From contig NZ_JACHIE010000004.1 of NCBI RefSeq assembly GCF_014207635.1, positions 1-64,000 on the forward strand: a DNA stretch of 64,000 bases, read 5' to 3'. The notes under the pieces are model-generated. The model was not told the DNA's origin. It did not search any database and worked only from the letters and a program-made list of their open reading frames with translations. The DNA is from Acetobacter lovaniensis (GTDB taxonomy: Bacteria > Pseudomonadota > Alphaproteobacteria > Acetobacterales > Acetobacteraceae). Position 1 is the first letter of the stretch; every line of letters starts with the position of its first letter. This document shows positions 1-64,000 of the stretch, in pieces. The position numbers and the translations under genes were made by a program.

Positions 1-61
1 AGCGTCTCTTTAACAGATGCGCCGCCACTCATCATATCCTGAATCATGGTTACCCATAGAT

Positions 62-109
62 TCAGAACTCAACATAAAATGCAACTGTAGTGCTAACAAT
101 GAGAGCCAT
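62..109 (-). pseudogene. Truncated antitoxin start (HigA-type position)
   Basis: Nine bases after the HigB-type toxin stop there is a clear ribosome-binding site (GGAGATA, about 112-118 on the minus strand) and an ATG at 109. It opens a frame of only 15 codons (MALIVSTTVAFYVEF) before a TGA at 62. This is the place where a HigA antitoxin normally begins in a toxin-first operon. No helix-turn-helix coding continues in any frame to the window edge, so the antitoxin appears truncated or displaced. The window ends 61 bases further on, so a rearranged remainder outside cannot be excluded. Confidence 0.45.
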
Positions 110-118
110 AATTATCTC

Positions 119-400
119 CTAGTAGTACTGTTCAAAGTCAAGAACGTAAGCATCGTCATCTCTGAATTCGAAGGTAATACACCAAGGACCGTTTACATGA
201 ACTGCATAACGGGTTGATATATATTTCAGGGCATGAAAATCGAACCCAGATAGGTTCATGTCATCCGCGCTTGTAGACGCATCAAGAACATCCAGCCGAC
301 GCAGGATCCGACTATGAAACCGGGTATCGATCTTCGACCTCCCTATTTCCCGTAGAGCCTTGAGCGGTTTGTTTACGAAGGTCTTGATCCGTTTTGGCAT
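119..400 (-). CDS. higB: HigB/RelE-family toxin
   Basis: A 93-residue protein with the hallmarks of the HigB branch of RelE/ParE mRNA-interferase toxins. It has an N-terminal IKTF-NKPLKAL segment, a central RILRRLDVLDAS followed by DDMNLSGFDFHALK, and the C-terminal strand HVNGPWCITFEFRDDDAY with the W-ITF core. Family members cleave mRNA at the ribosome and are neutralised by a HigA antitoxin encoded just downstream. Here the downstream frame stops after 15 codons, so the toxin looks orphaned. Two adjacent ATGs (403 and 400) are possible starts and neither has a strong Shine-Dalgarno. A toxin that persists without its antitoxin is usually inactive, silent or rescued by an antitoxin elsewhere; the sequence cannot say which. 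Confidence 0.8.
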   Translation of the reverse strand: MPKRIKTFVNKPLKALREIGRSKIDTRFHSRILRRLDVLDASTSADDMNLSGFDFHALKYISTRYAVHVNGPWCITFEFRDDDAYVLDFEQYY

Positions 401-646
401 CATTCATTTGTGGTGAAGCCTCTGGGCAAGGCAGCTACATGTTTCTTACACCTCACAAATAGAGAATTTCTATAAGATAAATTTAGAAATTATTTATACG
501 GAAATATCCAATTCAGCGCTTAACGACTGAAAAATATTGCTAAACTTAGGCTTATTATTCACAGAAAGTCCAGATATGTGCTATACAATTACTGCGGCTC
601 TGTTCGCGGAATCTTAAATTAGAAATTATGCATTGAAGGTTTGCTT

Positions 647-1033
647 ATGAAAAATGTTACCGTGGCTGGATGCTTGACGGCTATTCTGGCCCTGTCTGCC
701 TGTGCTTCAAGCGGGAATGAATCCATCAAGAACGAAACTGGGACGACTATCGACCAGAAAATTCAGGACGGCGTCACAACCAAAGATCAGGTTCGTGCTC
801 AATTTGGTGATCCGATGGATACCAGCTTCACTGATAGTGGGCATGAAGTTTGGAAATACGCTTTCACCAAATCCAAGGAGGACGGCACAAACTTTATCCC
901 TTACTACGGCATATTCTCATCTGGTTCCCACGGATCTGAGAAGCAGCTTTCCATAATTTTCAATGGGAATACGGTCTGGCACCATTCCTTGTCGAATTCC
1001 GCAGTGACATCGCACGGAGGCATCAGCGGTTAA
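647..1033 (+). CDS. Small BamE/SmpA-like outer-membrane lipoprotein
   Basis: A 128-residue lipoprotein. The start at 647 gives a short signal peptide, KNVTVAGCLTAILALSAC, ending in the lipobox LSAC, so it should be lipidated at Cys and anchored to a membrane. The mature part has IQDGVTTKDQVRAQFGDPMDTSFTD followed by EVWKYAF. That is the usual pattern of SmpA/BamE-like domains, a 'threshold' sequence of the type GxTTKxQVxxxFGxP followed by a W-x-Y strand. True BamE assists outer-membrane protein assembly, but many lipoproteins share this fold without that role. An in-frame ATG two codons upstream (641) is the alternative start. It stands alone, with a hairpin terminator just downstream. Confidence 0.75.
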   Translation: MKNVTVAGCLTAILALSACASSGNESIKNETGTTIDQKIQDGVTTKDQVRAQFGDPMDTSFTDSGHEVWKYAFTKSKEDGTNFIPYYGIFSSGSHGSEKQLSIIFNGNTVWHHSLSNSAVTSHGGISG

Positions 1034-1050
1034 TCGCAGGAATAAAAAAT

Positions 1051-1073
1051 CTAGCCTGACGACATCAGGCTGG
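1051..1073 (+). terminator. Putative hairpin terminator after the lipoprotein gene
   Basis: Arms 1051-1059 and 1065-1073 pair over 9 bp with one G-T wobble around a 5-base loop, 17 bases after the lipoprotein stop. The following T content is weak (CTTTC), so termination efficiency is uncertain. Confidence 0.5.
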
Positions 1074-1917
1074 ATCCCACTTTCAAAAATATAAGACTAT
1101 CCGGCATACGAGGTTGATAGCTCGGAAAGTTTCGGTCTGTTCGACTGAGTGATTGATACTCCATTGGGCATGCTCGTAATCCGGCCGGCCGGACTGCTCT
1201 ACAGGGTCGGCAGATTTTACAATTGATACGTCATATGCCCCTCTGGACGGCACCCAGCGGGTGGGGCTAATCCATACGGAGCATATGGTTGTAGAACGAC
1301 TGGGCAACCTTGGGTGGTTTTAGTGACCGACTGGAGCCGGTGTGGAGTGTGTGACTTTTACAAAGGCGCGTTAAAGGTGATTGCTGTCGGAACGGCAAGA
1401 TAAGCGCGGATAATCCTCTTTAGGTCGGTGCCGGGCTGTCTACTTCAGTCCACCGCCTCGGTCGTGAAAAGCTGACGGAACGAACGATTGAGATGGTCCT
1501 TCAACTCACGCCGGACACCGAGACTGTCGCAGTAACACTCCGTGCCGCAGGCCTGCGCTTTTCCCGCAAAGGCTGAGGCCGTCAGGCAGGTGATCGGTGC
1601 GTCAGTAAAGCGATCACTCTTCATCAGAATCTCATCATTCCATACGCTGAGAAAATTCTCATTCAAAATCTACTCTTTTTATGGGGGGATTACCCTACCC
1701 ATGCTCCTGAATGTTTTGTCATAGCAATGCGAAGAGTGAATAACGATTTTCCGGCAACCAATACCGTTCAACGTCACGCCCGCCGAGACCGAATAACATT
1801 TTTACGTTGCTATAGACCAAATCCTCTTGGCCGCGTAGTTTGTGAAACCCGGTCCCCACTCATTCTGGGACTGTTTACATCGCGTAATTCAGCATAAACT
1901 GTTCAGGGTTCAAGACA
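1074..1917 (+). other. 844-bp region with no supported gene
   Basis: Several short open frames occur on both strands but none matches a family I recognise. Around 1440-1577 (+) a stretch reads like protein (…REKLTERTIEMVLQLTPD…) and ends at a TGA. It may be the tail of a decayed gene. The last 20 bases before 1918 carry the likely ribosome-binding site (AGGG at 1905-1908) for the next gene. The region may be mobile-element scar tissue, but no inverted repeats or target duplications could be tied together. Confidence 0.4.
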
Positions 1918-4900
1918 TTGTCGCCACGCCTTCTGCTTTCTTCCCTGAGCCTTGTTGCCCTTCCGGCTCTGTACCTCGCGCCATGCAGTCGGGCGGCCTC
2001 CGCTGAGTCCGCGCCTTTCGCGTTCCAGCGCACCTCTCTCGATGCAACAGGTGAACACCCTGAAATCTGCCTGCATTTCAATCAGAACCTGAACGCACGG
2101 GAAACAGCAACGCTGGCCCATTCGGTCCATCTCTCACCAGAAAGCGCCTTCACGCCGCGTGTTGAGAATGACACATTCTGCCTTGGCAAGCTTGCCTTCG
2201 GGCAAAGTTACACAATGAAGGTCGACCCGGATTTTACTTCAGCCGATGGCGAGTATCTCGCCGCCCCCCTCACGCTCAGCGCCCGTTTTGGGCGTCGTGA
2301 TGCGCGCGTTGGGCTGACAGGAGATGGCTTTATCCTACCCGGACGCACGACCGGGCACACGCCTGCCCTCGCTATTGAAACTGTTAACGTCTCCACGGTT
2401 CGTCTCCACGTCTTTCGGGTCGCTGCATATCAGCAATTTCCCGGCACAGATCATATCGACAACACACTTCCTGATCTGAACCAGACCAGTTTTGACTTTT
2501 ATACGTTCCAGAACCTGCTGGACACGACCATGCGTGAAATCTGGCATGGCACCATGGCTATCGATCATGCTCCAGACCAATCTGTGACAACTGGCTTCCC
2601 GCTGGCAGAAACAATTGGCGCAGGACAGAACGGACTTTATCTGGTGACGGTTGAAGACGCCGCTACGCCGCCCGAAAAAAGCCCCGTGGAAACCGCACTG
2701 AAACGTGGGAACACCAACTCCGATCTTCTGCAAAGCAGGCCTATTGCTGCCCACTGGGTTAATCTGAGCGACCTTGGCCTGACCATGCTGCGGGGTGAAG
2801 ACGGGCTGACAGTCAGTGCCCGTTCCCTGATGAGCGGGCAGCCTACTCCTGATGTCACGCTGACACTGCGCGCCCGTGATGGCGGCACTCTGGCAACAGT
2901 CACAACGGATGCGAGTGGCCTCGGGCATTTTGATGCCCCCCTGCTCCGTGGTACCATGGCAGACCGCTCCTCGGTCCTGCTGGCCAGCAAGGGAGAGGAT
3001 TTCGGCTTTCTGCATCTTGACCGGCAATGGTTCGATTTTTCAGAACAGCATCTTGAAGGAGCAGTCAGCCCTTTTCAGGGAAACAGTCGCGCACTCGTGC
3101 AGCCTGACCGCGGGATCTATCGTCCCGGTGAGAGCGTGCATCTCCTCACTCTTCTACGTGACCGGGTAGGACAGGCTATTCCAGACGCGCACCCGGTTCT
3201 TGTTCTGTACCGTCCCGATATGATGGAAGAACGGCGCATTCCGCTTACAGGTGCGGCAGAGGGCGGCTACGCTACCACCCTGCCCCTGAGCGCCAGCGCT
3301 CCCACGGGCCTGTGGCGTGCCGATATTCTGCTCGATCCTTCCCTGCCTGCCATCGGTTCGGCCCGTTTCAGCGTTCAGGATTTCGTACCACCCAGTATCG
3401 AAGCCAGCTTCAAGCCACCTTCCTCCGCAATCGCCGAACAGACCGTTGTGATTGATGCCTCGGTACGTTTTCTCTACGGCGCGCCCGGTGCAAACCTTAA
3501 AAGTGACAGTTCCTACAAACTTGTTCCCGCGACCGATCCAATCCCTGACCACACAGGCTGGGCTTTCGGGTTTGAGAACGAAGAGCCACCATCAGACAGC
3601 GGCGACATCAGCGCGGATCCAACCGATCAAGAAGGCCATACGCAACTGACCTTCACCCCGGATATTCCTCAGGACCTTACCCGGCCGCTCGCCCTTGATG
3701 TGCGTGCCGGTTTTCTTGACCCCATGGGGCGGCGCGTGGGAGAGCACTTTACAATTCCCGTCCGCCGCACCGCACCGCTGATCGGCCTCCATGTCGCGAC
3801 CGATGCCTCCGCCAGCATGGGCAGTGCTGTTATCCCCATCGATCTTGCAGGTTTCGCACCTGACAACAGTCCGGTTGCCATCGGCAAAATTCACTGGACC
3901 CTGTCACGCGTCAACCATATCTATAACTGGTCCCACACGTCCGACAACGGCTGGACCTTCAGCAGCCACACCGTGGACGTGCCCATGCGCTCGGGCGATC
4001 TTGTAACAGATGCCAAAGGCACAGCACGGATTACCCCAACACTGGACTGGGGTGAATATCGCCTGAGTGCCGTCCCGAGCGAAAGTGGCGGCGTAACAGG
4101 CAGTTCACTCCGCTTTCAGGTCGGCTGGGGTGGTAGCGGTGATGCCAGCACACCGGACCATCTGCCGCTCAGCGTGCGCGATACCCATATCATGTCAGGC
4201 GGTAGTACGGTCATCCACATTGGTGGCGGTTTTGCCGGGCAGGCCCAGATAACGCTTGCAACAGACCGTGTGCTGAACACACGCTTTGTGGATGTTCCGA
4301 AAGAAGGGCTGGACGTGCCCGTAACCGCCACACCGGACTGGCATTCCGGCGCCTATGCACTGGTCACACTCTATCGCCCCCTCAACAGCCCCTCCGGCCT
4401 GCGCCCGCATGACCCCGTGCGGGCGGTTGGTGTCACATGGATTGGTGTCAATCAGGACACACATCGGCTGAACGTAGCGCTGGATGTGCCCGGCACGGTC
4501 ACGCCGCGCCGTCGCGTCACCATTCCCGTGACAGTGCAGGCCAGTCAGGGTCTCCCGGTAGGGCAGGTGCAGGTCGCGGTGTCCGCGGTCGATCAGGGTA
4601 TTCTCAACCTCACGCATTTCACGCCGCTCAACCTGTTTGATGCCCTTTACGGTCGCCCCCGTCTTGGACTGGACATGCTGGACAACTACGGGTCCCTTCT
4701 GCTCAGTGATGCGAAAAATGGCCAGATCCGCTCTGGGGGGGATGCAGCGTCAAACGGCAGCGGCGCGGACGGCCCGCCCGTGCGGACAACGGAAAGCGTC
4801 GCACTGTTCGATGGTCCGGTCGCACTCGACAGCACCGGGCACGGCACGCTCTCGTTCGATGTGCCGGATTTTGACGGCCAGCTTCACCTGATGGCCTCAG

Positions 4901-6993
4901 CCTGGAGCAAAGATGCCGTTGGCAACGCACAGGCAGACATCACTACACGAGACCCGGTTTTTCCCGACCTGGGATTGCCACGATTCCTCGCCCCAGGGGA
5001 TACGGCACAGGCACAGGTCTCCATCATCAATGTTGATGCGCCATCAGCTCCTTACGAGATCCAGATCACCACGGATGGGCCGCTCCGTGTTCTTGGCTCC
5101 GGCACACTCAGCGCCCCTGTCAAACCCGGTGAGCGCGCTGACCTGCGTGTTGCGCTGGCTGCCACCCCCACCCTGCCGGACCGTACCGCCATTGCGCATG
5201 TCCATCTTACATTACGTCGATCCGGCTCATCAAAAGCGCTGCTGACGCGAAGCTGGCCCATCGGCATCCGGCTGGCGCATGTTCCGCTGACCGTCAGCCG
5301 GACTGCACCGCTCCCACCCGGTGGCCACAAGACATGGGACCGCACGGAACTGGCGGGCTTCAACCCGGCAGACGCGCGGATAACCCTCAACATCTCCGCA
5401 TCGGACGGTCTTGATACGGTCGGGTTGCAAGAATCCCTGCAATCCAGCGTCTGGGGGGATTCTGATACACTGGCGGCTCAGGCTCGTGCGCTGCTGCAAC
5501 AAGGCAACCCGGCCTCCTCCGAGACTCACGACCACAGCGACACTCCGGGTAAATCCATCCAGTCAGCCATCAATACGCTTTTTGATCGCCAGAACCCGTC
5601 AGGTGAGATTGGCCAGTGGGACCGCTCAGATGGCCTCAGCCTCCCTGATGATCTGGACTATCTTGCCGATTTCCTGATCCGGGCAAAAGCCGCTGGCTAC
5701 ACCGTGCCGGAGGACCGGCTCGGCCTGCTGCTCGACCATATTGAAAGCGAGCAGCTCCAGTCTCAAGGCGTCGATGATGATGATAGTGAAAGGCAGGCAG
5801 AACAGCTGAATACTCGCGCTTACGCGGCGTACGTGCTGGCCCGTGCTGGTCGCCTCCACCCTGATGCAATCCATACGCTCGCGGCCTCGCTCGTCGCGCG
5901 GCAGGATGGTACCCGTGTCAGCTATGTCTGGGCTGACACGGCTGGCTCCAATGCACAGGCCAATCCTCTGGCCCTTGGGCATCTCGCTGTCGCACTCGCA
6001 ATGGATGATGCACCGAAGGACAACAGCGCGACATCGCCAGAAGCACTGCTGGACGCAGCCATCGCGGCACTCGGGCCGCCCCGCATCGGAAAGCCGGATC
6101 TGTGGGATTACAGATACTGGACCTACGTGCGCGATCTGGCCGGGCTTGCTGCCCTGACCGCCGAAGCGCATGACGACCGGCGCACCCACCTGCTCATCGA
6201 GCGGTTTGGCAAGCTGATTCTATCGCCTGATACGCTGACAACCGCAACCAGAACGGCCCTGCTCGAAGCCGCCAGCGCTCTGAACAAGGATACTGAGGGA
6301 CGGAGTGTGCGTGTGCAGGGGCGCCCTAACGCCACACCGCTGCGCCTGCCGCTTGCCTATCCGTTTGAGTCCGCTGCACTCGGAAAAGGTCTTCAGGTTG
6401 AAAATACCGGCAGGAAGATGCTGTTCAGCACCCTGACCGTGCAGGGTGAGCCAGCCGGGAATGTCAAACCTCTCACCAACGGACTGACACTGGCCATGCA
6501 GGGCTTTACCCTGACTGGCCAGCCATTTGACCTGACACACATGCAACAGAATGACCGGTTTATCGTCAGTCTCAAAGGCACGGCCCTCCATCCCGGTCAT
6601 TATCTGGTGGGCATCACCAGCCTGCTTCCTGCCGGATGGGAAATCGAGAGCATTGTGTCTCCTGGGGATGCCGCACCTGACGACCATGACAGGGACAACG
6701 ACGACCATGACGGGGACAACACTGAAAACGACAGCACAAAGCCCCCTTACGCTTTTCTGGGCACACTCAGTAGCACCGAACATGCGGCCGCGCTGGATGA
6801 TCGGTTCAACGCTTCGGTAAGCTTCACAACGCAGTCTCCAGACCTTGCAGCGCGGAGTTTCCATGTCGCCTACATCGTCCGCGCCATTACGCCGGGCCAC
6901 TTCACTCTGCCTGAAGCGATGGTCAGCGCACGGAGTCTTCCGAGCCTGATGGCGCGCACGGCATCAGGGACTGTCGAGATCACCGCACATTGA
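1918..6993 (+). CDS. Alpha-2-macroglobulin family protein (YfhM/YfaS type)
   Basis: A 1691-residue exported protein. A TTG start at 1918, 9 bases after AGGG, yields a signal peptide (LLLSSLSLVALPALYLAP, cleaved near ARAASA). The A2M_N hallmark DRGIYRPGESVHLL lies at about residues 396-410, and the central A2M domain begins near residue 958 (VALFDGPVALDSTG, then FDVPDFDGQLHLMASAW). Bacterial homologues are periplasmic protease traps partnered with PBP1C, which is encoded immediately downstream and overlapping. The thioester motif (C-x-EQ) expected in the helical domain is absent. The corresponding region near residue 1175 reads VGLQESLQSSVWGDSDTLA, so covalent trapping is unlikely and it resembles thioester-less YfaS-type members. 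An Asp/His-rich insert lies at residues 1585-1606. The family assignment is secure; the trapping mechanism is inferred. Confidence 0.93.
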   Translation: MSPRLLLSSLSLVALPALYLAPCSRAASAESAPFAFQRTSLDATGEHPEICLHFNQNLNARETATLAHSVHLSPESAFTPRVENDTFCLGKLAFGQSYTMKVDPDFTSADGEYLAAPLTLSARFGRRDARVGLTGDGFILPGRTTGHTPALAIETVNVSTVRLHVFRVAAYQQFPGTDHIDNTLPDLNQTSFDFYTFQNLLDTTMREIWHGTMAIDHAPDQSVTTGFPLAETIGAGQNGLYLVTVEDAATPPEKSPVETALKRGNTNSDLLQSRPIAAHWVNLSDLGLTMLRGEDGLTVSARSLMSGQPTPDVTLTLRARDGGTLATVTTDASGLGHFDAPLLRGTMADRSSVLLASKGEDFGFLHLDRQWFDFSEQHLEGAVSPFQGNSRALVQPDRGIYRPGESVHLLTLLRDRVGQAIPDAHPVLVLYRPDMMEERRIPLTGAAEGGYATTLPLSASAPTGLWRADILLDPSLPAIGSARFSVQDFVPPSIEASFKPPSSAIAEQTVVIDASVRFLYGAPGANLKSDSSYKLVPATDPIPDHTGWAFGFENEEPPSDSGDISADPTDQEGHTQLTFTPDIPQDLTRPLALDVRAGFLDPMGRRVGEHFTIPVRRTAPLIGLHVATDASASMGSAVIPIDLAGFAPDNSPVAIGKIHWTLSRVNHIYNWSHTSDNGWTFSSHTVDVPMRSGDLVTDAKGTARITPTLDWGEYRLSAVPSESGGVTGSSLRFQVGWGGSGDASTPDHLPLSVRDTHIMSGGSTVIHIGGGFAGQAQITLATDRVLNTRFVDVPKEGLDVPVTATPDWHSGAYALVTLYRPLNSPSGLRPHDPVRAVGVTWIGVNQDTHRLNVALDVPGTVTPRRRVTIPVTVQASQGLPVGQVQVAVSAVDQGILNLTHFTPLNLFDALYGRPRLGLDMLDNYGSLLLSDAKNGQIRSGGDAASNGSGADGPPVRTTESVALFDGPVALDSTGHGTLSFDVPDFDGQLHLMASAWSKDAVGNAQADITTRDPVFPDLGLPRFLAPGDTAQAQVSIINVDAPSAPYEIQITTDGPLRVLGSGTLSAPVKPGERADLRVALAATPTLPDRTAIAHVHLTLRRSGSSKALLTRSWPIGIRLAHVPLTVSRTAPLPPGGHKTWDRTELAGFNPADARITLNISASDGLDTVGLQESLQSSVWGDSDTLAAQARALLQQGNPASSETHDHSDTPGKSIQSAINTLFDRQNPSGEIGQWDRSDGLSLPDDLDYLADFLIRAKAAGYTVPEDRLGLLLDHIESEQLQSQGVDDDDSERQAEQLNTRAYAAYVLARAGRLHPDAIHTLAASLVARQDGTRVSYVWADTAGSNAQANPLALGHLAVALAMDDAPKDNSATSPEALLDAAIAALGPPRIGKPDLWDYRYWTYVRDLAGLAALTAEAHDDRRTHLLIERFGKLILSPDTLTTATRTALLEAASALNKDTEGRSVRVQGRPNATPLRLPLAYPFESAALGKGLQVENTGRKMLFSTLTVQGEPAGNVKPLTNGLTLAMQGFTLTGQPFDLTHMQQNDRFIVSLKGTALHPGHYLVGITSLLPAGWEIESIVSPGDAAPDDHDRDNDDHDGDNTENDSTKPPYAFLGTLSSTEHAAALDDRFNASVSFTTQSPDLAARSFHVAYIVRAITPGHFTLPEAMVSARSLPSLMARTASGTVEITAH

Positions 6994-9008
6994 GGGCTTC
7001 CCGCCGCCTCGTCAGAAACTGTACACTCGGCCTGCTGCTCACCAGCCTCATTCCGGCTGGTCTGCTGGTGGCCGACCATTTTAATCCGCCAGACCTGCAT
7101 CGGGCCGGGCAAGCCGCCCTTCTTGTTCAAGCCCGCGACCATACACTGCTTGACGGCCATACAAGCCGCGATGGCTTCTGGCGTATGCCGGTTGAAAGCC
7201 AGGATGTTGACCCGACCTACATAAAACTTCTGATGGTAACGGAAGACCACCGTTTTGAAAGCCACCCGGGCGTTGACCCGCAAGCCCTTGCGCGTGCCAT
7301 CTGGCAACTGGCCCGGCGTGGTCATATTGTCTCGGGTGGTTCCACGCTGGCCATGCAGACAAGCCGCCTCCTTACTCCGCACCGTCATACATGGGGCGGC
7401 AAGCTGCGCGATATCCTGCGCGCCCTTCAGCTTGAATGGCGTTTCGGGCGTCGGGGTGTATTGAACCTTTACCTCACGCTGGCTCCTGAAGGCACGAATA
7501 TCGAAGGCATCCGTGCGGCATCCCTGCTCTATTTCGGACATGAGCCCAGCCATCTGACACCCACCGAGGCCGCGTTTCTTGTGACTTTACCCCGGCGGCC
7601 CGCCGCACTCCGCCCGGACCGCCACCCTGACGCCCTGCTGAACGCTGCACACCGCACACTACAACGCGCCACTTCATTACAGCCTGTTGCATGGCCAACA
7701 CCAGACACACGCGGCGTACCGCATGACGCCCCTGAACTCGCTGGTCATTTTCTTAGCGCAGGGCGCAACGGCGTGGTGGTGACAACGCTTGATGCAAGGC
7801 TCCAGCGCAACGCACGGCAGGTGCTTGCCAGCCACCCTGCCCCGCTGCGTGGAACCTTTGCTGCACTGATTGTCGACCATGAACGGCAGATCGTTGCATG
7901 GGTCGGAGGAGCCGAGCATAAGGCTCCGGGCAATGCAATAGATGCTGTTTTGGCGCCCCGCTCCCCCGGCTCCGCACTCAAGCCGTTTGTCTATGGCATG
8001 GCGTTCGAAAAAGGCTGGATGACACCCCACACACGTGTGCGCGATAGCCGACTTGCCATTAGCGGCTATGCCCCCAGGGATTTTGACCATGCTTTCCGGG
8101 GTGAAACCACCGTGAGTGAAGCCCTTCAGCTTTCACTCAATGTGCCTGCCATTCAGGCGCTGGAGCGGGTTGGCCCCTCCCGGTTCATGGACCGCCTCTC
8201 CGCCTGCGGTGTGCGGTTGCGACTGCCAGAAAACCCGGATGGCACACAAAGCGCACCGAGCCTTGCGATCGTTCTCGGGGGAGCAGGCATCTCACTCCAT
8301 GACCTGACAATGCTGTATGCGGCACTCGACCATAATGGTCACGTCGCCCCCCTACGCCGTGAACCAACAGACCTGAAATCGGCAGGCCCTGCATCCGAGA
8401 CAGTCCTGCTGTCCAGCAGAGCAAATGCCGATATTCGTACAATCCTGCGCGGCACCGCTCCACCAGCTGGCGTCCCATCATGGGAGGGAATTGCCTTCAA
8501 GACAGGCACATCCTACGGCAATCGTGACGGATGGGCGATGGCCTCCACCCCACAGGCAACAGTCGGTGTCTGGGCCGGACGCCCGGATGGCACTGCCTCT
8601 CCCGGGCTGACAGGACGGGATACGGCAGGACCAGTGCTGGCAGTTCTTCTCTCTCTGCTTTCTTCACCCCTGCATACATCAGCCCCGCCAGCCAGTGCTC
8701 AACTTCATCGTGCTGTTGCAGTCCTGTCACCTGCTCTGCGTACCCTGCAACAACAGCAGGCACCGCAGATCATCTTTCCGCGCAATCATTCCGAAATTGA
8801 AAGCCGCTCTTCCGGGGGCACGATGCTTCCCGTCGGGTTGGAAGGCTCTGGTGGCCATCCGCCCTATCATTGGTATATCAATGGCATTCCGCTGGAGGTG
8901 CCGCCCGGTGCGCAACCGTCCTGGACGCCCGATGCACCCGGCTTTGCTCACATCACTCTTGCGGACGCGCAAAACGCCCATGCGACTATTGATATTCGTG
9001 TGCGGTAA
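6990..9008 (+). CDS. pbpC: Penicillin-binding protein 1C
   Basis: A 672-residue bifunctional peptidoglycan synthase of the PBP1C type, anchored by an N-terminal membrane segment (LGLLLTSLIPAGLLVADHF). The glycosyltransferase (GT51) domain shows EDHRFESHPGVDP, with E85 as the expected catalytic glutamate, followed by GGSTLAMQTSRLL. The transpeptidase domain has S328-x-x-K (SALK), S-L-N at 382 and KTGTS at 504. The C-terminal tail (GGHPPYHWYINGIPLE) matches the BiPBP_C domain typical of PBP1C. Its TTG start overlaps the macroglobulin stop (TTGA), implying translational coupling. This gene pair is a known bacterial arrangement in which the protease inhibitor is thought to protect the wall when PBP1C repairs it. 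Confidence 0.95.
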   Translation: MRASRRLVRNCTLGLLLTSLIPAGLLVADHFNPPDLHRAGQAALLVQARDHTLLDGHTSRDGFWRMPVESQDVDPTYIKLLMVTEDHRFESHPGVDPQALARAIWQLARRGHIVSGGSTLAMQTSRLLTPHRHTWGGKLRDILRALQLEWRFGRRGVLNLYLTLAPEGTNIEGIRAASLLYFGHEPSHLTPTEAAFLVTLPRRPAALRPDRHPDALLNAAHRTLQRATSLQPVAWPTPDTRGVPHDAPELAGHFLSAGRNGVVVTTLDARLQRNARQVLASHPAPLRGTFAALIVDHERQIVAWVGGAEHKAPGNAIDAVLAPRSPGSALKPFVYGMAFEKGWMTPHTRVRDSRLAISGYAPRDFDHAFRGETTVSEALQLSLNVPAIQALERVGPSRFMDRLSACGVRLRLPENPDGTQSAPSLAIVLGGAGISLHDLTMLYAALDHNGHVAPLRREPTDLKSAGPASETVLLSSRANADIRTILRGTAPPAGVPSWEGIAFKTGTSYGNRDGWAMASTPQATVGVWAGRPDGTASPGLTGRDTAGPVLAVLLSLLSSPLHTSAPPASAQLHRAVAVLSPALRTLQQQQAPQIIFPRNHSEIESRSSGGTMLPVGLEGSGGHPPYHWYINGIPLEVPPGAQPSWTPDAPGFAHITLADAQNAHATIDIRVR

Positions 9009-9215
9009 AATGAAATCCTCTTGCACTTTCAATTCATTTTATAACCAGTTTTCCATTTTTCAGCCAATCCGCCTGATGTGGGCTAACATCGCTCACTACA
9101 ATGTCGCAGGTTTCAGAGCGGTCTGATTTGCGGACGCGAATAACGAAAACTATTGCCGACCGTCCGCCTGCGGGAAACTCGAACGGCCCAGCGTATGACC
9201 GAGATGTAGGCGAAC

Positions 9216-9255
9216 GCAGCCTGTCTGCTCTCTTATCATTGAGCAGACAGGCCGC
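9216..9255. repeat. Large inverted repeat between convergent genes
   Basis: Arms 9216-9230 and 9241-9255 pair over 15 bp with one mismatch around a 10-base loop. The inner 12 bp are perfect. It sits between pbpC (+) and the aldolase gene (-), so it may end both transcripts. There is no T-run on either side, so it is not a canonical intrinsic terminator. Nothing else was recognised in 9009-9320. Confidence 0.55.
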
Positions 9256-9320
9256 TTAGGGAGCAAATGGAATGTCGGCTTTCGATTGATGAAATTCGCA
9301 AGCAGACGTCGCTATTTATC

Positions 9321-10214
9321 TTAAGATGCGGTGCATGCTTTCAGAGCATCCATGGTTCTCTTCCGGTCTTGCAATGGTAAAGGCAAAATTGGACGGGGAG
9401 GCTGGGCGGACGACAATTCCAGAAGATTGATGGCAGCATAAGCAACACGCAGGCTTCCAAATTTCCGAAAAAGTGTCCACATCGGCTCCAGCATCTGCTG
9501 ATACTGGTTTACGGTACAGGCATCGCCCTCCTGTGCGGCTGTCACCATCGCTTTGGCCAGCTTTGGCAGGAAACCGCCCAGAACGCTAAACCAGCCATCA
9601 CTTCCGGCAAGCAGGGCTTCCGCCGCAATCCAGTCTCCACTGTAGCCTATAGCGAGTTTTCCAATCGGGCTGGATCGTAGTGCGGCCAGTTCCTGCGCGA
9701 TCGTGCCTTCTGCCGGAGCGGGCATTTTGACAGCAGCGATGTTGGGAACGTCCGCCAGCCGTTCAAGCAGTTCACGACTGAAACTGAAATGGGTTGTACT
9801 GGGATTGTTGTAGATGCAGAGCGGCAGAGACGTAACCTCGGCTACAGCCTTGTAATGCTGATAGGCTTCTTCCTGCGTCAGTGGCGTGTAGGATACAGGC
9901 GCCATCAGCAGACCGTCGGCACCTTCGGCCGCGGCATCGCGTGCAAGGCTCTGGGCATCGTCGGTGCGCAGCGTGCCGATCCCCACGATCAGCGGCGTTT
10001 TCCCTCCGACCGTTTTGACGGCTGCGCGAATGGCGCGGCACCGCTCGGTGCGACTCAGATAAGCATAGGTTCCGGTGCTGCCTAACAGGCCAATGGAGTC
10101 CACACCGTTGCTGGATAGATGTGATGTCAGGCGCATGACACCCTCCATATCCACCACACCATGTTCGTTGGCGGGCGTAATGGGGAAAGCGGACAGACCG
10201 TGAAAGATCGACAT
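9321..10214 (-). CDS. DapA-family (class I) aldolase/lyase
   Basis: A 297-residue cytoplasmic TIM-barrel enzyme of the dihydrodipicolinate synthase/N-acetylneuraminate lyase superfamily. The Schiff-base lysine is K163 in IAAVKMPAP and the catalytic tyrosine is Y135 in CIYNNPS. The pyruvate-binding signature, normally GTTGE, reads GSTGTY at 45-50, so pyruvate may not be the usual substrate and true DapA activity is doubtful. Its ATG lies 2 bases after the stop of a truncated aminotransferase gene (TAACAATG), showing they were once a coupled operon. That gene is now cut by an IS remnant, so the aldolase has probably lost its native promoter. The substrate is unknown. Confidence 0.85.
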   Translation of the reverse strand: MSIFHGLSAFPITPANEHGVVDMEGVMRLTSHLSSNGVDSIGLLGSTGTYAYLSRTERCRAIRAAVKTVGGKTPLIVGIGTLRTDDAQSLARDAAAEGADGLLMAPVSYTPLTQEEAYQHYKAVAEVTSLPLCIYNNPSTTHFSFSRELLERLADVPNIAAVKMPAPAEGTIAQELAALRSSPIGKLAIGYSGDWIAAEALLAGSDGWFSVLGGFLPKLAKAMVTAAQEGDACTVNQYQQMLEPMWTLFRKFGSLRVAYAAINLLELSSAQPPRPILPLPLQDRKRTMDALKACTAS

Positions 10215-10216
10215 TG

Positions 10217-10426
10217 TTAGACCTTGTTACCGGATGGAACATTGACGCCCATTGACTTCAGGTAGCGCTTGACGTTGCGGGCTGCCTGCCGGATGCGTTG
10301 TTCGTTTTCCACCAGAGCAATCCGGACGCCTTGACCATTTGCACCATATCTGACGCCTGCGGCAACGGCTATTTTGGCGTGAGTCAGAAGCTGTTTTGAG
10401 AATTCCAGACTAACGGGATGGGCCAG
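10217..10426 (-). pseudogene. 3' remnant of an aminotransferase gene (class I/II fold)
   Basis: The minus strand reads SLEFSKQLLTHAKIAVAAG, then VRIALVENEQRIRQAARNVK, and a TAA at 10217. This is the C-terminal end of PLP-dependent aminotransferases of the alanine/LL-diaminopimelate type, where SLEFSK…AKVAVSPG and the VRIALVENE…RIRQAxRNIK helix are conserved. Only about 70 codons remain. Upstream of about 10427 the reading passes into IS3-family sequence, so the active site is lost. Confidence 0.75.
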
Positions 10427-10720
10427 TGTAAGTGGAAGGGAAACTCAGGCGAACATGGAGGCATTGGGGGCAGTGACCCTGCCCCGAACGTGCCCTCAGT
10501 TTTGAGTTAGGGCCTGATGGCGTTGTGGTCAGCCCACCATGCGTCGATGACTGAACGGACGTGACAGAGATTGCGGAACAGATGCTCATTGAAGCATTCG
10601 TCATGGAATCTGCCGTTGAAACTCTCGACGAACCCGTTCTGGTATAGCTTACCCGGCGCGATGTAATGCCACAGCACCGGGCATTACTCCTGCCAGATCA
10701 GCGAACCATTATACCAAATG
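10427..10720 (-). mobile_element. IS3-family transposase (OrfB) remnant
   Basis: The minus strand encodes [21 protein letters not shown], then [13 protein letters not shown] and [13 protein letters not shown], the C-terminal part of the IS3 OrfB integrase core including the terminal catalytic Glu region ([11 protein letters not shown]). It stops at TAA 10507 and carries an in-frame stop upstream of CPVLWHY, so it is dead. The edge adjoining the aminotransferase begins with TG at about 10427, consistent with an IS3-type terminus (TG…CA). The left end and a matching inverted repeat were not found. Sequence from 10721 to 10877 is unassigned. Confidence 0.75.
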
Positions 10721-10877
10721 ATGGTCTCCTCCGTATCGACTTACTATCCGCATGGAAGCCTGATTGGCTCAGCCATTACGTGACTCATAAAAATGTAAGC
10801 CATGTTTTACCCACTTCACGAAACAATCCGGCGAACAGTGTTCGCTCGGCATGTCCTTCGGCGCATAAATCAACCCA

Positions 10878-11438
10878 TTACGCACTGATAACACGATGGA
10901 TCGTTGACTTGCTGACCTTGAACAAAAGAGCGACTGCCCGCAGAGACATCCCTTCATCAAGCAGGCGCCGCACATGTATTTTCTGAAGTTTTGACAGAGA
11001 ACAGGGACGTCCCAGTTTTCTCCCGGCAGCTCTTACCGCGTCCAGCCCAGCACGTGTCCTTTCCCTGATCAGTTCACGTTCAAATTCCGCTATAGCCATC
11101 AGGATCGTCAAAAACATTCTTCCATTGGCCGTCCCGGTTTCCGCTCCGACGTTGAGAATGCGCACACGGATACCTTGCGCATCCAGCTCACGCAGAAGGG
11201 CCAATACGTCCATCGTATCACGCCCCAATCTATCAAGACGGGCGACAACAAGACTATCTCCCTGCCCCAGACGCCCCAGTAAGGTGGACAACTCAAGCCG
11301 AGCACGCGCGGGCACGGCTCCTGACACGACCTCAGTAATAATCGTTTCTATACCCTCACGCTGTAACGCAAGAATCTGAGGCTCATTAACCTGATCCTCC
11401 GTTGAGACCCTCGCATATCCATACCGCGCCACGCCCAT
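10878..11438 (-). CDS. Serine recombinase (resolvase/invertase family)
   Basis: A 186-residue protein of the small serine recombinase family. The N-terminal catalytic motif YARVSTEDQ carries the nucleophile S12. The arginine-rich VARLDRLGRDTMDVL follows, with the long E-helix AIAEFERELIRERTRAGL and a C-terminal helix-turn-helix (MSLRAVALLFKVSKSTIHRVI). It appears intact. Such proteins resolve transposon cointegrates or invert DNA. No transposase of the Tn3 family is nearby, so it is probably a survivor of a decayed element. Its divergent upstream region (11439-11685) is shared with the XRE regulator gene. Confidence 0.92.
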   Translation of the reverse strand: MGVARYGYARVSTEDQVNEPQILALQREGIETIITEVVSGAVPARARLELSTLLGRLGQGDSLVVARLDRLGRDTMDVLALLRELDAQGIRVRILNVGAETGTANGRMFLTILMAIAEFERELIRERTRAGLDAVRAAGRKLGRPCSLSKLQKIHVRRLLDEGMSLRAVALLFKVSKSTIHRVISA

Positions 11439-11685
11439 TACCCCTCAGCATCCCATCTGACATCTGATCGACGCAGAATGTCACTCTCTAGAACACCTCC
11501 TTATCGCGCCAAAACGCAATTGCAAACATATTTGGTTCCATATTGCCTTATTTATGTATATCTACGAACAATTTTTCGGTGTCAGATGCCCAAGTTCATT
11601 TGACAACCAACATGGGAACTGCAATTTTAGCGCAACATGGAAGTGCAGACGCAAACACGTCCCGCAACCGACAAGGATGACCGAA

Positions 11686-11988
11686 ATGTCCATTCTGCTG
11701 GCTTCACAATGCAGAGCCGCGCGCGCCATGCTTGGACTCTCCCAAAAGGAGCTTGCTCAAAAAGCCGAGGTTGGCTCCAGAACACTGGCTGATTTTGAAA
11801 CGGGAACACGATCGCCACACCCTCGTACCCTGAAGGCGATCCGCGAGACTCTCTGCTCGCTCGGGATTGTTTTTCTGGATGCTGAAGGTGGCCTTGGTCC
11901 TGGTCTGCGCCTGGATTGCGAAAAGTCATTCACAACCATTTTCCCACCAGGCATGGAACTGGCAACACTATTCACCCCAGAAGAGTAA
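11686..11988 (+). CDS. XRE-family DNA-binding regulator
   Basis: A 100-residue protein with an N-terminal helix-turn-helix (CRAARAMLGLSQKELAQKAE, VGSRTLADFETGTRSPHPRT) and then LKAIRETLCSLGIVFLDAEG, a common layout for small XRE-type regulators. The start at ATG 11686 is chosen because AAGGA at 11673-11677 lies 8 bases upstream. An ATG at 11677 and a much longer upstream frame lack spaced ribosome-binding sites. It sits between the two recombinases inside the mobile island, with no toxin-like partner directly beside it. Confidence 0.85.
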   Translation: MSILLASQCRAARAMLGLSQKELAQKAEVGSRTLADFETGTRSPHPRTLKAIRETLCSLGIVFLDAEGGLGPGLRLDCEKSFTTIFPPGMELATLFTPEE

Positions 11989-12056
11989 ATACCATCTACG
12001 CGACCGAACCGTAGTTATGACAGTAACAAAATCAGGCAGCCTCTTGTAAAGAGGAA

Positions 12057-12269
12057 TACCTCGCTCTGTATTCCGCCAAAGAAGGCCGGAAATCAAAACC
12101 CTCTTACGACTGGCATGTGTATAAAAAACACCATCTGATCAAAAACATGTTCGCAACACTGAAAGACTGGCGGCGTATTGTCACCAGATATGACCGCCGC
12201 GCTCATACATGCATGTCCATAATCCACATCGCGGCAGACTTTTATTCTATCTCAAAGAATGAATTCTGA
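12057..12269 (+). mobile_element. IS5-family transposase remnant
   Basis: The plus frame reads SYDWHVYKKHHLIKNMFATL, then KDWRRIVTRYDRRAHTCMS and IIHIAADF before TGA at 12267. This is the C-terminal DDE segment of IS5-group transposases (H-Y/L-K-x-R-H-x-I-E-N-x-F-x-x-L-K…R-x-A-T-R-Y-D). The catalytic glutamate position (IEN) reads IKN here, and no N-terminal two-thirds is present. Inactive fragment. Confidence 0.7.
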
Positions 12270-12667
12270 GCTTAAACCCCCGCAATAATGAACGACAGCC
12301 CTATAAGCGCGTTAACTCCTTAAAGGGTCTGATTATGCCGTCAGGGGCAACGCTGACGGCACCATTCATCCACCACCATCACAGCAAGAATTCTCTGACC
12401 CTTTTTCTGCCGTGGACGAAACGTGACCTCGTTTCCATAAAATTGCACATTTCTGGCTGGCAGCCTGATCGTGACAAAGGAAAATAGGCTGCACAAAAAC
12501 TTTCAGGGCGTCCGGAAACACTAGTTTTTGCGACACTTCGAAGCCTAGCCGTGAATGGTTATCAGAAGGTTAATGGAAAGAAAATATTTTCAGCCTGAAA
12601 AAAAATTAAGTTCCTCTTTATGATGTTTCTTTTCCTTCTTCTTTTCATGCGGAAACAAAGTGAAACT
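12270..12667. repeat. Non-coding mobile-island spacer with an 8-bp perfect inverted repeat
   Basis: No gene was recognised in this 398-bp stretch. A perfect hairpin (arms 12337-12344 and 12353-12360, GCCGTCAG/CTGACGGC, loop 8) lacks a T-tail. A 12-base block at 12537-12548 recurs with one change at 13304-13315 (see separate entry). The right third becomes visibly A+T-rich as it approaches the second recombinase gene. Confidence 0.4.
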
Positions 12668-13315
12668 CTAAGCTCTCTCAATAGAGCGATACACAGTTGC
12701 CCTACTAACGTTATAACGCCTGGCAATATCAGACACTCTTTCCCCATATTTAATAGAATTTCGGATATCTTTACAGGCTTGAGGAGACAATGCCCGTTTA
12801 CGACCAACTTGAATTCCACGGTTTCTAGCTGCCTGTAGACCTGATTTTACACGTTCCACTATCGTTTCACGTTCCAATTCCGCCACGGCACCCAGAATGG
12901 TCATCAAAAAACCACCCAAGGCACCACCAGTATCTATGCCATCACTTATAGAGCGGATTGTCACACTTTTTGATTTAAGAATTTCTGCCAATTCTAAAAG
13001 ATTTCGTACCGATCTCCCTAGTCTATCAAGCTTCCAAACTATAATTACGTCTCCAGATTGAACTTTTTCAAGCATTGCGTTCAAACCTGGACGATTTTTT
13101 TCTTTCCCAGATACCCTATCTTCAAAAATATTCGATAAATTTACTCCAGAATTTATCAATGCTTCAATTTGAGAAGATGTTGTCTGAACAAAAACCCCTT
13201 CCTCATCCTTTCTCGAGGTGGAAACACGCGCATATCCATAAAGCATCTCGTGACAACCTTTTACGACAATACACAAACGATTTTCTGCCGTTGGCCGAAG
13301 TGTTTCGAAACCTAG
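12537..13315. repeat. Direct repeat pair flanking the second serine recombinase
   Basis: TTCGAAGCCTAG at 12537-12548 and TTCGAAACCTAG at 13304-13315 match at 11 of 12 positions in the same orientation and enclose the recombinase gene almost exactly. They could be the ends or attachment cores of a small recombinase element. Outside the 12 bases similarity fades, so chance is possible. Confidence 0.4.
12668..13246 (-). CDS. Serine recombinase next to flagellin (invertase/resolvase family)
   Basis: A 192-residue small serine recombinase starting at 13246, where AAAAGG precedes by about 10 bases. A longer frame to 13276 lacks that signal. It has MLYGYARVSTSRKDE with the nucleophilic Ser, then VWKLDRLGRSVRNLLELAE, GGFLMTILGAVAELERETI and a C-terminal HTH, RVSDIARRYNVSRATVYRSI. 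It is only distantly similar to the recombinase at 10.9-11.4 kb. It is much more A+T-rich than neighbouring genes, a sign of horizontal transfer. It is divergent from the flagellin gene, whose ATG is 84 bp away. Hin-type members of the family invert promoters to switch flagellin expression; whether this one does is unknown. Confidence 0.92.
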   Translation of the reverse strand: MLYGYARVSTSRKDEEGVFVQTTSSQIEALINSGVNLSNIFEDRVSGKEKNRPGLNAMLEKVQSGDVIIVWKLDRLGRSVRNLLELAEILKSKSVTIRSISDGIDTGGALGGFLMTILGAVAELERETIVERVKSGLQAARNRGIQVGRKRALSPQACKDIRNSIKYGERVSDIARRYNVSRATVYRSIERA

Positions 13316-13320
13316 AGGTT
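13309..13320. promoter_or_regulatory. Palindrome with invertase-site-like core before the flagellin start
   Basis: AACCTAGAGGTT is a perfect 5-bp-arm palindrome around a central AG, set between two TTCGAA hexamers (13304-13309 and 13324-13329) and ending 10 bases before the flagellin ATG. Crossover sites of DNA invertases such as hix and gix share an AAACC-NN-GGTTT core, which this resembles. It could equally be a regulator operator. AGG at 13321-13323 is the probable ribosome-binding site, so the palindrome lies in the 5' leader. Confidence 0.35.
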
Positions 13321-13330
13321 AGGTTCGAAA

Positions 13331-14962
13331 ATGTCACTCTCGATCAACAACAACTCGTCGTCTCTGGTCGCTCTTGAAGCACTTAATGCTACGCAGACGG
13401 AATTGAGCAAAACAGAAAACACAGTTTCTACCGGTAAAAAAGTTGATAACGCTGCCGACAGCCCGGCTATTTACTCTATTGCCGCACAAATGAACGGCAA
13501 TTTACAGGGTATGACTGCCGTATCTGATTCTCTTTCTCTTGGTGCTCAGGTCGTTGCCACCGCCAATACTGCTGGCAATAAAATTGTATCTTCTCTGCAA
13601 ACTTTGCAGAATACCGTCACCACAGCAGGCCAGACCGGAACTGACGCCAGCGCCATGGCTACCCAGATTCTGAGCACACTTGATAGCATTAACTCGTATG
13701 CGCGCAACGCCACGTTCTCTGGTGTCAATCTGCTGACCAGCGGGAGCGATGCTGTGAATGCTTACAATGGCACGACCTTGCAGACTCTTGCGAATGTGCA
13801 GGGACAGACACAGACTTTCAAAACAATGTCTGGCTCCAACACAACGCTCGTGGATGCTCTGGGCCTTACAAGCAACTCTGCTGCCGGTAGTAGCGCGGCA
13901 GATTCCACGCAGAGCATTTTTTCGTCTCTTAATAAAAACAATGTTGCTGAACTGCAGACAGGTAATCTGACGCCTAGTGGGATTTCGTTAGGTGACGGCA
14001 CCACCGCTGGTTCAACTGTTACGATTAGCGGGAAAACTTTTGAATTTGTACAAAGTGGTGCAAGTGTTTCCACTTCGTCAAATATTGCAGTTAGCCTTGA
14101 TAGCGGTTTTTCGACCAAAAATGCTCTGTCAGCTTTGGTCAGTTCCATGAATGGCGCTGGCGTCAACGCTTCTCTCAACAGCGACAATTCCATTGCCGTC
14201 TATACAGGAGGAACTGACCCAGCAACCGATGTTACTGGCACCCTTCTCAGTTCTACAATTGCTACATCTCAGACGCATACTCTTACAGGCTCAACATTTG
14301 CTGTGGGCGATGGAGCTGACGGGTCAGCTAAAGGTGATCAATTCACAATCGGTAGCACCACCTATGAACTTGTAACCAGCACTGCTCATCTGACCAACGG
14401 CAAAACAACAGGCGGACATATCGGAATTACCGTTGGTTCCACTACTCCGACTGCTAGCGATGTTGCTACGGCTCTTGCCAATGCAGGTATCACGGGTCTA
14501 ACCGCCAGCGGCTCTACGTTAACCTACACAGTTCCCGGTGCGACCGCTGGCACCTTCTCTGTTACTCAGGGCAATGCTGCTTCATCTGATGCTGCGGACA
14601 CTCCCGGAACTTCTGTAGCGATTAAAGCAATTACAGCCACGAACGGCTCCGCTGCCGACCAGATAGCTGTTGGGATTAAAGGGGGGGTAACAACCGCAGT
14701 TTCTGCCATTCAGTCTGCCATCACCAACATGAGTTCCGTCATGCAGAACCTTGGCAACTACAGCAACACGCTGTCTGGCCTGAGCACCTATACGTCCTCC
14801 CTCACAGATGCTGTGACAAACGGTGTGAGTGCACTGACCGATGCCGACATGGCCGCCGAAAGCGCAAAACTGACTTCCCTGCAAACCAAGCAGTCTTTGG
14901 CCATCAAGTCCCTGACGATTGCGAATGGTCAGTCTCAGAACATTCTGTCTCTCTTCCAGTAA
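13331..14962 (+). CDS. Flagellin
   Basis: A 543-residue flagellar filament protein. The N-terminal D0/D1 region (MSLSINNNSSSLVALEALNA, STGKKVDNAADSPAIYSIAA) and the C-terminal D1/D0 region (LTDADMAAESAKLTSLQTKQ, SLAIKSLTIANGQSQNILSL) are conserved. The middle, about residues 150-440, is a Ser/Thr/Gly/Ala-rich variable part that would be exposed on the filament and shows several Thr/Ser-rich repeats. No cysteines are present. It is exported by the flagellar type III system. No other flagellar gene is nearby, so this is an isolated flagellin gene, bordered by a serine recombinase upstream and an intrinsic terminator downstream. Confidence 0.95.
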   Translation: MSLSINNNSSSLVALEALNATQTELSKTENTVSTGKKVDNAADSPAIYSIAAQMNGNLQGMTAVSDSLSLGAQVVATANTAGNKIVSSLQTLQNTVTTAGQTGTDASAMATQILSTLDSINSYARNATFSGVNLLTSGSDAVNAYNGTTLQTLANVQGQTQTFKTMSGSNTTLVDALGLTSNSAAGSSAADSTQSIFSSLNKNNVAELQTGNLTPSGISLGDGTTAGSTVTISGKTFEFVQSGASVSTSSNIAVSLDSGFSTKNALSALVSSMNGAGVNASLNSDNSIAVYTGGTDPATDVTGTLLSSTIATSQTHTLTGSTFAVGDGADGSAKGDQFTIGSTTYELVTSTAHLTNGKTTGGHIGITVGSTTPTASDVATALANAGITGLTASGSTLTYTVPGATAGTFSVTQGNAASSDAADTPGTSVAIKAITATNGSAADQIAVGIKGGVTTAVSAIQSAITNMSSVMQNLGNYSNTLSGLSTYTSSLTDAVTNGVSALTDADMAAESAKLTSLQTKQSLAIKSLTIANGQSQNILSLFQ

Positions 14963-14971
14963 TCTAAAGGG

Positions 14972-15007
14972 TTATGGGCCTTGCATCAGCAAGGTCCATA
15001 ATTTTTT
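14972..15007 (+). terminator. Rho-independent terminator of the flagellin gene
   Basis: Arms 14972-14984 and 14989-15001 form a 13-bp stem with one G-T wobble and a 4-base loop, followed by six T (15002-15007), 10 bases after the flagellin stop. It also overlaps the upstream part of the next open frame, which argues that the toxin gene starts further downstream at 15022. Confidence 0.9.
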
Positions 15008-15021
15008 GCAAAGCGTTGAAT

Positions 15022-15387
15022 ATGTCACTTAATTTAAACACTCTCCGCCGTGGTGATGTCGTACTGGCCAATCTAAAGGGTGCTCTTGGAACAGAGCGGA
15101 ATGGAAAAGATATTGTCTGCCTCATAGTACAGAATGATGTGGGAAACAAATTTTCTCCCATGACAATCATTGTCCCATTGACCGATCATAACCAGAATAA
15201 AAACCTACCAATACAAGTACCTGTCACATCAAAAGAGCGAGGGAACAATGGTCATGACTCAGTAATTGAGTGTGGACAGATTAGAACTATCGACAAAAAC
15301 CGTATATCTGTCGTGATCTCCAGATTGCCAGAACACGTTATGGAAAAAGTAGATCAGGCAATTAAAGTAAGCCTTGCCCTTAGTTAA
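15022..15387 (+). CDS. MazF/PemK-family toxin, no partner seen
   Basis: A 121-residue protein with the PemK/MazF endoribonuclease layout: LRRGDVVLANLKGALGTE near the N-terminus (RGDVV loop), KDIVCLIVQNDVGN (usually R-P-x-L-V-I-Q-N-D), then MTIIVPLTDH, and GHDSVIECGQIRTIDKNRI near the end. The start at 15022 aligns with the family and avoids the flagellin terminator. MazF toxins are normally co-transcribed with a small MazE antitoxin just upstream. Here there is only the terminator and the flagellin gene upstream and 210 bp of apparently empty DNA downstream. It may be solitary, or regulated by an unlinked antitoxin. Confidence 0.85.
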   Translation: MSLNLNTLRRGDVVLANLKGALGTERNGKDIVCLIVQNDVGNKFSPMTIIVPLTDHNQNKNLPIQVPVTSKERGNNGHDSVIECGQIRTIDKNRISVVISRLPEHVMEKVDQAIKVSLALS

Positions 15388-15597
15388 TTTTAGCATGTGT
15401 CGCCAGTTAAGACGGACAATGATTGCAACTCACTGAACGTTAGCATCGTATCCGTCTATTTCCCCATAAAATGGGGGACACCCTGCATAGCTCACCAGAC
15501 AGTACACTCCTTATCTGCCACATTCAGGACTGAACGGACGACAGAGCGTAGAAAACCCATCGCATTTTAAACAAGATCAATGAAAGACCAGAAAACC

Positions 15598-16311
15598 TCA
15601 AGCCTGCACACCAAACATCTTCCCGATGCCAGCAGTTACAATCATTGCCACAATGCCCCAGAACAGAATCCGCATTGCCGGACGCCAAGGAGAAGCACCA
15701 CCAGCGCGTGCCCCGACAATCCCGAGCACAGCAAGGCTTATCAGGGATACGGCTGATACAGTCCACGAGACCACGTTTGCTGGAGACATCAACGCAGCCA
15801 GCACAGGCAGTATGGCGCCGGATGAGAACGCACCTGCGGATGCAAAAGCAGCCTGCACCGGACGCGCGGCTGTTGCTTCAAAAATGCCAAGTTCATCCCG
15901 CGCGTGAGATCCCAGTGCATCGTGCTTCATCAACTGGAGGGCAACCTCGTGCGCCAGAGCATCATCCAACCCGCGCTGGCGGTATATGCTGGCCAGTTCA
16001 TTGACTTCGGCATCCCAACTGTTACTAAGCTCTTTTTTCTCACGGTTCAGGTCTGCTTTTTCTGAATCTGCCTGTGAACTGACGGATACATATTCTCCAG
16101 CCGCCATAGACATGGCTCCGGCCACAAGGCTGGAAATTCCAGCCAGCAGAATGCTTGCCTGTGTTGCATGAGCGCTGGCAACGCCAATAATCAGGCTGGA
16201 TGTTGACAGGATCCCGTCATTAGCCCCCAGAACCGTGGCACGTAACCACCCTAGTCGGGATGTTACGTGGTTTTCCTTGGTGTATGCCGGTATATTACTT
16301 TCTGTATGCAT
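15598..16311 (-). CDS. VIT1/CCC1-family membrane protein (putative Fe/Mn transporter)
   Basis: A 237-residue protein beginning with a soluble stretch, then LGWLRATVLGANDGILSTSS, SLIIGVASA and GISSLVAGAMSMAAGEYVSV, the conserved first two helices of the VIT1/CCC1 family with GxNDGxxS and MAxGExxS motifs. A charged cytoplasmic insert (EKADLNREKKELSNSWDAEV) precedes three more membrane helices ending in ILFWGIVAMIVTAGIGKMFG. Family members move ferrous iron or manganese out of the cytosol. The gene is monocistronic as far as can be seen. No metal-responsive operator was recognised in the 16312-16516 spacer. Confidence 0.88.
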   Translation of the reverse strand: MHTESNIPAYTKENHVTSRLGWLRATVLGANDGILSTSSLIIGVASAHATQASILLAGISSLVAGAMSMAAGEYVSVSSQADSEKADLNREKKELSNSWDAEVNELASIYRQRGLDDALAHEVALQLMKHDALGSHARDELGIFEATAARPVQAAFASAGAFSSGAILPVLAALMSPANVVSWTVSAVSLISLAVLGIVGARAGGASPWRPAMRILFWGIVAMIVTAGIGKMFGVQA

Positions 16312-16516
16312 CGGAATGATCCTCTGTCACAAGCATTCTTTGAAAAACATTATCTTTGAGAATAAAGTCATGAAAACATGCGGCCAGCACATGACCTGTA
16401 GCCAGCACGATAATCAGTCAATCATTTCATTGTTACAACCCGTGTAACCAGTTCATGGTTGATGCGGAAAATTTACCAAAAGGTGGCCTGATCTGACAGG
16501 GCAGGAAACTCATGGA

Positions 16517-17031
16517 TTACCCATTACCCCGCCGCCACAAATAACCAAGCTGGATTTCCAGCAAGACCCGTCCATACAGGCCATATGCCACACTCCCCGC
16601 CAGCATGGCATCAAACGGCACGAATACGCTCCCCCACCCCAGACGCCACAACAGCCGAGCGGGGAACAGAACGCCCCAAACTATTCCTGCTGTCAGAGGC
16701 ATGACTACTATTTGATGGTGCAGCGGATTCTGAAACAACCTCCCTACCGTCGCGGTTGCAAACAACACCATGATAATGACTGCACACCCCAATGAAAAAT
16801 TGTTGGTTTATCATAGCGCGTTGCAGAAATACTGGATTTGTCTTTCATCCCGTTAATCCTATCATGCAAATATGACACGAACCTGAACAAAGTGCCGTCA
16901 ACACGGTTAAGTGCGCGGAACCAAAAAAACAGAACTGCGCAAGTCAGAACAATACTAACGTCAGGGATCTGGCCCTCGATCAGCCCTGACTGCTCGTCGA
17001 TGGAATCAGTATCCTGAATCATCAAATGCAC
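16517..17031 (-). pseudogene. Frameshifted cytochrome b561-like gene
   Basis: Two minus-strand frames join across a shift near 16790. The upstream frame ends ISATRYDKPTIFHWG and the downstream frame continues with a membrane helix (CAVIIMVLFATATVG) and ARLLWRLGWGSVFVPFDAML. These match the cytochrome b561 family, where RYDxxxIxxHW opens helix 1 (haem-ligand His) and RLLWRxxWG follows helix 2. The C-terminal helices and the remaining haem ligands are missing after LGYLWRRGNG. The N-terminal 65 residues include another hydrophobic stretch that is not typical of b561. A related relic lies near 20.6 kb. Confidence 0.6.
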
Positions 17032-17079
17032 ATTTACCAGTCATCCTTCCATGGTACGACAGGGCAATGAGACAGTCAG

Positions 17080-17880
17080 TTAATCTCTTTGAGTTCTTTC
17101 ATCCGCATGGGCGAAATAAACGGTAATGTTCTCCTGTTGTGCAATCTGCTCACCAGCAATGATTACCATCATGATACCGGCTATCACCATGGCTGCATGA
17201 CCAATATAGTGGAACAGGCGGTCATGCAGATAAGGCAGAAGGTACTTCATGCCCATGGAAGACAGGATTGCGGCCATTGCCACGACAAGCCCCGCAACAG
17301 TTGCATGGGCACTGAGCAGGCCCAATGCAGCGTAAAGAATGATTTTGAGCAGATGTAGCAGGATTTCGTTGGCTGCGCGGGTTGCTATAATTTCCTCCTT
17401 CCGCAGACCCAGCCGGTAATAGAACCCGTTAAAAACCAGACCAACGGCTCCCGTAAAACCGGATATGAAGCCAGCCGCAGCCCCCGGCATATGCAGTTTT
17501 GCAACAGGAACTGTCGCAACAGCGCGGCTGGGCATGGGTTTACGAAAAAGAAGCGGTAGGTTCCCCATAAGGAACAGGCCCAGAAGGAGGGAAAGATAAG
17601 CCGGGTTCATACAGCTCAGAGCCCAGACGCCTAGTCCTGCAAACGGTAATGCCGTGGGGGCAAAATGGCGGACAATGTCCCACCGGATTGCATGCCTGAA
17701 GGTAAGAATGCGCGCTGCGGAACTGGCGGCTGTGCCGATCGACAGGGTTGCAGGCACTTGGTTACCCGGCAATACCAACCCCAGTAGGGGCATCAGAATA
17801 AGTCCTGCCCCACCGCCGGATACAGCGCTCAGGCCAAATGCTGCGATTGATGCAACCAGAATAAGGAGCCAGAGGAGCAT
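17080..17880 (-). CDS. TauE/SafE (TSUP) family permease
   Basis: A 266-residue integral membrane protein with about eight helices. The N-terminal repeat (LVASIAAFGLSAVSGGGAGLILMP, then GTAASSAARILTFRHAIRWD) and the second repeat (AAAGFISGFTGAVGLVFNG, then EIIATRAANEILLHLLKIIL) are the inverted-repeat architecture of the TSUP family, which exports or imports sulfite, sulfonates, sulfoacetate or other small anions. No adjacent sulfur-metabolism enzyme identifies the substrate. Its upstream region faces the histidine kinase gene's end, so it is probably transcribed alone or with the broken b561 gene downstream. Confidence 0.88.
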   Translation of the reverse strand: MLLWLLILVASIAAFGLSAVSGGGAGLILMPLLGLVLPGNQVPATLSIGTAASSAARILTFRHAIRWDIVRHFAPTALPFAGLGVWALSCMNPAYLSLLLGLFLMGNLPLLFRKPMPSRAVATVPVAKLHMPGAAAGFISGFTGAVGLVFNGFYYRLGLRKEEIIATRAANEILLHLLKIILYAALGLLSAHATVAGLVVAMAAILSSMGMKYLLPYLHDRLFHYIGHAAMVIAGIMMVIIAGEQIAQQENITVYFAHADERTQRD

Positions 17881-18072
17881 TCGTTATCAGACCCCGGATG
17901 TTGGTTCCTGCATATTGGGAGCACTGCATGCAATTGCGTCTCAAAATGTAGGTTGGGCACCACATCTGGCTCAGGCTTCTGGCGGTGTCAGCTTACAATC
18001 CCCCAATCTTCCGCCAAAGTGCGGTTGGAATAAGGAAGTCATATAATAACATCCACGATAAATTATGATTTC

Positions 18073-19473
18073 TTAATGAGTTTTTATAGGTAGTGAGATC
18101 ATGCAGCGTAAACCGGGTTTATGATCGCACAAGGTAATTGTACCTGCATGCAGTTGTATGATCGCCTTGACCATACTGAGCCCAAGTCCATTGCCATCAT
18201 GCGTGCGGCTTGTATCCAGCCGGACAAAACGATCAAAAACCCGAAGCATGGCCTCGTCCGGAATACCGGGTCCGTTATCGGTTATTTCTATGTGGATATT
18301 GTTGCCCATTACCTTAATGGCCACGGTAATGGTGGTCTGGCTGGGGGTGTGCCGTATGGCATTTTCAATCAGGTTGGAGAAAGCCTGCCGCAAAAGCACC
18401 GGATGCCCAATAATGACAGGGCAGGCTGGCATAGGTGGGGCGAGCAAGTGCTGTCCATGATCCTCTATGACGGAACGATAGGGTTCCAGCACGGATTCCA
18501 GCAGTTGAGCAGGGTCGAGTAGTTCCATTTCCTTGTTCCATGCGCCTGCTTCAAGCTGGGCGAGTTTGAGCAGGGAGGAAAATATTTTCAGTGCTGCATC
18601 CAGTTCCACAATCGCAAGCTCGACCTGCTCCTGCATGTTTTCGGCTGGTAAACGGGCCAGACTGGCACGTTCAAGGTTCTGGCGCATGCGGGCCAGTGGG
18701 CGGCGCATGTCGTGTGCAATGTCATTGGAAACCTGTTTTAAGCTGGCAATCAGGAATTCATTCTGATCAAGCATGGCATTGAGGCTTTCAGAGAGATGGT
18801 CAAGCTCATCATTCGTGCCACGCAGAGGAATACGGCGCGACATGTCCCCCTGCATAATGCTGCGCGCCGTTCTGTTTATGGTTTCGATCCACTTCAGGAT
18901 CAGGTTGCTCAGGAAAAGACCGCCAGCCATTCCCATCAACCCGAAACCGGCAACTCCCCATAGGAGTGTAGTCCACAAGGCATGCTGTAAATGCGTCAGA
19001 GAGGAGGCATCCATGCCGACAAAGTAATAACCGCCATCATCCAGAAGGTAGCCTATGCCGTAAACAATGTTCTGATTTTCTTCCTTTGGCAGACGGTGGG
19101 ACCAGGTTAGCCAGCGTTCTCCTGCTATGGGTTTCAGGTGCAGCATATTACCCGTAACAACTCCCTGACCAGGGCCTTGGAGAAGATAATGAAAGCCGGG
19201 TTCATGTTCGATCAGCCCCTGCACAACAGGCAGGAGGTGGCGCACATCTGCCGTGCCTGCATCAGCAAATGTCTCGTAGCCCTCGTTTTCTACCGCCTGA
19301 AGGATTTGCTGGCGCAGGGTGGACTGGCTGTAAAGGCCGGATGTTACGGTCATGACCGTGCCACCCAGTATAAAAAGACTGGTAAACAGCGTGACAATAC
19401 GAAACGATGTTGTGGCCATGATACGCCGTGCCGCGGCACTCTGGCGTTTGAGTGATCTGTTCCCGAATATCAT
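18073..19473 (-). CDS. Sensor histidine kinase, divergent from a broken response regulator
   Basis: A membrane sensor kinase of about 466 residues. In numbering from the longest possible frame (TTG at 19506), the first membrane helix is at about 34-57, a periplasmic sensor domain follows, and the second helix is near 178-205. Next come HAMP (IETINRTARSIMQGDMSRRI), the H-box with phospho-acceptor H265 (SNDIAHDMRRPLARMRQN), and the ATPase N, G1 and G2 boxes (NLIENAIRHTP, ITDNGPGIP, NGLGLSMVKAI). The ATG at 19473 is used because the upstream TTG lacks a ribosome-binding site. Its probable partner, transcribed divergently from 19677, contains an internal stop, so this kinase may have lost its output. 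Confidence 0.88.
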   Translation of the reverse strand: MIFGNRSLKRQSAAARRIMATTSFRIVTLFTSLFILGGTVMTVTSGLYSQSTLRQQILQAVENEGYETFADAGTADVRHLLPVVQGLIEHEPGFHYLLQGPGQGVVTGNMLHLKPIAGERWLTWSHRLPKEENQNIVYGIGYLLDDGGYYFVGMDASSLTHLQHALWTTLLWGVAGFGLMGMAGGLFLSNLILKWIETINRTARSIMQGDMSRRIPLRGTNDELDHLSESLNAMLDQNEFLIASLKQVSNDIAHDMRRPLARMRQNLERASLARLPAENMQEQVELAIVELDAALKIFSSLLKLAQLEAGAWNKEMELLDPAQLLESVLEPYRSVIEDHGQHLLAPPMPACPVIIGHPVLLRQAFSNLIENAIRHTPSQTTITVAIKVMGNNIHIEITDNGPGIPDEAMLRVFDRFVRLDTSRTHDGNGLGLSMVKAIIQLHAGTITLCDHKPGLRCMISLPIKTH

Positions 19474-19676
19474 GGAGTATAATGACGCATTGTCGTAATC
19501 TCGCAAGGTATGAAGGTGAGGGTGTGTTCCATATCCAGTAATTGATAAATTAAAAAATTCCCAATCATGCCCGGTTTTGTATCATAGGTAGTGCCATATA
19601 GAACTGATCCTGATACCGTGAGACAGAAGAGAATGCGCTTTCAGCAAGATGCAAAACTGGTGATTGGTCTACAGTC

Positions 19677-20381
19677 ATGACATCGGTCACACGTCCCCGC
19701 CTGCTGTTGGTTGAAGACGACCCTGTTACGACGGATTACCTGCAACAGGGGCTGGAAAAATGCGAGGTTGATGTCGTCTCCGTGACAAACGGAAATGACG
19801 GATCGCATTATGTATTCTCCCTGCCATGGGATGTCATTATTCTGGACCGGATGTTGCCGGGTCTGGATGGGCTGAGTATTCTTATGCGTATGCGCGCTCA
19901 GGGCATTATGACACCCGTGCTGTTCTTGACCACCATGGACGATGTGCCAAGCCGCGTAGCCGGTTTACGGCATGGTGCGGATGACTACATGGTTAAACCT
20001 TTTGCCTTGCCTGAACTCGTTGCGCGTGTGCAGGTTCTGCTCCGCCGAGCATCCTCTTTCCCGAATACGGCAATCCTGAATGTAGATGATGTAGAGCTGA
20101 ATTTGCTGACACTGGTCGTGACCCGTAACGGAGAAAAAATTCTTCTGCAACCACAGGAGTTCAAGCTCCTTGAATATTTTATGCGTAATGTCGGCACAGT
20201 TCTTTCCCGTCAGATGTTGCTGAAAGATGTCTGACATATGGATTTTCCGGTTCGTACAAATATTGTTGAAACACATGTTTGTCGCCTGCGGGAAAAACTG
20301 GGGCAGGATGCTCCCCCTCTGCTTCATACCGTCAGAGGGAGTGGTTATGTTATGAGCGCGAACGTGGGTGATATTGTTTGA
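19677..20381 (+). pseudogene. OmpR-family response regulator with an in-frame TGA
   Basis: The receiver domain is intact: acidic pocket VEDD, phospho-acceptor D57 in IILDRMLPGLDG, and K107 in YMVKPF. The winged-helix output domain is interrupted by TGA at 20232-20234. The same frame continues cleanly with HMDFPVRTNIVETHVCRLRE and HTVRGSGYVMS to a stop at 20379. At this position homologues usually have Trp (VW…), so a single TGG to TGA change explains it. The 185-residue product would lack the recognition helix (TNIVETHVCRLRE) and not bind DNA, unless the stop is read through (it is followed by C). Full length would be 234 residues. A recent nonsense mutation or a sequencing error are both possible. 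Confidence 0.85.
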
Positions 20382-20499
20382 TATAGGCTGAAATGCCCGT
20401 CCATCTTTCAATGAGGTTCATGATCTTGGAGCAGGAAGAGCGAGTTCTGAAACAGCCCCAATACATTCGAGGTCACGAATTGTACCATGATAATGGTTG

Positions 20500-20700
20500 T
20501 ATAAATCCAGTGAAAAAGGATTTTGATTTTATCACAATGTATTGGAGAAAGACTGGATTTTTCGTTCATTCAGAAGAACGTATCCATTCAAACATGATGC
20601 AAAACTGAACAGACTGCCATCAACCTGCCTGTATTCGAAAGCAGAAAAACTGACAAACAAGGCCCTGAATGATGCTGACATAGCGTGGATTGAAATGAAT
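20500..20700 (-). pseudogene. Second decayed cytochrome b561-like relic
   Basis: Between 20382 and 20865 no intact gene was found. The stretch from about 20520 to 20690 aligns by eye with 16800-16970. Both contain ACTGGATTT (20552 and 16831), followed at almost equal distance by a shared CTGAACA-A/G-A-x-TGCC-x-TCAAC block. On the minus strand the relic reads DKIKILFHW where the first has DKPTIFHW, and FFCFRIQAG where the first has FFWFRALNR. Multiple stops make it non-functional. This is most simply an old duplication or two independent remains of the same gene family. Confidence 0.45.
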
Positions 20701-20865
20701 ACCCTTCAAAAAATATAATAAAATCAAAAAAATATTCTCTTTATCAGTTCCATGTATATTTTCATGAGCGAAATGGCACCCGTGCGCTGCAATTTGTATA
20801 AAAGGCGTTTGACTGTAAAATACATGCGACAATGATGCTGCATCACGCTTACTTCTTCAAACAGG

Positions 20866-22464
20866 TCAGGCAGGTACAAGTTCTGGTTCGATGAGATGCT
20901 TCAGGGGCGGTGTATGCCAGAGACCACGATCTATATCCGTAATTTCTCGGTCAATTTCAGCAATGACCTGTCGTGAAAAAGGACCAAGGTGCAGGTAAAG
21001 TGCGCTTATCATAATAACGTACGGCAAGGCTTTAGGATTATGCAAGGCGCAGTCCAGCAACATGCGCCAGAATGACCCGGCAGTGCCTGGTCCTGCTTGA
21101 TGGATACGGGTGATAAGACGGACAAAGCTGCGCAGATCTCCTTTTATCATCCTGTGGGCGCGTTCACGCCTTAACATCCGGCCAAGCCTGCGCACGCGAC
21201 CAAAATAGGCCGAAGGAGCATAGATTGTTGCCAGAACAGTCCTGTAGTCGTTTAATATATCCTGACGTGGACGATTTGTTTTAAAATTCAGACCTGCCGT
21301 GCATTGATCTCCAGACTGTGTTTGTTCGTCGCCAGAAAAAAGACGCCCTTCGGCCAATAGACGCCGTGTTAACTGGGTTGTGGGCAAGGCATACAGCAGG
21401 CCGACCATACAGACCGGGATTGATGTTTCTTCAATGCAATCAATCATACCGTGGGCAACACTGCCTTTTTCACTATCAAACCCGACAATGAACCCCGCAT
21501 TAACGAAAATCCCGGCCCCGTGGATTGTTTCAATGCTTTGTTGCAGGCTGCGCCGTGTGTTCTGCTTTTTCTGCATCAGGACAAGTAAATCCGTATCCGG
21601 ACTTTCTATCCCAACAAAAATGGCAAAGAAGTTGGTGTCAGACAGGCTGCGCAACAGTTCAGGATCATCAGCAAGATTGATAGATGCTTCAGTTGAAAAT
21701 TCAAAGGGGAAGTTTTTCTTTTTTTGCCAGTGTTTGAGATCTGGCAAGAATGTCTTTAACGCTTTTTTGTTACCAATAAGGTTATCATCAACAAAATCCA
21801 CATATCCACGATAGCCAAGCACGTACAAGGCATCAAGTTCAGCTATGACCTGCGCGTTGGTTTTGGTACGGGGAACCCGGCCATACAGTTCGATAATATC
21901 GCAGAACTCGCAGTTGAACGGGCATCCCCGCGAAAACTGAACACCAACATGCAGGTACTGGTTGAGTTTCAGCAGGTCAAAACGGGGGAGAGGGCTTTTT
22001 GTAACATCTGTTTTGCCCATTGGGGCTTTGAATGTGCCACGTCTTTCACCACGTTGCCAGGCGGTGATAAAGTCGGCCATGATCTCCTCAGCTTCGCCCA
22101 GAACCTGAAAGTTGGCAGTGCCGTAGAGAAAAGGACTGGATGTGACATCCGGACCACCGACCACCACTGGTTTACCATGAGCGCGACACATCTCGATTAG
22201 AAAGAGAGTATCGTTGCGTTGGGGCAGCATGCCGCCAGTCATCACGATATCCGCCCAGTCAAGATCCGTATCAGCCAGGTCTTCGGTATTACGGTTAACC
22301 AGCCTTACTTCCCAGTTTTTAGGAAGTAAGGCTGCAACGGTAATGAGACCGAGTGGCGCCGCCGGGTAGCGCGCGCCGGTCAGAGCACAGGTTTCCTTAT
22401 AATTCCAGAATGACCCTGCGTTGAAAAGTGGAAAGATCATCAGAATCTTGCACAGACTAGTCAT
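20866..22464 (-). CDS. B12-binding radical SAM protein, hopanoid-methylase type
   Basis: A 532-residue enzyme. The N-terminal cobalamin-binding Rossmann domain (KILMIFPLFN…PLGLITVAALLP, VVVGGPDV) precedes a radical SAM core with the CxxxCxxC cluster motif at C181, C185 and C188 (SRGCPFNCEFCDIIELYGRV). It continues DFVDDNLIGNKKALK and FVGIESPDTDLL, and ends in a DUF4070-like domain. This order and the signature CEFCDIIELYGRVPR are shared with hopanoid methylases HpnP (C-2) and HpnR (C-3) and other class B methylases; the family alone does not decide the position. Acetic acid bacteria are known to make methylated hopanoids, so HpnP/HpnR-like activity is plausible. The ATG at 22464 is preferred because GGCGG lies about 8 bases before it. 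Confidence 0.88.
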   Translation of the reverse strand: MTSLCKILMIFPLFNAGSFWNYKETCALTGARYPAAPLGLITVAALLPKNWEVRLVNRNTEDLADTDLDWADIVMTGGMLPQRNDTLFLIEMCRAHGKPVVVGGPDVTSSPFLYGTANFQVLGEAEEIMADFITAWQRGERRGTFKAPMGKTDVTKSPLPRFDLLKLNQYLHVGVQFSRGCPFNCEFCDIIELYGRVPRTKTNAQVIAELDALYVLGYRGYVDFVDDNLIGNKKALKTFLPDLKHWQKKKNFPFEFSTEASINLADDPELLRSLSDTNFFAIFVGIESPDTDLLVLMQKKQNTRRSLQQSIETIHGAGIFVNAGFIVGFDSEKGSVAHGMIDCIEETSIPVCMVGLLYALPTTQLTRRLLAEGRLFSGDEQTQSGDQCTAGLNFKTNRPRQDILNDYRTVLATIYAPSAYFGRVRRLGRMLRRERAHRMIKGDLRSFVRLITRIHQAGPGTAGSFWRMLLDCALHNPKALPYVIMISALYLHLGPFSRQVIAEIDREITDIDRGLWHTPPLKHLIEPELVPA

Positions 22465-22967
22465 GCTGCAAACCGCCATTGTTGCAAGGTTGTCTGATCG
22501 TCAGTGCAGGTAAAATGCCGTTTATTTTGTAACCCAGTGATTTCACAAAAGACACCGATCCTCTGCAACAAGAACATGAAGGGATTCCCTTTGGGGTAAG
22601 TGTTGAAGTGGCGATCTGGGTGAGAAGACATGCCCGGCATGATTGATTTTATTCCAGCTCCTGTATGAGGGTCGCACGCAAACAACTGCTTATTATTTTG
22701 TGAATTATTGTATTTAATATAAGCAGTTATTGTGAAAAACTCACACACTGATCTGTTATTATTTATAATAGAATATACGACACTATTTATCAACACACAA
22801 TATGTTTGCACAAAGATTGGGAATTATTAATTTAGATCACGGAAGTGAAAAAATCTCTTTTGCAATGTAGATATGTAGTGGTGTTACTGGTCCTCTGCGT
22901 GTTTGCGGGGAAAGGTCAGGAGCAGAATGATCCTGTCCTGAGCAGGCATGACTATTGGCGGCCTGTC
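22465..22967. other. 503-bp A+T-rich spacer without a recognised gene
   Basis: It lies between the end of the efflux operon and the start of the radical SAM gene. One 116-codon minus-strand frame overlaps the radical SAM start, but its translation matches no family I know and has atypical composition. The region probably contains the radical SAM promoter. No terminator hairpin with a T-run was seen for the histidine kinase gene. Confidence 0.4.
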
Positions 22968-24320
22968 TTAATCACCCTGTTCTTCATTCTGGATTTCCAG
23001 ATCCGGAAAGCGGATGGAAACACCAAAACCACGTGTTGTTCCGGCAAGGGGAGAGCAGAGCGAAAGTGTAGCGTCCATTTGTTTGGCAATATTACTGGCA
23101 ATAGCCAGCCCCAGCCCACTACCATGCACTGCGTGAGCACCCCGTACAAACGGGTTTGTCAATCTGGCCAGAGTTTCCGGAGGTAAAGCAACACAATCAT
23201 TTGTAATGTCTATACAACCATCGGGCAAAACCGTTACAATAACAGGTGTTGCCGCATGACGGTGCAGCAGGGCATTTTCCAGAAGATTACGGATCAGAAT
23301 ACCCGTGGCATCCATGTCTCTATAGACAAATATTTTTGATATTTCATTTGTTTTTAAAATAATATGCACATCACCATACACGTTGCAGGAAAGGTCATCG
23401 ACCAGAACGTGTATGACAGCCAAAAGATCAAAACGGTCTCGGCGGAATGCAATACCGGAGGATGCACGTGATAATTGCAGCAGTTTTTCTACAGTCCGGG
23501 CCAGTCTGCGGGTCCGGCTGGCTATGAGTTCCACGCGCTCTTCCAGTTCCGAGCCAGCGGGGAGCATACGGCCAAGCATTTGCACCTGCGCCATAAGTGC
23601 GCCCAGCGGGTTACGGAGTTCATGTGCTGCACTGGCGGCAAACGCACGTTCAGTCGATAAGGCGGTTTCCAGTCGTTCCATAAGCGTGTTGACGGAACGC
23701 TGGATGGGAAGCAGCTCATCTGGCAGGTTCAGGGAGAGAATGGGGCGGAGGTTCCCGCTCCCACGGGCGCGCATTTCATCGTGCAGACGGTCCATGGGGC
23801 GCAGGGCCCGGTGCACAATCAGACGCACTAGCAGCCAGATGACCGGCATAAAAAGCAGCATCGGGACGATGGAAATCATGATTGCCCGGCGGACGGCCTC
23901 CTGCCGGTGGAACGTAGGCTCCCCCACAAGAACATGGTAATGATCAGCCGAGGGGGCTGCGACATAAACACGAAACTGCGCCACGTTGACAAACCCGACC
24001 TTGCCATCCTGCACAAAAGGAGTAGTGGGGGCATTCTGGGAGCGCAGTACAACATGCCCTGCATCATCCAGCACCTGATAGGCCAGTGTCCGGGGGCCAA
24101 CTTCTGGTAACCATGCGACGGAAACAGAGGTCTGGTTGCGCACCCGGTCCGCTACAATCGTCTGCAGGCGTTCAGAGACTTCCTGCAAGGAATTATCCAG
24201 TCTTTCCGTCACCTCATAACGGGTAAACCCACCCACGGCCGTGCTCAGCAGCAGCATGCCCAGCATGACCACCATCAATATGCCGCTGACAATGCGTGTC
24301 GAAAGCTTCCAGCTTTTCAT
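22968..24320 (-). CDS. Sensor histidine kinase of the metal-efflux operon
   Basis: A 450-residue QseC/CusS-like kinase. Helix 1 is at 10-32, a periplasmic sensor domain lies at 33-145, and helix 2 is at about 147-170. A HAMP-like linker follows, then the H-box with H233 (FAASAAHELRNPLGALMAQ) and the ATP-binding boxes NLLENALLHR and GSGLGLAIASNIAKQM. The D-box is degenerate (DITNDCVALPPETLARL rather than DxGxG), so kinase activity may be atypical. Its start overlaps the response regulator stop by 4 bases (ATGA). As the last gene of the operon it probably senses periplasmic metal and controls the pump. Confidence 0.9.
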   Translation of the reverse strand: MKSWKLSTRIVSGILMVVMLGMLLLSTAVGGFTRYEVTERLDNSLQEVSERLQTIVADRVRNQTSVSVAWLPEVGPRTLAYQVLDDAGHVVLRSQNAPTTPFVQDGKVGFVNVAQFRVYVAAPSADHYHVLVGEPTFHRQEAVRRAIMISIVPMLLFMPVIWLLVRLIVHRALRPMDRLHDEMRARGSGNLRPILSLNLPDELLPIQRSVNTLMERLETALSTERAFAASAAHELRNPLGALMAQVQMLGRMLPAGSELEERVELIASRTRRLARTVEKLLQLSRASSGIAFRRDRFDLLAVIHVLVDDLSCNVYGDVHIILKTNEISKIFVYRDMDATGILIRNLLENALLHRHAATPVIVTVLPDGCIDITNDCVALPPETLARLTNPFVRGAHAVHGSGLGLAIASNIAKQMDATLSLCSPLAGTTRGFGVSIRFPDLEIQNEEQGD

Positions 24321-24991
24321 ACGTTGTGCTTCTTGTCATTCAGGCAGTACCCACGGCCACGTATGGTTCGTATGACCGTATTCCCTACTTTTCTGCGCAA
24401 ACGGCTGATAAAAACCTCCACGGTGTTACTGTCCACCTCATGATCGAGGGCATAGAGTGCGGTATCAATCTGCTGGCGCGAATAAATCCTGCCCGGATTG
24501 CGCGACAGCAGTTCCATGATAGCCCACTCACGGGCTGTCAGGTCCAGTCTCTGGTTATTGCGCGAGACAGATTGGTTTTCGCGGTCAATGGTCAGTTCAC
24601 CAAGGTGGTGGATCACCTGCTTACGGGGTGCGACATATCTGCGCGCGACAGCCGCAATCCGCGCGACCAGTTCGTTCAGATCATATGGTTTGACGATGTA
24701 ATCATCCGCCCCATCAGACAGGCCGGTAATCCGGTCACTAATCTGGTCTTCTGCCGTGGTAATCAGGATGGCAACATTGCGCGATGTCTGGCGGATTTCA
24801 CGCAGTAATTCGCGTCCATGGCCATCTGGCAATCCCATATCCAGCAAGATGAAGTCATACTCTACCGCAGCAAGGGCCGCCCGGGCGTCCTCCAGTGTCA
24901 TGAACCAGTCCACGGCATGCCCTTCCAGACCAATCCGTTCCTGTACCGCCGCCCCCAGATCCTGTTCATCTTCAACGATAAGGATACGCAT
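24317..24991 (-). CDS. OmpR/QseB-family response regulator of the metal-efflux operon
   Basis: A 224-residue regulator: receiver domain with acidic pair VEDE at 7-10, phospho-acceptor D51 (FILLDMGLPDGHG) and K101 (YIVKPYDL), then a winged-helix domain (LTAREWAIMELLSRNPGRIY, VEVFISRLRRKVG, IRTIRGRGYCL). Its ATG shares one base with the RND gene stop (TAATG) and its stop overlaps the kinase start, so all three are co-translated. The likely target is the promoter upstream of 30980. Confidence 0.93.
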   Translation of the reverse strand: MRILIVEDEQDLGAAVQERIGLEGHAVDWFMTLEDARAALAAVEYDFILLDMGLPDGHGRELLREIRQTSRNVAILITTAEDQISDRITGLSDGADDYIVKPYDLNELVARIAAVARRYVAPRKQVIHHLGELTIDRENQSVSRNNQRLDLTAREWAIMELLSRNPGRIYSRQQIDTALYALDHEVDSNTVEVFISRLRRKVGNTVIRTIRGRGYCLNDKKHNV

Positions 24992-27900
24992 TAACTCTGC
25001 TCCTTTTCCCGCACGGTCCGGGCATATAGCAAAGGGAGCACCAGAAGCGTCAGCAGAGTGGAGGATACAAGCCCACCGATGACAACACTGGCCAATGGCC
25101 GTTCCACTTCTGCTCCGGCACTCTGGGAAAACGCCATGGGGAAAAATCCGAGGCTTGCCACAAGAGCCGTAGCCATGACCGGCCGGAAGCGCGACTGGGC
25201 AGCCCTGAAAGCAGCCTGAGCAACCTGCATGCCTCTGGCGCGCAAAGCTGATATTTCACTGACCAGCACAACGCCATTAAGAATAGCAACGCCAAACAGG
25301 GCAATGAACCCGATACCAGCGGAAATACTGAACGGCATTCCCCTGAGTGTAAGGGCAATAACGCCGCCGGTTGCAGCCACCGGCAGGTTGATAAACACGA
25401 GCAGGGCCGGAAGCAGGGCACCAAACGCGAGAACCAGCAACGCAAAAATCAGCCCCAGAGCAATGGGCAGAACAAGCTCCAGCCGACGTGTGGCGGATTG
25501 CAGGTTCTGGAACTGCCCCTGCCATTCCATTGTATAACCTGCGGGGAGTTTGACCTCCTGCCTGACGCGGGCCTGTGCCTGCGCCACGTAGGAAGCAAGG
25601 TCCCTGCCCCTGACATTGGCCTGTATGACCATGCGCCTGCGCACCCTGTCCCGGCTGATACGTGGCGGGCCGTCCACCTCATGCACATGCGCAACCTGTG
25701 ACAGCATGACACGCCCCAGACCATCAGCCCGCCTGATCTGCAGTGCGCTGATGGCAGCAATGGACGCGACCTGACGGGCATCAAACCGGACCTGAGTGCT
25801 GATCATGGCATTACCAACAGTCACGGGGCGTCCTATGTGGCCACCTACAGCTTCTACCGTATCCAGAATATCCTGCATGGCAACATTGCGGCTGGCCGCC
25901 TGAATGCGGTCCACGTTAATGACAATCAGCGGCACGGTGCCATCACCCGCAGGGGCCACGTCTGCTGCTCCCTGCACGCCAGACATGGCCGCAGCCACCT
26001 GATCGCCTAATCTGGCAAGGGTTTGCAGGTTGTCACCATAAATGGACACGGCAATCTGGGTTCTGACACCCGACAGAAGGTCGTCCATACGCATCTGGAC
26101 AGGCTGGCTCCAGGAGTAAAGCGCATCGGGGAGTTCCCGCCGCAGGGTTTCATCCATTGCGGCAACCAGCCCGGCCTGAGTGTGCGCTGTTTTCCAGGTT
26201 GATGGGTCATTGAGAAAAATAAAACTGTCTGTTTCGTTCACGCCCATCGGGTCGGTTGGAATGGCGGAGGTGCCGGTATTGCTGACCACGGCTTTGACCT
26301 CAGGAAAACGGCGGAGGATCTGCTCCTGCAGAGAAACGGATGCAAGCACCGTGTTTAAGGATGCCGAGGGCAGGCGCGTTGTTGTTACTGTTAGAGCCCC
26401 CTCATCCAGTTGGGGAATAAACTCTCCGCCCAGCCGTATTGCCAATCCGGCGGAGAGCACCAGAATGGCCAGAGTGCCACCAAACAGAATGCCGGGGTGG
26501 CCTTTCCCCCATTCGACCATGGTGGCGTAGGGGGCGCGCAGGGTGGTTATCAGATACGTCTCGCCTTTAGGGCGCACGCGCCCCAGCAGCAAAACGGAAA
26601 GAACGGGAACACAGGTGAAGCAGTACAGCAGGGAAGCCAGAAGCGCCATAATGACAGTCTGCGCCATAGGGCGAAACATATGTCCTTCTATGCCCTGCAA
26701 CGTCAGCACCGGCAGATACACCATGATGATGACAAGTATGGCAAACCCTACCGGGCGTATGACCTGCTGCACGGATGAGATAACCAGAGCCGTGAAGTCC
26801 ACATCAGGTTCCTCTTCCCGCCGTGCGAGAATATGCTCGACAACAACAAGTGAGCCATCAACAATCATGCCAAAATCAATGGCACCAAGGCTCAGCAGAT
26901 TGGCTGAAATGCCAAAATACCGCATGCCAGCCATGGTTGTGACAAGAGCTACCGGAATAACGGATGCAATAACCAGAGCTGCCCACCAGTTGCCGATCAC
27001 AACAACCAGCACGCCCAGCACCAGCACGGCCCCCATAAGCAGGTTGTCACGCACTGTGGCAATGGTTGTGTCGGTCAGTGTGGCACGGGTATAATAAGGG
27101 TCAAGCGTAACGCCTTCCGGCAGGGACTGCCGGATGCGGGGCAGGGCGTCCTTTATGGCCGCCAGCGTTGCATTCGAGCTTGCCCCGCTTTCCATCATCA
27201 CCACACCAATGACGATTTCACCCTGTCCGTCGCGGGTGACTGCACCAAGGCGGGTGCGCATTCCCATGCCCACATGTCCAAGGTCCCTCAGGCGCAGGAT
27301 GGAACCATCACTGTTGCTCCGGACCGGGATGTTTCCAAAATCATTCAGGCTGCGCACCAGCCCACGACCGACAACAATCTGCTGCTCGGCATGGTGTGTA
27401 ATCCACCCACCACCAGATGCGGCGTTGTTGCCATCCACAGCGCGGTAGACGTCTCCAGCAGAAAGATTGCTGGCAATCAGCCGTGCCTGATCCAGTGTGA
27501 CTTCATATGTTTCCTCTCCACCCCCGTTCACGTTTACATCCACCACACCGGGCACCAGACGCATCTGGGGCACTACTACCCAGTTCATCAGACGGTTCAG
27601 TTCTGTAAGTGAATGCCCCGCTCCCTTGATCTGGAACTGCATGATCTCACCCATGCCGGTGGCAAGTGGCCCCATGCTGAGTGTAATACCGGGAACGGAT
27701 ATGGTCGCACGGGCCTGCTGGATCCGTTCATTGACACGTGTGCGATCAAGGTTGATGTCCGTATCATCAGCGAACTGTGCGTAAACAACCGAAACCCCAC
27801 TGCGGGAAACAGAGCGTAGATCCGTCATGCCGGGAATGCCGGTCATGCTTGTTTCCACAGGGAATGTAATCAGTTTTTCCACTTCTTCGGTCGCAAGGCC

Positions 27901-28062
27901 GGGGGCGACAACGGACACAAGGACCTGCTTGGGAGAAATATCGGGCACGGCCTCCACCGGCAGCCCCATGACCACCATAACCCCGGCAGCCATGAACAGG
28001 CCCAGCCCCCCCATGACCAGCAGACGGCTGCGCAGCAGCGCTTGCAGGTATTGACCTACCAT
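24991..28062 (-). CDS. czcA: CzcA-type heavy-metal RND efflux transporter
   Basis: A 1023-residue inner-membrane proton/cation antiporter with 12 predicted helices and two large periplasmic loops. Helix 4 carries D396-F-G-M-I-V-D402 (AIDFGMIVDGSLVVVEH), the signature of the HME-RND pumps for divalent cations (CzcA, CnrA, NccA types). Cu/Ag pumps of the CusA type have A-x-G-x-x-V-D-A instead. Substrates are therefore inferred to be Co, Zn, Cd or Ni. It opens with VGQYLQALLRSRLLVMGGLG and has the expected VPDISPKQVLV and GEFIPQLDEG motifs. It overlaps its neighbours by one base on both sides and works with the adaptor and TolC-like channel encoded upstream. Confidence 0.95.
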   Translation of the reverse strand: MVGQYLQALLRSRLLVMGGLGLFMAAGVMVVMGLPVEAVPDISPKQVLVSVVAPGLATEEVEKLITFPVETSMTGIPGMTDLRSVSRSGVSVVYAQFADDTDINLDRTRVNERIQQARATISVPGITLSMGPLATGMGEIMQFQIKGAGHSLTELNRLMNWVVVPQMRLVPGVVDVNVNGGGEETYEVTLDQARLIASNLSAGDVYRAVDGNNAASGGGWITHHAEQQIVVGRGLVRSLNDFGNIPVRSNSDGSILRLRDLGHVGMGMRTRLGAVTRDGQGEIVIGVVMMESGASSNATLAAIKDALPRIRQSLPEGVTLDPYYTRATLTDTTIATVRDNLLMGAVLVLGVLVVVIGNWWAALVIASVIPVALVTTMAGMRYFGISANLLSLGAIDFGMIVDGSLVVVEHILARREEEPDVDFTALVISSVQQVIRPVGFAILVIIMVYLPVLTLQGIEGHMFRPMAQTVIMALLASLLYCFTCVPVLSVLLLGRVRPKGETYLITTLRAPYATMVEWGKGHPGILFGGTLAILVLSAGLAIRLGGEFIPQLDEGALTVTTTRLPSASLNTVLASVSLQEQILRRFPEVKAVVSNTGTSAIPTDPMGVNETDSFIFLNDPSTWKTAHTQAGLVAAMDETLRRELPDALYSWSQPVQMRMDDLLSGVRTQIAVSIYGDNLQTLARLGDQVAAAMSGVQGAADVAPAGDGTVPLIVINVDRIQAASRNVAMQDILDTVEAVGGHIGRPVTVGNAMISTQVRFDARQVASIAAISALQIRRADGLGRVMLSQVAHVHEVDGPPRISRDRVRRRMVIQANVRGRDLASYVAQAQARVRQEVKLPAGYTMEWQGQFQNLQSATRRLELVLPIALGLIFALLVLAFGALLPALLVFINLPVAATGGVIALTLRGMPFSISAGIGFIALFGVAILNGVVLVSEISALRARGMQVAQAAFRAAQSRFRPVMATALVASLGFFPMAFSQSAGAEVERPLASVVIGGLVSSTLLTLLVLPLLYARTVREKEQS

Positions 28063-29213
28063 CAGTCCGCGTCCATTCCGGCCAGCTCCACAACGGAGCG
28101 CAACGCAAAGCTGCCGTGGGCTACAACGTGTTCCCCTTCCTTCAGTCCTGCGTGGATAACGGCCTGCTCACCATTGTCCATGACAACATCCACCACAACC
28201 GGATGGTAATGTGTGTTGTCTTTCTGGACAAACACAATGGACTGGCCTGCAATTTTCTGTATGGCTTCGGAGGGCACGACCAGACCCCGAATACCGTCTT
28301 TTTCGGAAAGTGTTCCATTGAGCACCATACCGGGCACCAGTGCGCCAGTCGGGTTGGGTACAACGCTGATCAGCCTGACCAGCCCCGTAAGGGCACTGGC
28401 CATTGCGCCCACCGTATTAATGCGTGAGACAACCGGTCCTGCTGTTGTCTCCGTGCTCTGCCGGGCACCGGGCTGAATGTGCGCTGCCTGCTCCGGCGTC
28501 ACATCGGAGACGATCCATACGCTGGAAAGATCCGCCAGTGTCATGACATCCTGTGCGGGAGAAAGGTCTGCCGCAACGCTCACATCCAGTGTCTGCACCA
28601 CGCCATCCACAGGGGCAATCAGGGTAGACGTTTCGTCCCGGCCTTTACGTCCGCCCTGTTCCGAAACCGAGTTGAACTCCTCCTTGAAGCGATGGCCCAG
28701 CGTATCGGCATCGGCCTGACGGGTCCGCACATTGGCATTGGCCTGCGCCAGCGCATCCTGTCTGCGGTGTAACTCGGCAATGGATACGGCCTGCCCCGCC
28801 AGCAGTTGCGCACGCTGTACAGCCTGTGCTGCATCATGCTGCGCTGCAATGGCAGCATTCAGGGCTGCCTGTGTCTGTGCGTCCTGCAACTGGGCAACGT
28901 GCAGGGAATGGTCCTGATAACGCAGTAATGGCTGTCCGGAGCGCACATGTGTTCCGGGCTGGACCAGCACTGCGAGTACCTTACCACTGCCAGCAGGGTG
29001 AATGTGCACAAGCCGCGTGGTGTCGGGCATGACCTGACAGACGACCGGTATGGTCGGAAAAACCGTGCCAGATGCAACGGTAAAAACCGTAATTCCTTCA
29101 TGGCTGACCGCAGCGGCATCAAGGGAGATATCGGCCGGTAACGCCTGTTCTGCGGCATAGGCGGAAAACTGCGGGAAGGCGCTTGCAAAGCAAAGGAACA
29201 GGAGTTTTTTCAT
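28062..29213 (-). CDS. RND efflux periplasmic adaptor subunit (CzcB/CusB type)
   Basis: A 383-residue membrane-fusion protein. Start at ATG 29213, which overlaps the TolC-family stop (ATGA) and gives a signal peptide MKKLLFLCFASAFPQFSAYA. Lipoyl-like halves flank an alpha-helical hairpin: HIHPAGSGKVLAVLVQPGTH and APVDGVVQTLDVSVAADLSP. The hairpin is Ala/Gln-rich (QLQDAQTQAALNAAIAAQHD). The beta-barrel and membrane-proximal regions follow (GLVVPSEAIQKIAGQSIVFV, LKEGEHVVAHG). No His/Met-rich metal-binding N-terminus is evident. It bridges the inner-membrane pump and the outer-membrane channel. Confidence 0.92.
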   Translation of the reverse strand: MKKLLFLCFASAFPQFSAYAAEQALPADISLDAAAVSHEGITVFTVASGTVFPTIPVVCQVMPDTTRLVHIHPAGSGKVLAVLVQPGTHVRSGQPLLRYQDHSLHVAQLQDAQTQAALNAAIAAQHDAAQAVQRAQLLAGQAVSIAELHRRQDALAQANANVRTRQADADTLGHRFKEEFNSVSEQGGRKGRDETSTLIAPVDGVVQTLDVSVAADLSPAQDVMTLADLSSVWIVSDVTPEQAAHIQPGARQSTETTAGPVVSRINTVGAMASALTGLVRLISVVPNPTGALVPGMVLNGTLSEKDGIRGLVVPSEAIQKIAGQSIVFVQKDNTHYHPVVVDVVMDNGEQAVIHAGLKEGEHVVAHGSFALRSVVELAGMDAD

Positions 29214-30457
29214 GGCACGACGCCCATGGCAAGCAGCATGCGGATGGTTGCAACACGCCATTCTATATCTGCCCGCGCACTGGCCATCTGGGCGTTGCAG
29301 GCTTCCTGCCGGGCTTGCAGGGCCGTATTCAAGGCGACCTCACCAACCCGCCATGCCCGCTCCTGCGCCACGGCGCGTTTTTCCAGACTGTCTGCGGCTG
29401 TGCGCATGGTCTGCCGGGCGGTTGTTGCCGCCATAAGGCGCTCGCGGACCCGCGTAATTTCCAGATGCACCATACGGCGCGCCTGTATTTCCTCACTATT
29501 GGCCGTGGCCAGCCGGTTGCTGGCTTCGGACATGATGGGGGTATTACGCACTTCACTCGGCAACGGAACGCTGAAGTTAATGCCTACACGGTCATCCCAT
29601 GGGCTGCCGTATTGTTTTTCATGGATGGCATCAATGCCAATTTCGGGATTAGGCATAAAAGACCGGCGCGCCAGCTTCATGTTTGCTTCCGCTGCCTCAA
29701 CATTATGGCGCACGACTTTTATGCGCGGGTCGTTCTCTTCCATATCATGAGGGTCCACAAAACGTGCATGTGCCAGCCCATCACCACTACTAAAGTCCAC
29801 GTCACTGGCACGCCCCAGCAGGACTTCCTGCTCGGCAAGGGCATTATTCATGGCCTCTTGCGCCAGGGTCTGTTCGTTGCGGGCATTTTCCAGTCCTGCC
29901 TGTGCCATCTGGCTGTCAGAAAGAGCCAGTTCGCCTGCATGCACTGCGTGCGTCACATTCTGGTTGATCCGGCTTGTGGCACTGTACAGCGCGTTTGCTA
30001 CATTCAGGCGCGCCTGCGCGATCTGCAATGCGGCGGCAGCTTCCAGCACTTTGATCGAAAGCACCATATGCTCGACATTAAGCTGCTCATTAATGGATTC
30101 AGATTCCGCACCAGCGACCTCGCGGGTGGCACTCCCCTGCCCCGGTAGCCAGAGCGGTACGGACAGACCACCCTGATAGGTTGTATATCCCTCATTACTG
30201 CCTATCGCATGATCATCCATATACTCGCCCGAAAGCGTTGGCCCACCCGCAAACCAGGAGCCAGCCGCACTGGCACGCGCTTTGGCGGAATGATGCCCCA
30301 CCTGAAGTGCCTTACGCACGGGGTCAATGCTCCAGGCCATGCTGACCGCATCATGAAAGGACAGCATTTTCTGGGATGTCTGGGCCTGTAGGGAAGACAT
30401 GCCTGCAATCCAGAAAGCCACACCCACAAAAAGGAAGGACCACGTTGGATGACTCAT
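29210..30457 (-). CDS. TolC-family outer-membrane channel (CzcC/CusC type)
   Basis: A 415-residue protein with a signal peptide (FLFVGVAFWIAGMSSLQAQ) and two outer-membrane efflux repeats of long amphipathic helices. Examples are LSFHDAVSMAWSIDPVRKAL at the start of repeat 1, EENDPRIKVVRHNVEAAEAN opening repeat 2, and WRVGEVALNTALQARQEACN near the end. It forms the exit duct of the RND complex. It starts 7 bases after the stop of a small secreted protein gene and overlaps the adaptor gene by 4 bases. Confidence 0.92.
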   Translation of the reverse strand: MSHPTWSFLFVGVAFWIAGMSSLQAQTSQKMLSFHDAVSMAWSIDPVRKALQVGHHSAKARASAAGSWFAGGPTLSGEYMDDHAIGSNEGYTTYQGGLSVPLWLPGQGSATREVAGAESESINEQLNVEHMVLSIKVLEAAAALQIAQARLNVANALYSATSRINQNVTHAVHAGELALSDSQMAQAGLENARNEQTLAQEAMNNALAEQEVLLGRASDVDFSSGDGLAHARFVDPHDMEENDPRIKVVRHNVEAAEANMKLARRSFMPNPEIGIDAIHEKQYGSPWDDRVGINFSVPLPSEVRNTPIMSEASNRLATANSEEIQARRMVHLEITRVRERLMAATTARQTMRTAADSLEKRAVAQERAWRVGEVALNTALQARQEACNAQMASARADIEWRVATIRMLLAMGVVP

Positions 30458-30464
30458 GGCACAA

Positions 30465-30980
30465 TCACTGAGGAATAATGGGCTTGTGATGTGTGATGCG
30501 CGCCGCCAGATCGGTCCATAAATTCGTGGTTACGAGGTTTATGTCTGCCTTGACTGAAGCCGGAGATTGTGTGCGGGAGAAAGAGGAGAGTGACATCCGC
30601 TCCCCAATGACAAAGCGTCCCTGAGCATAGAGCATGGCAGAGATTGTACCCTGCTGCCCTTGCCCCAAAGGCCGCATGACGGTGATCCGCAGATGTGGCG
30701 GCGGGACTGCTATAACCGCAAAGGCCTGCAATTGCAGTGCGTCGGATGGACAGGCCAAACCACCCAATACCGCATCACGCAATACGGAAAAGGGGTATCC
30801 ACCATAAGTGCCATCAATATGAAGGCGAATGCCCTGCCCGGCAGTTTTGCAAATATCATCTGCAGCATCGTCCGCATGGGCGGGCCGGAGACTCACACAA
30901 ACCAGACACAGGATCATGACCCCATAACGGGCGAACTGGTTTGCGGTATTTGCCTGTCCTCGTTTTACACTCACGTTCAT
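30465..30980 (-). CDS. Small secreted protein, first gene of the efflux operon
   Basis: A 171-residue protein of unknown family. Start at ATG 30980 is supported by AGGGTG about 5 bases upstream; a longer frame to 31043 lacks this. The signal peptide (YGVMILCLVCVSLRPAHA) is followed by ADDAADDICKTAGQGIRLHI and a region that looks like a small beta-rich domain (LQAFAVIAVPPPHLRITVMR, TISAMLYAQGRFVIGERMSL). Two cysteines, in DICKTAG and GGLACPSD, could form a disulfide. Its position directly before the channel gene suggests a periplasmic accessory, for example metal sensing or delivery, but nothing in the sequence proves it. Confidence 0.75.
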   Translation of the reverse strand: MNVSVKRGQANTANQFARYGVMILCLVCVSLRPAHADDAADDICKTAGQGIRLHIDGTYGGYPFSVLRDAVLGGLACPSDALQLQAFAVIAVPPPHLRITVMRPLGQGQQGTISAMLYAQGRFVIGERMSLSSFSRTQSPASVKADINLVTTNLWTDLAARITHHKPIIPQ

Positions 30981-31080
30981 AATCACCCTGTTGAAAGTCA
31001 TAACCTTCATAACAGGGGAAAATGACGTGAACCTGAACGACATGAAAAAAGTAGAAAATCAGAACAGGAGGGATATTAAA

Positions 31081-31095
31081 GGCAGACTGTCTGCC
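31081..31095. promoter_or_regulatory. Perfect 7-bp-arm palindrome upstream of the efflux operon
   Basis: GGCAGAC-T-GTCTGCC is a perfect odd palindrome 100 bases upstream of the first efflux gene and 50 bases downstream of the sugar-cluster's last gene. It could be an operator for the efflux promoter. It could also be a short hairpin helping to end the preceding transcript, since minus-strand TTTAAT follows. The choice cannot be made from sequence alone. Confidence 0.35.
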
Positions 31096-31145
31096 CAGAG
31101 TTTTGTAGAAGATGAAGACTTCCTAAAAACCCTTGACTCTATTTT

Positions 31146-31565
31146 TTAATCCTGATTTTTCGAAATAGTCTTTTTGAAATAACTATAAAATTGAGAATTA
31201 ATCCAACCAAAAGACGCTTTGTTTTTGAACCATATATCATGCACACCATCAGTTACAGCCAAGGCGCCATATCCATCGCTTGTAAAAAAGCTTAAATCCT
31301 TCCCTTCTATCCACATACATTGATCTATCTTGGGATCGACATATTCAGAATCATCATGAATGAAAATATTATAAATTCTATCAATATACTCCCGGTTTAT
31401 ATGTTGATCCAGTTGTACTTTTTCATTCATATAACCCCAGTATTTATTTGCGATACCAGCATTGTTGCATACAAACATTTCCTCAGCAAAACACGTCGAC
31501 AAAGGAGATACGACTGAAACTGCAAGAAATAACAAGGTTATTTTAAGAAAAATCATGCGGTCCAT
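31146..31565 (-). CDS. Small secreted hypothetical protein ending the sugar cluster
   Basis: A 139-residue protein starting at ATG 31565, with GAGAGG 5 bases upstream and 10 bases after the YfhO-like gene stop. A signal peptide (MIFLKITLLFLAVSVVSPLS, cleaved near CFAEE) precedes a mature part with two cysteines (FVCNNAG and DQCMWIEG) and many aromatic residues (YWGYMNEK, SFGWINSQFYSYFKK). No family recognised. Likely periplasmic, co-transcribed with the cluster. Base composition is A+T-rich like the gene before it. Confidence 0.7.
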   Translation of the reverse strand: MDRMIFLKITLLFLAVSVVSPLSTCFAEEMFVCNNAGIANKYWGYMNEKVQLDQHINREYIDRIYNIFIHDDSEYVDPKIDQCMWIEGKDLSFFTSDGYGALAVTDGVHDIWFKNKASFGWINSQFYSYFKKTISKNQD

Positions 31566-31575
31566 AACGGCCTCT

Positions 31576-33759
31576 CTATGCCTCTTCTTTATTTCTGTAA
31601 GGAATCCTGTAAAGTCCATTCCATAAAAAATTCATGTTCATAATCAAAATTGTCAGAACAATACTCAGTCCAAACAGAGGCAACGTGATGCGTATACCGG
31701 GCACATGATAAGTAAGCTGCACAATTCCTGTTGAACCATCATCGGGTAGATCTACCGCCAGCAGGAAGCCTGCAACCGTGGAAACAGGCACAGACACACC
31801 ATTAAAGACCGCCTCATAACCCGGCCAGGAAGTCCGGGCGAAAATAAGCCTGTTCACACCTTTACTGCGAGATGTAATAGCCAGTGTTTCAAGCGCAGCA
31901 CTGGCAGTCGAGCTTTCCACAACGGATACACCATTCACCGGCCACGATAATGTTCCCGGCAATTTTTCATTCGGCAGAGTGTGAGAAAAGGTACGGGTAT
32001 ACGGGTTAGTTGCAGCCAGCTCCTGCCAGTCAGACGGTTTTTCGCGCATAAAGACGTCAACCTGCGGCCCATTTGTAGCGATGACATTTTTGACACGCAT
32101 CAGATCAAAAAAGGACATTCCGGTAGAGGACTCCAGTTCCAGACCAGCTATTCCGGACTCTATCGGCGTAAATCCCTGAACCATTCGGAAAAATCTTTTT
32201 TGCAAAGCATACTGTTTGATTGGCGAATACCCATTAACGCTCGGTCGCCCGGAAACAAGCCCCATATTGCCGAACCAGATGTATTTTATATAGTCACTCC
32301 CTTTTACAATCCAAGTATCATTATACACATCATAAATAAGGCACATGTTATAATCGGTATCAGTTGTATTTAAATTAATGTTTTGGGATATTTCAGGGTA
32401 TAAAATTGCTTTTGGAAATAGATTATTATATCCCCCACCGGACACGCGAGAGACAACCGCAAGCACAAGAGTCATGGCAATCAGTTTAGCCAAACTCAAA
32501 TCTTTTTGTGCAAATTTCAAACCAAAATATACGCACAGAGCGACGGCAAGAGCAATACCAATAATTTTATGCGGATATTGCAGAATTGACATTATCCCTG
32601 TTACTATCAGAACCAATATAAAACTGTATACTTTCACTTTAGATAATTCTTTACCCCTGTAATGGCTCCACAGATAGAGTGTGGCCAGAGTCAGGAAAAT
32701 TTGGAAAAATACTGCAAATCTAATAGGAAGCTTCATTACATTGATGCCCCCTGCCCCCTGTGTCAGAACCAAAAATACAATAACATAAATGAAAATACAT
32801 ATATTTTTTTGTGGAATACGTCGTACCGACTGCCAGTTGGTAAATATCAATGCTGGCAAAACAAACCACGCCACATAGTATATGGATGCTTTAATATTCA
32901 TCTCTGTCGGATACAGAATATGTGAGGGATGAATAGGGTTGAAGACCGCCAGCAAATCGCCCAGACTTGGAATCATGGACGTCACGGTTGTCATATCGGA
33001 TTTGGTTCTGTCTGAAATCAGCACCATAGCCAATGTCGGCACAACAGCCATTAAAGCCGCCATTCCTCCCAGACAAAGGGAAAGAAAAGGTAAACAGGAA
33101 GGCAGGTTTCTGTTTTGGTATATTTCCATGCCTGAATAGATCAGACCACATAAACCAAAAGCGACGATCGTTTGCGGGAAGCCGCTTGTAATGGTGAGAT
33201 ATGTCGCAACAACAGCAGCCAAGAAATCCCACTTTGAATCTTTGGCCCGAAAAACAAATGCTACAGCCCATACCATGAACGCTATGGAAGAAAATTCAGG
33301 AAACCAGCTTTCTGCAAACCAGTAAAAAATAAAATTGTTCAGAACAACGGTAATAGCAGCAAGATATGAATATTTATTAGAAATACCCAGAGTTCTGCTT
33401 AGAAAAAATATGCCAGAAGAGAGCATGCCGTAATGGATAACTGCCAGAAACCCAGCCCCACCCGATAAGGACTGAATAATGGGCAGAAAAGAATACAGAA
33501 CCAATTCTACCGGATTAAATATACCATATTGAAACTCACCAACAATGTTCCCACCGAACCAGCTATGCGTGGTCATAAATGGAATTTGATGGTAGTTCAG
33601 AAGCATGCTGCCGATAGAGTAAAATGTAGGCATATATTGGGTCTGCATATCATCCCGATAATATGCGTTCCCATCAATCAGCAAAGGTATGCCAGAAAGA
33701 ATTATTCCGACAAGGAAACTCAACACCAGATTGGTATAGATTTTATTATTACCAGACAT
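31576..33759 (-). CDS. YfhO-like polytopic membrane protein (putative glycosyltransferase)
   Basis: A 727-residue protein with about twelve membrane helices followed by a C-terminal extracytoplasmic domain and a last helix (LPLFGLSIVLTILIMNMNFL). The first loop, NAYYRDDMQTQYMPTFYSIG, resembles the acidic (D-D) loop of GT-C glycosyltransferases. The soluble end contains the GNMGLVSGRPSVNGYSP and VNRLIFARTSWPGYEAVFNG motifs characteristic of the YfhO family. In Gram-positive bacteria YfhO-type proteins use undecaprenyl-linked sugars to glycosylate teichoic acids outside the membrane. Here it would be the final transferase using the product of the GT2/GtrA pair. Lower G+C than upstream genes suggests separate acquisition. 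Confidence 0.85.
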   Translation of the reverse strand: MSGNNKIYTNLVLSFLVGIILSGIPLLIDGNAYYRDDMQTQYMPTFYSIGSMLLNYHQIPFMTTHSWFGGNIVGEFQYGIFNPVELVLYSFLPIIQSLSGGAGFLAVIHYGMLSSGIFFLSRTLGISNKYSYLAAITVVLNNFIFYWFAESWFPEFSSIAFMVWAVAFVFRAKDSKWDFLAAVVATYLTITSGFPQTIVAFGLCGLIYSGMEIYQNRNLPSCLPFLSLCLGGMAALMAVVPTLAMVLISDRTKSDMTTVTSMIPSLGDLLAVFNPIHPSHILYPTEMNIKASIYYVAWFVLPALIFTNWQSVRRIPQKNICIFIYVIVFLVLTQGAGGINVMKLPIRFAVFFQIFLTLATLYLWSHYRGKELSKVKVYSFILVLIVTGIMSILQYPHKIIGIALAVALCVYFGLKFAQKDLSLAKLIAMTLVLAVVSRVSGGGYNNLFPKAILYPEISQNINLNTTDTDYNMCLIYDVYNDTWIVKGSDYIKYIWFGNMGLVSGRPSVNGYSPIKQYALQKRFFRMVQGFTPIESGIAGLELESSTGMSFFDLMRVKNVIATNGPQVDVFMREKPSDWQELAATNPYTRTFSHTLPNEKLPGTLSWPVNGVSVVESSTASAALETLAITSRSKGVNRLIFARTSWPGYEAVFNGVSVPVSTVAGFLLAVDLPDDGSTGIVQLTYHVPGIRITLPLFGLSIVLTILIMNMNFLWNGLYRIPYRNKEEA

Positions 33760-33793
33760 TTTGTTTCCTCAAAAAATCCGTAGGTTCTGCCTG

Positions 33794-34366
33794 TTACGCA
33801 TTTGAAAAATCTTCCCAGAGTGTGAGGCACTTGGTGCAAACCATTTCTGGCATAATATTCAAATCTGATAATTTACCCTGCATGCTCAGGACAAGATTGT
33901 CCCATACATCAGGTTCTTGAACATGGTGCAACTCGGGCGAGACTGCGCAGATTTTTAAACCTGCGTCTCGTAAGGCTTTCATCACGTCGGCATGTAACGG
34001 ATTTCCCGTAAAGCTGTCTGCCCAGACCCAGTCCACGTGGCGCTCTACGACTTTGAGGTCACTGACAAGGTTCAGAGCTGTCCGGTAATCTTCAAATTCT
34101 GATACACGCAGGGCAAAGTTGGGCACTCCCGCGCGCGCATATTTGCGAATAAACGGAAAGCTCTCATCAAGAATAAAAAAATCCTGAACCCCATACTGCT
34201 CAAGCAGGGGCAGAAGGCGTTCTTCCATGCCTTCTTCCTTGACATTGGCAATCAGGAAGCGATGCTTGTACTGTTCCAACCATTCCTCAAGCCGGGGTGC
34301 ATCGGTCATAAACGGATCATGCGTCACCAGAATATCGTTCCCGTGGTTCCGTAGATCAATTTCCAC
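33794..34366 (-). CDS. Glycerophosphodiester phosphodiesterase-like protein, N-terminus unresolved
   Basis: A PI-PLC/GDPD-fold protein. VEIDLRNHGNDILVTHDPF carries the conserved E-x-D and H-D pairs, then RFLIANVKEEGME and DFFILDESFPFIRK follow. The catalytic HR pair that opens this fold is encoded upstream in the same frame: the translation EYPDHRRNALTQIEATPVRF runs from about 34423. But no ATG, GTG or TTG exists between a stop near 34427 and that HR. The first standard start, GTG 34366, would remove the catalytic His. Either a rare CTG start, a frameshift from the overlapping GT2 gene, or an inactivating indel must apply. In the cluster it might hydrolyse a phosphodiester-linked intermediate. 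Confidence 0.75.
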   Translation of the reverse strand: MEIDLRNHGNDILVTHDPFMTDAPRLEEWLEQYKHRFLIANVKEEGMEERLLPLLEQYGVQDFFILDESFPFIRKYARAGVPNFALRVSEFEDYRTALNLVSDLKVVERHVDWVWADSFTGNPLHADVMKALRDAGLKICAVSPELHHVQEPDVWDNLVLSMQGKLSDLNIMPEMVCTKCLTLWEDFSNA

Positions 34367-34398
34367 CCCGAACCGTACTGGTGTCGCTTCGATCTGCG

Positions 34399-35130
34399 TC
34401 AGCGCATTACGACGGTGATCAGGGTATTCCGCAGCTCAAAAATATAGGCAAACGTCCGGCGGATCAGCTTGATGCGTGTTTTCCAGCTTCCGCCCCCCTT
34501 GGCTTCGCCATGAAGCCTCTGGGAAAAATCGACCGGGATGGTGACAATCTCATAACCATTCCGGCGCGCCTGATAGAGCAGGTAGAGATCGAGCGAGAAG
34601 TCTTTGGGGGCATCGTGCCGGATATAACGCTCATAAAATGTACGGGAAAAGAGTTTGGGCTGGGCATTCACATCATCCAGCCTTACCTTCAGTGCCGCAG
34701 AAGCCACGCATTGCATGCCGAATGTAAAAAGAGCCTCAAGCAGGCGGCGGTTACGCCGTTTGCCTTTAATAATCCGCTGCGCCGGAGGCAGGGATTGGTA
34801 CAGGTCAAACGCCGTTAGCACGTCTTTGGGGTCGGTCTGCATATCCGCATGGGTCCATGCCAGAACATCCCCCTGTGCAGCGGCAAGCCCCTGTGTGATC
34901 CCATAACCATAGCCCTGATTGACCGGCACCCGCACAACGCGGAAGCGCGGATCTGCGTGTGTGGCCATTTCCTGCTCAAAAACGGCCGGAGAGGTATCAC
35001 CAGACCCGTTATCGACCAGAATGACTTCCACATCCTGCCGCGACCCAAGGGTTTCGCGCAGTCGGCGGAAAATCAGGGGAATATTGCCTGCTTCATTATA
35101 GCAGGGGATCACTATGGAAAGGAGGCTCAT
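34399..35130 (-). CDS. GT2-family glycosyltransferase (polyprenyl-phosphate type)
   Basis: A 243-residue cytoplasmic enzyme with the GT-A fold: SIVIPCYNEAGNIPLIFRRL, VILVDNGSGDTS (nucleotide-binding Asp), NQGYGYGITQGLAAAQGDVL, and the acidic metal-binding segment AWTHADMQTDP. Membrane segments at the C-terminus are absent, unlike ArnC/GtrB. The family includes dolichyl/undecaprenyl-phosphate sugar transferases, and GtrA in the same cluster supports a lipid-carrier acceptor. It overlaps the preceding nucleotidyltransferase by 4 bases and its end overlaps the GDPD-like coding region. Confidence 0.9.
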   Translation of the reverse strand: MSLLSIVIPCYNEAGNIPLIFRRLRETLGSRQDVEVILVDNGSGDTSPAVFEQEMATHADPRFRVVRVPVNQGYGYGITQGLAAAQGDVLAWTHADMQTDPKDVLTAFDLYQSLPPAQRIIKGKRRNRRLLEALFTFGMQCVASAALKVRLDDVNAQPKLFSRTFYERYIRHDAPKDFSLDLYLLYQARRNGYEIVTIPVDFSQRLHGEAKGGGSWKTRIKLIRRTFAYIFELRNTLITVVMR

Positions 35131-35927
35131 CGTGCCTTTTCTTCCGTCAGAAAATCAACCCAGTATTGGATCGTGTTTTCGTAAAGTTCGTAATCAGCCG
35201 GGGTGCCCCAGCACAGATACCGATCAATTTCGATGACGCGCACGTTCAGCCCTTGTTCAATCAGGTAACGGAACACCTGATCCACATAGAACTCGCCATT
35301 AATCCGGTCGTTTGCGGCAATCATGGCATCGGCTGCGGAAACAAAGTCACACCCCCGGCGGAACCAGAAAGTGCCAACTACGGCATGATCTTCCTGCGGT
35401 GTGTCGCTGATGGGTGTTTTGATGGACACACCAAGTGCTTTATCGCCTTCTGTCCGCACCCAGCCGTAGGCATGGGGATTGGCGCAGACTGCCTCGTTCT
35501 GCCGGAAGGTGAAAATAAGTGCATCAGCCTGTTCTGCCGCCTGTTCAAAAGCTGAGGGCAGCAGGTCCATGCCGTTATCACAGGCTGCAATCATTAAGGG
35601 CTGGTCCGTATTAATACGTTCACGGGCCAGCAGGCAGGTGGAAGCCTGCCCTTCTGTCAGGCGGTCCACGGGAATAAAATCCGCGTTGGGGTAGTAGCTG
35701 CGGATTGTCTCCGTAACTCCATCACGAATATGGAAGTCGCGGACCACAAATGTCAGGTTTGTCCCTGCTGCCTGCGGGTTGATTGGCAGGTCTGCTACGG
35801 CGGCAACCACCATGGGTACTTTTGTGCCTGTACGCCGCAGTGTTGTGGGGATGACCGGCTTGTGCAGGCTGTAGCCCTGCTGGGCAAAACGGCTGCCCGC
35901 TCCTGCCATGGGAATAAGAATGTTCAT
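35127..35927 (-). CDS. Sugar nucleotidyltransferase-like protein (second of two)
   Basis: A 266-residue NTP-transferase-fold protein: MNILIPMAGAGSRFAQQGYS followed by LHKPVIP, the G-x-G-x-R-(x)n-K-P signature of RmlA/GalU-type enzymes. Then ACDNGMDLLP (metal-binding D) and GWVRTEGDKALGVSIKTPIS follow, and it ends RYLCWGTPADYELYENTIQY. Such enzymes join a sugar- or polyol-phosphate to a nucleotide. It overlaps both neighbours by 4 bases. The adjacent paralogue has the same closing pattern (WGTP-D-x-x-E/Y), so the pair may act as a heteromer or on successive substrates. Confidence 0.88.
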   Translation of the reverse strand: MNILIPMAGAGSRFAQQGYSLHKPVIPTTLRRTGTKVPMVVAAVADLPINPQAAGTNLTFVVRDFHIRDGVTETIRSYYPNADFIPVDRLTEGQASTCLLARERINTDQPLMIAACDNGMDLLPSAFEQAAEQADALIFTFRQNEAVCANPHAYGWVRTEGDKALGVSIKTPISDTPQEDHAVVGTFWFRRGCDFVSAADAMIAANDRINGEFYVDQVFRYLIEQGLNVRVIEIDRYLCWGTPADYELYENTIQYWVDFLTEEKAR

Positions 35928-36703
35928 TTGGCAAGTCTCGCAGCAATTTTGGTCCAGTAGTGGTATTCATCCACATCCTGTGGCGTGCCCCACTGGCAAA
36001 AATGGTTGACATTGGCCGGGGCGTAGACGGGCAATCCATCTGCGACCAGATGATTGAAAATCATGCTCGCATAGTATTCACCGTTCAGGGAATCTTCGCG
36101 TGCCATCAACTGATGACCATATTTTTTCAAGGTCGCGCCGGAGTTGAAATAATAGACCCCTGGCGAATGACGGGCCTGTGTCTTGTCTTTTTCGAAGCTG
36201 TATTTTTCCCGAATTTCCAGCATCCGGTCTTCGCCATCTACGCGGCAACAGGCATACAGGTTTTTTTCGGGCATCAGGTGTGGGTGGAAACCCGTATAGC
36301 ACGGTACTGCCCCGGCAGCCCCCACCGCCTCCATTGCACCGCGAAAAGCGGCGTAATTCCAGTGCATGTAGTAATCGCAGTAACTCACTAACGCGGGCCG
36401 GTTATCGGGAATGGCATCTTCGGCTTTGAGCAGGGCATCAACCGGCCCAAGCTTGGCGCCTTCGATAACCACAATGCGCCCCTTGGGGCGCAGAGCGGTC
36501 AGAATGCTCCGCATCGGGGTGGTTTCAATATGCTCACGCCGACAGATGAACAGCGGATCTTCCGCACCGGGGAACATGCGCAGCACCCATTCGATCAGAC
36601 GCCGACCATCAAGCGTGATCAGGGGTTTGGGGTCTGTATAACCCGCGCGCACAAAGCGCGACCCCAATCCTGACATGGGGATGATCAGTTGCCATTCATT
36701 CAT
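35924..36703 (-). CDS. Sugar nucleotidyltransferase-like protein (first of two)
   Basis: A 259-residue NTP-transferase-fold protein: LIIPMSGLGSRFVRAGYTDP then KPLITLDGRRLIEWVLRMFP, the G-x-G-x-R-F…K-P-L signature. SYCDYYMHWNYAAFR carries the metal-binding Asp, GVYYFNSGATLKKYG lies in the substrate region, and the end reads VNHFCQWGTPQDVDEYHYW. It is clearly homologous to the next gene but distinct. It follows the class II aldolase with a 4-base overlap. Substrate unknown. Confidence 0.88.
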   Translation of the reverse strand: MNEWQLIIPMSGLGSRFVRAGYTDPKPLITLDGRRLIEWVLRMFPGAEDPLFICRREHIETTPMRSILTALRPKGRIVVIEGAKLGPVDALLKAEDAIPDNRPALVSYCDYYMHWNYAAFRGAMEAVGAAGAVPCYTGFHPHLMPEKNLYACCRVDGEDRMLEIREKYSFEKDKTQARHSPGVYYFNSGATLKKYGHQLMAREDSLNGEYYASMIFNHLVADGLPVYAPANVNHFCQWGTPQDVDEYHYWTKIAARLAK

Positions 36704-37593
36704 GATTTTGCGACCTTCTGGCGGTACTTCTCTGCTTCCATGTTCAGAAGGAAATCGGCTTCTTCCACAGGAAGGAAATTCGGTGCCAGACCCAGTGCCT
36801 GCATGGTCTGGCGCAGGTAATTATAAGCCTGCTGTGTCTCTTCCCCCGCCTTGGAAAGACGCAGGGTTTCGTGCCCCAGATACACAGCCTGATCGGGGAA
36901 AAGCAGGTGCTCGGCATCCGCTGCACAGAAGGGGGCCTCTTCCACAACAGGGGGAGGCAGATGGAAATGGGAACGAACGCTCTCATTCACCTCTTCATGT
37001 AGTTGCCAGGCTTCCTCCGGCGTATGCGCCGCCACAACCAGCCCATGGTTTTGCAGGAGCAGCACCGCCGTCCCGTTGGCAAGGGCCTGCAGGGCTATGA
37101 TCCTGTCCATGACCGACTGCGTAACCGGCAGCCCCGGAGACGCATAGGGCACCCACACAGCATGAGGCAGAATGGCCGCAGTTAGCGCAGCGCCGTCCTT
37201 GGCGCAGGCGAGCAGATTGGTGATGACGGAATGGCTGTGCAGAACGCAGGGCCCCAGAAGTGCATGAAAGCCTGCCTCGATGGAAGGGCGTACATTTGCA
37301 GCATCAGACTCAGATAAAATGGCGGAACGGACAAGGCCCGTATACTCCGACTCAGTCCCGCAGGCTGACAAGCCTTTCCGTATTCCGGCATAATCAACTG
37401 CGACAAAGCCGTTATCGGGGGTTACATGCGCCAGTTCGCTCCCGGACGCCTTGACCCACATGCAGTGGGCATCATTTTTGAACGAGGTATTCCCGCCCCC
37501 ACCCTGCACAAACGCCTTGTTGCGACCAAGCTGGCGAGAGATATGCGCCAGCTTGTGCAGGCCGTCAGAATTCGGGGAAACGGGTTCCGTCAT
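36700..37593 (-). CDS. Class II aldolase/adducin-family protein of the sugar cluster
   Basis: A 297-residue protein from ATG 37593; the longer frame only mirrors the preceding gene's end. It has QGGGGNTSFKNDAHCMWVKA (phosphate-binding G-x-G-N-x-S), metal-binding HSHSVITNLLA and LLLQNHGLVVAAHTPEEAWQ, the zinc-dependent class II aldolase pattern of L-fuculose- and L-rhamnulose-phosphate aldolases. An additional 70-residue tail follows (LRQTMQALGLAPNFLPVEEA). It may form or cleave the carbon skeleton that the two nucleotidyltransferases activate. It overlaps the fused membrane/kinase gene by 29 bases, with no visible ribosome-binding site, suggesting coupling. Confidence 0.85.
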   Translation of the reverse strand: MTEPVSPNSDGLHKLAHISRQLGRNKAFVQGGGGNTSFKNDAHCMWVKASGSELAHVTPDNGFVAVDYAGIRKGLSACGTESEYTGLVRSAILSESDAANVRPSIEAGFHALLGPCVLHSHSVITNLLACAKDGAALTAAILPHAVWVPYASPGLPVTQSVMDRIIALQALANGTAVLLLQNHGLVVAAHTPEEAWQLHEEVNESVRSHFHLPPPVVEEAPFCAADAEHLLFPDQAVYLGHETLRLSKAGEETQQAYNYLRQTMQALGLAPNFLPVEEADFLLNMEAEKYRQKVAKS

Positions 37594-39703
37594 GGAAGAT
37601 AATGTAGGCGACGATAATTTGTTGCACGCCTTCCCATCCACCTTTCCAGGCTGGTGCGTAGATCCCGAAGTCCTGGATGTCAGAGACATACTTTTCTCCA
37701 ATTTGTTCAATCGCCTCAAATGGAAGGAAGTCCATGAACTCGATTATCTGCCAGTTTTCACATTCGTAATAATGCTTAACGTTCTGCTGGTATAGAGCGG
37801 AAATTCCATCCAGCAGAGGGTCAAGATAAAACCTGTTGGAAAGCATAATCCGCAGACCCACCGCCGGATTGTAGTCCAGATCGCCCAAACGATCACCAAT
37901 GGGTTCTATCGGGAAAAAAGTAAAAACAATATCCGCCGCATGGGCCTGTACTTTAACATAGCGCTCCGCATCAGTCCGCCGTGCCTCAACCGATGCAATA
38001 ATCTGCTCCTTACTGTAGCCACGCTTCAGCATGTCGCGCTGGATCTTCCAGTGCAGTTGCAACATTTCATCCGGTGACATGAAAATCTTGAGGTCCAGCA
38101 TGGTCCGGGTGGGTTTAAGCAGAAAGGTATGCAGCCCTTCCATAACCATGAGTGGCTTGGGCGTGATGGCAATAGCCTCTGTAAACTCGCCGGTCGTGTG
38201 GTCGTAATGCCGCCGGAAGATGGTCATATTCTGCCGCAGGGCAGCAAGGTAGTGCAACTCCTGATGCAACTCGTTCCCTTTGGGGTTGAGATGCGTATAT
38301 TCCTTCCATTTGGCATGCCCGCGTTGCCACTTGTGCATATCATCGCCGCACAGAGCCGTCATATGGCTGGGGGTAAAGAGTTCCAGAAGGTTTTCTGTAA
38401 GGGTGGACTTGCCACTCCCTGAATCCCCGGCAATCCCGATCAGAAATGAATGGGAACTGAACTTGTTATACTGGAGCGCCTTGATGCCACGCCAGTAAAT
38501 CCACAGGCAGTTGGCTATCAGCAGCGTCTGCATCAACGTAAACGCCCCATCAGACAGCATGGGTGCATTAAAGCCGGCAGAAGCAAAAAGGGTGTAAAGA
38601 TTCGGCCCCTGCGCAAATTGCGGCAATACGGATTGAAAAACCTCGCGATAATCCGAAGTCGGGCTTAACCCGAAATACAGCAGGTATGAGAATTGCAGGG
38701 CCACAAACAGCAGGCACTGGACCAGAGAAGCCCGCGAGAAAAAATAAACCAGAAAAGGTACAACCCAGTAATACCAGCCGGGCATGGGATTAATGAAAAG
38801 CAGCATAACCCCGAAAGCAAAGCCCAGAAACATGATGAAAATATCACGGTTCTGTATCTTTATCCGCAAGGCATAGAACACGAGGAGTATGTAAGCCGCC
38901 GGAATGGCGTAAAATTCGGGGCTATTCCGTGCCAGACGGAAAGCAACCTGCCCGATTTTCTTCTGTTCAAGGTTCTCAAACACCATATGCCGGAAAGCAT
39001 GGTCGAACAGGAACGGCATATTAACCAGAACAAAGGTCAACACAACCAGGCCAACATAGCTCAACAGGGCCTGTGTGCGCTCCCGGTGCCGCCAGATATA
39101 CAGCAGGAAGAACGGTAAGGTCATGACCAGATGCGTTTTGGCCGCCAGACCAAGGCCGAGAACAATGGCCGAACCCGTCAGACGCTCCCGGAACAGCAGA
39201 TAGAGCGAAACGCTCAGGAGCGAGATCGGCACCACATCCAGTTGTCCATGAATGTAGCTGATATAAAACAGGACCGGGGAACACCACAGCAGCAGGATAA
39301 CCCGTCGGCTACGACCGTGAAACCAGCGGATAAACACCGCAAGCATGGTCAGATCCGCGACGAATAACGGGATATGATACAGAAGAAACTTGAGCGGCAG
39401 AGGCCACATGGCCGCACCGAAAGGGGCCATCAAAAGGCGGGGGGCCACCATGAAGTAAAGCATGAAAGCCGGGTAGGGAAAGGCCGCGGCATCTCCTTCA
39501 TGCCACGAGATTACGTACGGGCTTTGAAAGGGATTGGTTGCAAAGTTTTCAAAAAATGGGAAGAACAGGGAACTGAAATAGCTTGACCCCAGAAACATCC
39601 CCGACAGCAGTTTCAGTACCGCCATGCTCCAGAATAATGGGCTACGGATTATGTCACTCAACCGCAGGCGGTCTTGTGCGTTTAGCCAGAAGTTCTTCCA
39701 CAT
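37565..39703 (-). CDS. Fusion of a polytopic membrane (GT-C-like) domain to a uridine-kinase-like P-loop kinase
   Basis: A 712-residue protein in two parts. Residues 1 to about 405 form roughly ten membrane helices with an early acidic loop (ISWHEGDAAAFPYPAFMLYF), LFYISYIHGQLDVVPISLLS and GLGLAAKTHLVMTLPF, resembling GT87/GT-C mannosyltransferases. From residue 420 comes a soluble P-loop kinase of the uridine kinase/phosphoribulokinase family, with Walker A GIAGDSGSGKS at 423-433, ALCGDDMHKWQR, a large substrate domain (YDHTTGEFTEAIAITPKPLM) and VMEGLHTFLLKP. The C-terminus has a further 70 residues. Fusing a lipid-sugar transferase-like domain to a small-molecule kinase would couple phosphorylation with membrane transfer. 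It overlaps the aldolase gene, and GtrA lies 11 bases upstream. Domain calls are firm; the joint function is inference. Confidence 0.85.
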   Translation of the reverse strand: MWKNFWLNAQDRLRLSDIIRSPLFWSMAVLKLLSGMFLGSSYFSSLFFPFFENFATNPFQSPYVISWHEGDAAAFPYPAFMLYFMVAPRLLMAPFGAAMWPLPLKFLLYHIPLFVADLTMLAVFIRWFHGRSRRVILLLWCSPVLFYISYIHGQLDVVPISLLSVSLYLLFRERLTGSAIVLGLGLAAKTHLVMTLPFFLLYIWRHRERTQALLSYVGLVVLTFVLVNMPFLFDHAFRHMVFENLEQKKIGQVAFRLARNSPEFYAIPAAYILLVFYALRIKIQNRDIFIMFLGFAFGVMLLFINPMPGWYYWVVPFLVYFFSRASLVQCLLFVALQFSYLLYFGLSPTSDYREVFQSVLPQFAQGPNLYTLFASAGFNAPMLSDGAFTLMQTLLIANCLWIYWRGIKALQYNKFSSHSFLIGIAGDSGSGKSTLTENLLELFTPSHMTALCGDDMHKWQRGHAKWKEYTHLNPKGNELHQELHYLAALRQNMTIFRRHYDHTTGEFTEAIAITPKPLMVMEGLHTFLLKPTRTMLDLKIFMSPDEMLQLHWKIQRDMLKRGYSKEQIIASVEARRTDAERYVKVQAHAADIVFTFFPIEPIGDRLGDLDYNPAVGLRIMLSNRFYLDPLLDGISALYQQNVKHYYECENWQIIEFMDFLPFEAIEQIGEKYVSDIQDFGIYAPAWKGGWEGVQQIIVAYIIFHDGTRFPEF

Positions 39704-39714
39704 CCCATCAAAAC

Positions 39715-40110
39715 CTATTTAGACCCAAAAACCCAGAATTTTGTTCCAATAAAATTAGTTACCGTTGTAAATCCTATTCCAACAATACTTGCAATACGTG
39801 CATCTATTCGAAAAATACCTACCAGAAAACTCAAAACGCATATGTTGGCAATTAAAGAAAAAAGATAAACACACCCATATCTACTCAACATGCCCCAGCT
39901 GATGGTTGAGGCATGCTGATAGGTCCACATCTTGTTAAGTGGAAACCCGACCATTACCCCAGCCAGAAAACCACAGGATGCGGCTATCAGGTACTGCACG
40001 CCCACAGAGTCGAGAAGCTCCAAAAATACCAAATAATTTACAATGGTTGCTATACCACCAACAATTATAAACCGAAAAAAATGAATATATATATCCCTAT
40101 ACCGCTGCAT
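39715..40110 (-). CDS. GtrA-family membrane protein
   Basis: A 131-residue protein with four membrane helices and the GtrA pattern: FFRFIIVGGIATIVNYLVFL, ASCGFLAGVMVGFPLNKMWTY (F-x-x-N-K-x-W-x-F/Y), and GFTTVTNFIGTKFWVF at the end. GtrA proteins are thought to flip polyprenyl-phosphate-linked sugars across the inner membrane for decoration of O-antigen or wall polymers. Placed between the HAD phosphatase (3-base gap) and the fused membrane/kinase gene. Confidence 0.92.
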   Translation of the reverse strand: MQRYRDIYIHFFRFIIVGGIATIVNYLVFLELLDSVGVQYLIAASCGFLAGVMVGFPLNKMWTYQHASTISWGMLSRYGCVYLFSLIANICVLSFLVGIFRIDARIASIVGIGFTTVTNFIGTKFWVFGSK

Positions 40111-40113
40111 AGA

Positions 40114-40773
40114 CTAAAATTCCTGCGTAAGAGATACCTGATATGCTCTTATGTTTATAGTCTGCGCCCCAATTATGTCCTTCTCAAGACTATCCCCAAT
40201 CATGATAACATCCTCACCCCGGCGGATTCCAAGCTTCTGCATTCCAGCCAGAAACATACGGGCATCTGGTTTTTCCGCACCGACTTCTTCCGAGGTGATC
40301 AGATGGGCAATACGCTTCGCCAAACCGAGCTTCTCGATCTTGCGGATCTGCACATGAGCAGTCATGTCACTCACAATACAGACCGGTAGTCCCAATGTCT
40401 CACACCGCACAAGAAAAGCATCCGCCGCAGGTGCGAGCACCATATTGGCTATAAAACTGTCCCAATAAAGAGCATCTGCCACATAAGCCCTAACAAAGGG
40501 TTGCTGTACTCCAAGCGTTTCAAAAATATTCTGGAAAGCAAAAAGCCGGGACCGGCATGCCCCCTGCGGCACCAGACGCTGTGTAACGGCATTCCGTGCG
40601 TTTCTGTAGAATCGGGCGAATTCCGAATAGTCCATATCCGAAAAAAATTCTTTATGAACATCTTTTAAGGCGCGATCATGGTTATCCTCATACACATATA
40701 GTGTATCATCCAGATCAATAAGAACTCCTTGTACATCAGATAGTGATATATTTATATATTTAGAAACAGACAT
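40114..40773 (-). CDS. HAD-superfamily phosphatase, first gene of the sugar cluster
   Basis: A 219-residue hydrolase with all four HAD motifs: I DLDDTLYVYED (nucleophile first Asp), II VSDMTA, III the lysine in GAEKPDARMF, IV MIGDSLEKDIIGA. The cap domain is helical, the pattern of small-metabolite phosphatases such as phosphoglycolate- or sugar-phosphate phosphatases. It heads the ten-gene operon. A promoter is expected in 40774-40900, but no confident -35/-10 pair was identified. Confidence 0.9.
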   Translation of the reverse strand: MSVSKYINISLSDVQGVLIDLDDTLYVYEDNHDRALKDVHKEFFSDMDYSEFARFYRNARNAVTQRLVPQGACRSRLFAFQNIFETLGVQQPFVRAYVADALYWDSFIANMVLAPAADAFLVRCETLGLPVCIVSDMTAHVQIRKIEKLGLAKRIAHLITSEEVGAEKPDARMFLAGMQKLGIRRGEDVIMIGDSLEKDIIGAQTINIRAYQVSLTQEF

Positions 40774-41177
40774 GCCAAAACCTTCATTCTACACCACATG
40801 AAGATCATCTGCCCAATCTTCAAAACTCATACTGATGTACTTTATACCTGAATCAAGCACTCACACTTCAGCTCAACTCCATATCGAGACGCAGAACTTT
40901 CCTCAATATGAAGCCCCCCGAACTTTCAGGAAACGCTTATCTATCTGAACTTAATCACGAATGCATGTGATTTCTGCGCAGCATGAAACCCAGCCTCAGC
41001 CCAGGTTGTCAGAGCCTTTTATGCTGTGTGCATCAGGATTTACCGTACAACAATGTGGGCGTACAAAAGCAATCCCCGTGCTACGGCGCGGATGTGGAGG
41101 CAAATTGCGGCGGCCTCTGGATGTCAGCCCATGTCACGACAACACGGTTCGACACCGGGAACAAACAGAACTCCCCT
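40774..41177. other. 404-bp spacer upstream of the sugar cluster
   Basis: Both strands have only short open frames with no recognised family. It must hold the promoter for the minus-strand sugar cluster and the end of the cytochrome c transcript arriving from the right. No T-tailed hairpin was found. Confidence 0.4.
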
Positions 41178-41669
41178 TCACGGCTTACCACCCATAACAG
41201 AACTGGCAGAGGGGACGGGAAAACGGAGTTTGGCCAATCGGGCTTCTTCCATAGGCAAAGGCGCATCGGTGGCGGAGATCACACCATTCTGGTGCAGCAG
41301 AAACGCAACCAGAGCGGCCGTATCCTGCGGCGGCAGGGTGCCCGGAGCCATCAGGGGCATGGCGCGGGATATATATCCGGCCAGCTGATCAATCGGGGTA
41401 TTGGCCCAGCGTGCGGTAAAATACGTACCCAGGTCCGGCACGTCATGCCCACCCTCAAGGTCCGCACCATGGCACATGGCACAGGCTCCAGCATAAATCT
41501 GCGCACCATGGGCCACCTGCTCAGCCGAAAACGAGACTGCATGTCCACTGCCGCTCTGGCTACCAGCTTGAGCCGTAGAATGCGGACCGGCCCATGCCTG
41601 ACCTATATGGAGGCAGGCCACCAGCACAGAGACCACAAAAGTAACACGCAGAGTGAAGGAAAGGGTCAT
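41178..41669 (-). CDS. Periplasmic c-type cytochrome
   Basis: A 163-residue protein starting at ATG 41669, which follows the FAD oxidase stop by 10 bases. The signal peptide (LRVTFVVSVLVACLHIGQAWA) precedes a class I cytochrome c domain with the haem motif C63-A-M-C-H67 (IYAGACAMCHGADLEGG) and a candidate axial Met in MPLMAPGTLPP. It is probably the electron acceptor of the neighbouring Tat-exported FAD oxidase, passing electrons to the respiratory chain, as with other periplasmic dehydrogenases of acetic acid bacteria. That partnership is inferred from adjacency. Confidence 0.9.
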   Translation of the reverse strand: MTLSFTLRVTFVVSVLVACLHIGQAWAGPHSTAQAGSQSGSGHAVSFSAEQVAHGAQIYAGACAMCHGADLEGGHDVPDLGTYFTARWANTPIDQLAGYISRAMPLMAPGTLPPQDTAALVAFLLHQNGVISATDAPLPMEEARLAKLRFPVPSASSVMGGKP

Positions 41670-41679
41670 GATAGCACTC

Positions 41680-42930
41680 TTATCCGTCACGGAGCTGAAA
41701 GCGGGTAAAAAGATCGCCAATAATGGCAATGGCCTTTTCTGCTTCGGCGCGGTCCGGATGTTCAAAACTGTTGCCCACGCCATCCATCTCGCCCAGTCCG
41801 TACATGTCATAGCCCTGAATCATCACGCCATCGGATTTGGAAATCATGGCTGCCCCCTTGTACTCCAGCGCGTAAGGGGCCTCGGGCTGTGGTGGAAGCC
41901 AGCTTGTCTGCCCGCGGACGGGAATAAGGGATTTATCGTTCCACCAGTCCCGCGCGGCATAACCGGGGCAATTGATCACCACACGCTCAGGCAGGTCCGC
42001 CAGATCGGAAGGCGTATGGAACTCGCGGATCACAATCCGCCCGCCTGCCTGATGGAACTCTTCGAGCAGAAGGTGGCCATAGGCGCCAAAATTATAGATC
42101 ATGAGCGGCGTGCGCCGGGCATAGGCCACGGGGAACGGGTTATCGGCCCCGGCCAGCAGTTCGGGTGCGGGAATAATATCGCTTATCCGGCTGGCATATT
42201 CAGCGAATTCCGCACTGCTCTGCGGCATGCCTGTGGTGGCAAAGGTGCCTTTGGCCGCATCTGCTGGAACAGGCACATGGTCTGCCGCATCCGGTGCAGT
42301 ATCGGACAGGGTATAGTTATCCCGGAAATCAATTGGATTGCCCGGCATGCCCAGATAGTCGCGATAGGTCTGCCAGGAGTAGCGGGCCATTTTTTCCCAC
42401 GTTCTGGCAAATTCGGGGCCAGCCTGCTGGGTCAGGGCTATGCGCGAATCTGGCGTCCAGCTCCCATTCGCCCGCACCGAACGGGTATGGGGGAGCAGGT
42501 CGCGGGTATAGATGGTGACATCAAGCCCCGCGCGCTGCGCGGTCAGGGCCGAAGTCAGGCCAATAATGCCACAGCCTACAACCGCCACCTTGCGTTCGAG
42601 CGTAGCCGCGGCGTGCCCAACCGCCATGTAAGCCGCCCCCCATGAAAGCGACCAGCCGCTCCCGCCATGGCCGTAATTATGCACCACTGTTTTGCCCGCC
42701 ACATGCTCCACATCCATGCGTGGACCAGCGGGACGGAACGGACGCAGGCAGACCTTTATATCCATGATCTGGTCCGCGTGAGCGCGAACAGGCACAATAC
42801 GCGGGATGGTGCCGTGCAGGGCCGTACGCCCAAGAGCAGCCGATGCGTCTGGGGTTGCGGCCCGGACCCGGCGAGTGCTCCCCATTATTCCGGCTGCCAG
42901 AGAGGCCGCAAACAGGTCTCTGCGTTTCAA
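41680..42930 (-). CDS. Tat-exported FAD-dependent oxidoreductase, D-amino-acid-oxidase related, permuted
   Basis: A 416-residue flavoprotein with a Tat signal (MKRRDLFAASLAAGIMG). The Rossmann FAD-binding motif G-C-G-I-I-G is at 119-124 (KVAVVGCGIIGLTSALTAQR). Unusually, the segment HNYGHGGSGWSLSWG sits before it, at 84-98. In D-amino acid oxidases the equivalent NYGHGGxGxTxxWG lies near the C-terminus, so the domain order looks circularly permuted. Further DAO-type features are ANGSWTPDSRIA, then VVINCPGYAARDWWND and VRGQTSWLP. Tat export implies FAD is inserted before translocation and oxidation happens in the periplasm, with the cytochrome c encoded next as the likely acceptor. The substrate is unknown; an amino acid or hydroxy acid is plausible. 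Confidence 0.85.
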   Translation of the reverse strand: MKRRDLFAASLAAGIMGSTRRVRAATPDASAALGRTALHGTIPRIVPVRAHADQIMDIKVCLRPFRPAGPRMDVEHVAGKTVVHNYGHGGSGWSLSWGAAYMAVGHAAATLERKVAVVGCGIIGLTSALTAQRAGLDVTIYTRDLLPHTRSVRANGSWTPDSRIALTQQAGPEFARTWEKMARYSWQTYRDYLGMPGNPIDFRDNYTLSDTAPDAADHVPVPADAAKGTFATTGMPQSSAEFAEYASRISDIIPAPELLAGADNPFPVAYARRTPLMIYNFGAYGHLLLEEFHQAGGRIVIREFHTPSDLADLPERVVINCPGYAARDWWNDKSLIPVRGQTSWLPPQPEAPYALEYKGAAMISKSDGVMIQGYDMYGLGEMDGVGNSFEHPDRAEAEKAIAIIGDLFTRFQLRDG

Positions 42931-43146
42931 GCTGCGTATTCCTAATTATGTGGTCAACTGGCGAATAGAAGACCTAGCATAAGGGAGTTTGCCGTGCATG
43001 CGCTACCCCTGTGCGCAAAACGGTCACGCATGGGCCTGCAAAATGACTGTTAATCTGGCTGGGCACACTTTGCATCCCGCAAAGCATTCCTTCTGGCGGG
43101 CTGGCCGCATCTGTTGTGCTGCCTCTGGCGCAGATGGGCGGACAGA

Positions 43147-43180
43147 TGCAAGGGAGAAGCTCGAAAACCTCTCCCTTGCA
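43147..43180 (-). terminator. 11-bp perfect hairpin after the class II aldolase gene
   Basis: Arms 43147-43157 (TGCAAGGGAGA) and 43170-43180 pair perfectly around a 12-base loop, 18 bases past the aldolase stop at 43198 on the minus strand. There is no T-run beyond it, so it may attenuate or protect the transcript rather than end it. It separates the uptake/aldolase genes from the oxidase/cytochrome pair. Confidence 0.5.
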
Positions 43181-43197
43181 AGGTCAGGCATGACTGA

Positions 43198-43935
43198 TCA
43201 GTTTTTATAGTCAGGCTGTTCCCGGTCGAGCTTGCGACGTAGGGCCTTCCAGATCATCTGCCCCTGATCAGGGTCGGTATCAAACTGGTTTTTGGCGCGG
43301 AGCATTTTTTCTTCCGACGGAATGTGCAGCGGCACCCCGGTGGACTGGGCCGCAATCTGGATCTTGCAGGCCTGTTCCATGTAATACATGCGGTAAAATG
43401 CCTGCGCCACAGTGCTGCCCACTGTCAGAAGGCCGTGGTTTTGCAAAATAATGGCATTGCGTGTGCCAAGGTCACGCACCAGACGCTCACGTTCGCTCAG
43501 ATTGTCATCCGCTGCAATGCCTTCGTAAGCATGGAAGGCAACCGCGCCGTAGAACTCGATATTGATCTGGTTAAGCGGGAGAATCCCTTTATCCTGTGCA
43601 GCAATCACCATACCGGCAAGGGTATGCGTATGCATGACACAGGCAGCATCCGCCCGGTTGGCATGGATAGCGGAATGAATAACAAACCCGGCAGGATTGA
43701 TGTTCCAGCTTGTTTTTTGCTGTGGAACACCATCTGCGTCCACAATAACCAGACTGCTGGCCGTAATTTCCTCAAACAGAAGCCCATACGGGTTAACCAG
43801 ATAACGGTGTCCCTCACCGGGCAGACGGACGGAAAGGTGCGTATACACCATATCCGTCATATCAAAATGCGCGATAAGCCGATATGCGGCTGCCAGGTCC
43901 TCGCGCAGTTCCTGTTCTGTCTGCTGTACTGTCAT
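43198..43935 (-). CDS. Class II aldolase/adducin-family protein of the catabolic cluster
   Basis: A 245-residue cytoplasmic protein: MVYTHLSVRLPGEGHRYLVN (family N-terminal motif), metal-binding VMHTHTLAGMVIA, and AIILQNHGLLTVGSTVAQAF. This adducin-like subgroup is common in catabolic clusters and includes decarboxylases and epimerases as well as aldolases. It follows the 2-oxoglutarate oxygenase by 33 bases and may process the hydroxylated product. Only distantly related to the class II aldolase at 36.7-37.6 kb. Confidence 0.9.
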   Translation of the reverse strand: MTVQQTEQELREDLAAAYRLIAHFDMTDMVYTHLSVRLPGEGHRYLVNPYGLLFEEITASSLVIVDADGVPQQKTSWNINPAGFVIHSAIHANRADAACVMHTHTLAGMVIAAQDKGILPLNQINIEFYGAVAFHAYEGIAADDNLSERERLVRDLGTRNAIILQNHGLLTVGSTVAQAFYRMYYMEQACKIQIAAQSTGVPLHIPSEEKMLRAKNQFDTDPDQGQMIWKALRRKLDREQPDYKN

Positions 43936-43968
43936 TGTTATGGTGTCCTTAAATTCACAAAATTGGTT

Positions 43969-45015
43969 TCAGGCTGAGGCAACGCGCTTGAAATGTCCAA
44001 ACGTTGCTGTTTTGCGTGCCCCTGCGGGGAGCTTGAGATCCCCTTTTTCAACCTTGCGCACCAGATACTGGTATGTCTGCAAGGCCTGCGCCCACATGTG
44101 CTCGCCAATGGTGATGGTTTCGTAGGAAGCCGCATCATCCTTGGCAAAAGCCGGTAACGGGCGGATCTGGGTATGGTAGTCACAGGCGTAAAAGAGCGGG
44201 AAGGAATAGCGTTCCTCGGCAACCTTGCGTACCCTGTGTGCTGTTGCCACAAACTCGCCCGCGGTCATGACCTCAAGCATGTCACCAATATTGACCACAA
44301 AGGCTCCGGGGATGGGCGGCGCGTCAATCCAGTCTCCGTGCCCGTTCATCACTTCCAGCCCCGGCTTGTCTGCCAGAAGGATGGTAAAACATTCGTAATC
44401 CGTATGGGCGCCAATGCCAGAAGCATCCTGCGCCTGTGCGTCATACGGGTAATGGATCATACGCAGTTTGGAGGGCGGAAAATTGGCTACGGAATCAAAG
44501 TAGTTTTCCTCCAGCCCCAGAGCGAGCGCAAAACCGCTGAAGAGCTTGCGGCCCAGATCAAAAACCGCACGATAGTAAGCCTCCGCCGCAGCCCGAAAAC
44601 CGGGAAGCTCAGGCCAGTTATTGGGGCCCAGCAGCGGGGTTCCGGCCTGTACAAGCGGATGATTGGCTGGAACTTCGTAGCCAATATCAAACGCTTCCTT
44701 GTGATCCGGACGGCCTGCGGAATACACTTCCTCCCCTTCTGGCACGAACCCTTTGTGCGTGGCAGAAGTGCCGATGTAGTATTCCATCTTTTTTTCAAAA
44801 GGCTGGGCAAAAAAATCACGCGCAGCCTTGCGCACACCCTCGATCAGGTCATCGGGCACATTATGCCCGGAGATAAAGAGAAACCCGACATTGCGCGCAG
44901 CATCACCCAGCTTGTCCGCTACGGCCTGACGTTGCGCAATATCAGGGCTGTACAGACCACTGATATCAATAACGGGAATACGGGTGAAAGTTTCAGTTGT
45001 GGTGGAAACGGACAT
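43969..45015 (-). CDS. 2-oxoglutarate/Fe(II) oxygenase, isopenicillin-N-synthase-like
   Basis: A 348-residue non-haem iron oxygenase. The N-terminal DIOX_N region ([31 protein letters not shown]) precedes the double-stranded beta-helix with iron ligands H204, D206 and H260 ([18 protein letters not shown]) and the 2-oxoglutarate-binding R269 (ERYSFPLF). The ATG at 45015 follows AAAGGAA, whereas the codon just upstream is TTG. The family hydroxylates or desaturates small molecules; no substrate can be named. It is cotranscribed with an isomerase-like protein and an aldolase, and a second enzyme of this type is fused to an AraC regulator at 58.6 kb. Confidence 0.92.
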
Positions 45016-45030
45016 CAACCCAGTTCCTTT

Positions 45031-45885
45031 TTACTGCCCTGTCTCTGACATGGCATGTTGAAAATGCTGGCGCTCTGTCTGGCCAGTCCAGATGTTAAGA
45101 GACCACAGGTCCGCAACCGGCATGTTGGTAAACGGCAAGGTGTGCAGGTACCCGTCTGGTCCACACTCTGGCGTCATGGTGGTTGTCGTGTATCCGCGCG
45201 CAAGCTGGCTCTGCCAGATCTGTTGCCAGATGCTCTGGTGGAACCGCAGGGCGGACGCATATTCCGGCGCACCGGGATGAGGTGCCTGTGGCCCCTGATC
45301 ATACCCCACACGGGCCTGAATATGATGCACACGCTCGACAAAAGCGGACAGGTCATCTGCCGGGTCATCCAGCAGGCGTTCACAACAGACAACCCAGTGA
45401 CTTATGTCGGCCGTAAACAGCATGTCGGGCACCTGCGCAAGCACATCCAGTGTTACCCACGGTGTCGCCAGAATACGCGAGCGGTGCGTTTCAAAACAGC
45501 AGAGTATATTGGCCGAGCGGCAGATTTCCTGTGCCTGTGCAACAAACTCTGCCTGCTGGCTTGCAGGCCAGCGGTCGTTGCCCCCCAGAATGGTGATAAA
45601 CCGGGGGGTCATGGGCAATGCCCGGTCCACAGCACAACGCAGGTCATCCAGATGGTTTTGGACGGAGGCGCTCTGGTTGGGAATAACGCCGCCACCTGTC
45701 ATGGCAATGGCGATATACGGTGCTCCTTCTTCTCGCAAAATAGTGCTGCATTCCTGCGCGGCAGCATGGGTGGGAGGAATACGCGCCTCCAACCCGACAA
45801 ACCCGGCGGCGCGTGCTTCCGCCAGTGAGATATCCCACCGACGACCGTCTCCCCACAACGTTCGGAAAAGTTCAAATTTCATCAT
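45031..45885 (-). CDS. Sugar phosphate isomerase/epimerase-like TIM-barrel protein
   Basis: A 284-residue protein from ATG 45885 (GGGAAAG just upstream). It has the xylose-isomerase/AP-endonuclease-2 fold pattern: LFRTLWGDGRRWDISLAEAR, GLEARIP, YIAIAMTGGG, then CCFETHRSRILATPWVTLDV (metal-binding E and H), DISHWVVCCERLL and HHIQARVG. Members isomerise or epimerise sugars and inositols, and some act as hydro-lyases. It lies between the TonB receptor (25 bases) and the oxygenase (15 bases). Substrate unknown. Confidence 0.85.
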   Translation of the reverse strand: MMKFELFRTLWGDGRRWDISLAEARAAGFVGLEARIPPTHAAAQECSTILREEGAPYIAIAMTGGGVIPNQSASVQNHLDDLRCAVDRALPMTPRFITILGGNDRWPASQQAEFVAQAQEICRSANILCCFETHRSRILATPWVTLDVLAQVPDMLFTADISHWVVCCERLLDDPADDLSAFVERVHHIQARVGYDQGPQAPHPGAPEYASALRFHQSIWQQIWQSQLARGYTTTTMTPECGPDGYLHTLPFTNMPVADLWSLNIWTGQTERQHFQHAMSETGQ

Positions 45886-45910
45886 CGCTTTCCCGGTTCC
45901 CATTCAGGAC

Positions 45911-48304
45911 TCAGAAGTTATAGTGCAGATCGCAGCCAACCCAGCGGGGTGTCTGGATGTACTGGGAGCGGTTCCCGTCACTTCCGGTAAAGGAGTAGGT
46001 GGAACCATGGTTGTCCTGCAGGTTGTCCACATAAACAGCAGCCGTCCATTTGCCGGTTTTGGGCCCGACTTCCATCCGCAGACCAAGTGAGCTGATCTTG
46101 CTGGTCTGGGCGTTACTGTCGCCCAATGCGGCCCACATGTTGTCTTTCCATGTGTAGCTGGCCTGCAATGTGGTGCGGTAACGGTTAAAGTCGATGTTGT
46201 AGCGTGCAACAGCACTCCATGAGAACCGTGGCGCAAACGGAAGCTGGGAATTATGCGCGATCTTTGGGTCCAGTGTCAGACCGGGTAGCGAGTCAACCGG
46301 GCTTTTGATCTGTGCATCCAGGTAAGCAAAGGAACCACGCAGATCAAGATTGGGAATAACGTTATGCAAAGTGGTGGAAACTTCGCCACCCCGTGTGCGT
46401 GCACGCGGGATCGTGCCCAGCGTCAGCGAGTTGCTGGAGATGTTTGAATTCGCATATGGGTGGAACGTGCCAAAGAAGAGTGTCTGACGGTTGTGATATT
46501 CATAGTCAAACAAAGAACCTTCGAGAACAAGCTTGTTATGCAGAAGGGAGGATTTGATCCCGATTTCATAAGCAATCAGATTTTCCGGACGGACGTAATC
46601 CAGTGCCGCAGGAGCCAGCACAGGGGCCGCAAAATAGCTGCCAGCCTTATAACCGTTGGAAATGGTGCCATAAGCGTAAGTACCCGGCACAATCTGGTAA
46701 CGCAGACCAACACGCCCGGTAAAACGCTCGTAATCGTGCTGCTGGTTCAGGTGATTGATCGGGCCGTCAAGCGTTGCATTGTAGGGTGCGGCAAGACGCG
46801 GGCTTCCGTTCCCGACAGCCGAATACACCGAACCGCCATTAAAGCCACGCTCATCATAAGAAAAACGACCAGACGCGATAAAATCCAGCTTTTTCGTGAT
46901 GTTGGTGACCGTGTTGACATAAACCCCGGTAGACAGATTCTGCTGCGAAAAATGGTTGGTCAGGTTGACCATGCTGTCAGGGTCATCCATGCGATAGCTG
47001 GTGTAACTGCCGTCAATCTTGTCATAAGATTCGAACACACCAACGGTCAGATGGAAAATTTTGGCCAGATTCATGCGCAGGTGCATGTCATGCGACTGGG
47101 CAATGGCCGTGTCGTTCCAGCGATAATCGGCATATTTGGTACCAATGCCGCCAACCACGCCTGTACCATCGGAGCGCACTCCACCAGCAACGGTGCCCAG
47201 ACCATCGTAGTTGTCCAGATCGTTCCGGCGGTAAAAATCAATCCCGGTTGTGGAGGCGAATGTACCAAAATCAAAAATTTTGGTAAAGTTAAGCGAAACA
47301 CCGCCACCGTTTTCGTTGCGTTGCGGCGGAGTATCGCCAACATTGACAGCATGCGGATCGGGGTTTGCCCCCACACCACCATTGGCAACCGTATCCACAT
47401 CCTGCGGAGACGTGGATTTCCCCTTATCGCGCGTATAGTGGATGTTCAGCAGGAAGGATGATGTGTCATCCACTGTAAACTTGGTCAGGTTACGCATCGC
47501 CAGCAAATCCTGCGATCCATAGCGCGCACCTGTTACGACATCTTTCTGCCAGCCATCGCCTTTAACATAGTTGAAGGCCAGACGGTTGGAAATCTTGCTT
47601 GTAATGGGAGTGTTAATGGCAAAACGGCCACGGCTTGTATTGTAGCTTCCATACCCCCACTCCGCATAACCACCAAACTTGTCAGATGGTTTTACGGACT
47701 GCACGTTAATGCTACCACCTGTGGTGCTGCGCCCCATGTCAAAACCCTGCGGGCCTTTTTCCGTTGCAACACTTTCCACATCCAGCATCTGGCCAGTGTA
47801 GAACACGGGGAACGGAGCCAAAACGCCATCAAGATAAATACCAATCCCCCCCATATTTGTGCCAACATAGTCATCCAGCCCAACGCCACGAATGGAAAAA
47901 ATGGGAGCGGAACCAGAAACAGCGTTGGTAGCCGTCACACCGGGAGTAAAGGATGCGATATCCTTGGGGCTTTCAAGATGGAGCGAACGAAGCTCCTGAC
48001 CGCTGATCACGTTGACCGTAGTTGGCTCGGACAGATAGCGATGTGCGTGGGTCTGCGTAACGTCAACCTGCTCTGCCCCCCCTTGCCGGGGGGCAGAGCT
48101 TTTGCGGCGCGGCGCAATGCCCGTACGCTTATGGCCTGCGGCACTGTGGCTTGCATCGACAGACGGCGGGCTTGCAGCAGCGGGCGCCGCTGTTGCCAGT
48201 GGTGAGGTGGATGCCAAAAGCAGACAGGGCAGAGCTGGCAGACTAACATACACTGGAACCGAGGCCAGAAGGCGGAAGGACCGACGTAAAAAATAGGATT
48301 TCAT
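45911..48304 (-). CDS. TonB-dependent outer-membrane receptor
   Basis: A 797-residue receptor, start ATG 48304 with AGGA about 9 bases upstream. A signal peptide (ends near LATAAPAAA) is followed by an Arg/Lys-rich linker, a TonB box-like region (EQVDVTQTHAHR), and the plug (PTTVNVISGQELRSLHLESP, GVGLDDYVGTNMGGIGIYLD). A 22-strand barrel follows, ending in the aromatic terminus GCDLHYNF. It resembles the subgroup with TonB boxes like EQVDVT found in alphaproteobacterial catabolic clusters rather than siderophore systems. It should bring the cluster's substrate across the outer membrane for the ABC importer encoded upstream. Confidence 0.94.
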   Translation of the reverse strand: MKSYFLRRSFRLLASVPVYVSLPALPCLLLASTSPLATAAPAAASPPSVDASHSAAGHKRTGIAPRRKSSAPRQGGAEQVDVTQTHAHRYLSEPTTVNVISGQELRSLHLESPKDIASFTPGVTATNAVSGSAPIFSIRGVGLDDYVGTNMGGIGIYLDGVLAPFPVFYTGQMLDVESVATEKGPQGFDMGRSTTGGSINVQSVKPSDKFGGYAEWGYGSYNTSRGRFAINTPITSKISNRLAFNYVKGDGWQKDVVTGARYGSQDLLAMRNLTKFTVDDTSSFLLNIHYTRDKGKSTSPQDVDTVANGGVGANPDPHAVNVGDTPPQRNENGGGVSLNFTKIFDFGTFASTTGIDFYRRNDLDNYDGLGTVAGGVRSDGTGVVGGIGTKYADYRWNDTAIAQSHDMHLRMNLAKIFHLTVGVFESYDKIDGSYTSYRMDDPDSMVNLTNHFSQQNLSTGVYVNTVTNITKKLDFIASGRFSYDERGFNGGSVYSAVGNGSPRLAAPYNATLDGPINHLNQQHDYERFTGRVGLRYQIVPGTYAYGTISNGYKAGSYFAAPVLAPAALDYVRPENLIAYEIGIKSSLLHNKLVLEGSLFDYEYHNRQTLFFGTFHPYANSNISSNSLTLGTIPRARTRGGEVSTTLHNVIPNLDLRGSFAYLDAQIKSPVDSLPGLTLDPKIAHNSQLPFAPRFSWSAVARYNIDFNRYRTTLQASYTWKDNMWAALGDSNAQTSKISSLGLRMEVGPKTGKWTAAVYVDNLQDNHGSTYSFTGSDGNRSQYIQTPRWVGCDLHYNF

Positions 48305-48458
48305 GCCCGTATTCCTGATTTCATTCCAGTTGGAACCGGCTCTGGGCTTATAAGGCAACCGGTCTTTTCATTTTTATTTGATAACGAAATATTCAACTCA
48401 TTCGTTTGAAAATGACTAAATCATACTTTTGCTTGTTGGTATGCGGCCCTGTAGCGTT

Positions 48459-49211
48459 TCAATAACGGAGCATCTGGTTAAGAAAATTCTGGGCCCGCTC
48501 CGATTGGGGTGCGGTAAAAAAAGTTTCCGGAGGCGTAATTTCCACAATTTTTCCCTGATCCATAAAAACAATACGGTCAGCAATCCGGCGGCTAAAAGCC
48601 ATTTCGTGGGTCACGCAAACGGTTGTAATGCCCTGTTCTGCCAGTTCATCCATAATGCCAACCACACCCACAATGGCCTCGGGGTCCAGCGCGGCTGTTG
48701 GTTCATCAAACAGCATGACTTCTGGCTGCATGCACAGGGCACGGGCAATGGCTACACGCTGCTGCTGCCCGCCAGACAACTGAATGGGGTATTTATCCGC
48801 CTGATCGGGAATCCCCACCTGTTCCAGATAACGGCGGGCAAGGGCTGTGGCTTCCATACGGGTCATGCGCCTGACCCGCATGGGGGCAAGAATGCAGTTT
48901 TCCAGTACGCTCAGATGCGGGAACAGATTATAGTTCTGGAACACCATGCCCACCATGCAGCGGAGCTGTATGGGGTCGGTCTTTGCGTTGATCAGCTTGC
49001 CATCAATAATGAGCGTACCGCTGTCATGCGGTTCAATCTGGTTGAGCGTACGGATGAGAGTTGATTTTCCCGACCCGGATGGCCCCAGAACCACAATTTT
49101 TTCACCACGGCTTATGTCAAAATCCACACGGTCCAGAGCAACGAATTTGCCGAACAGTTTGCTCATGCCCCGCACGGAGATCATGGAATTGGTTGTGATT
49201 TCATGCTGCAT
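48459..49211 (-). CDS. Polar amino-acid-type ABC transporter ATP-binding protein
   Basis: A 250-residue ATPase of the GlnQ/HisP group: Walker A VLGPSGSGKSTLIRTLNQIE, Q-loop VFQNYNLFPHLSVLENCIL, signature LSGGQQQRVAIARAL, Walker B EVMLFDEPTAALDPE, and H-loop CVTHEMAFSRRIADRI. The ATG at 49211 overlaps the permease stop by 11 bases. It powers the fused binding protein/permease. Confidence 0.95.
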   Translation of the reverse strand: MQHEITTNSMISVRGMSKLFGKFVALDRVDFDISRGEKIVVLGPSGSGKSTLIRTLNQIEPHDSGTLIIDGKLINAKTDPIQLRCMVGMVFQNYNLFPHLSVLENCILAPMRVRRMTRMEATALARRYLEQVGIPDQADKYPIQLSGGQQQRVAIARALCMQPEVMLFDEPTAALDPEAIVGVVGIMDELAEQGITTVCVTHEMAFSRRIADRIVFMDQGKIVEITPPETFFTAPQSERAQNFLNQMLRY

Positions 49212-50775
49212 TGGAAACAACCTTTTTGCGGTCAGACCAGGAAAAACGTCGTTCCACCCGTTTCTGAAGGAAAAGGAAAAAGAACACCATGACAAGGTAG
49301 TAAATCAGTGCAGCGGCATAATACTCGGTAAAGGCGAATGTCCGCGCTACCTGTATCTGGGTCACAGCCAGCAACTCCTGCAACGAAATCACGGACGCCA
49401 GCGACGTGATTTTTAGCAGATTGATAAATTCGTTAATGGTTGGCGGCAGGGCAATGCGAAAAGCCTGTGGAAAAATAACGCGCCAGTAAATATCGCGCCT
49501 GCTCAGGCCCAGAGCGCTTGCACCAAGTTCCTGCCCCAGATCAACCGCGCTCAGGGCAGCACGGTTGATTTCGACCTGATAGGCCGATTCATTAATCGAC
49601 AAGGCCAGAATGGTCGCCAGAAAAGGCGTAAACCACTGTTCCCGAAAAATAGGGAAAAACTGCGGCACCGCATTCCAGATAAACAGAAGCTGGAGCAATG
49701 TAGGCGCGGCCCGGAACAGGGACACATAACCTTCCAGCGTCACTTTCAGCAGTGATTTTTGCGGGCTGTTCAAAACAATGGCGATCGGCACAGAAATGAT
49801 GATGGCAATACCGTGCGAAATCAGCGCCGCACTCAGTGTAATGAACGCACCATGCAGAAATGCCATGGACGTAAGGGCGGAAAAAAATGCGCCCCAGTCA
49901 AACATCCCGCCAGTCCCTGCCTCCGCTGCGCCACCTTTTGTGGACTGATCGGTCACAGACCATTTGGTGCGGAATGTTTGCAACGTACCATCACCGTCCA
50001 GCGCCGATATGGCGTTCTGCAGCAGCGTCCGGTCCTCCGGATTCTGGCGGATATAAATGGCAAAATGGCGGTAATCGGGAATATCGGGGGTAATCAGCAC
50101 ATGCAGCTTATCCCTCAGTTGGCGCATGCGGTAGAAAAGTTCGACATCCTGACTGACAAAGGCAAAAACACGCCCGATCAGCACCTGCTGCACCACCTGT
50201 TCTTCAGTCGGATATTGCTGGATAATCATGGGGGGCTTGCCCGCAGCAATCAGGGCATCGTTCACAACCCCCAGCCGGGTTACGTAGCTGGTGCCGGATT
50301 CCACCGCGACATCCTTGCCCGAAAGCTCATCCATACTGCTCAGGGTGGGGGTAGCCTTGCGCCCGACAACAACCAGCGCCGTATCCTGATACGAAACGGC
50401 ATCAAAACTTTTTTCCCGCGCGGGAGTGCGGATAATACCGCTCATGACCAGACCGCAGCGTTGGGCGGAAAGACTGGGAAACAGCCCCGTAAAGTCCATG
50501 GTGATCACAGACAGGCGCGCATGCCAGCGCGTGGCCAGTGCCTGTGCCACGTCTATGTCAAACCCTTCCGGGTGTGTCACATCCTGCCCTTTTACAAAGG
50601 TCATGGGGGGCAGTGTGGGGTTGGTGCAGATGGTTAATGTACCATCCTGCACGAACGAAGGGATCTGTTCAGCCCGGGCAGAAGCAGGCAGCACCGCTGC
50701 GGTGAACGCAACAGCAAGGGCCGCAACCGGACGAAGCCTGCGGGGAAGCCGCAGATGGGAGAAAAAGCTGGTCAT
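49201..50775 (-). CDS. ABC transporter: substrate-binding protein fused to its permease
   Basis: A 524-residue fusion. A signal sequence (PVAALAVAFTAAVLPASARA) leads into a SBP_bac_3 domain (GTLTICTNPTLPPMTFV, HPEGFDIDVAQALA, GKDVAVESGTSYV, about residues 45-280). A membrane permease domain follows at about 300-510 with the EAA motif GASALGLSRRDIYWRVIFPQ. Fusions tie one binding domain to each transporter subunit. The His/Glu/Gln-type (polar amino acid) family implies a small zwitterionic or cationic substrate. The start shares a base with the LysR gene stop. Confidence 0.93.
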   Translation of the reverse strand: MTSFFSHLRLPRRLRPVAALAVAFTAAVLPASARAEQIPSFVQDGTLTICTNPTLPPMTFVKGQDVTHPEGFDIDVAQALATRWHARLSVITMDFTGLFPSLSAQRCGLVMSGIIRTPAREKSFDAVSYQDTALVVVGRKATPTLSSMDELSGKDVAVESGTSYVTRLGVVNDALIAAGKPPMIIQQYPTEEQVVQQVLIGRVFAFVSQDVELFYRMRQLRDKLHVLITPDIPDYRHFAIYIRQNPEDRTLLQNAISALDGDGTLQTFRTKWSVTDQSTKGGAAEAGTGGMFDWGAFFSALTSMAFLHGAFITLSAALISHGIAIIISVPIAIVLNSPQKSLLKVTLEGYVSLFRAAPTLLQLLFIWNAVPQFFPIFREQWFTPFLATILALSINESAYQVEINRAALSAVDLGQELGASALGLSRRDIYWRVIFPQAFRIALPPTINEFINLLKITSLASVISLQELLAVTQIQVARTFAFTEYYAAALIYYLVMVFFFLFLQKRVERRFSWSDRKKVVSNAA

Positions 50776-51728
50776 TAATAGGAAGCTTCCAGAAGGGTAC
50801 GGAACGTCTCGACCATCAGGCTGGTTTCGGGAGACGTACGTGCCAGAAAATGACAGCAGGTAATCAGCCGCAGATCGTTAAAAACAATCCGGCGCAGCAA
50901 CCCCTGTGCAACAAGAGGGGCGGCAAAAACTTCCGGCAGAAAGCCCATGTAACTGCCAGAAAGAATGAGGAGCGCGCGTGCATCCACCTTATCGGCCTTG
51001 GCGCGATAGGTAAACAGCGGGCGTATCTCCTCCCACCTGTCGGATGTGGCGGCATCCGCCACGCTGAGCATGCTGTGGCTGGTCAGCACATCAAGCGTGA
51101 TGTCTTCTTCAGGCATATGGAAAAGGGGGTGGCGGGAACCACAGAACAGAAAAGACGCCTCCGCCACAAGCGGGCGGCAGCCCAAAGGGGCCTGCCCCTG
51201 TGCATAAAGGGCAATGCCAGCCGTGGCCTGCCCGGTCATGACCGCCACTTCCACCTCCTTGGTGGAAGCGGAATGCAGATTCATGAACACACTGGGGTGG
51301 CTTTGCGTAAAGGTATGAATGGCTTTGACCAGCGGTGTCTCGCCATGGGTCTGTATGTTATCTGGAACATACAGGTTGAAGGTGCCGCTGAGCACGCCAC
51401 TGGCCTGATTGATCTGCTGGCGGAAGTGCTCCAGACCAACAAAGAGTTTGCGGGTGGCCTCCAGCACCTCACGCCCTTCGTCCGTAAGGGCAAAACCACT
51501 ACGGCCACGCAGACAGATGGTCAGGCCCAGACGGGTTTCCAGCGCGGAAATATCCAGACTGATGGACGATTTGCTTTTACCCAGCGTAATTTCGGCCGCA
51601 CTGAAGCCCCCCTGTTCCGCCACAGTGTGAAAGACGCGCAGCAGCCGCAGATCAATTTCGGAAACATGTCCCTGAAAACCACGTGGCCTTTTTCTGGGGC
51701 GGGGTGTTTTATGGCTGCTTCCCGTCAT
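50775..51728 (-). CDS. LysR-family transcription regulator
   Basis: A 317-residue regulator with an N-terminal winged helix (LRLLRVFHTVAEQGGFSAAE, ITLGKSKSSISLDISALETR, LGLTICLRGRSGFALTDEG) and a C-terminal co-inducer domain. Unusually the gene is the first of the ABC operon and overlaps the permease fusion. It also faces a divergent plus-strand operon starting at 52044. It therefore most likely controls both halves of the catabolic cluster in response to the substrate or an intermediate. Confidence 0.93.
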   Translation of the reverse strand: MTGSSHKTPRPRKRPRGFQGHVSEIDLRLLRVFHTVAEQGGFSAAEITLGKSKSSISLDISALETRLGLTICLRGRSGFALTDEGREVLEATRKLFVGLEHFRQQINQASGVLSGTFNLYVPDNIQTHGETPLVKAIHTFTQSHPSVFMNLHSASTKEVEVAVMTGQATAGIALYAQGQAPLGCRPLVAEASFLFCGSRHPLFHMPEEDITLDVLTSHSMLSVADAATSDRWEEIRPLFTYRAKADKVDARALLILSGSYMGFLPEVFAAPLVAQGLLRRIVFNDLRLITCCHFLARTSPETSLMVETFRTLLEASY

Positions 51729-52043
51729 GGTTTGAATGCTCCTGTCAGATGGGGCGTCAAGAAGAGGGCGGAAGGTGCTGCCAAAAGCTCCTGTTCTATG
51801 CTGGCAAACCGTTATCGTTCTTTATCCAGAATAATTATGACGTGGAAAATATATGATGGGAAGAGAGAACCGACGCAATGTATAAACATGCATGCGCCAG
51901 AATGCAGGAGAATGACGGTTTTCCGCGTTGTTTGTCTATGTTTGCGAAAAAACCAAAGTAAACTCATATCTGTTCATATTGGGCCCGAAACGAGGCTCGG
52001 ATAGCCTGCGAGGGAAAACAGATACCTTGGGGATTGACAAGAC
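51729..52043. promoter_or_regulatory. Divergent promoter region of the catabolic cluster
   Basis: A 315-bp spacer between the LysR/ABC operon (-) and the DDAH/dehydrogenase/carbamoylase operon (+). No gene is seen in it. LysR regulators usually bind T-N11-A sites in such regions. Several A/T-rich candidates occur between 51930 and 51990, but none stands out as a clear palindrome. GGGGA at about 52029-52033 is a reasonable ribosome-binding site for the plus gene. Confidence 0.5.
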
Positions 52044-52916
52044 ATGGCTGCAAACAGGTGGTTTATTGATAGCGAAACCGGTGTGCTGACAGATGTTCTT
52101 TTATGCCCGCCAGATTATTATGAATGGATTCCGAGCAACGACATCGCCATTCAGACCATGGCTGGCGGTGGCAGTATCGACCGGAACGTCCTGAGCAGCC
52201 AGTTCAACGAACTGGTCTCCACCCTCAAGGGGGCGGATGTTTCCTGCCATTTTCTCACGCCCCACAAGGGCATGCCTTACGAGGTTTATACCCGCGACAG
52301 CTCGCAGACCACGCCATTTGGCACGGTGGTCACCAACCTTTCCCGCCCCGAACGGGTGGGGGAAGAAAAGGAAATCCGCACCTTTTATGCACCCGACGAA
52401 ATCTGGCGCACCTGCACCGCAGGCCGGATTGAAGGGGGGGATATTCATATCATCCGCCCCGGTCTTCTGGCCGTAGGGGTCAGTGGTGGGCGCACGGATA
52501 TAAAAGGGGCCGCCGAGTTCATCAACTGGTTTGAAGAGGCAGGCTGGACCTGCCGCATGATCCATTTTCCCGAACATTTCCTGCATCTGGACGTTATTTT
52601 CTGCATGGTTGCAGAAAATCTGGCGATTGCGGCAGTCGATGTGCTGGACGAGGCTGATCTGGAATGGTTCCGTGCACAGGGTATCCGTATTCTGCCCGTA
52701 ACCTACCGCGAAGCCATGCGCGACATGGGATGCAATGTACTGGCTCTGGGGCGTGACCGGGTTGTAAGCCCGCGCCATTCCACCCGCATCAATGCCATGC
52801 TGCGGGCCGAAGGGCTGAGTGTGCTTGACCCGGAACTGAACCAGTTCTCCCGTGGGGGAGGCAGCATTCATTGCATGACCATGCCCTTGCGCCGTCAGTC
52901 TTTGCAGACCGCGTAA
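52044..52916 (+). CDS. DDAH/amidinotransferase-family hydrolase
   Basis: A 290-residue guanidino-modifying-enzyme fold protein. It has EVYTRDSSQTTPFGTVV (substrate-gripping R-D), EGGDIHIIRPG, catalytic H181 in FLHLDVIFC, and nucleophile C277 in GGGSIHCMTMPL. Dimethylarginine dimethylaminohydrolases, arginine deiminases and amidinotransferases share this Cys-His machinery, in which a guanidino carbon is attacked to give a ureido product and an amine or ammonia. The conserved residues are all present. The true substrate is unknown. It heads a three-gene operon that ends with a carbamoyl-type amidohydrolase, which would fit a ureido product. Confidence 0.88.
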   Translation: MAANRWFIDSETGVLTDVLLCPPDYYEWIPSNDIAIQTMAGGGSIDRNVLSSQFNELVSTLKGADVSCHFLTPHKGMPYEVYTRDSSQTTPFGTVVTNLSRPERVGEEKEIRTFYAPDEIWRTCTAGRIEGGDIHIIRPGLLAVGVSGGRTDIKGAAEFINWFEEAGWTCRMIHFPEHFLHLDVIFCMVAENLAIAAVDVLDEADLEWFRAQGIRILPVTYREAMRDMGCNVLALGRDRVVSPRHSTRINAMLRAEGLSVLDPELNQFSRGGGSIHCMTMPLRRQSLQTA

Positions 52917-52942
52917 GGCAGCAGCTAAAGGAGCAGGGGCAG

Positions 52943-53887
52943 ATGCCAGCACGGATTGTTATCAGCGCAGATGGCAAGAAGGCGTATGAAAGCTGGCATC
53001 AGGTCTTTGCTGCCGTCGCGCCTGATCTGGATGTCTGCTCATGGTATGACCCTGCGTGGGAAGTCGGGGGGGATGATTACGCACTCGTCTGGACCCCCGA
53101 GCCGGAGCATATGGAACGCCTTGCAGGCATGAAGGGGATTATCTGCACCGGGGCGGGTGTTGACCACCTTCTGGCGCACGAGCACTTCCCCCGCACTGTG
53201 CCACTTGTACGCATGGGTGGGGAGCAAACCGCACGGCTGATGGCTGATTATGTGCTGTGGGCGGTTATCACTCTGCTGCGGGATGCCCGGACATGGGCGT
53301 TGCAGCAGCAGCAGGGCATATGGCGCAACAATGTATGCTGCCGCACATCCAGCACGACCAGAGTAGGCGTTATGGGGCTGGGCCACCTTGGAGCCTATGT
53401 GGCACAGGTGCTGGCGCAGGTCGGCTTTTGCGTATCGGGCTGGAAGCGTACCCCTGCCGAACTGGATGGCATAACGGTCTGGAGTGGCACGGACACGTTA
53501 CCCGATTTTCTGGCCGGGCTGGATGTTCTGGTCAACCTTCTGCCCGCAACCCCAGCAACTGATGGGCTGATCAACCACACCCTGCTCAGCCAGTTACCCA
53601 GAGGGGCCGGGTTTATCAATGTCGGGCGCGGCCGCCACGTGGTGCAAAGCGATTTGCTCCGCGCTCTGGATGATGGAACACTCTGTGGCGCAGTGCTGGA
53701 TGTGGTGACACCAGAACCCCTGCCACCAGAAGATCCCCTGTGGCACCATCCACGCCTGACCATAACCCCCCATGTTGCCTCTGAGGCCGCACGGGAGGTG
53801 CAGGCCCGTTACGTAGCCGACGTGGTGCGCTGTCTGGAACGAGGGGAAAAGCCCGCGTTACTGTGTGACACAGCACGTGGTTACTAA
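52943..53887 (+). CDS. D-2-hydroxyacid dehydrogenase (GhrA-like)
   Basis: A 314-residue NAD(P)-dependent dehydrogenase, start at ATG 52943 after AGGAG. The Rossmann motif GVMGLGHLGAYVAQ, then LVNLLPATPATDGLI, FINVGRGRHVVQ with catalytic Arg, and HPRLTITPHVASEA with the catalytic His are typical of glyoxylate/hydroxypyruvate reductase A and relatives. It should interconvert a 2-keto acid and a 2-hydroxy acid, such as glyoxylate and glycolate. 26 bases after the amidinohydrolase gene and 35 before the amidohydrolase. Confidence 0.92.
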   Translation: MPARIVISADGKKAYESWHQVFAAVAPDLDVCSWYDPAWEVGGDDYALVWTPEPEHMERLAGMKGIICTGAGVDHLLAHEHFPRTVPLVRMGGEQTARLMADYVLWAVITLLRDARTWALQQQQGIWRNNVCCRTSSTTRVGVMGLGHLGAYVAQVLAQVGFCVSGWKRTPAELDGITVWSGTDTLPDFLAGLDVLVNLLPATPATDGLINHTLLSQLPRGAGFINVGRGRHVVQSDLLRALDDGTLCGAVLDVVTPEPLPPEDPLWHHPRLTITPHVASEAAREVQARYVADVVRCLERGEKPALLCDTARGY

Positions 53888-53922
53888 AAACCGAATAGCT
53901 TGAAACAGGGAATGGACAGGAT

Positions 53923-55167
53923 ATGAGCCAGCACGCCAACCTGACAGTAAACGGACAGGCCCTGTGGCAGGACCTTGTCACAACCGCAGCCTTTGGCGGC
54001 ACAGAAAAAGGTGGCGTCTGCCGCCTTGCCCTGACGGATGAAGACAGGCAGGTTCGCGCCTGGTTTGAGCAGACATGCACGGCACTTGGCTGCACGGTTA
54101 CTTATGACTCCATGGGCAACCAGTTTGCACGCCGCCCCGGCACGCAGGATGGCCTCCCCCCTATTATGATGGGCAGCCATCTGGACACACAGGTCACAGG
54201 TGGTCGCTTTGATGGCATTCTGGGAGTGCTGGGAGGTATTGCCGTTTTGCGCGCCCTGCATGATGCAGGAGTTACAACCAGGCATGCGCTGGAAGTTGTA
54301 AACTGGACCAACGAGGAAGGCGCCCGCTTTACCCCACCCATGCTGGCATCGGGTGTTTTTGGGGGAGCCTTTACCGAGGAATTCGCAGGTTCGCGCGCCG
54401 ATGGGGCCGGTATAACCTTGCGGCAGGAACTCGAACGCGGTGGCTTTGTTGGCACCGAACCCTGTGGCCAGCATCCTGCCGCTGCATATTTTGAACTGCA
54501 CATTGAGCAAGGCCCCGTTCTGGAGGCCGAAGACCGCACCATAGGTGTGGTCACAGGTGTGCAGGGCATGCGCTGGTACGAGGTTGTTGTCCGTGGCCGC
54601 TCCGCCCATGCGGGCACAACGCCCATGCCCATGCGCAAGGACGCACTCCTGGCTGCCGCACGCATGATTGAACAGGTCAATGCCGTGGCTCTGGCCCATG
54701 CGCCTGAAGGGTTGAGCACCATTGGCATTATTACGGCGCTCCCGGCCAGCAGCAACGTTGTACCGCGGGAGGTCCGCTTTACAGTAGACCTGCGTAACCC
54801 GTCAGAATCTGTCCTGCAGACTATGGAAGAAGATTTTCTACAGCGTATGCAAGCCTGCGCGCTGGAAAATGATGTGCAGGTCACGGTTACACCAACTTGG
54901 AACTCCCCGGCCGTTCATTTTGACCCACGCTGCATTGCCAGCGTGAAGGAAAGCACGGAAGAACTTGGCTACAGCATGCGTAATATTGTTTCCGGCGCCG
55001 GGCATGATGCCGTTTATGTCTCCCGTGTTGTGCCAACAGCCATGATCTTTGTGCCATGCCTGCATGGCATCAGCCATAACGAGGCAGAAAGCGCCACACC
55101 GGAAGATGTCACGGCGGGCAGCAATGTTCTGTTGAACGCTGTTCTGAAAGCTGATTATCTTTTTTAA
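53923..55167 (+). CDS. M20-family Zn amidohydrolase (allantoate / N-carbamoyl amino acid type)
   Basis: A 414-residue hydrolase. Metal-binding and catalytic motifs are MMGSHLDTQVTGGRFDGILG, NWTNEEGARFTPPMLASG, YFELHIEQGPVLE and, near the end, SGAGHDAVYVSRVVPTAMIF with HNEAE. This is the allantoate amidohydrolase/beta-ureidopropionase/L-N-carbamoylase branch, which releases ammonia and CO2 from ureido groups. Together with the upstream DDAH-like enzyme it suggests stepwise breakdown of a guanidino compound or, alternatively, ureide (purine) breakdown. The gene ends at a strong terminator. Confidence 0.93.
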   Translation: MSQHANLTVNGQALWQDLVTTAAFGGTEKGGVCRLALTDEDRQVRAWFEQTCTALGCTVTYDSMGNQFARRPGTQDGLPPIMMGSHLDTQVTGGRFDGILGVLGGIAVLRALHDAGVTTRHALEVVNWTNEEGARFTPPMLASGVFGGAFTEEFAGSRADGAGITLRQELERGGFVGTEPCGQHPAAAYFELHIEQGPVLEAEDRTIGVVTGVQGMRWYEVVVRGRSAHAGTTPMPMRKDALLAAARMIEQVNAVALAHAPEGLSTIGIITALPASSNVVPREVRFTVDLRNPSESVLQTMEEDFLQRMQACALENDVQVTVTPTWNSPAVHFDPRCIASVKESTEELGYSMRNIVSGAGHDAVYVSRVVPTAMIFVPCLHGISHNEAESATPEDVTAGSNVLLNAVLKADYLF

Positions 55168-55237
55168 AGAAATATTTCCTTACTACAACTTTTCAAAGTC
55201 TCTTCTGACTACCCAGACCCGGAAACTACGCTTTATA

Positions 55238-55278
55238 AAAAAGAGGAGGGAGAAGTAGCTCTTCTCCCTCCTCTTTTT
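55238..55278. terminator. Bidirectional rho-independent terminator
   Basis: A perfect 18-bp inverted repeat (arms 55238-55255 and 55261-55278, loop TAGCT) with A-runs at the left edge and T-runs at the right. It ends transcripts from the plus operon (53923-55167) and from the minus-strand aminotransferase gene (55307-56488). Confidence 0.95.
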
Positions 55279-55306
55279 CTAGTGATGTTGCAGCACAATC
55301 AGCTTG

Positions 55307-56488
55307 TCACTTAATCAGTGATGCAACCTGTTCCATAGCTTTACAAAAAACCTGCACATCACTGGCCGAGCCCACGGTAATTCTGGAACAGGTTGGCCAA
55401 ATATCCCAGCTTCGTCCGATAATCACATTGTTCTGGGCGAATGTTTTCACAATTGGTCCGGGTGCTGTGCGCCAATCCGCCATAAGCATATTGGCGTCAC
55501 TTGGAACAGTCCGGACGCCATAATGGCTCAGACACTCCTGCATGACTTGACGATTTTGGCGTGTTTCAGAACGCCGCTTTGCAATTTCAGACTGATCTTT
55601 CAGACTATCCGTGCCAATAGAAACAGCGGGAACAGAGAGCATGGTGGTCTGGTAAATCCCATCATACCGCATCATTCGGTCATGCAGATGAGGGTGAGCA
55701 ATACTCAACCCCAAACGAAGACCGGCCATACCGAACAGTTTGGAAAAAGTGCGTAAAACAACAAGATTACGGCACGACCCAAGCAGAGAAACCGCAGAGG
55801 CCGCATTACTGAAATGCAGATAGGCTTCATCCACCACCAGTACAGCTTTTTCAGGAATATTACGGGCAAGCCATGCAATATCCGCTAACGGTGTCACGGT
55901 GCCTGTAGGATTATTAGGGCTACATATATAATACATGCCTGCATGCGGATCAGCCTTGAGCATGGCCCGCACATCTGTCTTGTAGCCATTGTCTGGCCGT
56001 AGGGGGACTCTGGTCAGGGGAATCTGTAGCCATTCCGCGACACCCCATACCGTCTCATATGTAGGGTTGCTGGTTACAAGGCCCTGTGTAGGCGAACAGA
56101 AAGAAATCACAGTCCGGCACAGCGGGTCGCTCGACCCCGGCCAGGGCGTTACCAGTTCTGGTCCTATATGGTCGTACGTTGCCACGGCCTCAACAAGCGC
56201 CTGACGCTCCTTACCGGTCAGATAACGGTTGCCGTTCAGCAGCGCTTTTTGCCCGGCAGGCAAGGCCGAAGGAAAAGGACCCGTCCAGAATTCATTCCCG
56301 TTGAGCAGAATGGCCCCCGCAGGGTAAACCCCGCCTAGAGGCAAGGTATCCGCCCGGCTCCTGTGCCAGGGCATACCTGCCATAACAGCCCCTGCACCCA
56401 GAACAAGACCAATGCGACCGATCTGCCTGCGGGAAAAACCACGCTCCTGAAACTCCTGCTGTATGTGCGGTGGCAGAGGGGCAACCAT
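55307..56488 (-). CDS. Tat-exported HisC-like aminotransferase
   Basis: A 393-residue PLP-dependent fold-type I aminotransferase. ATG 56488 follows AGGAG at 7 bases. The N-terminus carries a twin-arginine signal (SRRQIGRIGLVLGAGAVMAG), so the folded enzyme is probably exported with its cofactor. Motifs: CSPNNPTGTVTPLADI with N193, VVDEAYLHF with D220, and TFSKLFGMAGLRLG with PLP lysine K250. Homologues are mostly cytoplasmic histidinol-phosphate or aromatic aminotransferases, so periplasmic location is unusual and its amino donor and acceptor there are unclear. It may cooperate with the Tat-exported oxidase at 41.7 kb, but no direct link is visible. Confidence 0.88.
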   Translation of the reverse strand: MVAPLPPHIQQEFQERGFSRRQIGRIGLVLGAGAVMAGMPWHRSRADTLPLGGVYPAGAILLNGNEFWTGPFPSALPAGQKALLNGNRYLTGKERQALVEAVATYDHIGPELVTPWPGSSDPLCRTVISFCSPTQGLVTSNPTYETVWGVAEWLQIPLTRVPLRPDNGYKTDVRAMLKADPHAGMYYICSPNNPTGTVTPLADIAWLARNIPEKAVLVVDEAYLHFSNAASAVSLLGSCRNLVVLRTFSKLFGMAGLRLGLSIAHPHLHDRMMRYDGIYQTTMLSVPAVSIGTDSLKDQSEIAKRRSETRQNRQVMQECLSHYGVRTVPSDANMLMADWRTAPGPIVKTFAQNNVIIGRSWDIWPTCSRITVGSASDVQVFCKAMEQVASLIK

Positions 56489-57113
56489 GGCATGTCTCCT
56501 GTCAGGGAAAGAAAGGAATCTTGGCGAAAAATTCTTTGGCTCAAACACTGCTCGTGCAGAGTAGCATGGTGACCAAAATAGAATGATCAGAACTGTACGA
56601 AAAAGAGGTGAAAAGAAAAGTTCACTTTTGTTGTAACGGAAACCGGCCAATATGTTCCAATAACGTATCTAAAAATATGCTATGAATACAAGCCTGAATA
56701 ATTGAGAGGGTGTTCAATTCATCGCCAGCCACTTTATTCCTCTCCAGAACAGAGCGTCCAAAACCCAGACTGCAACACACAATACAGGGGGTATTAACCC
56801 ATTGGAGTAGCGATAAGCGCATCCTCCAGCAGCCGGGCTACGCAGAAGCTACGTTACCATGCCAGAACGGCAACGCGCTGCCCCACAGGTAACGCCTCAG
56901 GAGCAGAGGAAACTTAACAGATGCCCTGCCCTATTTTGACCAGCAATCACTCTGTTCTGTCCTGACCACATTCAGTTGGTAAACTATAAAGCCCTGCTCC
57001 AGATAACCATTCAGTAACCAGAGCATCCCTGCACAAATATCCAGCATTCTTCTCAAACACTGACCCCCCTTCCCACACATGCACGGCATATCCTCTGGCA
57101 ATTACGAACGCCG
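56489..57113. other. 625-bp spacer without a supported gene
   Basis: It contains the aminotransferase promoter and the 3' flank of the permease gene. A 66-codon minus-strand frame (56622-56822) translates to an unfamiliar sequence and has no partner features. No terminator with a T-run was seen for the permease. Confidence 0.4.
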
Positions 57114-58514
57114 TTAATTGCTGGCCAGATTTTTATCTGACTTTGAAGGAGGCAAAACATGATTGAAAAGAAGGCTAAGGAAAATAGCCGTAAGAGCACC
57201 AACGGTAATCCCGCTCCCGAACACAATCCGCACCCATGATGGGAGGCTATCTGTAATATGCGGTTGAGCCGTAACAAGCATGCTCAATGCAACGCTGGCC
57301 CCCGCAATAATGATGTTACTATGATCATCAAAATCAACCTGACTTAAGATCTGAACACCGATCATTGCGACTGTTGCAAACATGGCAAGGGCAGCGCCCC
57401 CCAGTACCGGAGCCGGAATACTGGCGACAAGAGCCGCTGATACCGGAAAACTGCTGAGAATGATCATAATCACAGAGGCGGACACAATAACCCAACGGCT
57501 CCGCACGCCAGTCATACGCACCAGCCCAACATTCTCTGCATAACATGTATAAGGGAATGAGTTGAAAATACTGCCCAGAACAGTCGCCAAACCATCTGCC
57601 TGAATAGCAGAGGCAATATCATCAGCATGAATATCACGCTTTACAATTGAGCCAATGGCATAAACACCGGCAGATGTTTCGATCATGGCGATGATCATAA
57701 CAACTGTCATCGACAGAATTGGAGCGATATGAAAAACAGGAAGCCCAAAATAAAATGGCTGAGTATAAGCCACCCAAGGCAGGGCATTATAATCATGCAC
57801 TTTCATGTCACCCAGCATCATGGCAATGCCCGAACATAGAAGCAAACCCAACAGCACTGCTATGGTGGAAAAAAACCCGCGTAACACTCTTTGTAAGATG
57901 ACAATCAGAAAAAAAGTACCCAACGCATAATAAATATTCCTGATATTAACAGAGCTCTGCATAATGCTCGGGCTCTGGCCACCAACAATATCATTTGCGG
58001 CTATGGGAAGCAGGGCAAGCCCGACGATAAGAATGGTTGATCCCATGACCACTGGCGGGAAAAACCTTACAATTTTGGAAAAATATTTTCCCGCTACAAA
58101 CGCGAACAGACCCGCTATGAGAATTGCACCGTAAATCTCTCGCAATCCTTCTATTCCGCCACCTGCGGCTACACCAATGGTGACCATCGGCACCATGGCT
58201 GTAAAGGTAACACCCTGTAACAGCGGTAAACGGACACCAATTTTTCCAATACCAACTGATTGTATTAAAGACGCAATACCACATGTAAAAAGGTCAGCAT
58301 TGATCAGGTGCAGCAGGTCATTTCTGGACAGGTTAAGTGCATTGGCCAGAATGATAGGCACAATAACCGCAGCGGCATAAAACGTGCAGACATGCTGAAC
58401 ACCATAGATAATCAGCTTGTTTAAGGGCAGCACTTCATCAACTGGATTATCCTGTGCTGATTTAGCCTTTGTTATACAACCTGACACACCTGCATTTGTT
58501 TCGCAGCACTTCAT
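57114..58514 (-). CDS. NCS2-family nucleobase permease (xanthine/uracil type)
   Basis: A 466-residue transporter with 14 expected helices. It has the NCS2 motifs GVQHVCTFYAAAVIVPIILA, LPLLQGVTFTAMVP, and IAMIETSAGVYAIGSIVKRD (substrate-binding Glu), followed by GLATVLGSIFNSFPYTCYAENVG (xanthine/urate signature N-S/T-F-P-x-T). The pattern fits purine (xanthine or urate) rather than uracil transport, though not decisively. GGAAGGAA precedes the ATG. Its gene begins 116 bases after the AraC-oxygenase fusion, so the two may be co-transcribed, linking the fusion to nucleobase metabolism. Confidence 0.9.
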   Translation of the reverse strand: MKCCETNAGVSGCITKAKSAQDNPVDEVLPLNKLIIYGVQHVCTFYAAAVIVPIILANALNLSRNDLLHLINADLFTCGIASLIQSVGIGKIGVRLPLLQGVTFTAMVPMVTIGVAAGGGIEGLREIYGAILIAGLFAFVAGKYFSKIVRFFPPVVMGSTILIVGLALLPIAANDIVGGQSPSIMQSSVNIRNIYYALGTFFLIVILQRVLRGFFSTIAVLLGLLLCSGIAMMLGDMKVHDYNALPWVAYTQPFYFGLPVFHIAPILSMTVVMIIAMIETSAGVYAIGSIVKRDIHADDIASAIQADGLATVLGSIFNSFPYTCYAENVGLVRMTGVRSRWVIVSASVIMIILSSFPVSAALVASIPAPVLGGAALAMFATVAMIGVQILSQVDFDDHSNIIIAGASVALSMLVTAQPHITDSLPSWVRIVFGSGITVGALTAIFLSLLFNHVLPPSKSDKNLASN

Positions 58515-58629
58515 CCCAGTTCCTTCCGGCCATGTACGACTGAACTATGAGATTCAGGAAATCTTTTGATTATTGATCATGTTCTCTACTCACGATCAAA
58601 ATGGAAAACATGAACTGACCTATTCAGCC

Positions 58630-60438
58630 TTAGCTCTGGTGCCCATACGTTGCCTGTAGCCTTTCCTGCAGATATTCGTAGCCACTCACAGGTGGGTAGT
58701 GCGCGCTTTCACCTTGCTGGCTGACAATTGGTTCAACCTGTGCATCCGCATCCGGGTCCAGAAAAAAGGCAATGGAATATCGCTCCCCTTCTGGGCGCAA
58801 AACACGATGGGGGGTGGAGACATACACATCGTTACTCCAGCGCATCAGGCAATCCCCAATGTTGCAGATAAACGTGCCGGGAATAAGTGGCGCATCCATC
58901 CAGTCACTCCCACGCGGGCGCACCTGCAGGCCGGACACACCATTAACGGCCAGAATGGTCACATTGCCATAATCCGTATGCGCCCCTGCCCCCGGAGCCT
59001 GGTCGGCACGTTTTGATAGAGAAGGCGGGTAACGCAGCAGACGCAGCGTTGCCATGGGGTTTTTGAACTTATCAACAAAAAAGTTCTCATCCACACCAAG
59101 GTCACGCGCAAAACCACGGTGCAAGGCCGCACCTATATCCAGACATGTTGTAAAATACGCCATCATCAGGTCCCGCCACCCCGGAAAATCGGGCCATACG
59201 TCTGCATCATCCACATTATGGGGGCTGATATTGAAGGCTTCCTTGTTATCGGGCAGGGATGTCGTATCAAGCCGCTCGACGCCCAGGCCAACATAACCCC
59301 GATTTTTGCCAAGCCTGCTCATGGCGACCTTTTCCTTGGCACTGGCAGGCTGGTTGAAGAAAATGCGTGAAGCTTCAAAAAGCCTGCTCATCATTTCAGG
59401 CGCAACACCGTGGCCGGTAATGTAAAAAAAACCGGCTTCACGGCATGCCCTGCCAAGAGCTGCAGCCACTACCTTACGCTCCGCACTGCTGCCATGCCGG
59501 AGTGCTGCAATATCAATAACAGGAATAGGGGGTACCATCGGACGTATCCTTTCAAACGCAGGACGTAAAGACAGATGCTGGTCGTCAGGCCGGCGGGTGG
59601 CGTCTCCCATAGTATGGGATGTCTGGCCATGAATACCGCGCTGCCGGATACTGCGTGGGCTCTGGCCATTCATCAGCCGGACCTCACGCGAGAGATGAAA
59701 TGCCGATCCGTACCCGGTAATATCGGCAATACTGGCAAGCGACATGTCTGTATGCCGTATAAGACGCAAAGCCGCTTGGGCCCTTACGTTACGTAAATAC
59801 CGTATAGGGGTCGTGCCCTGATGACGGCGGAACAGGTCGATCAGGTAAGGCGAGGTAACACCAGCCACGCTAGCCAGTGTCTCAAGAGATGGCTTTTCAG
59901 CATAATGCTGGTCGATATAGGATTTTGCCGCAATCAGGGAGGGCGGCATATGCCCGATAACGTCCTGCCCCGCCTCTATACGCCATGCCGCAAACAGGGC
60001 CTCGCCCAAAGCATTGCGCAATGTATCCAGCGTGGGCGAGCTATGCAGACCGCAGTTAATGCCCTCACGAAACAACGTGAGAATGCGCTGGGATGCGCGA
60101 ACCCTGTCCCCCAGAAAATCACTTCTGGCAGGTAGGGCAGACTTGAGCAGCGGTGTTTCGCACCACATCACACGGCTGCCCGGAGCGTAGGTGGAGCGAC
60201 GGCCTGTTCTGTTGATAAAAATACCGCATTCACCAGCATGCAGCTCGCGCCGGTTCCTATCAATAACCGTGCTCATGGCACCTGTTTCCAACAGGATCAG
60301 AGCAGCATAGGCACCACTGGTGACCCTGAACTCCCCTCCATCGGGGTAAGCCGTTTGACCAAACGAGAAATTGGCGCCACGCCTGATAAATGCGGTTTCC
60401 TGAATCTCTGACAGATCGAGCCTCCTCACATAGCGCAC
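58630..60438 (-). CDS. AraC-family regulator fused to a 2-oxoglutarate/Fe(II) oxygenase
   Basis: A 602-residue continuous frame from GTG 60438. Residues 1-160 look like an AraC_binding cupin-like sensor domain. Residues 165-268 form the double helix-turn-helix (SYIDQHYAEKPSLETLASVA, TPIRYLRNVRAQAALRLIRH, ASIADITGYGSAFHLSREVR). After a 33-residue linker comes a complete isopenicillin-N-synthase-like oxygenase beginning MVPPIPVIDIAALRHG at 301, with ligands H487, D489 and H544 (GAHTDYGNV, STPHRVLRPE) and 2-oxoglutarate Arg 553. An ATG at residue 301 has AAAGGA 8 bases before it, so the oxygenase may also be made separately. The fusion could be a sensor-regulator whose enzyme consumes the inducer, or two genes whose separating stop was lost. 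Confidence 0.88.
   Translation of the reverse strand: MRYVRRLDLSEIQETAFIRRGANFSFGQTAYPDGGEFRVTSGAYAALILLETGAMSTVIDRNRRELHAGECGIFINRTGRRSTYAPGSRVMWCETPLLKSALPARSDFLGDRVRASQRILTLFREGINCGLHSSPTLDTLRNALGEALFAAWRIEAGQDVIGHMPPSLIAAKSYIDQHYAEKPSLETLASVAGVTSPYLIDLFRRHQGTTPIRYLRNVRAQAALRLIRHTDMSLASIADITGYGSAFHLSREVRLMNGQSPRSIRQRGIHGQTSHTMGDATRRPDDQHLSLRPAFERIRPMVPPIPVIDIAALRHGSSAERKVVAAALGRACREAGFFYITGHGVAPEMMSRLFEASRIFFNQPASAKEKVAMSRLGKNRGYVGLGVERLDTTSLPDNKEAFNISPHNVDDADVWPDFPGWRDLMMAYFTTCLDIGAALHRGFARDLGVDENFFVDKFKNPMATLRLLRYPPSLSKRADQAPGAGAHTDYGNVTILAVNGVSGLQVRPRGSDWMDAPLIPGTFICNIGDCLMRWSNDVYVSTPHRVLRPEGERYSIAFFLDPDADAQVEPIVSQQGESAHYPPVSGYEYLQERLQATYGHQS
59547..59552 (-). promoter_or_regulatory. 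Internal ribosome-binding site within the fusion gene
   Basis: AAAGGA on the minus strand lies 8 bases before an in-frame ATG at 59538 that coincides exactly with the natural N-terminus of oxygenases of this family (PPIPVIDI). It supports separate translation of a 302-residue oxygenase from within the fusion frame. Confidence 0.7.
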
Positions 60439-60616
60439 GACCTGAATTATAGTTATGATTCCGGAATGATAAATAGCTCAAATGGCTAAAAACATGTCCA
60501 GAATTAAGATATGGCGACCAAAGAAGACACTCACACCCAAAAGATCGGGCCTGTAACAAGCACGCTGGAATCTGGAAGATGCGGGCGGCCTGAAACACCG
60601 CCCGACTGGCCCTGCT

Positions 60617-62194
60617 TTACAAAGCGCTGATCACTTTAAGCCCTGCCAAAACGGCGTTGGGAATGACGGAAGTCTCTCCCGGACGCATCATGTATTCAAA
60701 CTCAGGGGTCACTACCAGACCCGGCACGATGGGAATACCATAATACGCCTCCAGAATAGCAGAGTGAGTTTGAGGCGCATTTACATAAGCCCCCATGGAC
60801 ATGCCTGCCCACTGGCGTAATTGCTGCCCGTACGTTGTCCGGGGACTGAGTTGATAATAGGAATACATGACCCCGAACCGGTCAAACGGGCGTCCAGGAA
60901 TAATCCCCAGCAAAGAGGCTCCAAAGTAGAACTCGTTGGAAAATGTAGAATTGCTTGGTGTATTATGAATAAATCCAGCCAGTACATAGCCACCCGCCAT
61001 CTGGTGCTGACCATGACTGCGATAAACCATCTGATCCGTCTCGATATAAAACGTATCTCTGGGTTTTTCCTTATGCTTTTGCACCGACCCGGCAAACGCA
61101 GGTGGAACAATCCCGATCATATCAGCATAAGGGGAGGTATCATGCCCATATCCGATTTTGTAATGACCGGGCAGTTTACGCTCGCCAAAAAAGGGTTCCC
61201 AGGTCAGTTCCACAGGGGTCTGAATACCGGTATACGGCTCGCTCCCCCAGGCCCAGCCTGTATTATCAACCGCTTTTGGACCGATACGATACACGCCTGT
61301 TCTTAAGATCAGATCCCGCGTGGGGCGTATGCGGAATGTCCCACCCCACGATGTTTTGGGGTACACACTCCAACCCGCAGGTTCACGAATAGCCATAGGC
61401 GCGGAACACATGGTCATAAACGTGCAAAGCAACACTGATGTGGAATAGGTATGCGTGAGCGCAATACGCCCAAGGTTGATATTGATCCTCTTGTCCAGGA
61501 ACGATTTTTCCACATAAAGATCGGCCAGACGTGCTGCGGCGGGGCCATGAATACTCCAGACCTCGGTCAGCAGAACATTGCGCTCACCCACATGATCCCA
61601 CCCGACCTGCCGACCTTCGCGGTTCATAACAATTCCATGCAGGAACCAGCCATCCAGCGGCTTCCATTTCGTCAGCTTGCCCAGATCAAACAGCATGGCA
61701 ATACGAACTTCGTGCGTATAGTCCATTCCTTTTGAAAGACCACCGCTCATATTCCCCATGCCCTCCCCCTTATAGGTCAGCTCAAAGCTGAAACCATGGT
61801 TGGCCAGACGATCCCGCAGCGGTTTCAGAGAGGGCATGAGGTTCCCGAAAGCCTGCTCGGAAACATAATAACCAGCACTAACGTCTCCCCGCCGCAAGGC
61901 ATCTTCATTATGATTTAATAATGAGGAAATGCTTTCCGTCTGAAACAAAGGTTCCAGACGATCTTCCGCAATAGGCCGTTTACGTTTAACTGGCGGAGAT
62001 GCAGCGCCATTCACCCCACTGGCCGCCACTCCCACAGATAAGGGTGGGGTTTTAACCTCTTGCGCCTTCACCTTGCAGGGAAGAGCCATCACCAGCAGAA
62101 CAAGCCCAAAAGCTGCATGAGCTTTTGGCAGGAAACAGAAGATATTACACCGCAAAGCATAAACTTTGCAGCTATCATCCCAAAATGTGGGCAT
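60617..62194 (-). CDS. oprB: OprB-family carbohydrate porin
   Basis: A 525-residue outer-membrane protein. ATG 62194 has GGA 8 bases upstream; a TTG at 62206 with GGGAGG is an alternative. A long N-terminus ends in a signal-like helix (AAFGLVLLVMALPCKVKAQ). The OprB domain starts near LRDRLANHGFSFELTYKGEG and includes LHGIVMNREGRQVG, INLGRIALTHTYSTS and EFYFGASLLGIIPGRPFDRF. It ends TPEFEYMMRPGETS followed by NAVLAGLKV. OprB porins take up glucose and other sugars and are abundant in acetic acid bacteria. A 7-bp GC hairpin without a T-tail follows at 60582-60604. Confidence 0.92.
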   Translation of the reverse strand: MPTFWDDSCKVYALRCNIFCFLPKAHAAFGLVLLVMALPCKVKAQEVKTPPLSVGVAASGVNGAASPPVKRKRPIAEDRLEPLFQTESISSLLNHNEDALRRGDVSAGYYVSEQAFGNLMPSLKPLRDRLANHGFSFELTYKGEGMGNMSGGLSKGMDYTHEVRIAMLFDLGKLTKWKPLDGWFLHGIVMNREGRQVGWDHVGERNVLLTEVWSIHGPAAARLADLYVEKSFLDKRININLGRIALTHTYSTSVLLCTFMTMCSAPMAIREPAGWSVYPKTSWGGTFRIRPTRDLILRTGVYRIGPKAVDNTGWAWGSEPYTGIQTPVELTWEPFFGERKLPGHYKIGYGHDTSPYADMIGIVPPAFAGSVQKHKEKPRDTFYIETDQMVYRSHGQHQMAGGYVLAGFIHNTPSNSTFSNEFYFGASLLGIIPGRPFDRFGVMYSYYQLSPRTTYGQQLRQWAGMSMGAYVNAPQTHSAILEAYYGIPIVPGLVVTPEFEYMMRPGETSVIPNAVLAGLKVISAL

Positions 62195-62577
62195 GGCTTT
62201 ATCCAAAGCTGTAAGCCTCCCTTCCAATCCATACTGGAATAGAGGCACAACATTCCTGAATTTGAAGAATAAGGGCGCGTTTACGGCTTGCGTACGGCAG
62301 ACAAGCCCACGGTCACTTTACTCTGCTGTTTCAGGTCCGGAAGAGCATGGGACATCATTTTATCAGACATTTTTTCTTTTTCTTATGACTGCTTTTTTAC
62401 AAAATAAACCGGATTTTAAAAATTTTCAATTCACATTTTTGTCGCTTATTTGTAATAACAACCAGATATCATTCAGTCATTCATTTTTCATGACCAAAGA
62501 TATAATCCCCGTCACGCACTGACATATCTCAAATTAATTCCTCCTAATTCGTGTAATATTTTCTGCACATTCCATTC
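62195..62577. other. 383-bp spacer between porin and chemoreceptor genes
   Basis: A+T-rich in its right half, no gene recognised. It should contain the porin promoter and the chemoreceptor 3' flank. No clear intrinsic terminator. Confidence 0.4.
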
Positions 62578-64000
62578 TTATGAGAGATGAAACCCATCCA
62601 GCAGCAGCCGTAACTGCCTCGTCTCTTGCACCATGCCTTCGCTCGCCGTGGAAGTCCGTTCTGCCATGGCAGCGTTCTGTCGTGTACCTTCATCAATAGT
62701 TGCTACAGCGCCATTAACACTTTGCAATGCCGCAGCCTGCTCCCGTGCCGCGTCCTCTATTGCTTTGAGACGAGAACGAATTTCAAAAATACCAGAAATA
62801 ATGAACTTCATATCCTCTCTCGCCTCTTTCATAATGGAAGCCCCCTGACTTACCTGCACCTGAGAAGCACTGGCCAACCCACGAACATCTCTGGAGGCCA
62901 CCCCCGCGCGGTTCGCCAGTTCACGAATCTGCTGTGCAAGCACTTTAAACCCATTCCCTGCACCTGCTGCGCGAGCAGCTTCAACAGCCGTGTTGAGTGC
63001 AAGAATATTAGTCTGAATGGCAACCGCATCCATAATATCCGTAATTTTGTTAATAGCTTCAGTCGAACGTTCAATTTCCGCCATGGACTCATTCGCCCGA
63101 TCAATCATGCCACCAAAGTGCTGGATGCTCTCCAGACAGTTTGCGACAAAATTATTGGCTTCAGACACACGGCTCGCCGTGGAACTGACCGTAGCAGTAA
63201 TCTGCTCGACAGCAGCAGCGGTTTTCTCTACCGATGCCGACTGCCGTTCGGTACGCTGCGCCAGTTCGCCTGATGCAGCGCTGATTTCCTGTGTAACAAC
63301 ATCTATATTGTAAGCCGTATCACTTGCTACCTTCAAAGTAGTACGAAGAGCATGCAGGGCTGCATTCAAATTATCCCGTAATGGCAGATAAGGCTCCGGC
63401 ACATTACTCTTCATATCCCGGGTCAGATTCTGCTCTGCAATCTCCTGAAGAACAGAACCAAAACTTTCAGCGACAAACACCTGTTCCTTGGATATGGCTT
63501 CATCCCGCAATGTTGCTCTCGATTTTTCAGCTTCAGCCAGATAAACTGAAATGGTCAGATCCATTTCAAAAAGTACTGCCTTACATAAACTGCTTATCTG
63601 GTGGGAAAGTTTTTTGGGAACCATCTTTTTTTTGTCAAACAGACCACCTCCAGGCAAAGCGCTGGCAACAATGGCATGAATAAGATGATCAAGGACAAGA
63701 GCATACCCACCAATGTACCATCTGGGTTCAAGTCCAATTCTTGCATGAATACTGCCAATCTGCCCCACATTCTGAGCATATTCCAGCCCGAAACTGGCCG
63801 ATGAGATGTTTTTCCAGTGTTCCTGTTGCGCTGCCTTGGCCTGTTCAATATGTGTCTCGGACGAAAAAAACGTACTGGTTTGCGGAGTACGACGTACCTG
63901 CGTATAAAACCCGTCCAATGCCTGCGGAAGTTCCCTATCAATAATGGTTTTTATAGAACGAATAGCCTCACAGTCAGCTTCTGTCAGTCCCATGAACTGC
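62578..64000 (-). CDS. Globin-coupled methyl-accepting chemotaxis protein (5' end outside window)
   Basis: At least 471 residues. The N-terminal globin-coupled sensor domain has the proximal haem-ligand pattern H83-x6-P-R-W-Y-x-G-G-Y (IHARIGLEPRWYIGGYALVL). A helical linker (EAEKSRATLRDEAISKEQVF) and the cytoplasmic signalling domain follow, with hairpin tip TNILALNTAVEAARAAGAGN and heptad-rich arms. No membrane helices are seen, so it is a soluble HemAT-like oxygen or redox receptor. The frame stays open through the last bases of the window and homologues have a few more N-terminal residues (…F-M/L-G-L-x-E), so the true start probably lies beyond 64000. It may govern aerotaxis with the flagellin found at 13 kb. 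Confidence 0.9.
   Translation of the reverse strand, partial: QFMGLTEADCEAIRSIKTIIDRELPQALDGFYTQVRRTPQTSTFFSSETHIEQAKAAQQEHWKNISSASFGLEYAQNVGQIGSIHARIGLEPRWYIGGYALVLDHLIHAIVASALPGGGLFDKKKMVPKKLSHQISSLCKAVLFEMDLTISVYLAEAEKSRATLRDEAISKEQVFVAESFGSVLQEIAEQNLTRDMKSNVPEPYLPLRDNLNAALHALRTTLKVASDTAYNIDVVTQEISAASGELAQRTERQSASVEKTAAAVEQITATVSSTASRVSEANNFVANCLESIQHFGGMIDRANESMAEIERSTEAINKITDIMDAVAIQTNILALNTAVEAARAAGAGNGFKVLAQQIRELANRAGVASRDVRGLASASQVQVSQGASIMKEAREDMKFIISGIFEIRSRLKAIEDAAREQAAALQSVNGAVATIDEGTRQNAAMAERTSTASEGMVQETRQLRLLLDGFHLS

Follow-up and report, generated by a model that had tools for sequence, protein, structure and literature searches.

The window analysed here comprises the first 64,000 nucleotides of contig NZ_JACHIE010000004.1 of Acetobacter lovaniensis (GCF_014207635.1). 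It carries a reading frame in which an AraC-type regulator is followed, on the same chain, by an Fe(II)/2-oxoglutarate (2OG) oxygenase (Table 1).

Table 1. The fused gene, its predicted signals and its neighbours (positions in the window)
Feature	Position	Strand	Remarks
Fused AraC-type regulator / Fe(II)-2OG oxygenase ORF	58630..60438	(-)	602 codons and stop; first codon GTG
HTH_18 AraC-type DNA-binding domain	59638..59877	(-)	Residues 188-267, 80/80 profile positions (Pfam)
Linker	59539..59634	(-)	Residues 269-300, 32 codons, constant length
Fe(II)/2OG oxygenase (DIOX_N and 2OG-FeII_Oxy)	58630..59538	(-)	Pfam and alignments
Oxygenase residues H487; D489; H544; R553	58978-58980; 58972-58974; 58807-58809; 58780-58782	(-)	
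Internal ATG, start of predicted 302-aa oxygenase	59536..59538	(-)	Matches stand-alone homologue starts
AAAGGA, internal Shine-Dalgarno, probably kept from a once separate oxygenase gene	59547..59552	(-)	8 nt before the ATG
CTG codon 9, probable full-length start (594 aa)	60412..60414	(-)	CTG in 9/9 sequences
AGGAGG, putative Shine-Dalgarno for the CTG start	60421..60426	(-)	-10.0 to -11.5 kcal/mol, 4/4 Acetobacter-type
Conserved upstream block TCTTAATTCTGGACATGTTTT, candidate autoregulation site or core promoter	60489..60509	(-)	From eight fused sequences
Xanthine permease (pbuX type), downstream neighbour	57114..58514	(-)	TIGR03173 452.5 bits, cut-off 414.15
OprB-type porin, upstream	60617..62248	(-)	PF04966; same strand as the fused gene

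Both halves of the frame are recognized by Pfam above the cut-offs, the DNA-binding module by PF12833 (63.2 bits, cut-off 33.6) and PF00165 (44.4 bits, cut-off 26.6), the oxygenase by DIOX_N (residues 305-416; 98.5 bits, cut-off 27.3) and 2OG-FeII_Oxy (residues 467-562; 73.2 bits, cut-off 23). With HxD...H taken to be the metal triad and RxS the 2-oxoglutarate motif, the metal ligands are H487, D489 and H544, and the 2-oxoglutarate residues are R553 and S555. These residues are invariant in 5 fused sequences, and the corresponding columns are also invariant across the 11 oxygenases aligned. The first-pass annotation, made from the sequence of the window, had described one uninterrupted AraC-oxygenase frame with all iron and 2-oxoglutarate residues, and this description is confirmed.

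The N-terminal region of the AraC half, ahead of the HTH, is conserved among relatives; it has no Pfam match even at E 10 in the two members queried. AlphaFold2 predictions for seven sequences, including two cut copies, had a mean pLDDT of 32.5. A second Fe(II)/2OG oxygenase, which has the Pfam families of the fused one and 38% identity to it, is encoded in the window at 43969-45018 (-), and a third copy of this oxygenase type is found on contig C2 of the same genome.

Distribution and origin of the fusion

In genome and plasmid searches the fusion recurs beyond the window strain in the same two-domain form, within a small clade of acetic acid bacteria. The frame is kept in A. fabarum (98%), A. 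lambici (85%), K. nataicola and Ga. entanii (77%) and is intact end to end in six assemblies (G000, G021, G006, G238, G245, G323). Broken or cut copies are present in one MAG, A. pomorum and K. europaeus. Sister species show two overlapping frames, and a small sequencing error, deleting a stop or shifting the frame, could merge such genes and mimic a fusion. However, the same frame is found in the six intact assemblies of different species and in a complete K. nataicola plasmid, so the probability of an assembly artefact is negligible, and the joining in the window is a genuine fusion.

Within the genus of the window strain, a search of 49 genomes at E 1e-80 gave matches in nine. Five of these possess the AraC half: G000, G021 (A. 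fabarum), G006 (A. lambici), G026 (the MAG, whose oxygenase contains a frame break) and G036 (A. pomorum, where the fused gene ends after about residue 407). In G015, G018, G027 and G035 a close oxygenase is present but lacks an adjoining AraC half. For Komagataeibacter nataicola (G323) and its genus, a search of 19 genomes at E 1e-80 yielded two intact fusions (G238, G323), one cut copy (G489, its DNA identical to the K. europaeus locus), three genomes with the oxygenase only, three with separate AraC and oxygenase frames and ten without a match. From about position 7170 of the A. pomorum locus (L068) the oxygenase is cut and is followed by a recombinase-like reading (judged by eye); the cut in K. 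europaeus falls at almost the same residue.

More widely, relatives of the AraC half were detected at E 1e-20 in eight genomes of the family sample (n = 397), namely G000, the fusions G238, G245 and G323, the separate AraC genes of G436, G164 and G286, and a fragment in G177. The phylum sample (n = 398, scored with up to three candidates per genome) contained 17 genomes matching at E 1e-60, and the match ran through both halves only in G000. The search for further AraC-oxygenase fusions covered relatives of the window protein; an unrelated one could have escaped.

Among 72,556 plasmid records, five reach at least 80% coverage: three K. nataicola records, of which one is in two pieces, and two K. 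saccharivorans records in two pieces. The K. nataicola plasmid copies have no permease or further enzyme genes within the annotated stretches, which fits the expectation for a self-contained unit. A K. rhaeticus plasmid holds a related copy in two pieces. The plasmid of K. nataicola FWP-2023 (L072) has a frame break at residue 268/269, parting AraC from oxygenase, which may be real or a sequencing error.

The split sister clade (G164, G436, K. saccharivorans) has adjacent AraC and oxygenase genes overlapping in different frames, the oxygenase ATG being located a few bases before the AraC stop. The two genes of G286 are on different contigs. An oxygenase tree of 25 rows, which leaves out the MAG, A. 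pomorum and K. europaeus (oxygenase broken or cut), unites the fused and linker-relic sequences in one clade with support 94/92, just under the star of the tool, and places the split genes outside it as one group (89/98). The AraC-less G015, G018 and G035 branch between the fused clade and the split group, and G027 is near the base. The simplest reading would be that an indel in the linker joined an old adjacent pair once and that other branches lost the AraC half; the reverse order, fusion first and splitting later, may also be considered as the origin. Since unfused and AraC-less forms exist, the fusion is not required.

This distribution also bears on the earlier proposal that the oxygenase domain is a sensor, its binding of iron, oxygen or 2-oxoglutarate altering DNA binding by the AraC domain. 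Such a role would be in keeping with the location of both domains on one chain and with the retention of all cofactor residues, but the AraC half has a conserved N-terminal region of its own and is retained in the sister clade as a separate gene next to that of the oxygenase, and close oxygenases persist without any AraC half. Sensing by the oxygenase is considered very improbable.

Translation starts and the linker

The product of 602 residues predicted earlier is compatible with the open frame, but full-length translation probably begins further inside it. The GTG at 60438 has no usable ribosome-binding site. Protein conservation common to the fused sequences begins at the CTG of codon 9 (A. 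pomorum also has CTG at this position), and AGGAGG precedes it by 6 nt in 4/4 Acetobacter-type sequences. Start-site energies were computed with what is presumed to be the anti-Shine-Dalgarno sequence; the pairing before the CTG is weaker in four Komagataeibacter-type sequences (-5.5 to -7.1 kcal/mol). In G238, Ga. entanii, K. europaeus and A. pomorum a stop is located seven codons ahead of the CTG, with no ATG, GTG or TTG between them; K. nataicola has TGG in place of this stop, the count in Komagataeibacter-type sequences being 4/5. In its public annotation, the K. nataicola pKNA02 gene begins at a later ATG, which would remove conserved residues. Since the GTG has no site, the CTG has AGGAGG and the upstream stop of most Komagataeibacter-type sequences leaves no ATG, GTG or TTG before the CTG, translation of the full-length protein probably starts at CTG codon 9, giving a product of 594 aa.

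The first-pass annotation had also pointed to a well-placed internal ribosome-binding site and an ATG at 59538. Position, conservation and the predicted length of 302 aa agree with this, but the Shine-Dalgarno sequence is of no more than moderate strength (-5.7 kcal/mol, fourth among 34 in-frame start-like codons). At such a rank, Shine-Dalgarno strength was rejected as a sole pointer to the internal ATG, and the support for this start comes from conservation and homology instead. The AGG of the site is invariant in 8/8 aligned linkers. The stand-alone oxygenases of G015, G035, G027, G164, G436, K. saccharivorans and K. oboediens start at the same position, where G018 has GTG, and the annotated oxygenase of the K. 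nataicola plasmid with the break at 268/269 begins at the same ATG.

An additional line of evidence is provided by K. oboediens pKOB3 (L074), G449, G354 and G493 (L081-L083), in which the AraC half is lost and an in-frame TAA stands ahead of the intact oxygenase. Directly before the oxygenase ATG these loci retain a 39-nt linker relic, 38 nt of which are identical to the K. europaeus linker, AGGAG included. The four loci are 98-99% identical over 3.9 kb, which points to one deletion that spread, not to four. The internal start is the sole start left in this lineage. Because separate oxygenases of relatives begin there and the AraC-less lineage keeps only that start, the internal ATG is probably used for translation. 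The gene would then probably make the combined protein plus the enzyme alone, and the formerly suggested formation of two products from one gene is considered likely.

The linker has the same length, 32 codons counted between the AraC domain end and the internal Met, in the window and in 8 other sequences measured, and its frame is open in 9/9 species-level sequences extending through it. A linker stop in close relatives, which the first-pass annotation had named as evidence against the fusion, was not encountered in these nine; one K. nataicola plasmid breaks at 268/269. In the 8 aligned linkers, stops are found in 0/8 for the fused frame and in 8/8 and 5/8 for the other forward frames, frame +1 being likewise free of stops in 3/8. 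Under a neutral simulation without indels, three lineages are all stop-free with a probability of 0.059. The stop-free linker is suggestive only as a sign of selection on the joined frame; its constant length adds to it.

For the window versus A. lambici, dN/dS is 0.06 in the AraC half, 0.25 in the linker and 0.08 in the oxygenase (dS about 1 to 1.3); the values are 0.07, 0.44 and 0.08 versus the MAG and 0.07, 0.82 and 0.07 versus Ga. entanii. Linker dN/dS is 0.4-1.2 in several pairs, the top value of 1.20 coming from close Komagataeibacter pairs with few changes. Judged by these ratios, the AraC and oxygenase halves are both under strong purifying selection.

The fusion could also be neutral. 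Two genes would have been joined by chance and without harm, the oxygenase would be made from the internal ATG, and the full-length protein would be a tolerated by-product gaining nothing from one chain. The relaxed constraint on the linker, the internal start that has been kept, the unfused sister clade, the lineage that dropped the AraC part and kept the oxygenase, and the K. nataicola plasmid with its frame broken at residue 268/269 are all consistent with this explanation. It is opposed by the constant linker length and the frame open in 9/9 sequences, some of them with near-saturated synonymous sites, which suggest, not conclusively, that the joined frame is kept. Neutral joining is regarded as somewhat unlikely.

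Upstream block, neighbouring genes and substrate

Alignment of the region before the CTG in eight fused sequences revealed a block with the consensus ATCTTAATTC(TG or CA)GA(C or T)ATGTTTT, common to the Acetobacter and Komagataeibacter forms. The 19-base core of the block is exact in 32 of 136 loci (several represent the same place); these are fused-type loci with the AraC start, and no fetched locus of this kind lacks it. With 1-2 mismatches the block is located 96-98 nt before the ATG of the separate AraC gene in 4/4 loci (L059, L060, L061, L073). It is found, at up to 3 mismatches, in 0/8 AraC-less loci (L038-L041, L074, L081-L083); in L074 and L081-L083 its absence results from the deletion itself. 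In the window's genome the block is unique at up to 2 mismatches and has one more site at 3; the backward control also gave two sites. There is no second copy within the window and none before the permease.

These properties fit a site bound by the AraC part, and the block is a candidate for autoregulation; alternatively, it could be a conserved core promoter. Since the block accompanies the AraC half, whether fused or split, the self-limiting switch put forward earlier is plausible.

The pbuX-type permease adjoins the fusion in 4/4 Acetobacter-type loci (the window and three relatives). The porin is present in the window, A. fabarum and A. lambici loci and was not found in that of the MAG. 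A globin-coupled chemoreceptor (Protoglobin and MCP signalling) is encoded at 62578-63993 (-) of the window and adjoins the porin in A. lambici too.

The permease had led to the suggestion of a nucleobase or its derivative as the signal. This suggestion is weakly supported by the pbuX-type score and by one distant relative of the oxygenase in a urate cluster. That relative, a stand-alone oxygenase, is located in L091 (G774, 965-12583), a compact cluster for purine catabolism that also encodes XDH, uricase, HIU hydrolase/OHCU decarboxylase and NCS2 permease. Purine-related neighbours were counted in 18 related loci, comprising G015, G018, G027 and G035 together with 14 from outside the close Acetobacter group, and in 33 control loci around more distant oxygenases; each locus spanned 6 to 20 kb, and the fused loci themselves stood outside the count. 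Uricase, OHCU decarboxylase/HIU hydrolase and NCS2 permease occur together in 1/18 related loci, L091 itself, from which the idea came, and none of them was found in the other 17. The controls contain OHCU-like genes in 1/33 loci, XDH-like genes in 4/33 and a guanine-deaminase/allantoinase-like pair in 1/33.

A cytosine-deaminase/FAD-oxidase pair is present in 2/18 related loci, both of the same genus; this count leaves out the 3-kb L043 and the loci where the pair was first met, L076 and L077. The latter two, on Paroceanicella and Sulfitobacter plasmids, have their genes in a common order: an ABC transporter, a cytosine deaminase/amidohydrolase, an FAD oxidase, two NAD(P)H-dependent oxidoreductases, a relative of the window oxygenase and a creatininase. 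In the window's genome, the Pfam uricase family has no match and MoCoBD_2 has five.

A purine link as a rule for the oxygenase subgroup was rejected, since uricase, OHCU decarboxylase and NCS2 permease are all missing from 17 of the 18 related loci. Beside the Komagataeibacter-type copies, no permease related to that of the window was found, which also speaks against a nucleobase signal. A purine is thus only weakly indicated as the signal. Thymine dioxygenase matches the oxygenase at 7.6e-38 and is not its nearest relative; an N-heterocycle is the first candidate for the oxygenase substrate.

Interpretation and known systems

The preferred reading, held with moderate confidence, is a regulated enzyme encoded in one gene, which would yield a fused regulator-oxygenase and a free oxygenase, the AraC part acting mainly on its own gene. 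An AraC-type regulator gene would once have overlapped head to tail with the gene of the Fe(II)/2OG oxygenase under its control, and a linker indel would have brought the two into one frame. One mRNA could then be translated into the full-length protein (about 594 aa, from CTG codon 9) and the free 302-aa oxygenase (from the internal ATG). The AraC part would bind the block upstream of its own start and control mainly its own gene, the trigger being presumably a small molecule bound by the AraC N-terminal region. It may be guessed that this small molecule is the oxygenase substrate, the removal of which turns the gene off again; by a similar guess, the neighbouring xanthine permease may import it in the Acetobacter form.

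A one-gene circuit in the full sense, in which the CTG-started regulator-oxygenase at its own promoter senses and destroys its inducer, the internal start gives free enzyme, the regulon is the one gene and plasmids carry the unit between species, is considered doubtful.

The split pairs of K. saccharivorans (CD178_RS15330/RS15335), G164 and G436 are closest in kind to the fused gene. Their regulator belongs to the same AraC subfamily (54-56% identical to the AraC half of the window) and their oxygenase is the same (67-69%), the gene order is shared and the upstream block is present at 1-2 mismatches. However, they are two genes in different overlapping frames, and the AraC start is ATG. The solved structures nearest to the oxygenase, PDB 9ovh (6e-57) and 6jyv (5.2e-52), align over the whole catalytic region. 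Their chains are stand-alone (332 and 339 residues) and contain IGDML.R or LGDML.R, whereas the subgroup of the window oxygenase mostly has IGDCLMRW.

An AraC-type DNA-binding part and an enzyme are likewise combined on one chain in Ada and Ada-AlkA, as described in part of the text of PMC1839093. Ada differs in that its regulatory domain binds zinc and is combined with an alkyltransferase or AlkA domain; none of these was found in the fused ORF, for which Pfam (E 0.001) gives HTH and oxygenase families only. According to excerpts of PMC5882156, AraC/XylS proteins occur with 106 kinds of companion domain, being similar to the fused protein in that an AraC-type DNA-binding domain is joined to another domain; the terms 'oxygenase' and '2OG' do not occur in the main text of that paper. 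Overlapping gene pairs with fused relatives elsewhere are already known as well (excerpts of PMC3711429). An AraC-Fe(II)/2OG oxygenase fusion is not reported among the literature matches listed, as judged by title and the start of the abstract. Regulator-enzyme fusions are thus known, as in Ada; the combination of AraC with this oxygenase, accompanied by an unusually complete evolutionary series, was not found in these literature searches.

Living relatives hold the overlapping pair, the fusion with the old start and the enzyme alone behind a linker scar. This series makes it testable how regulator-enzyme fusions arise and what, if anything, is gained by them. If the autoregulation is true, the fused gene would be a compact natural one-gene feedback switch.
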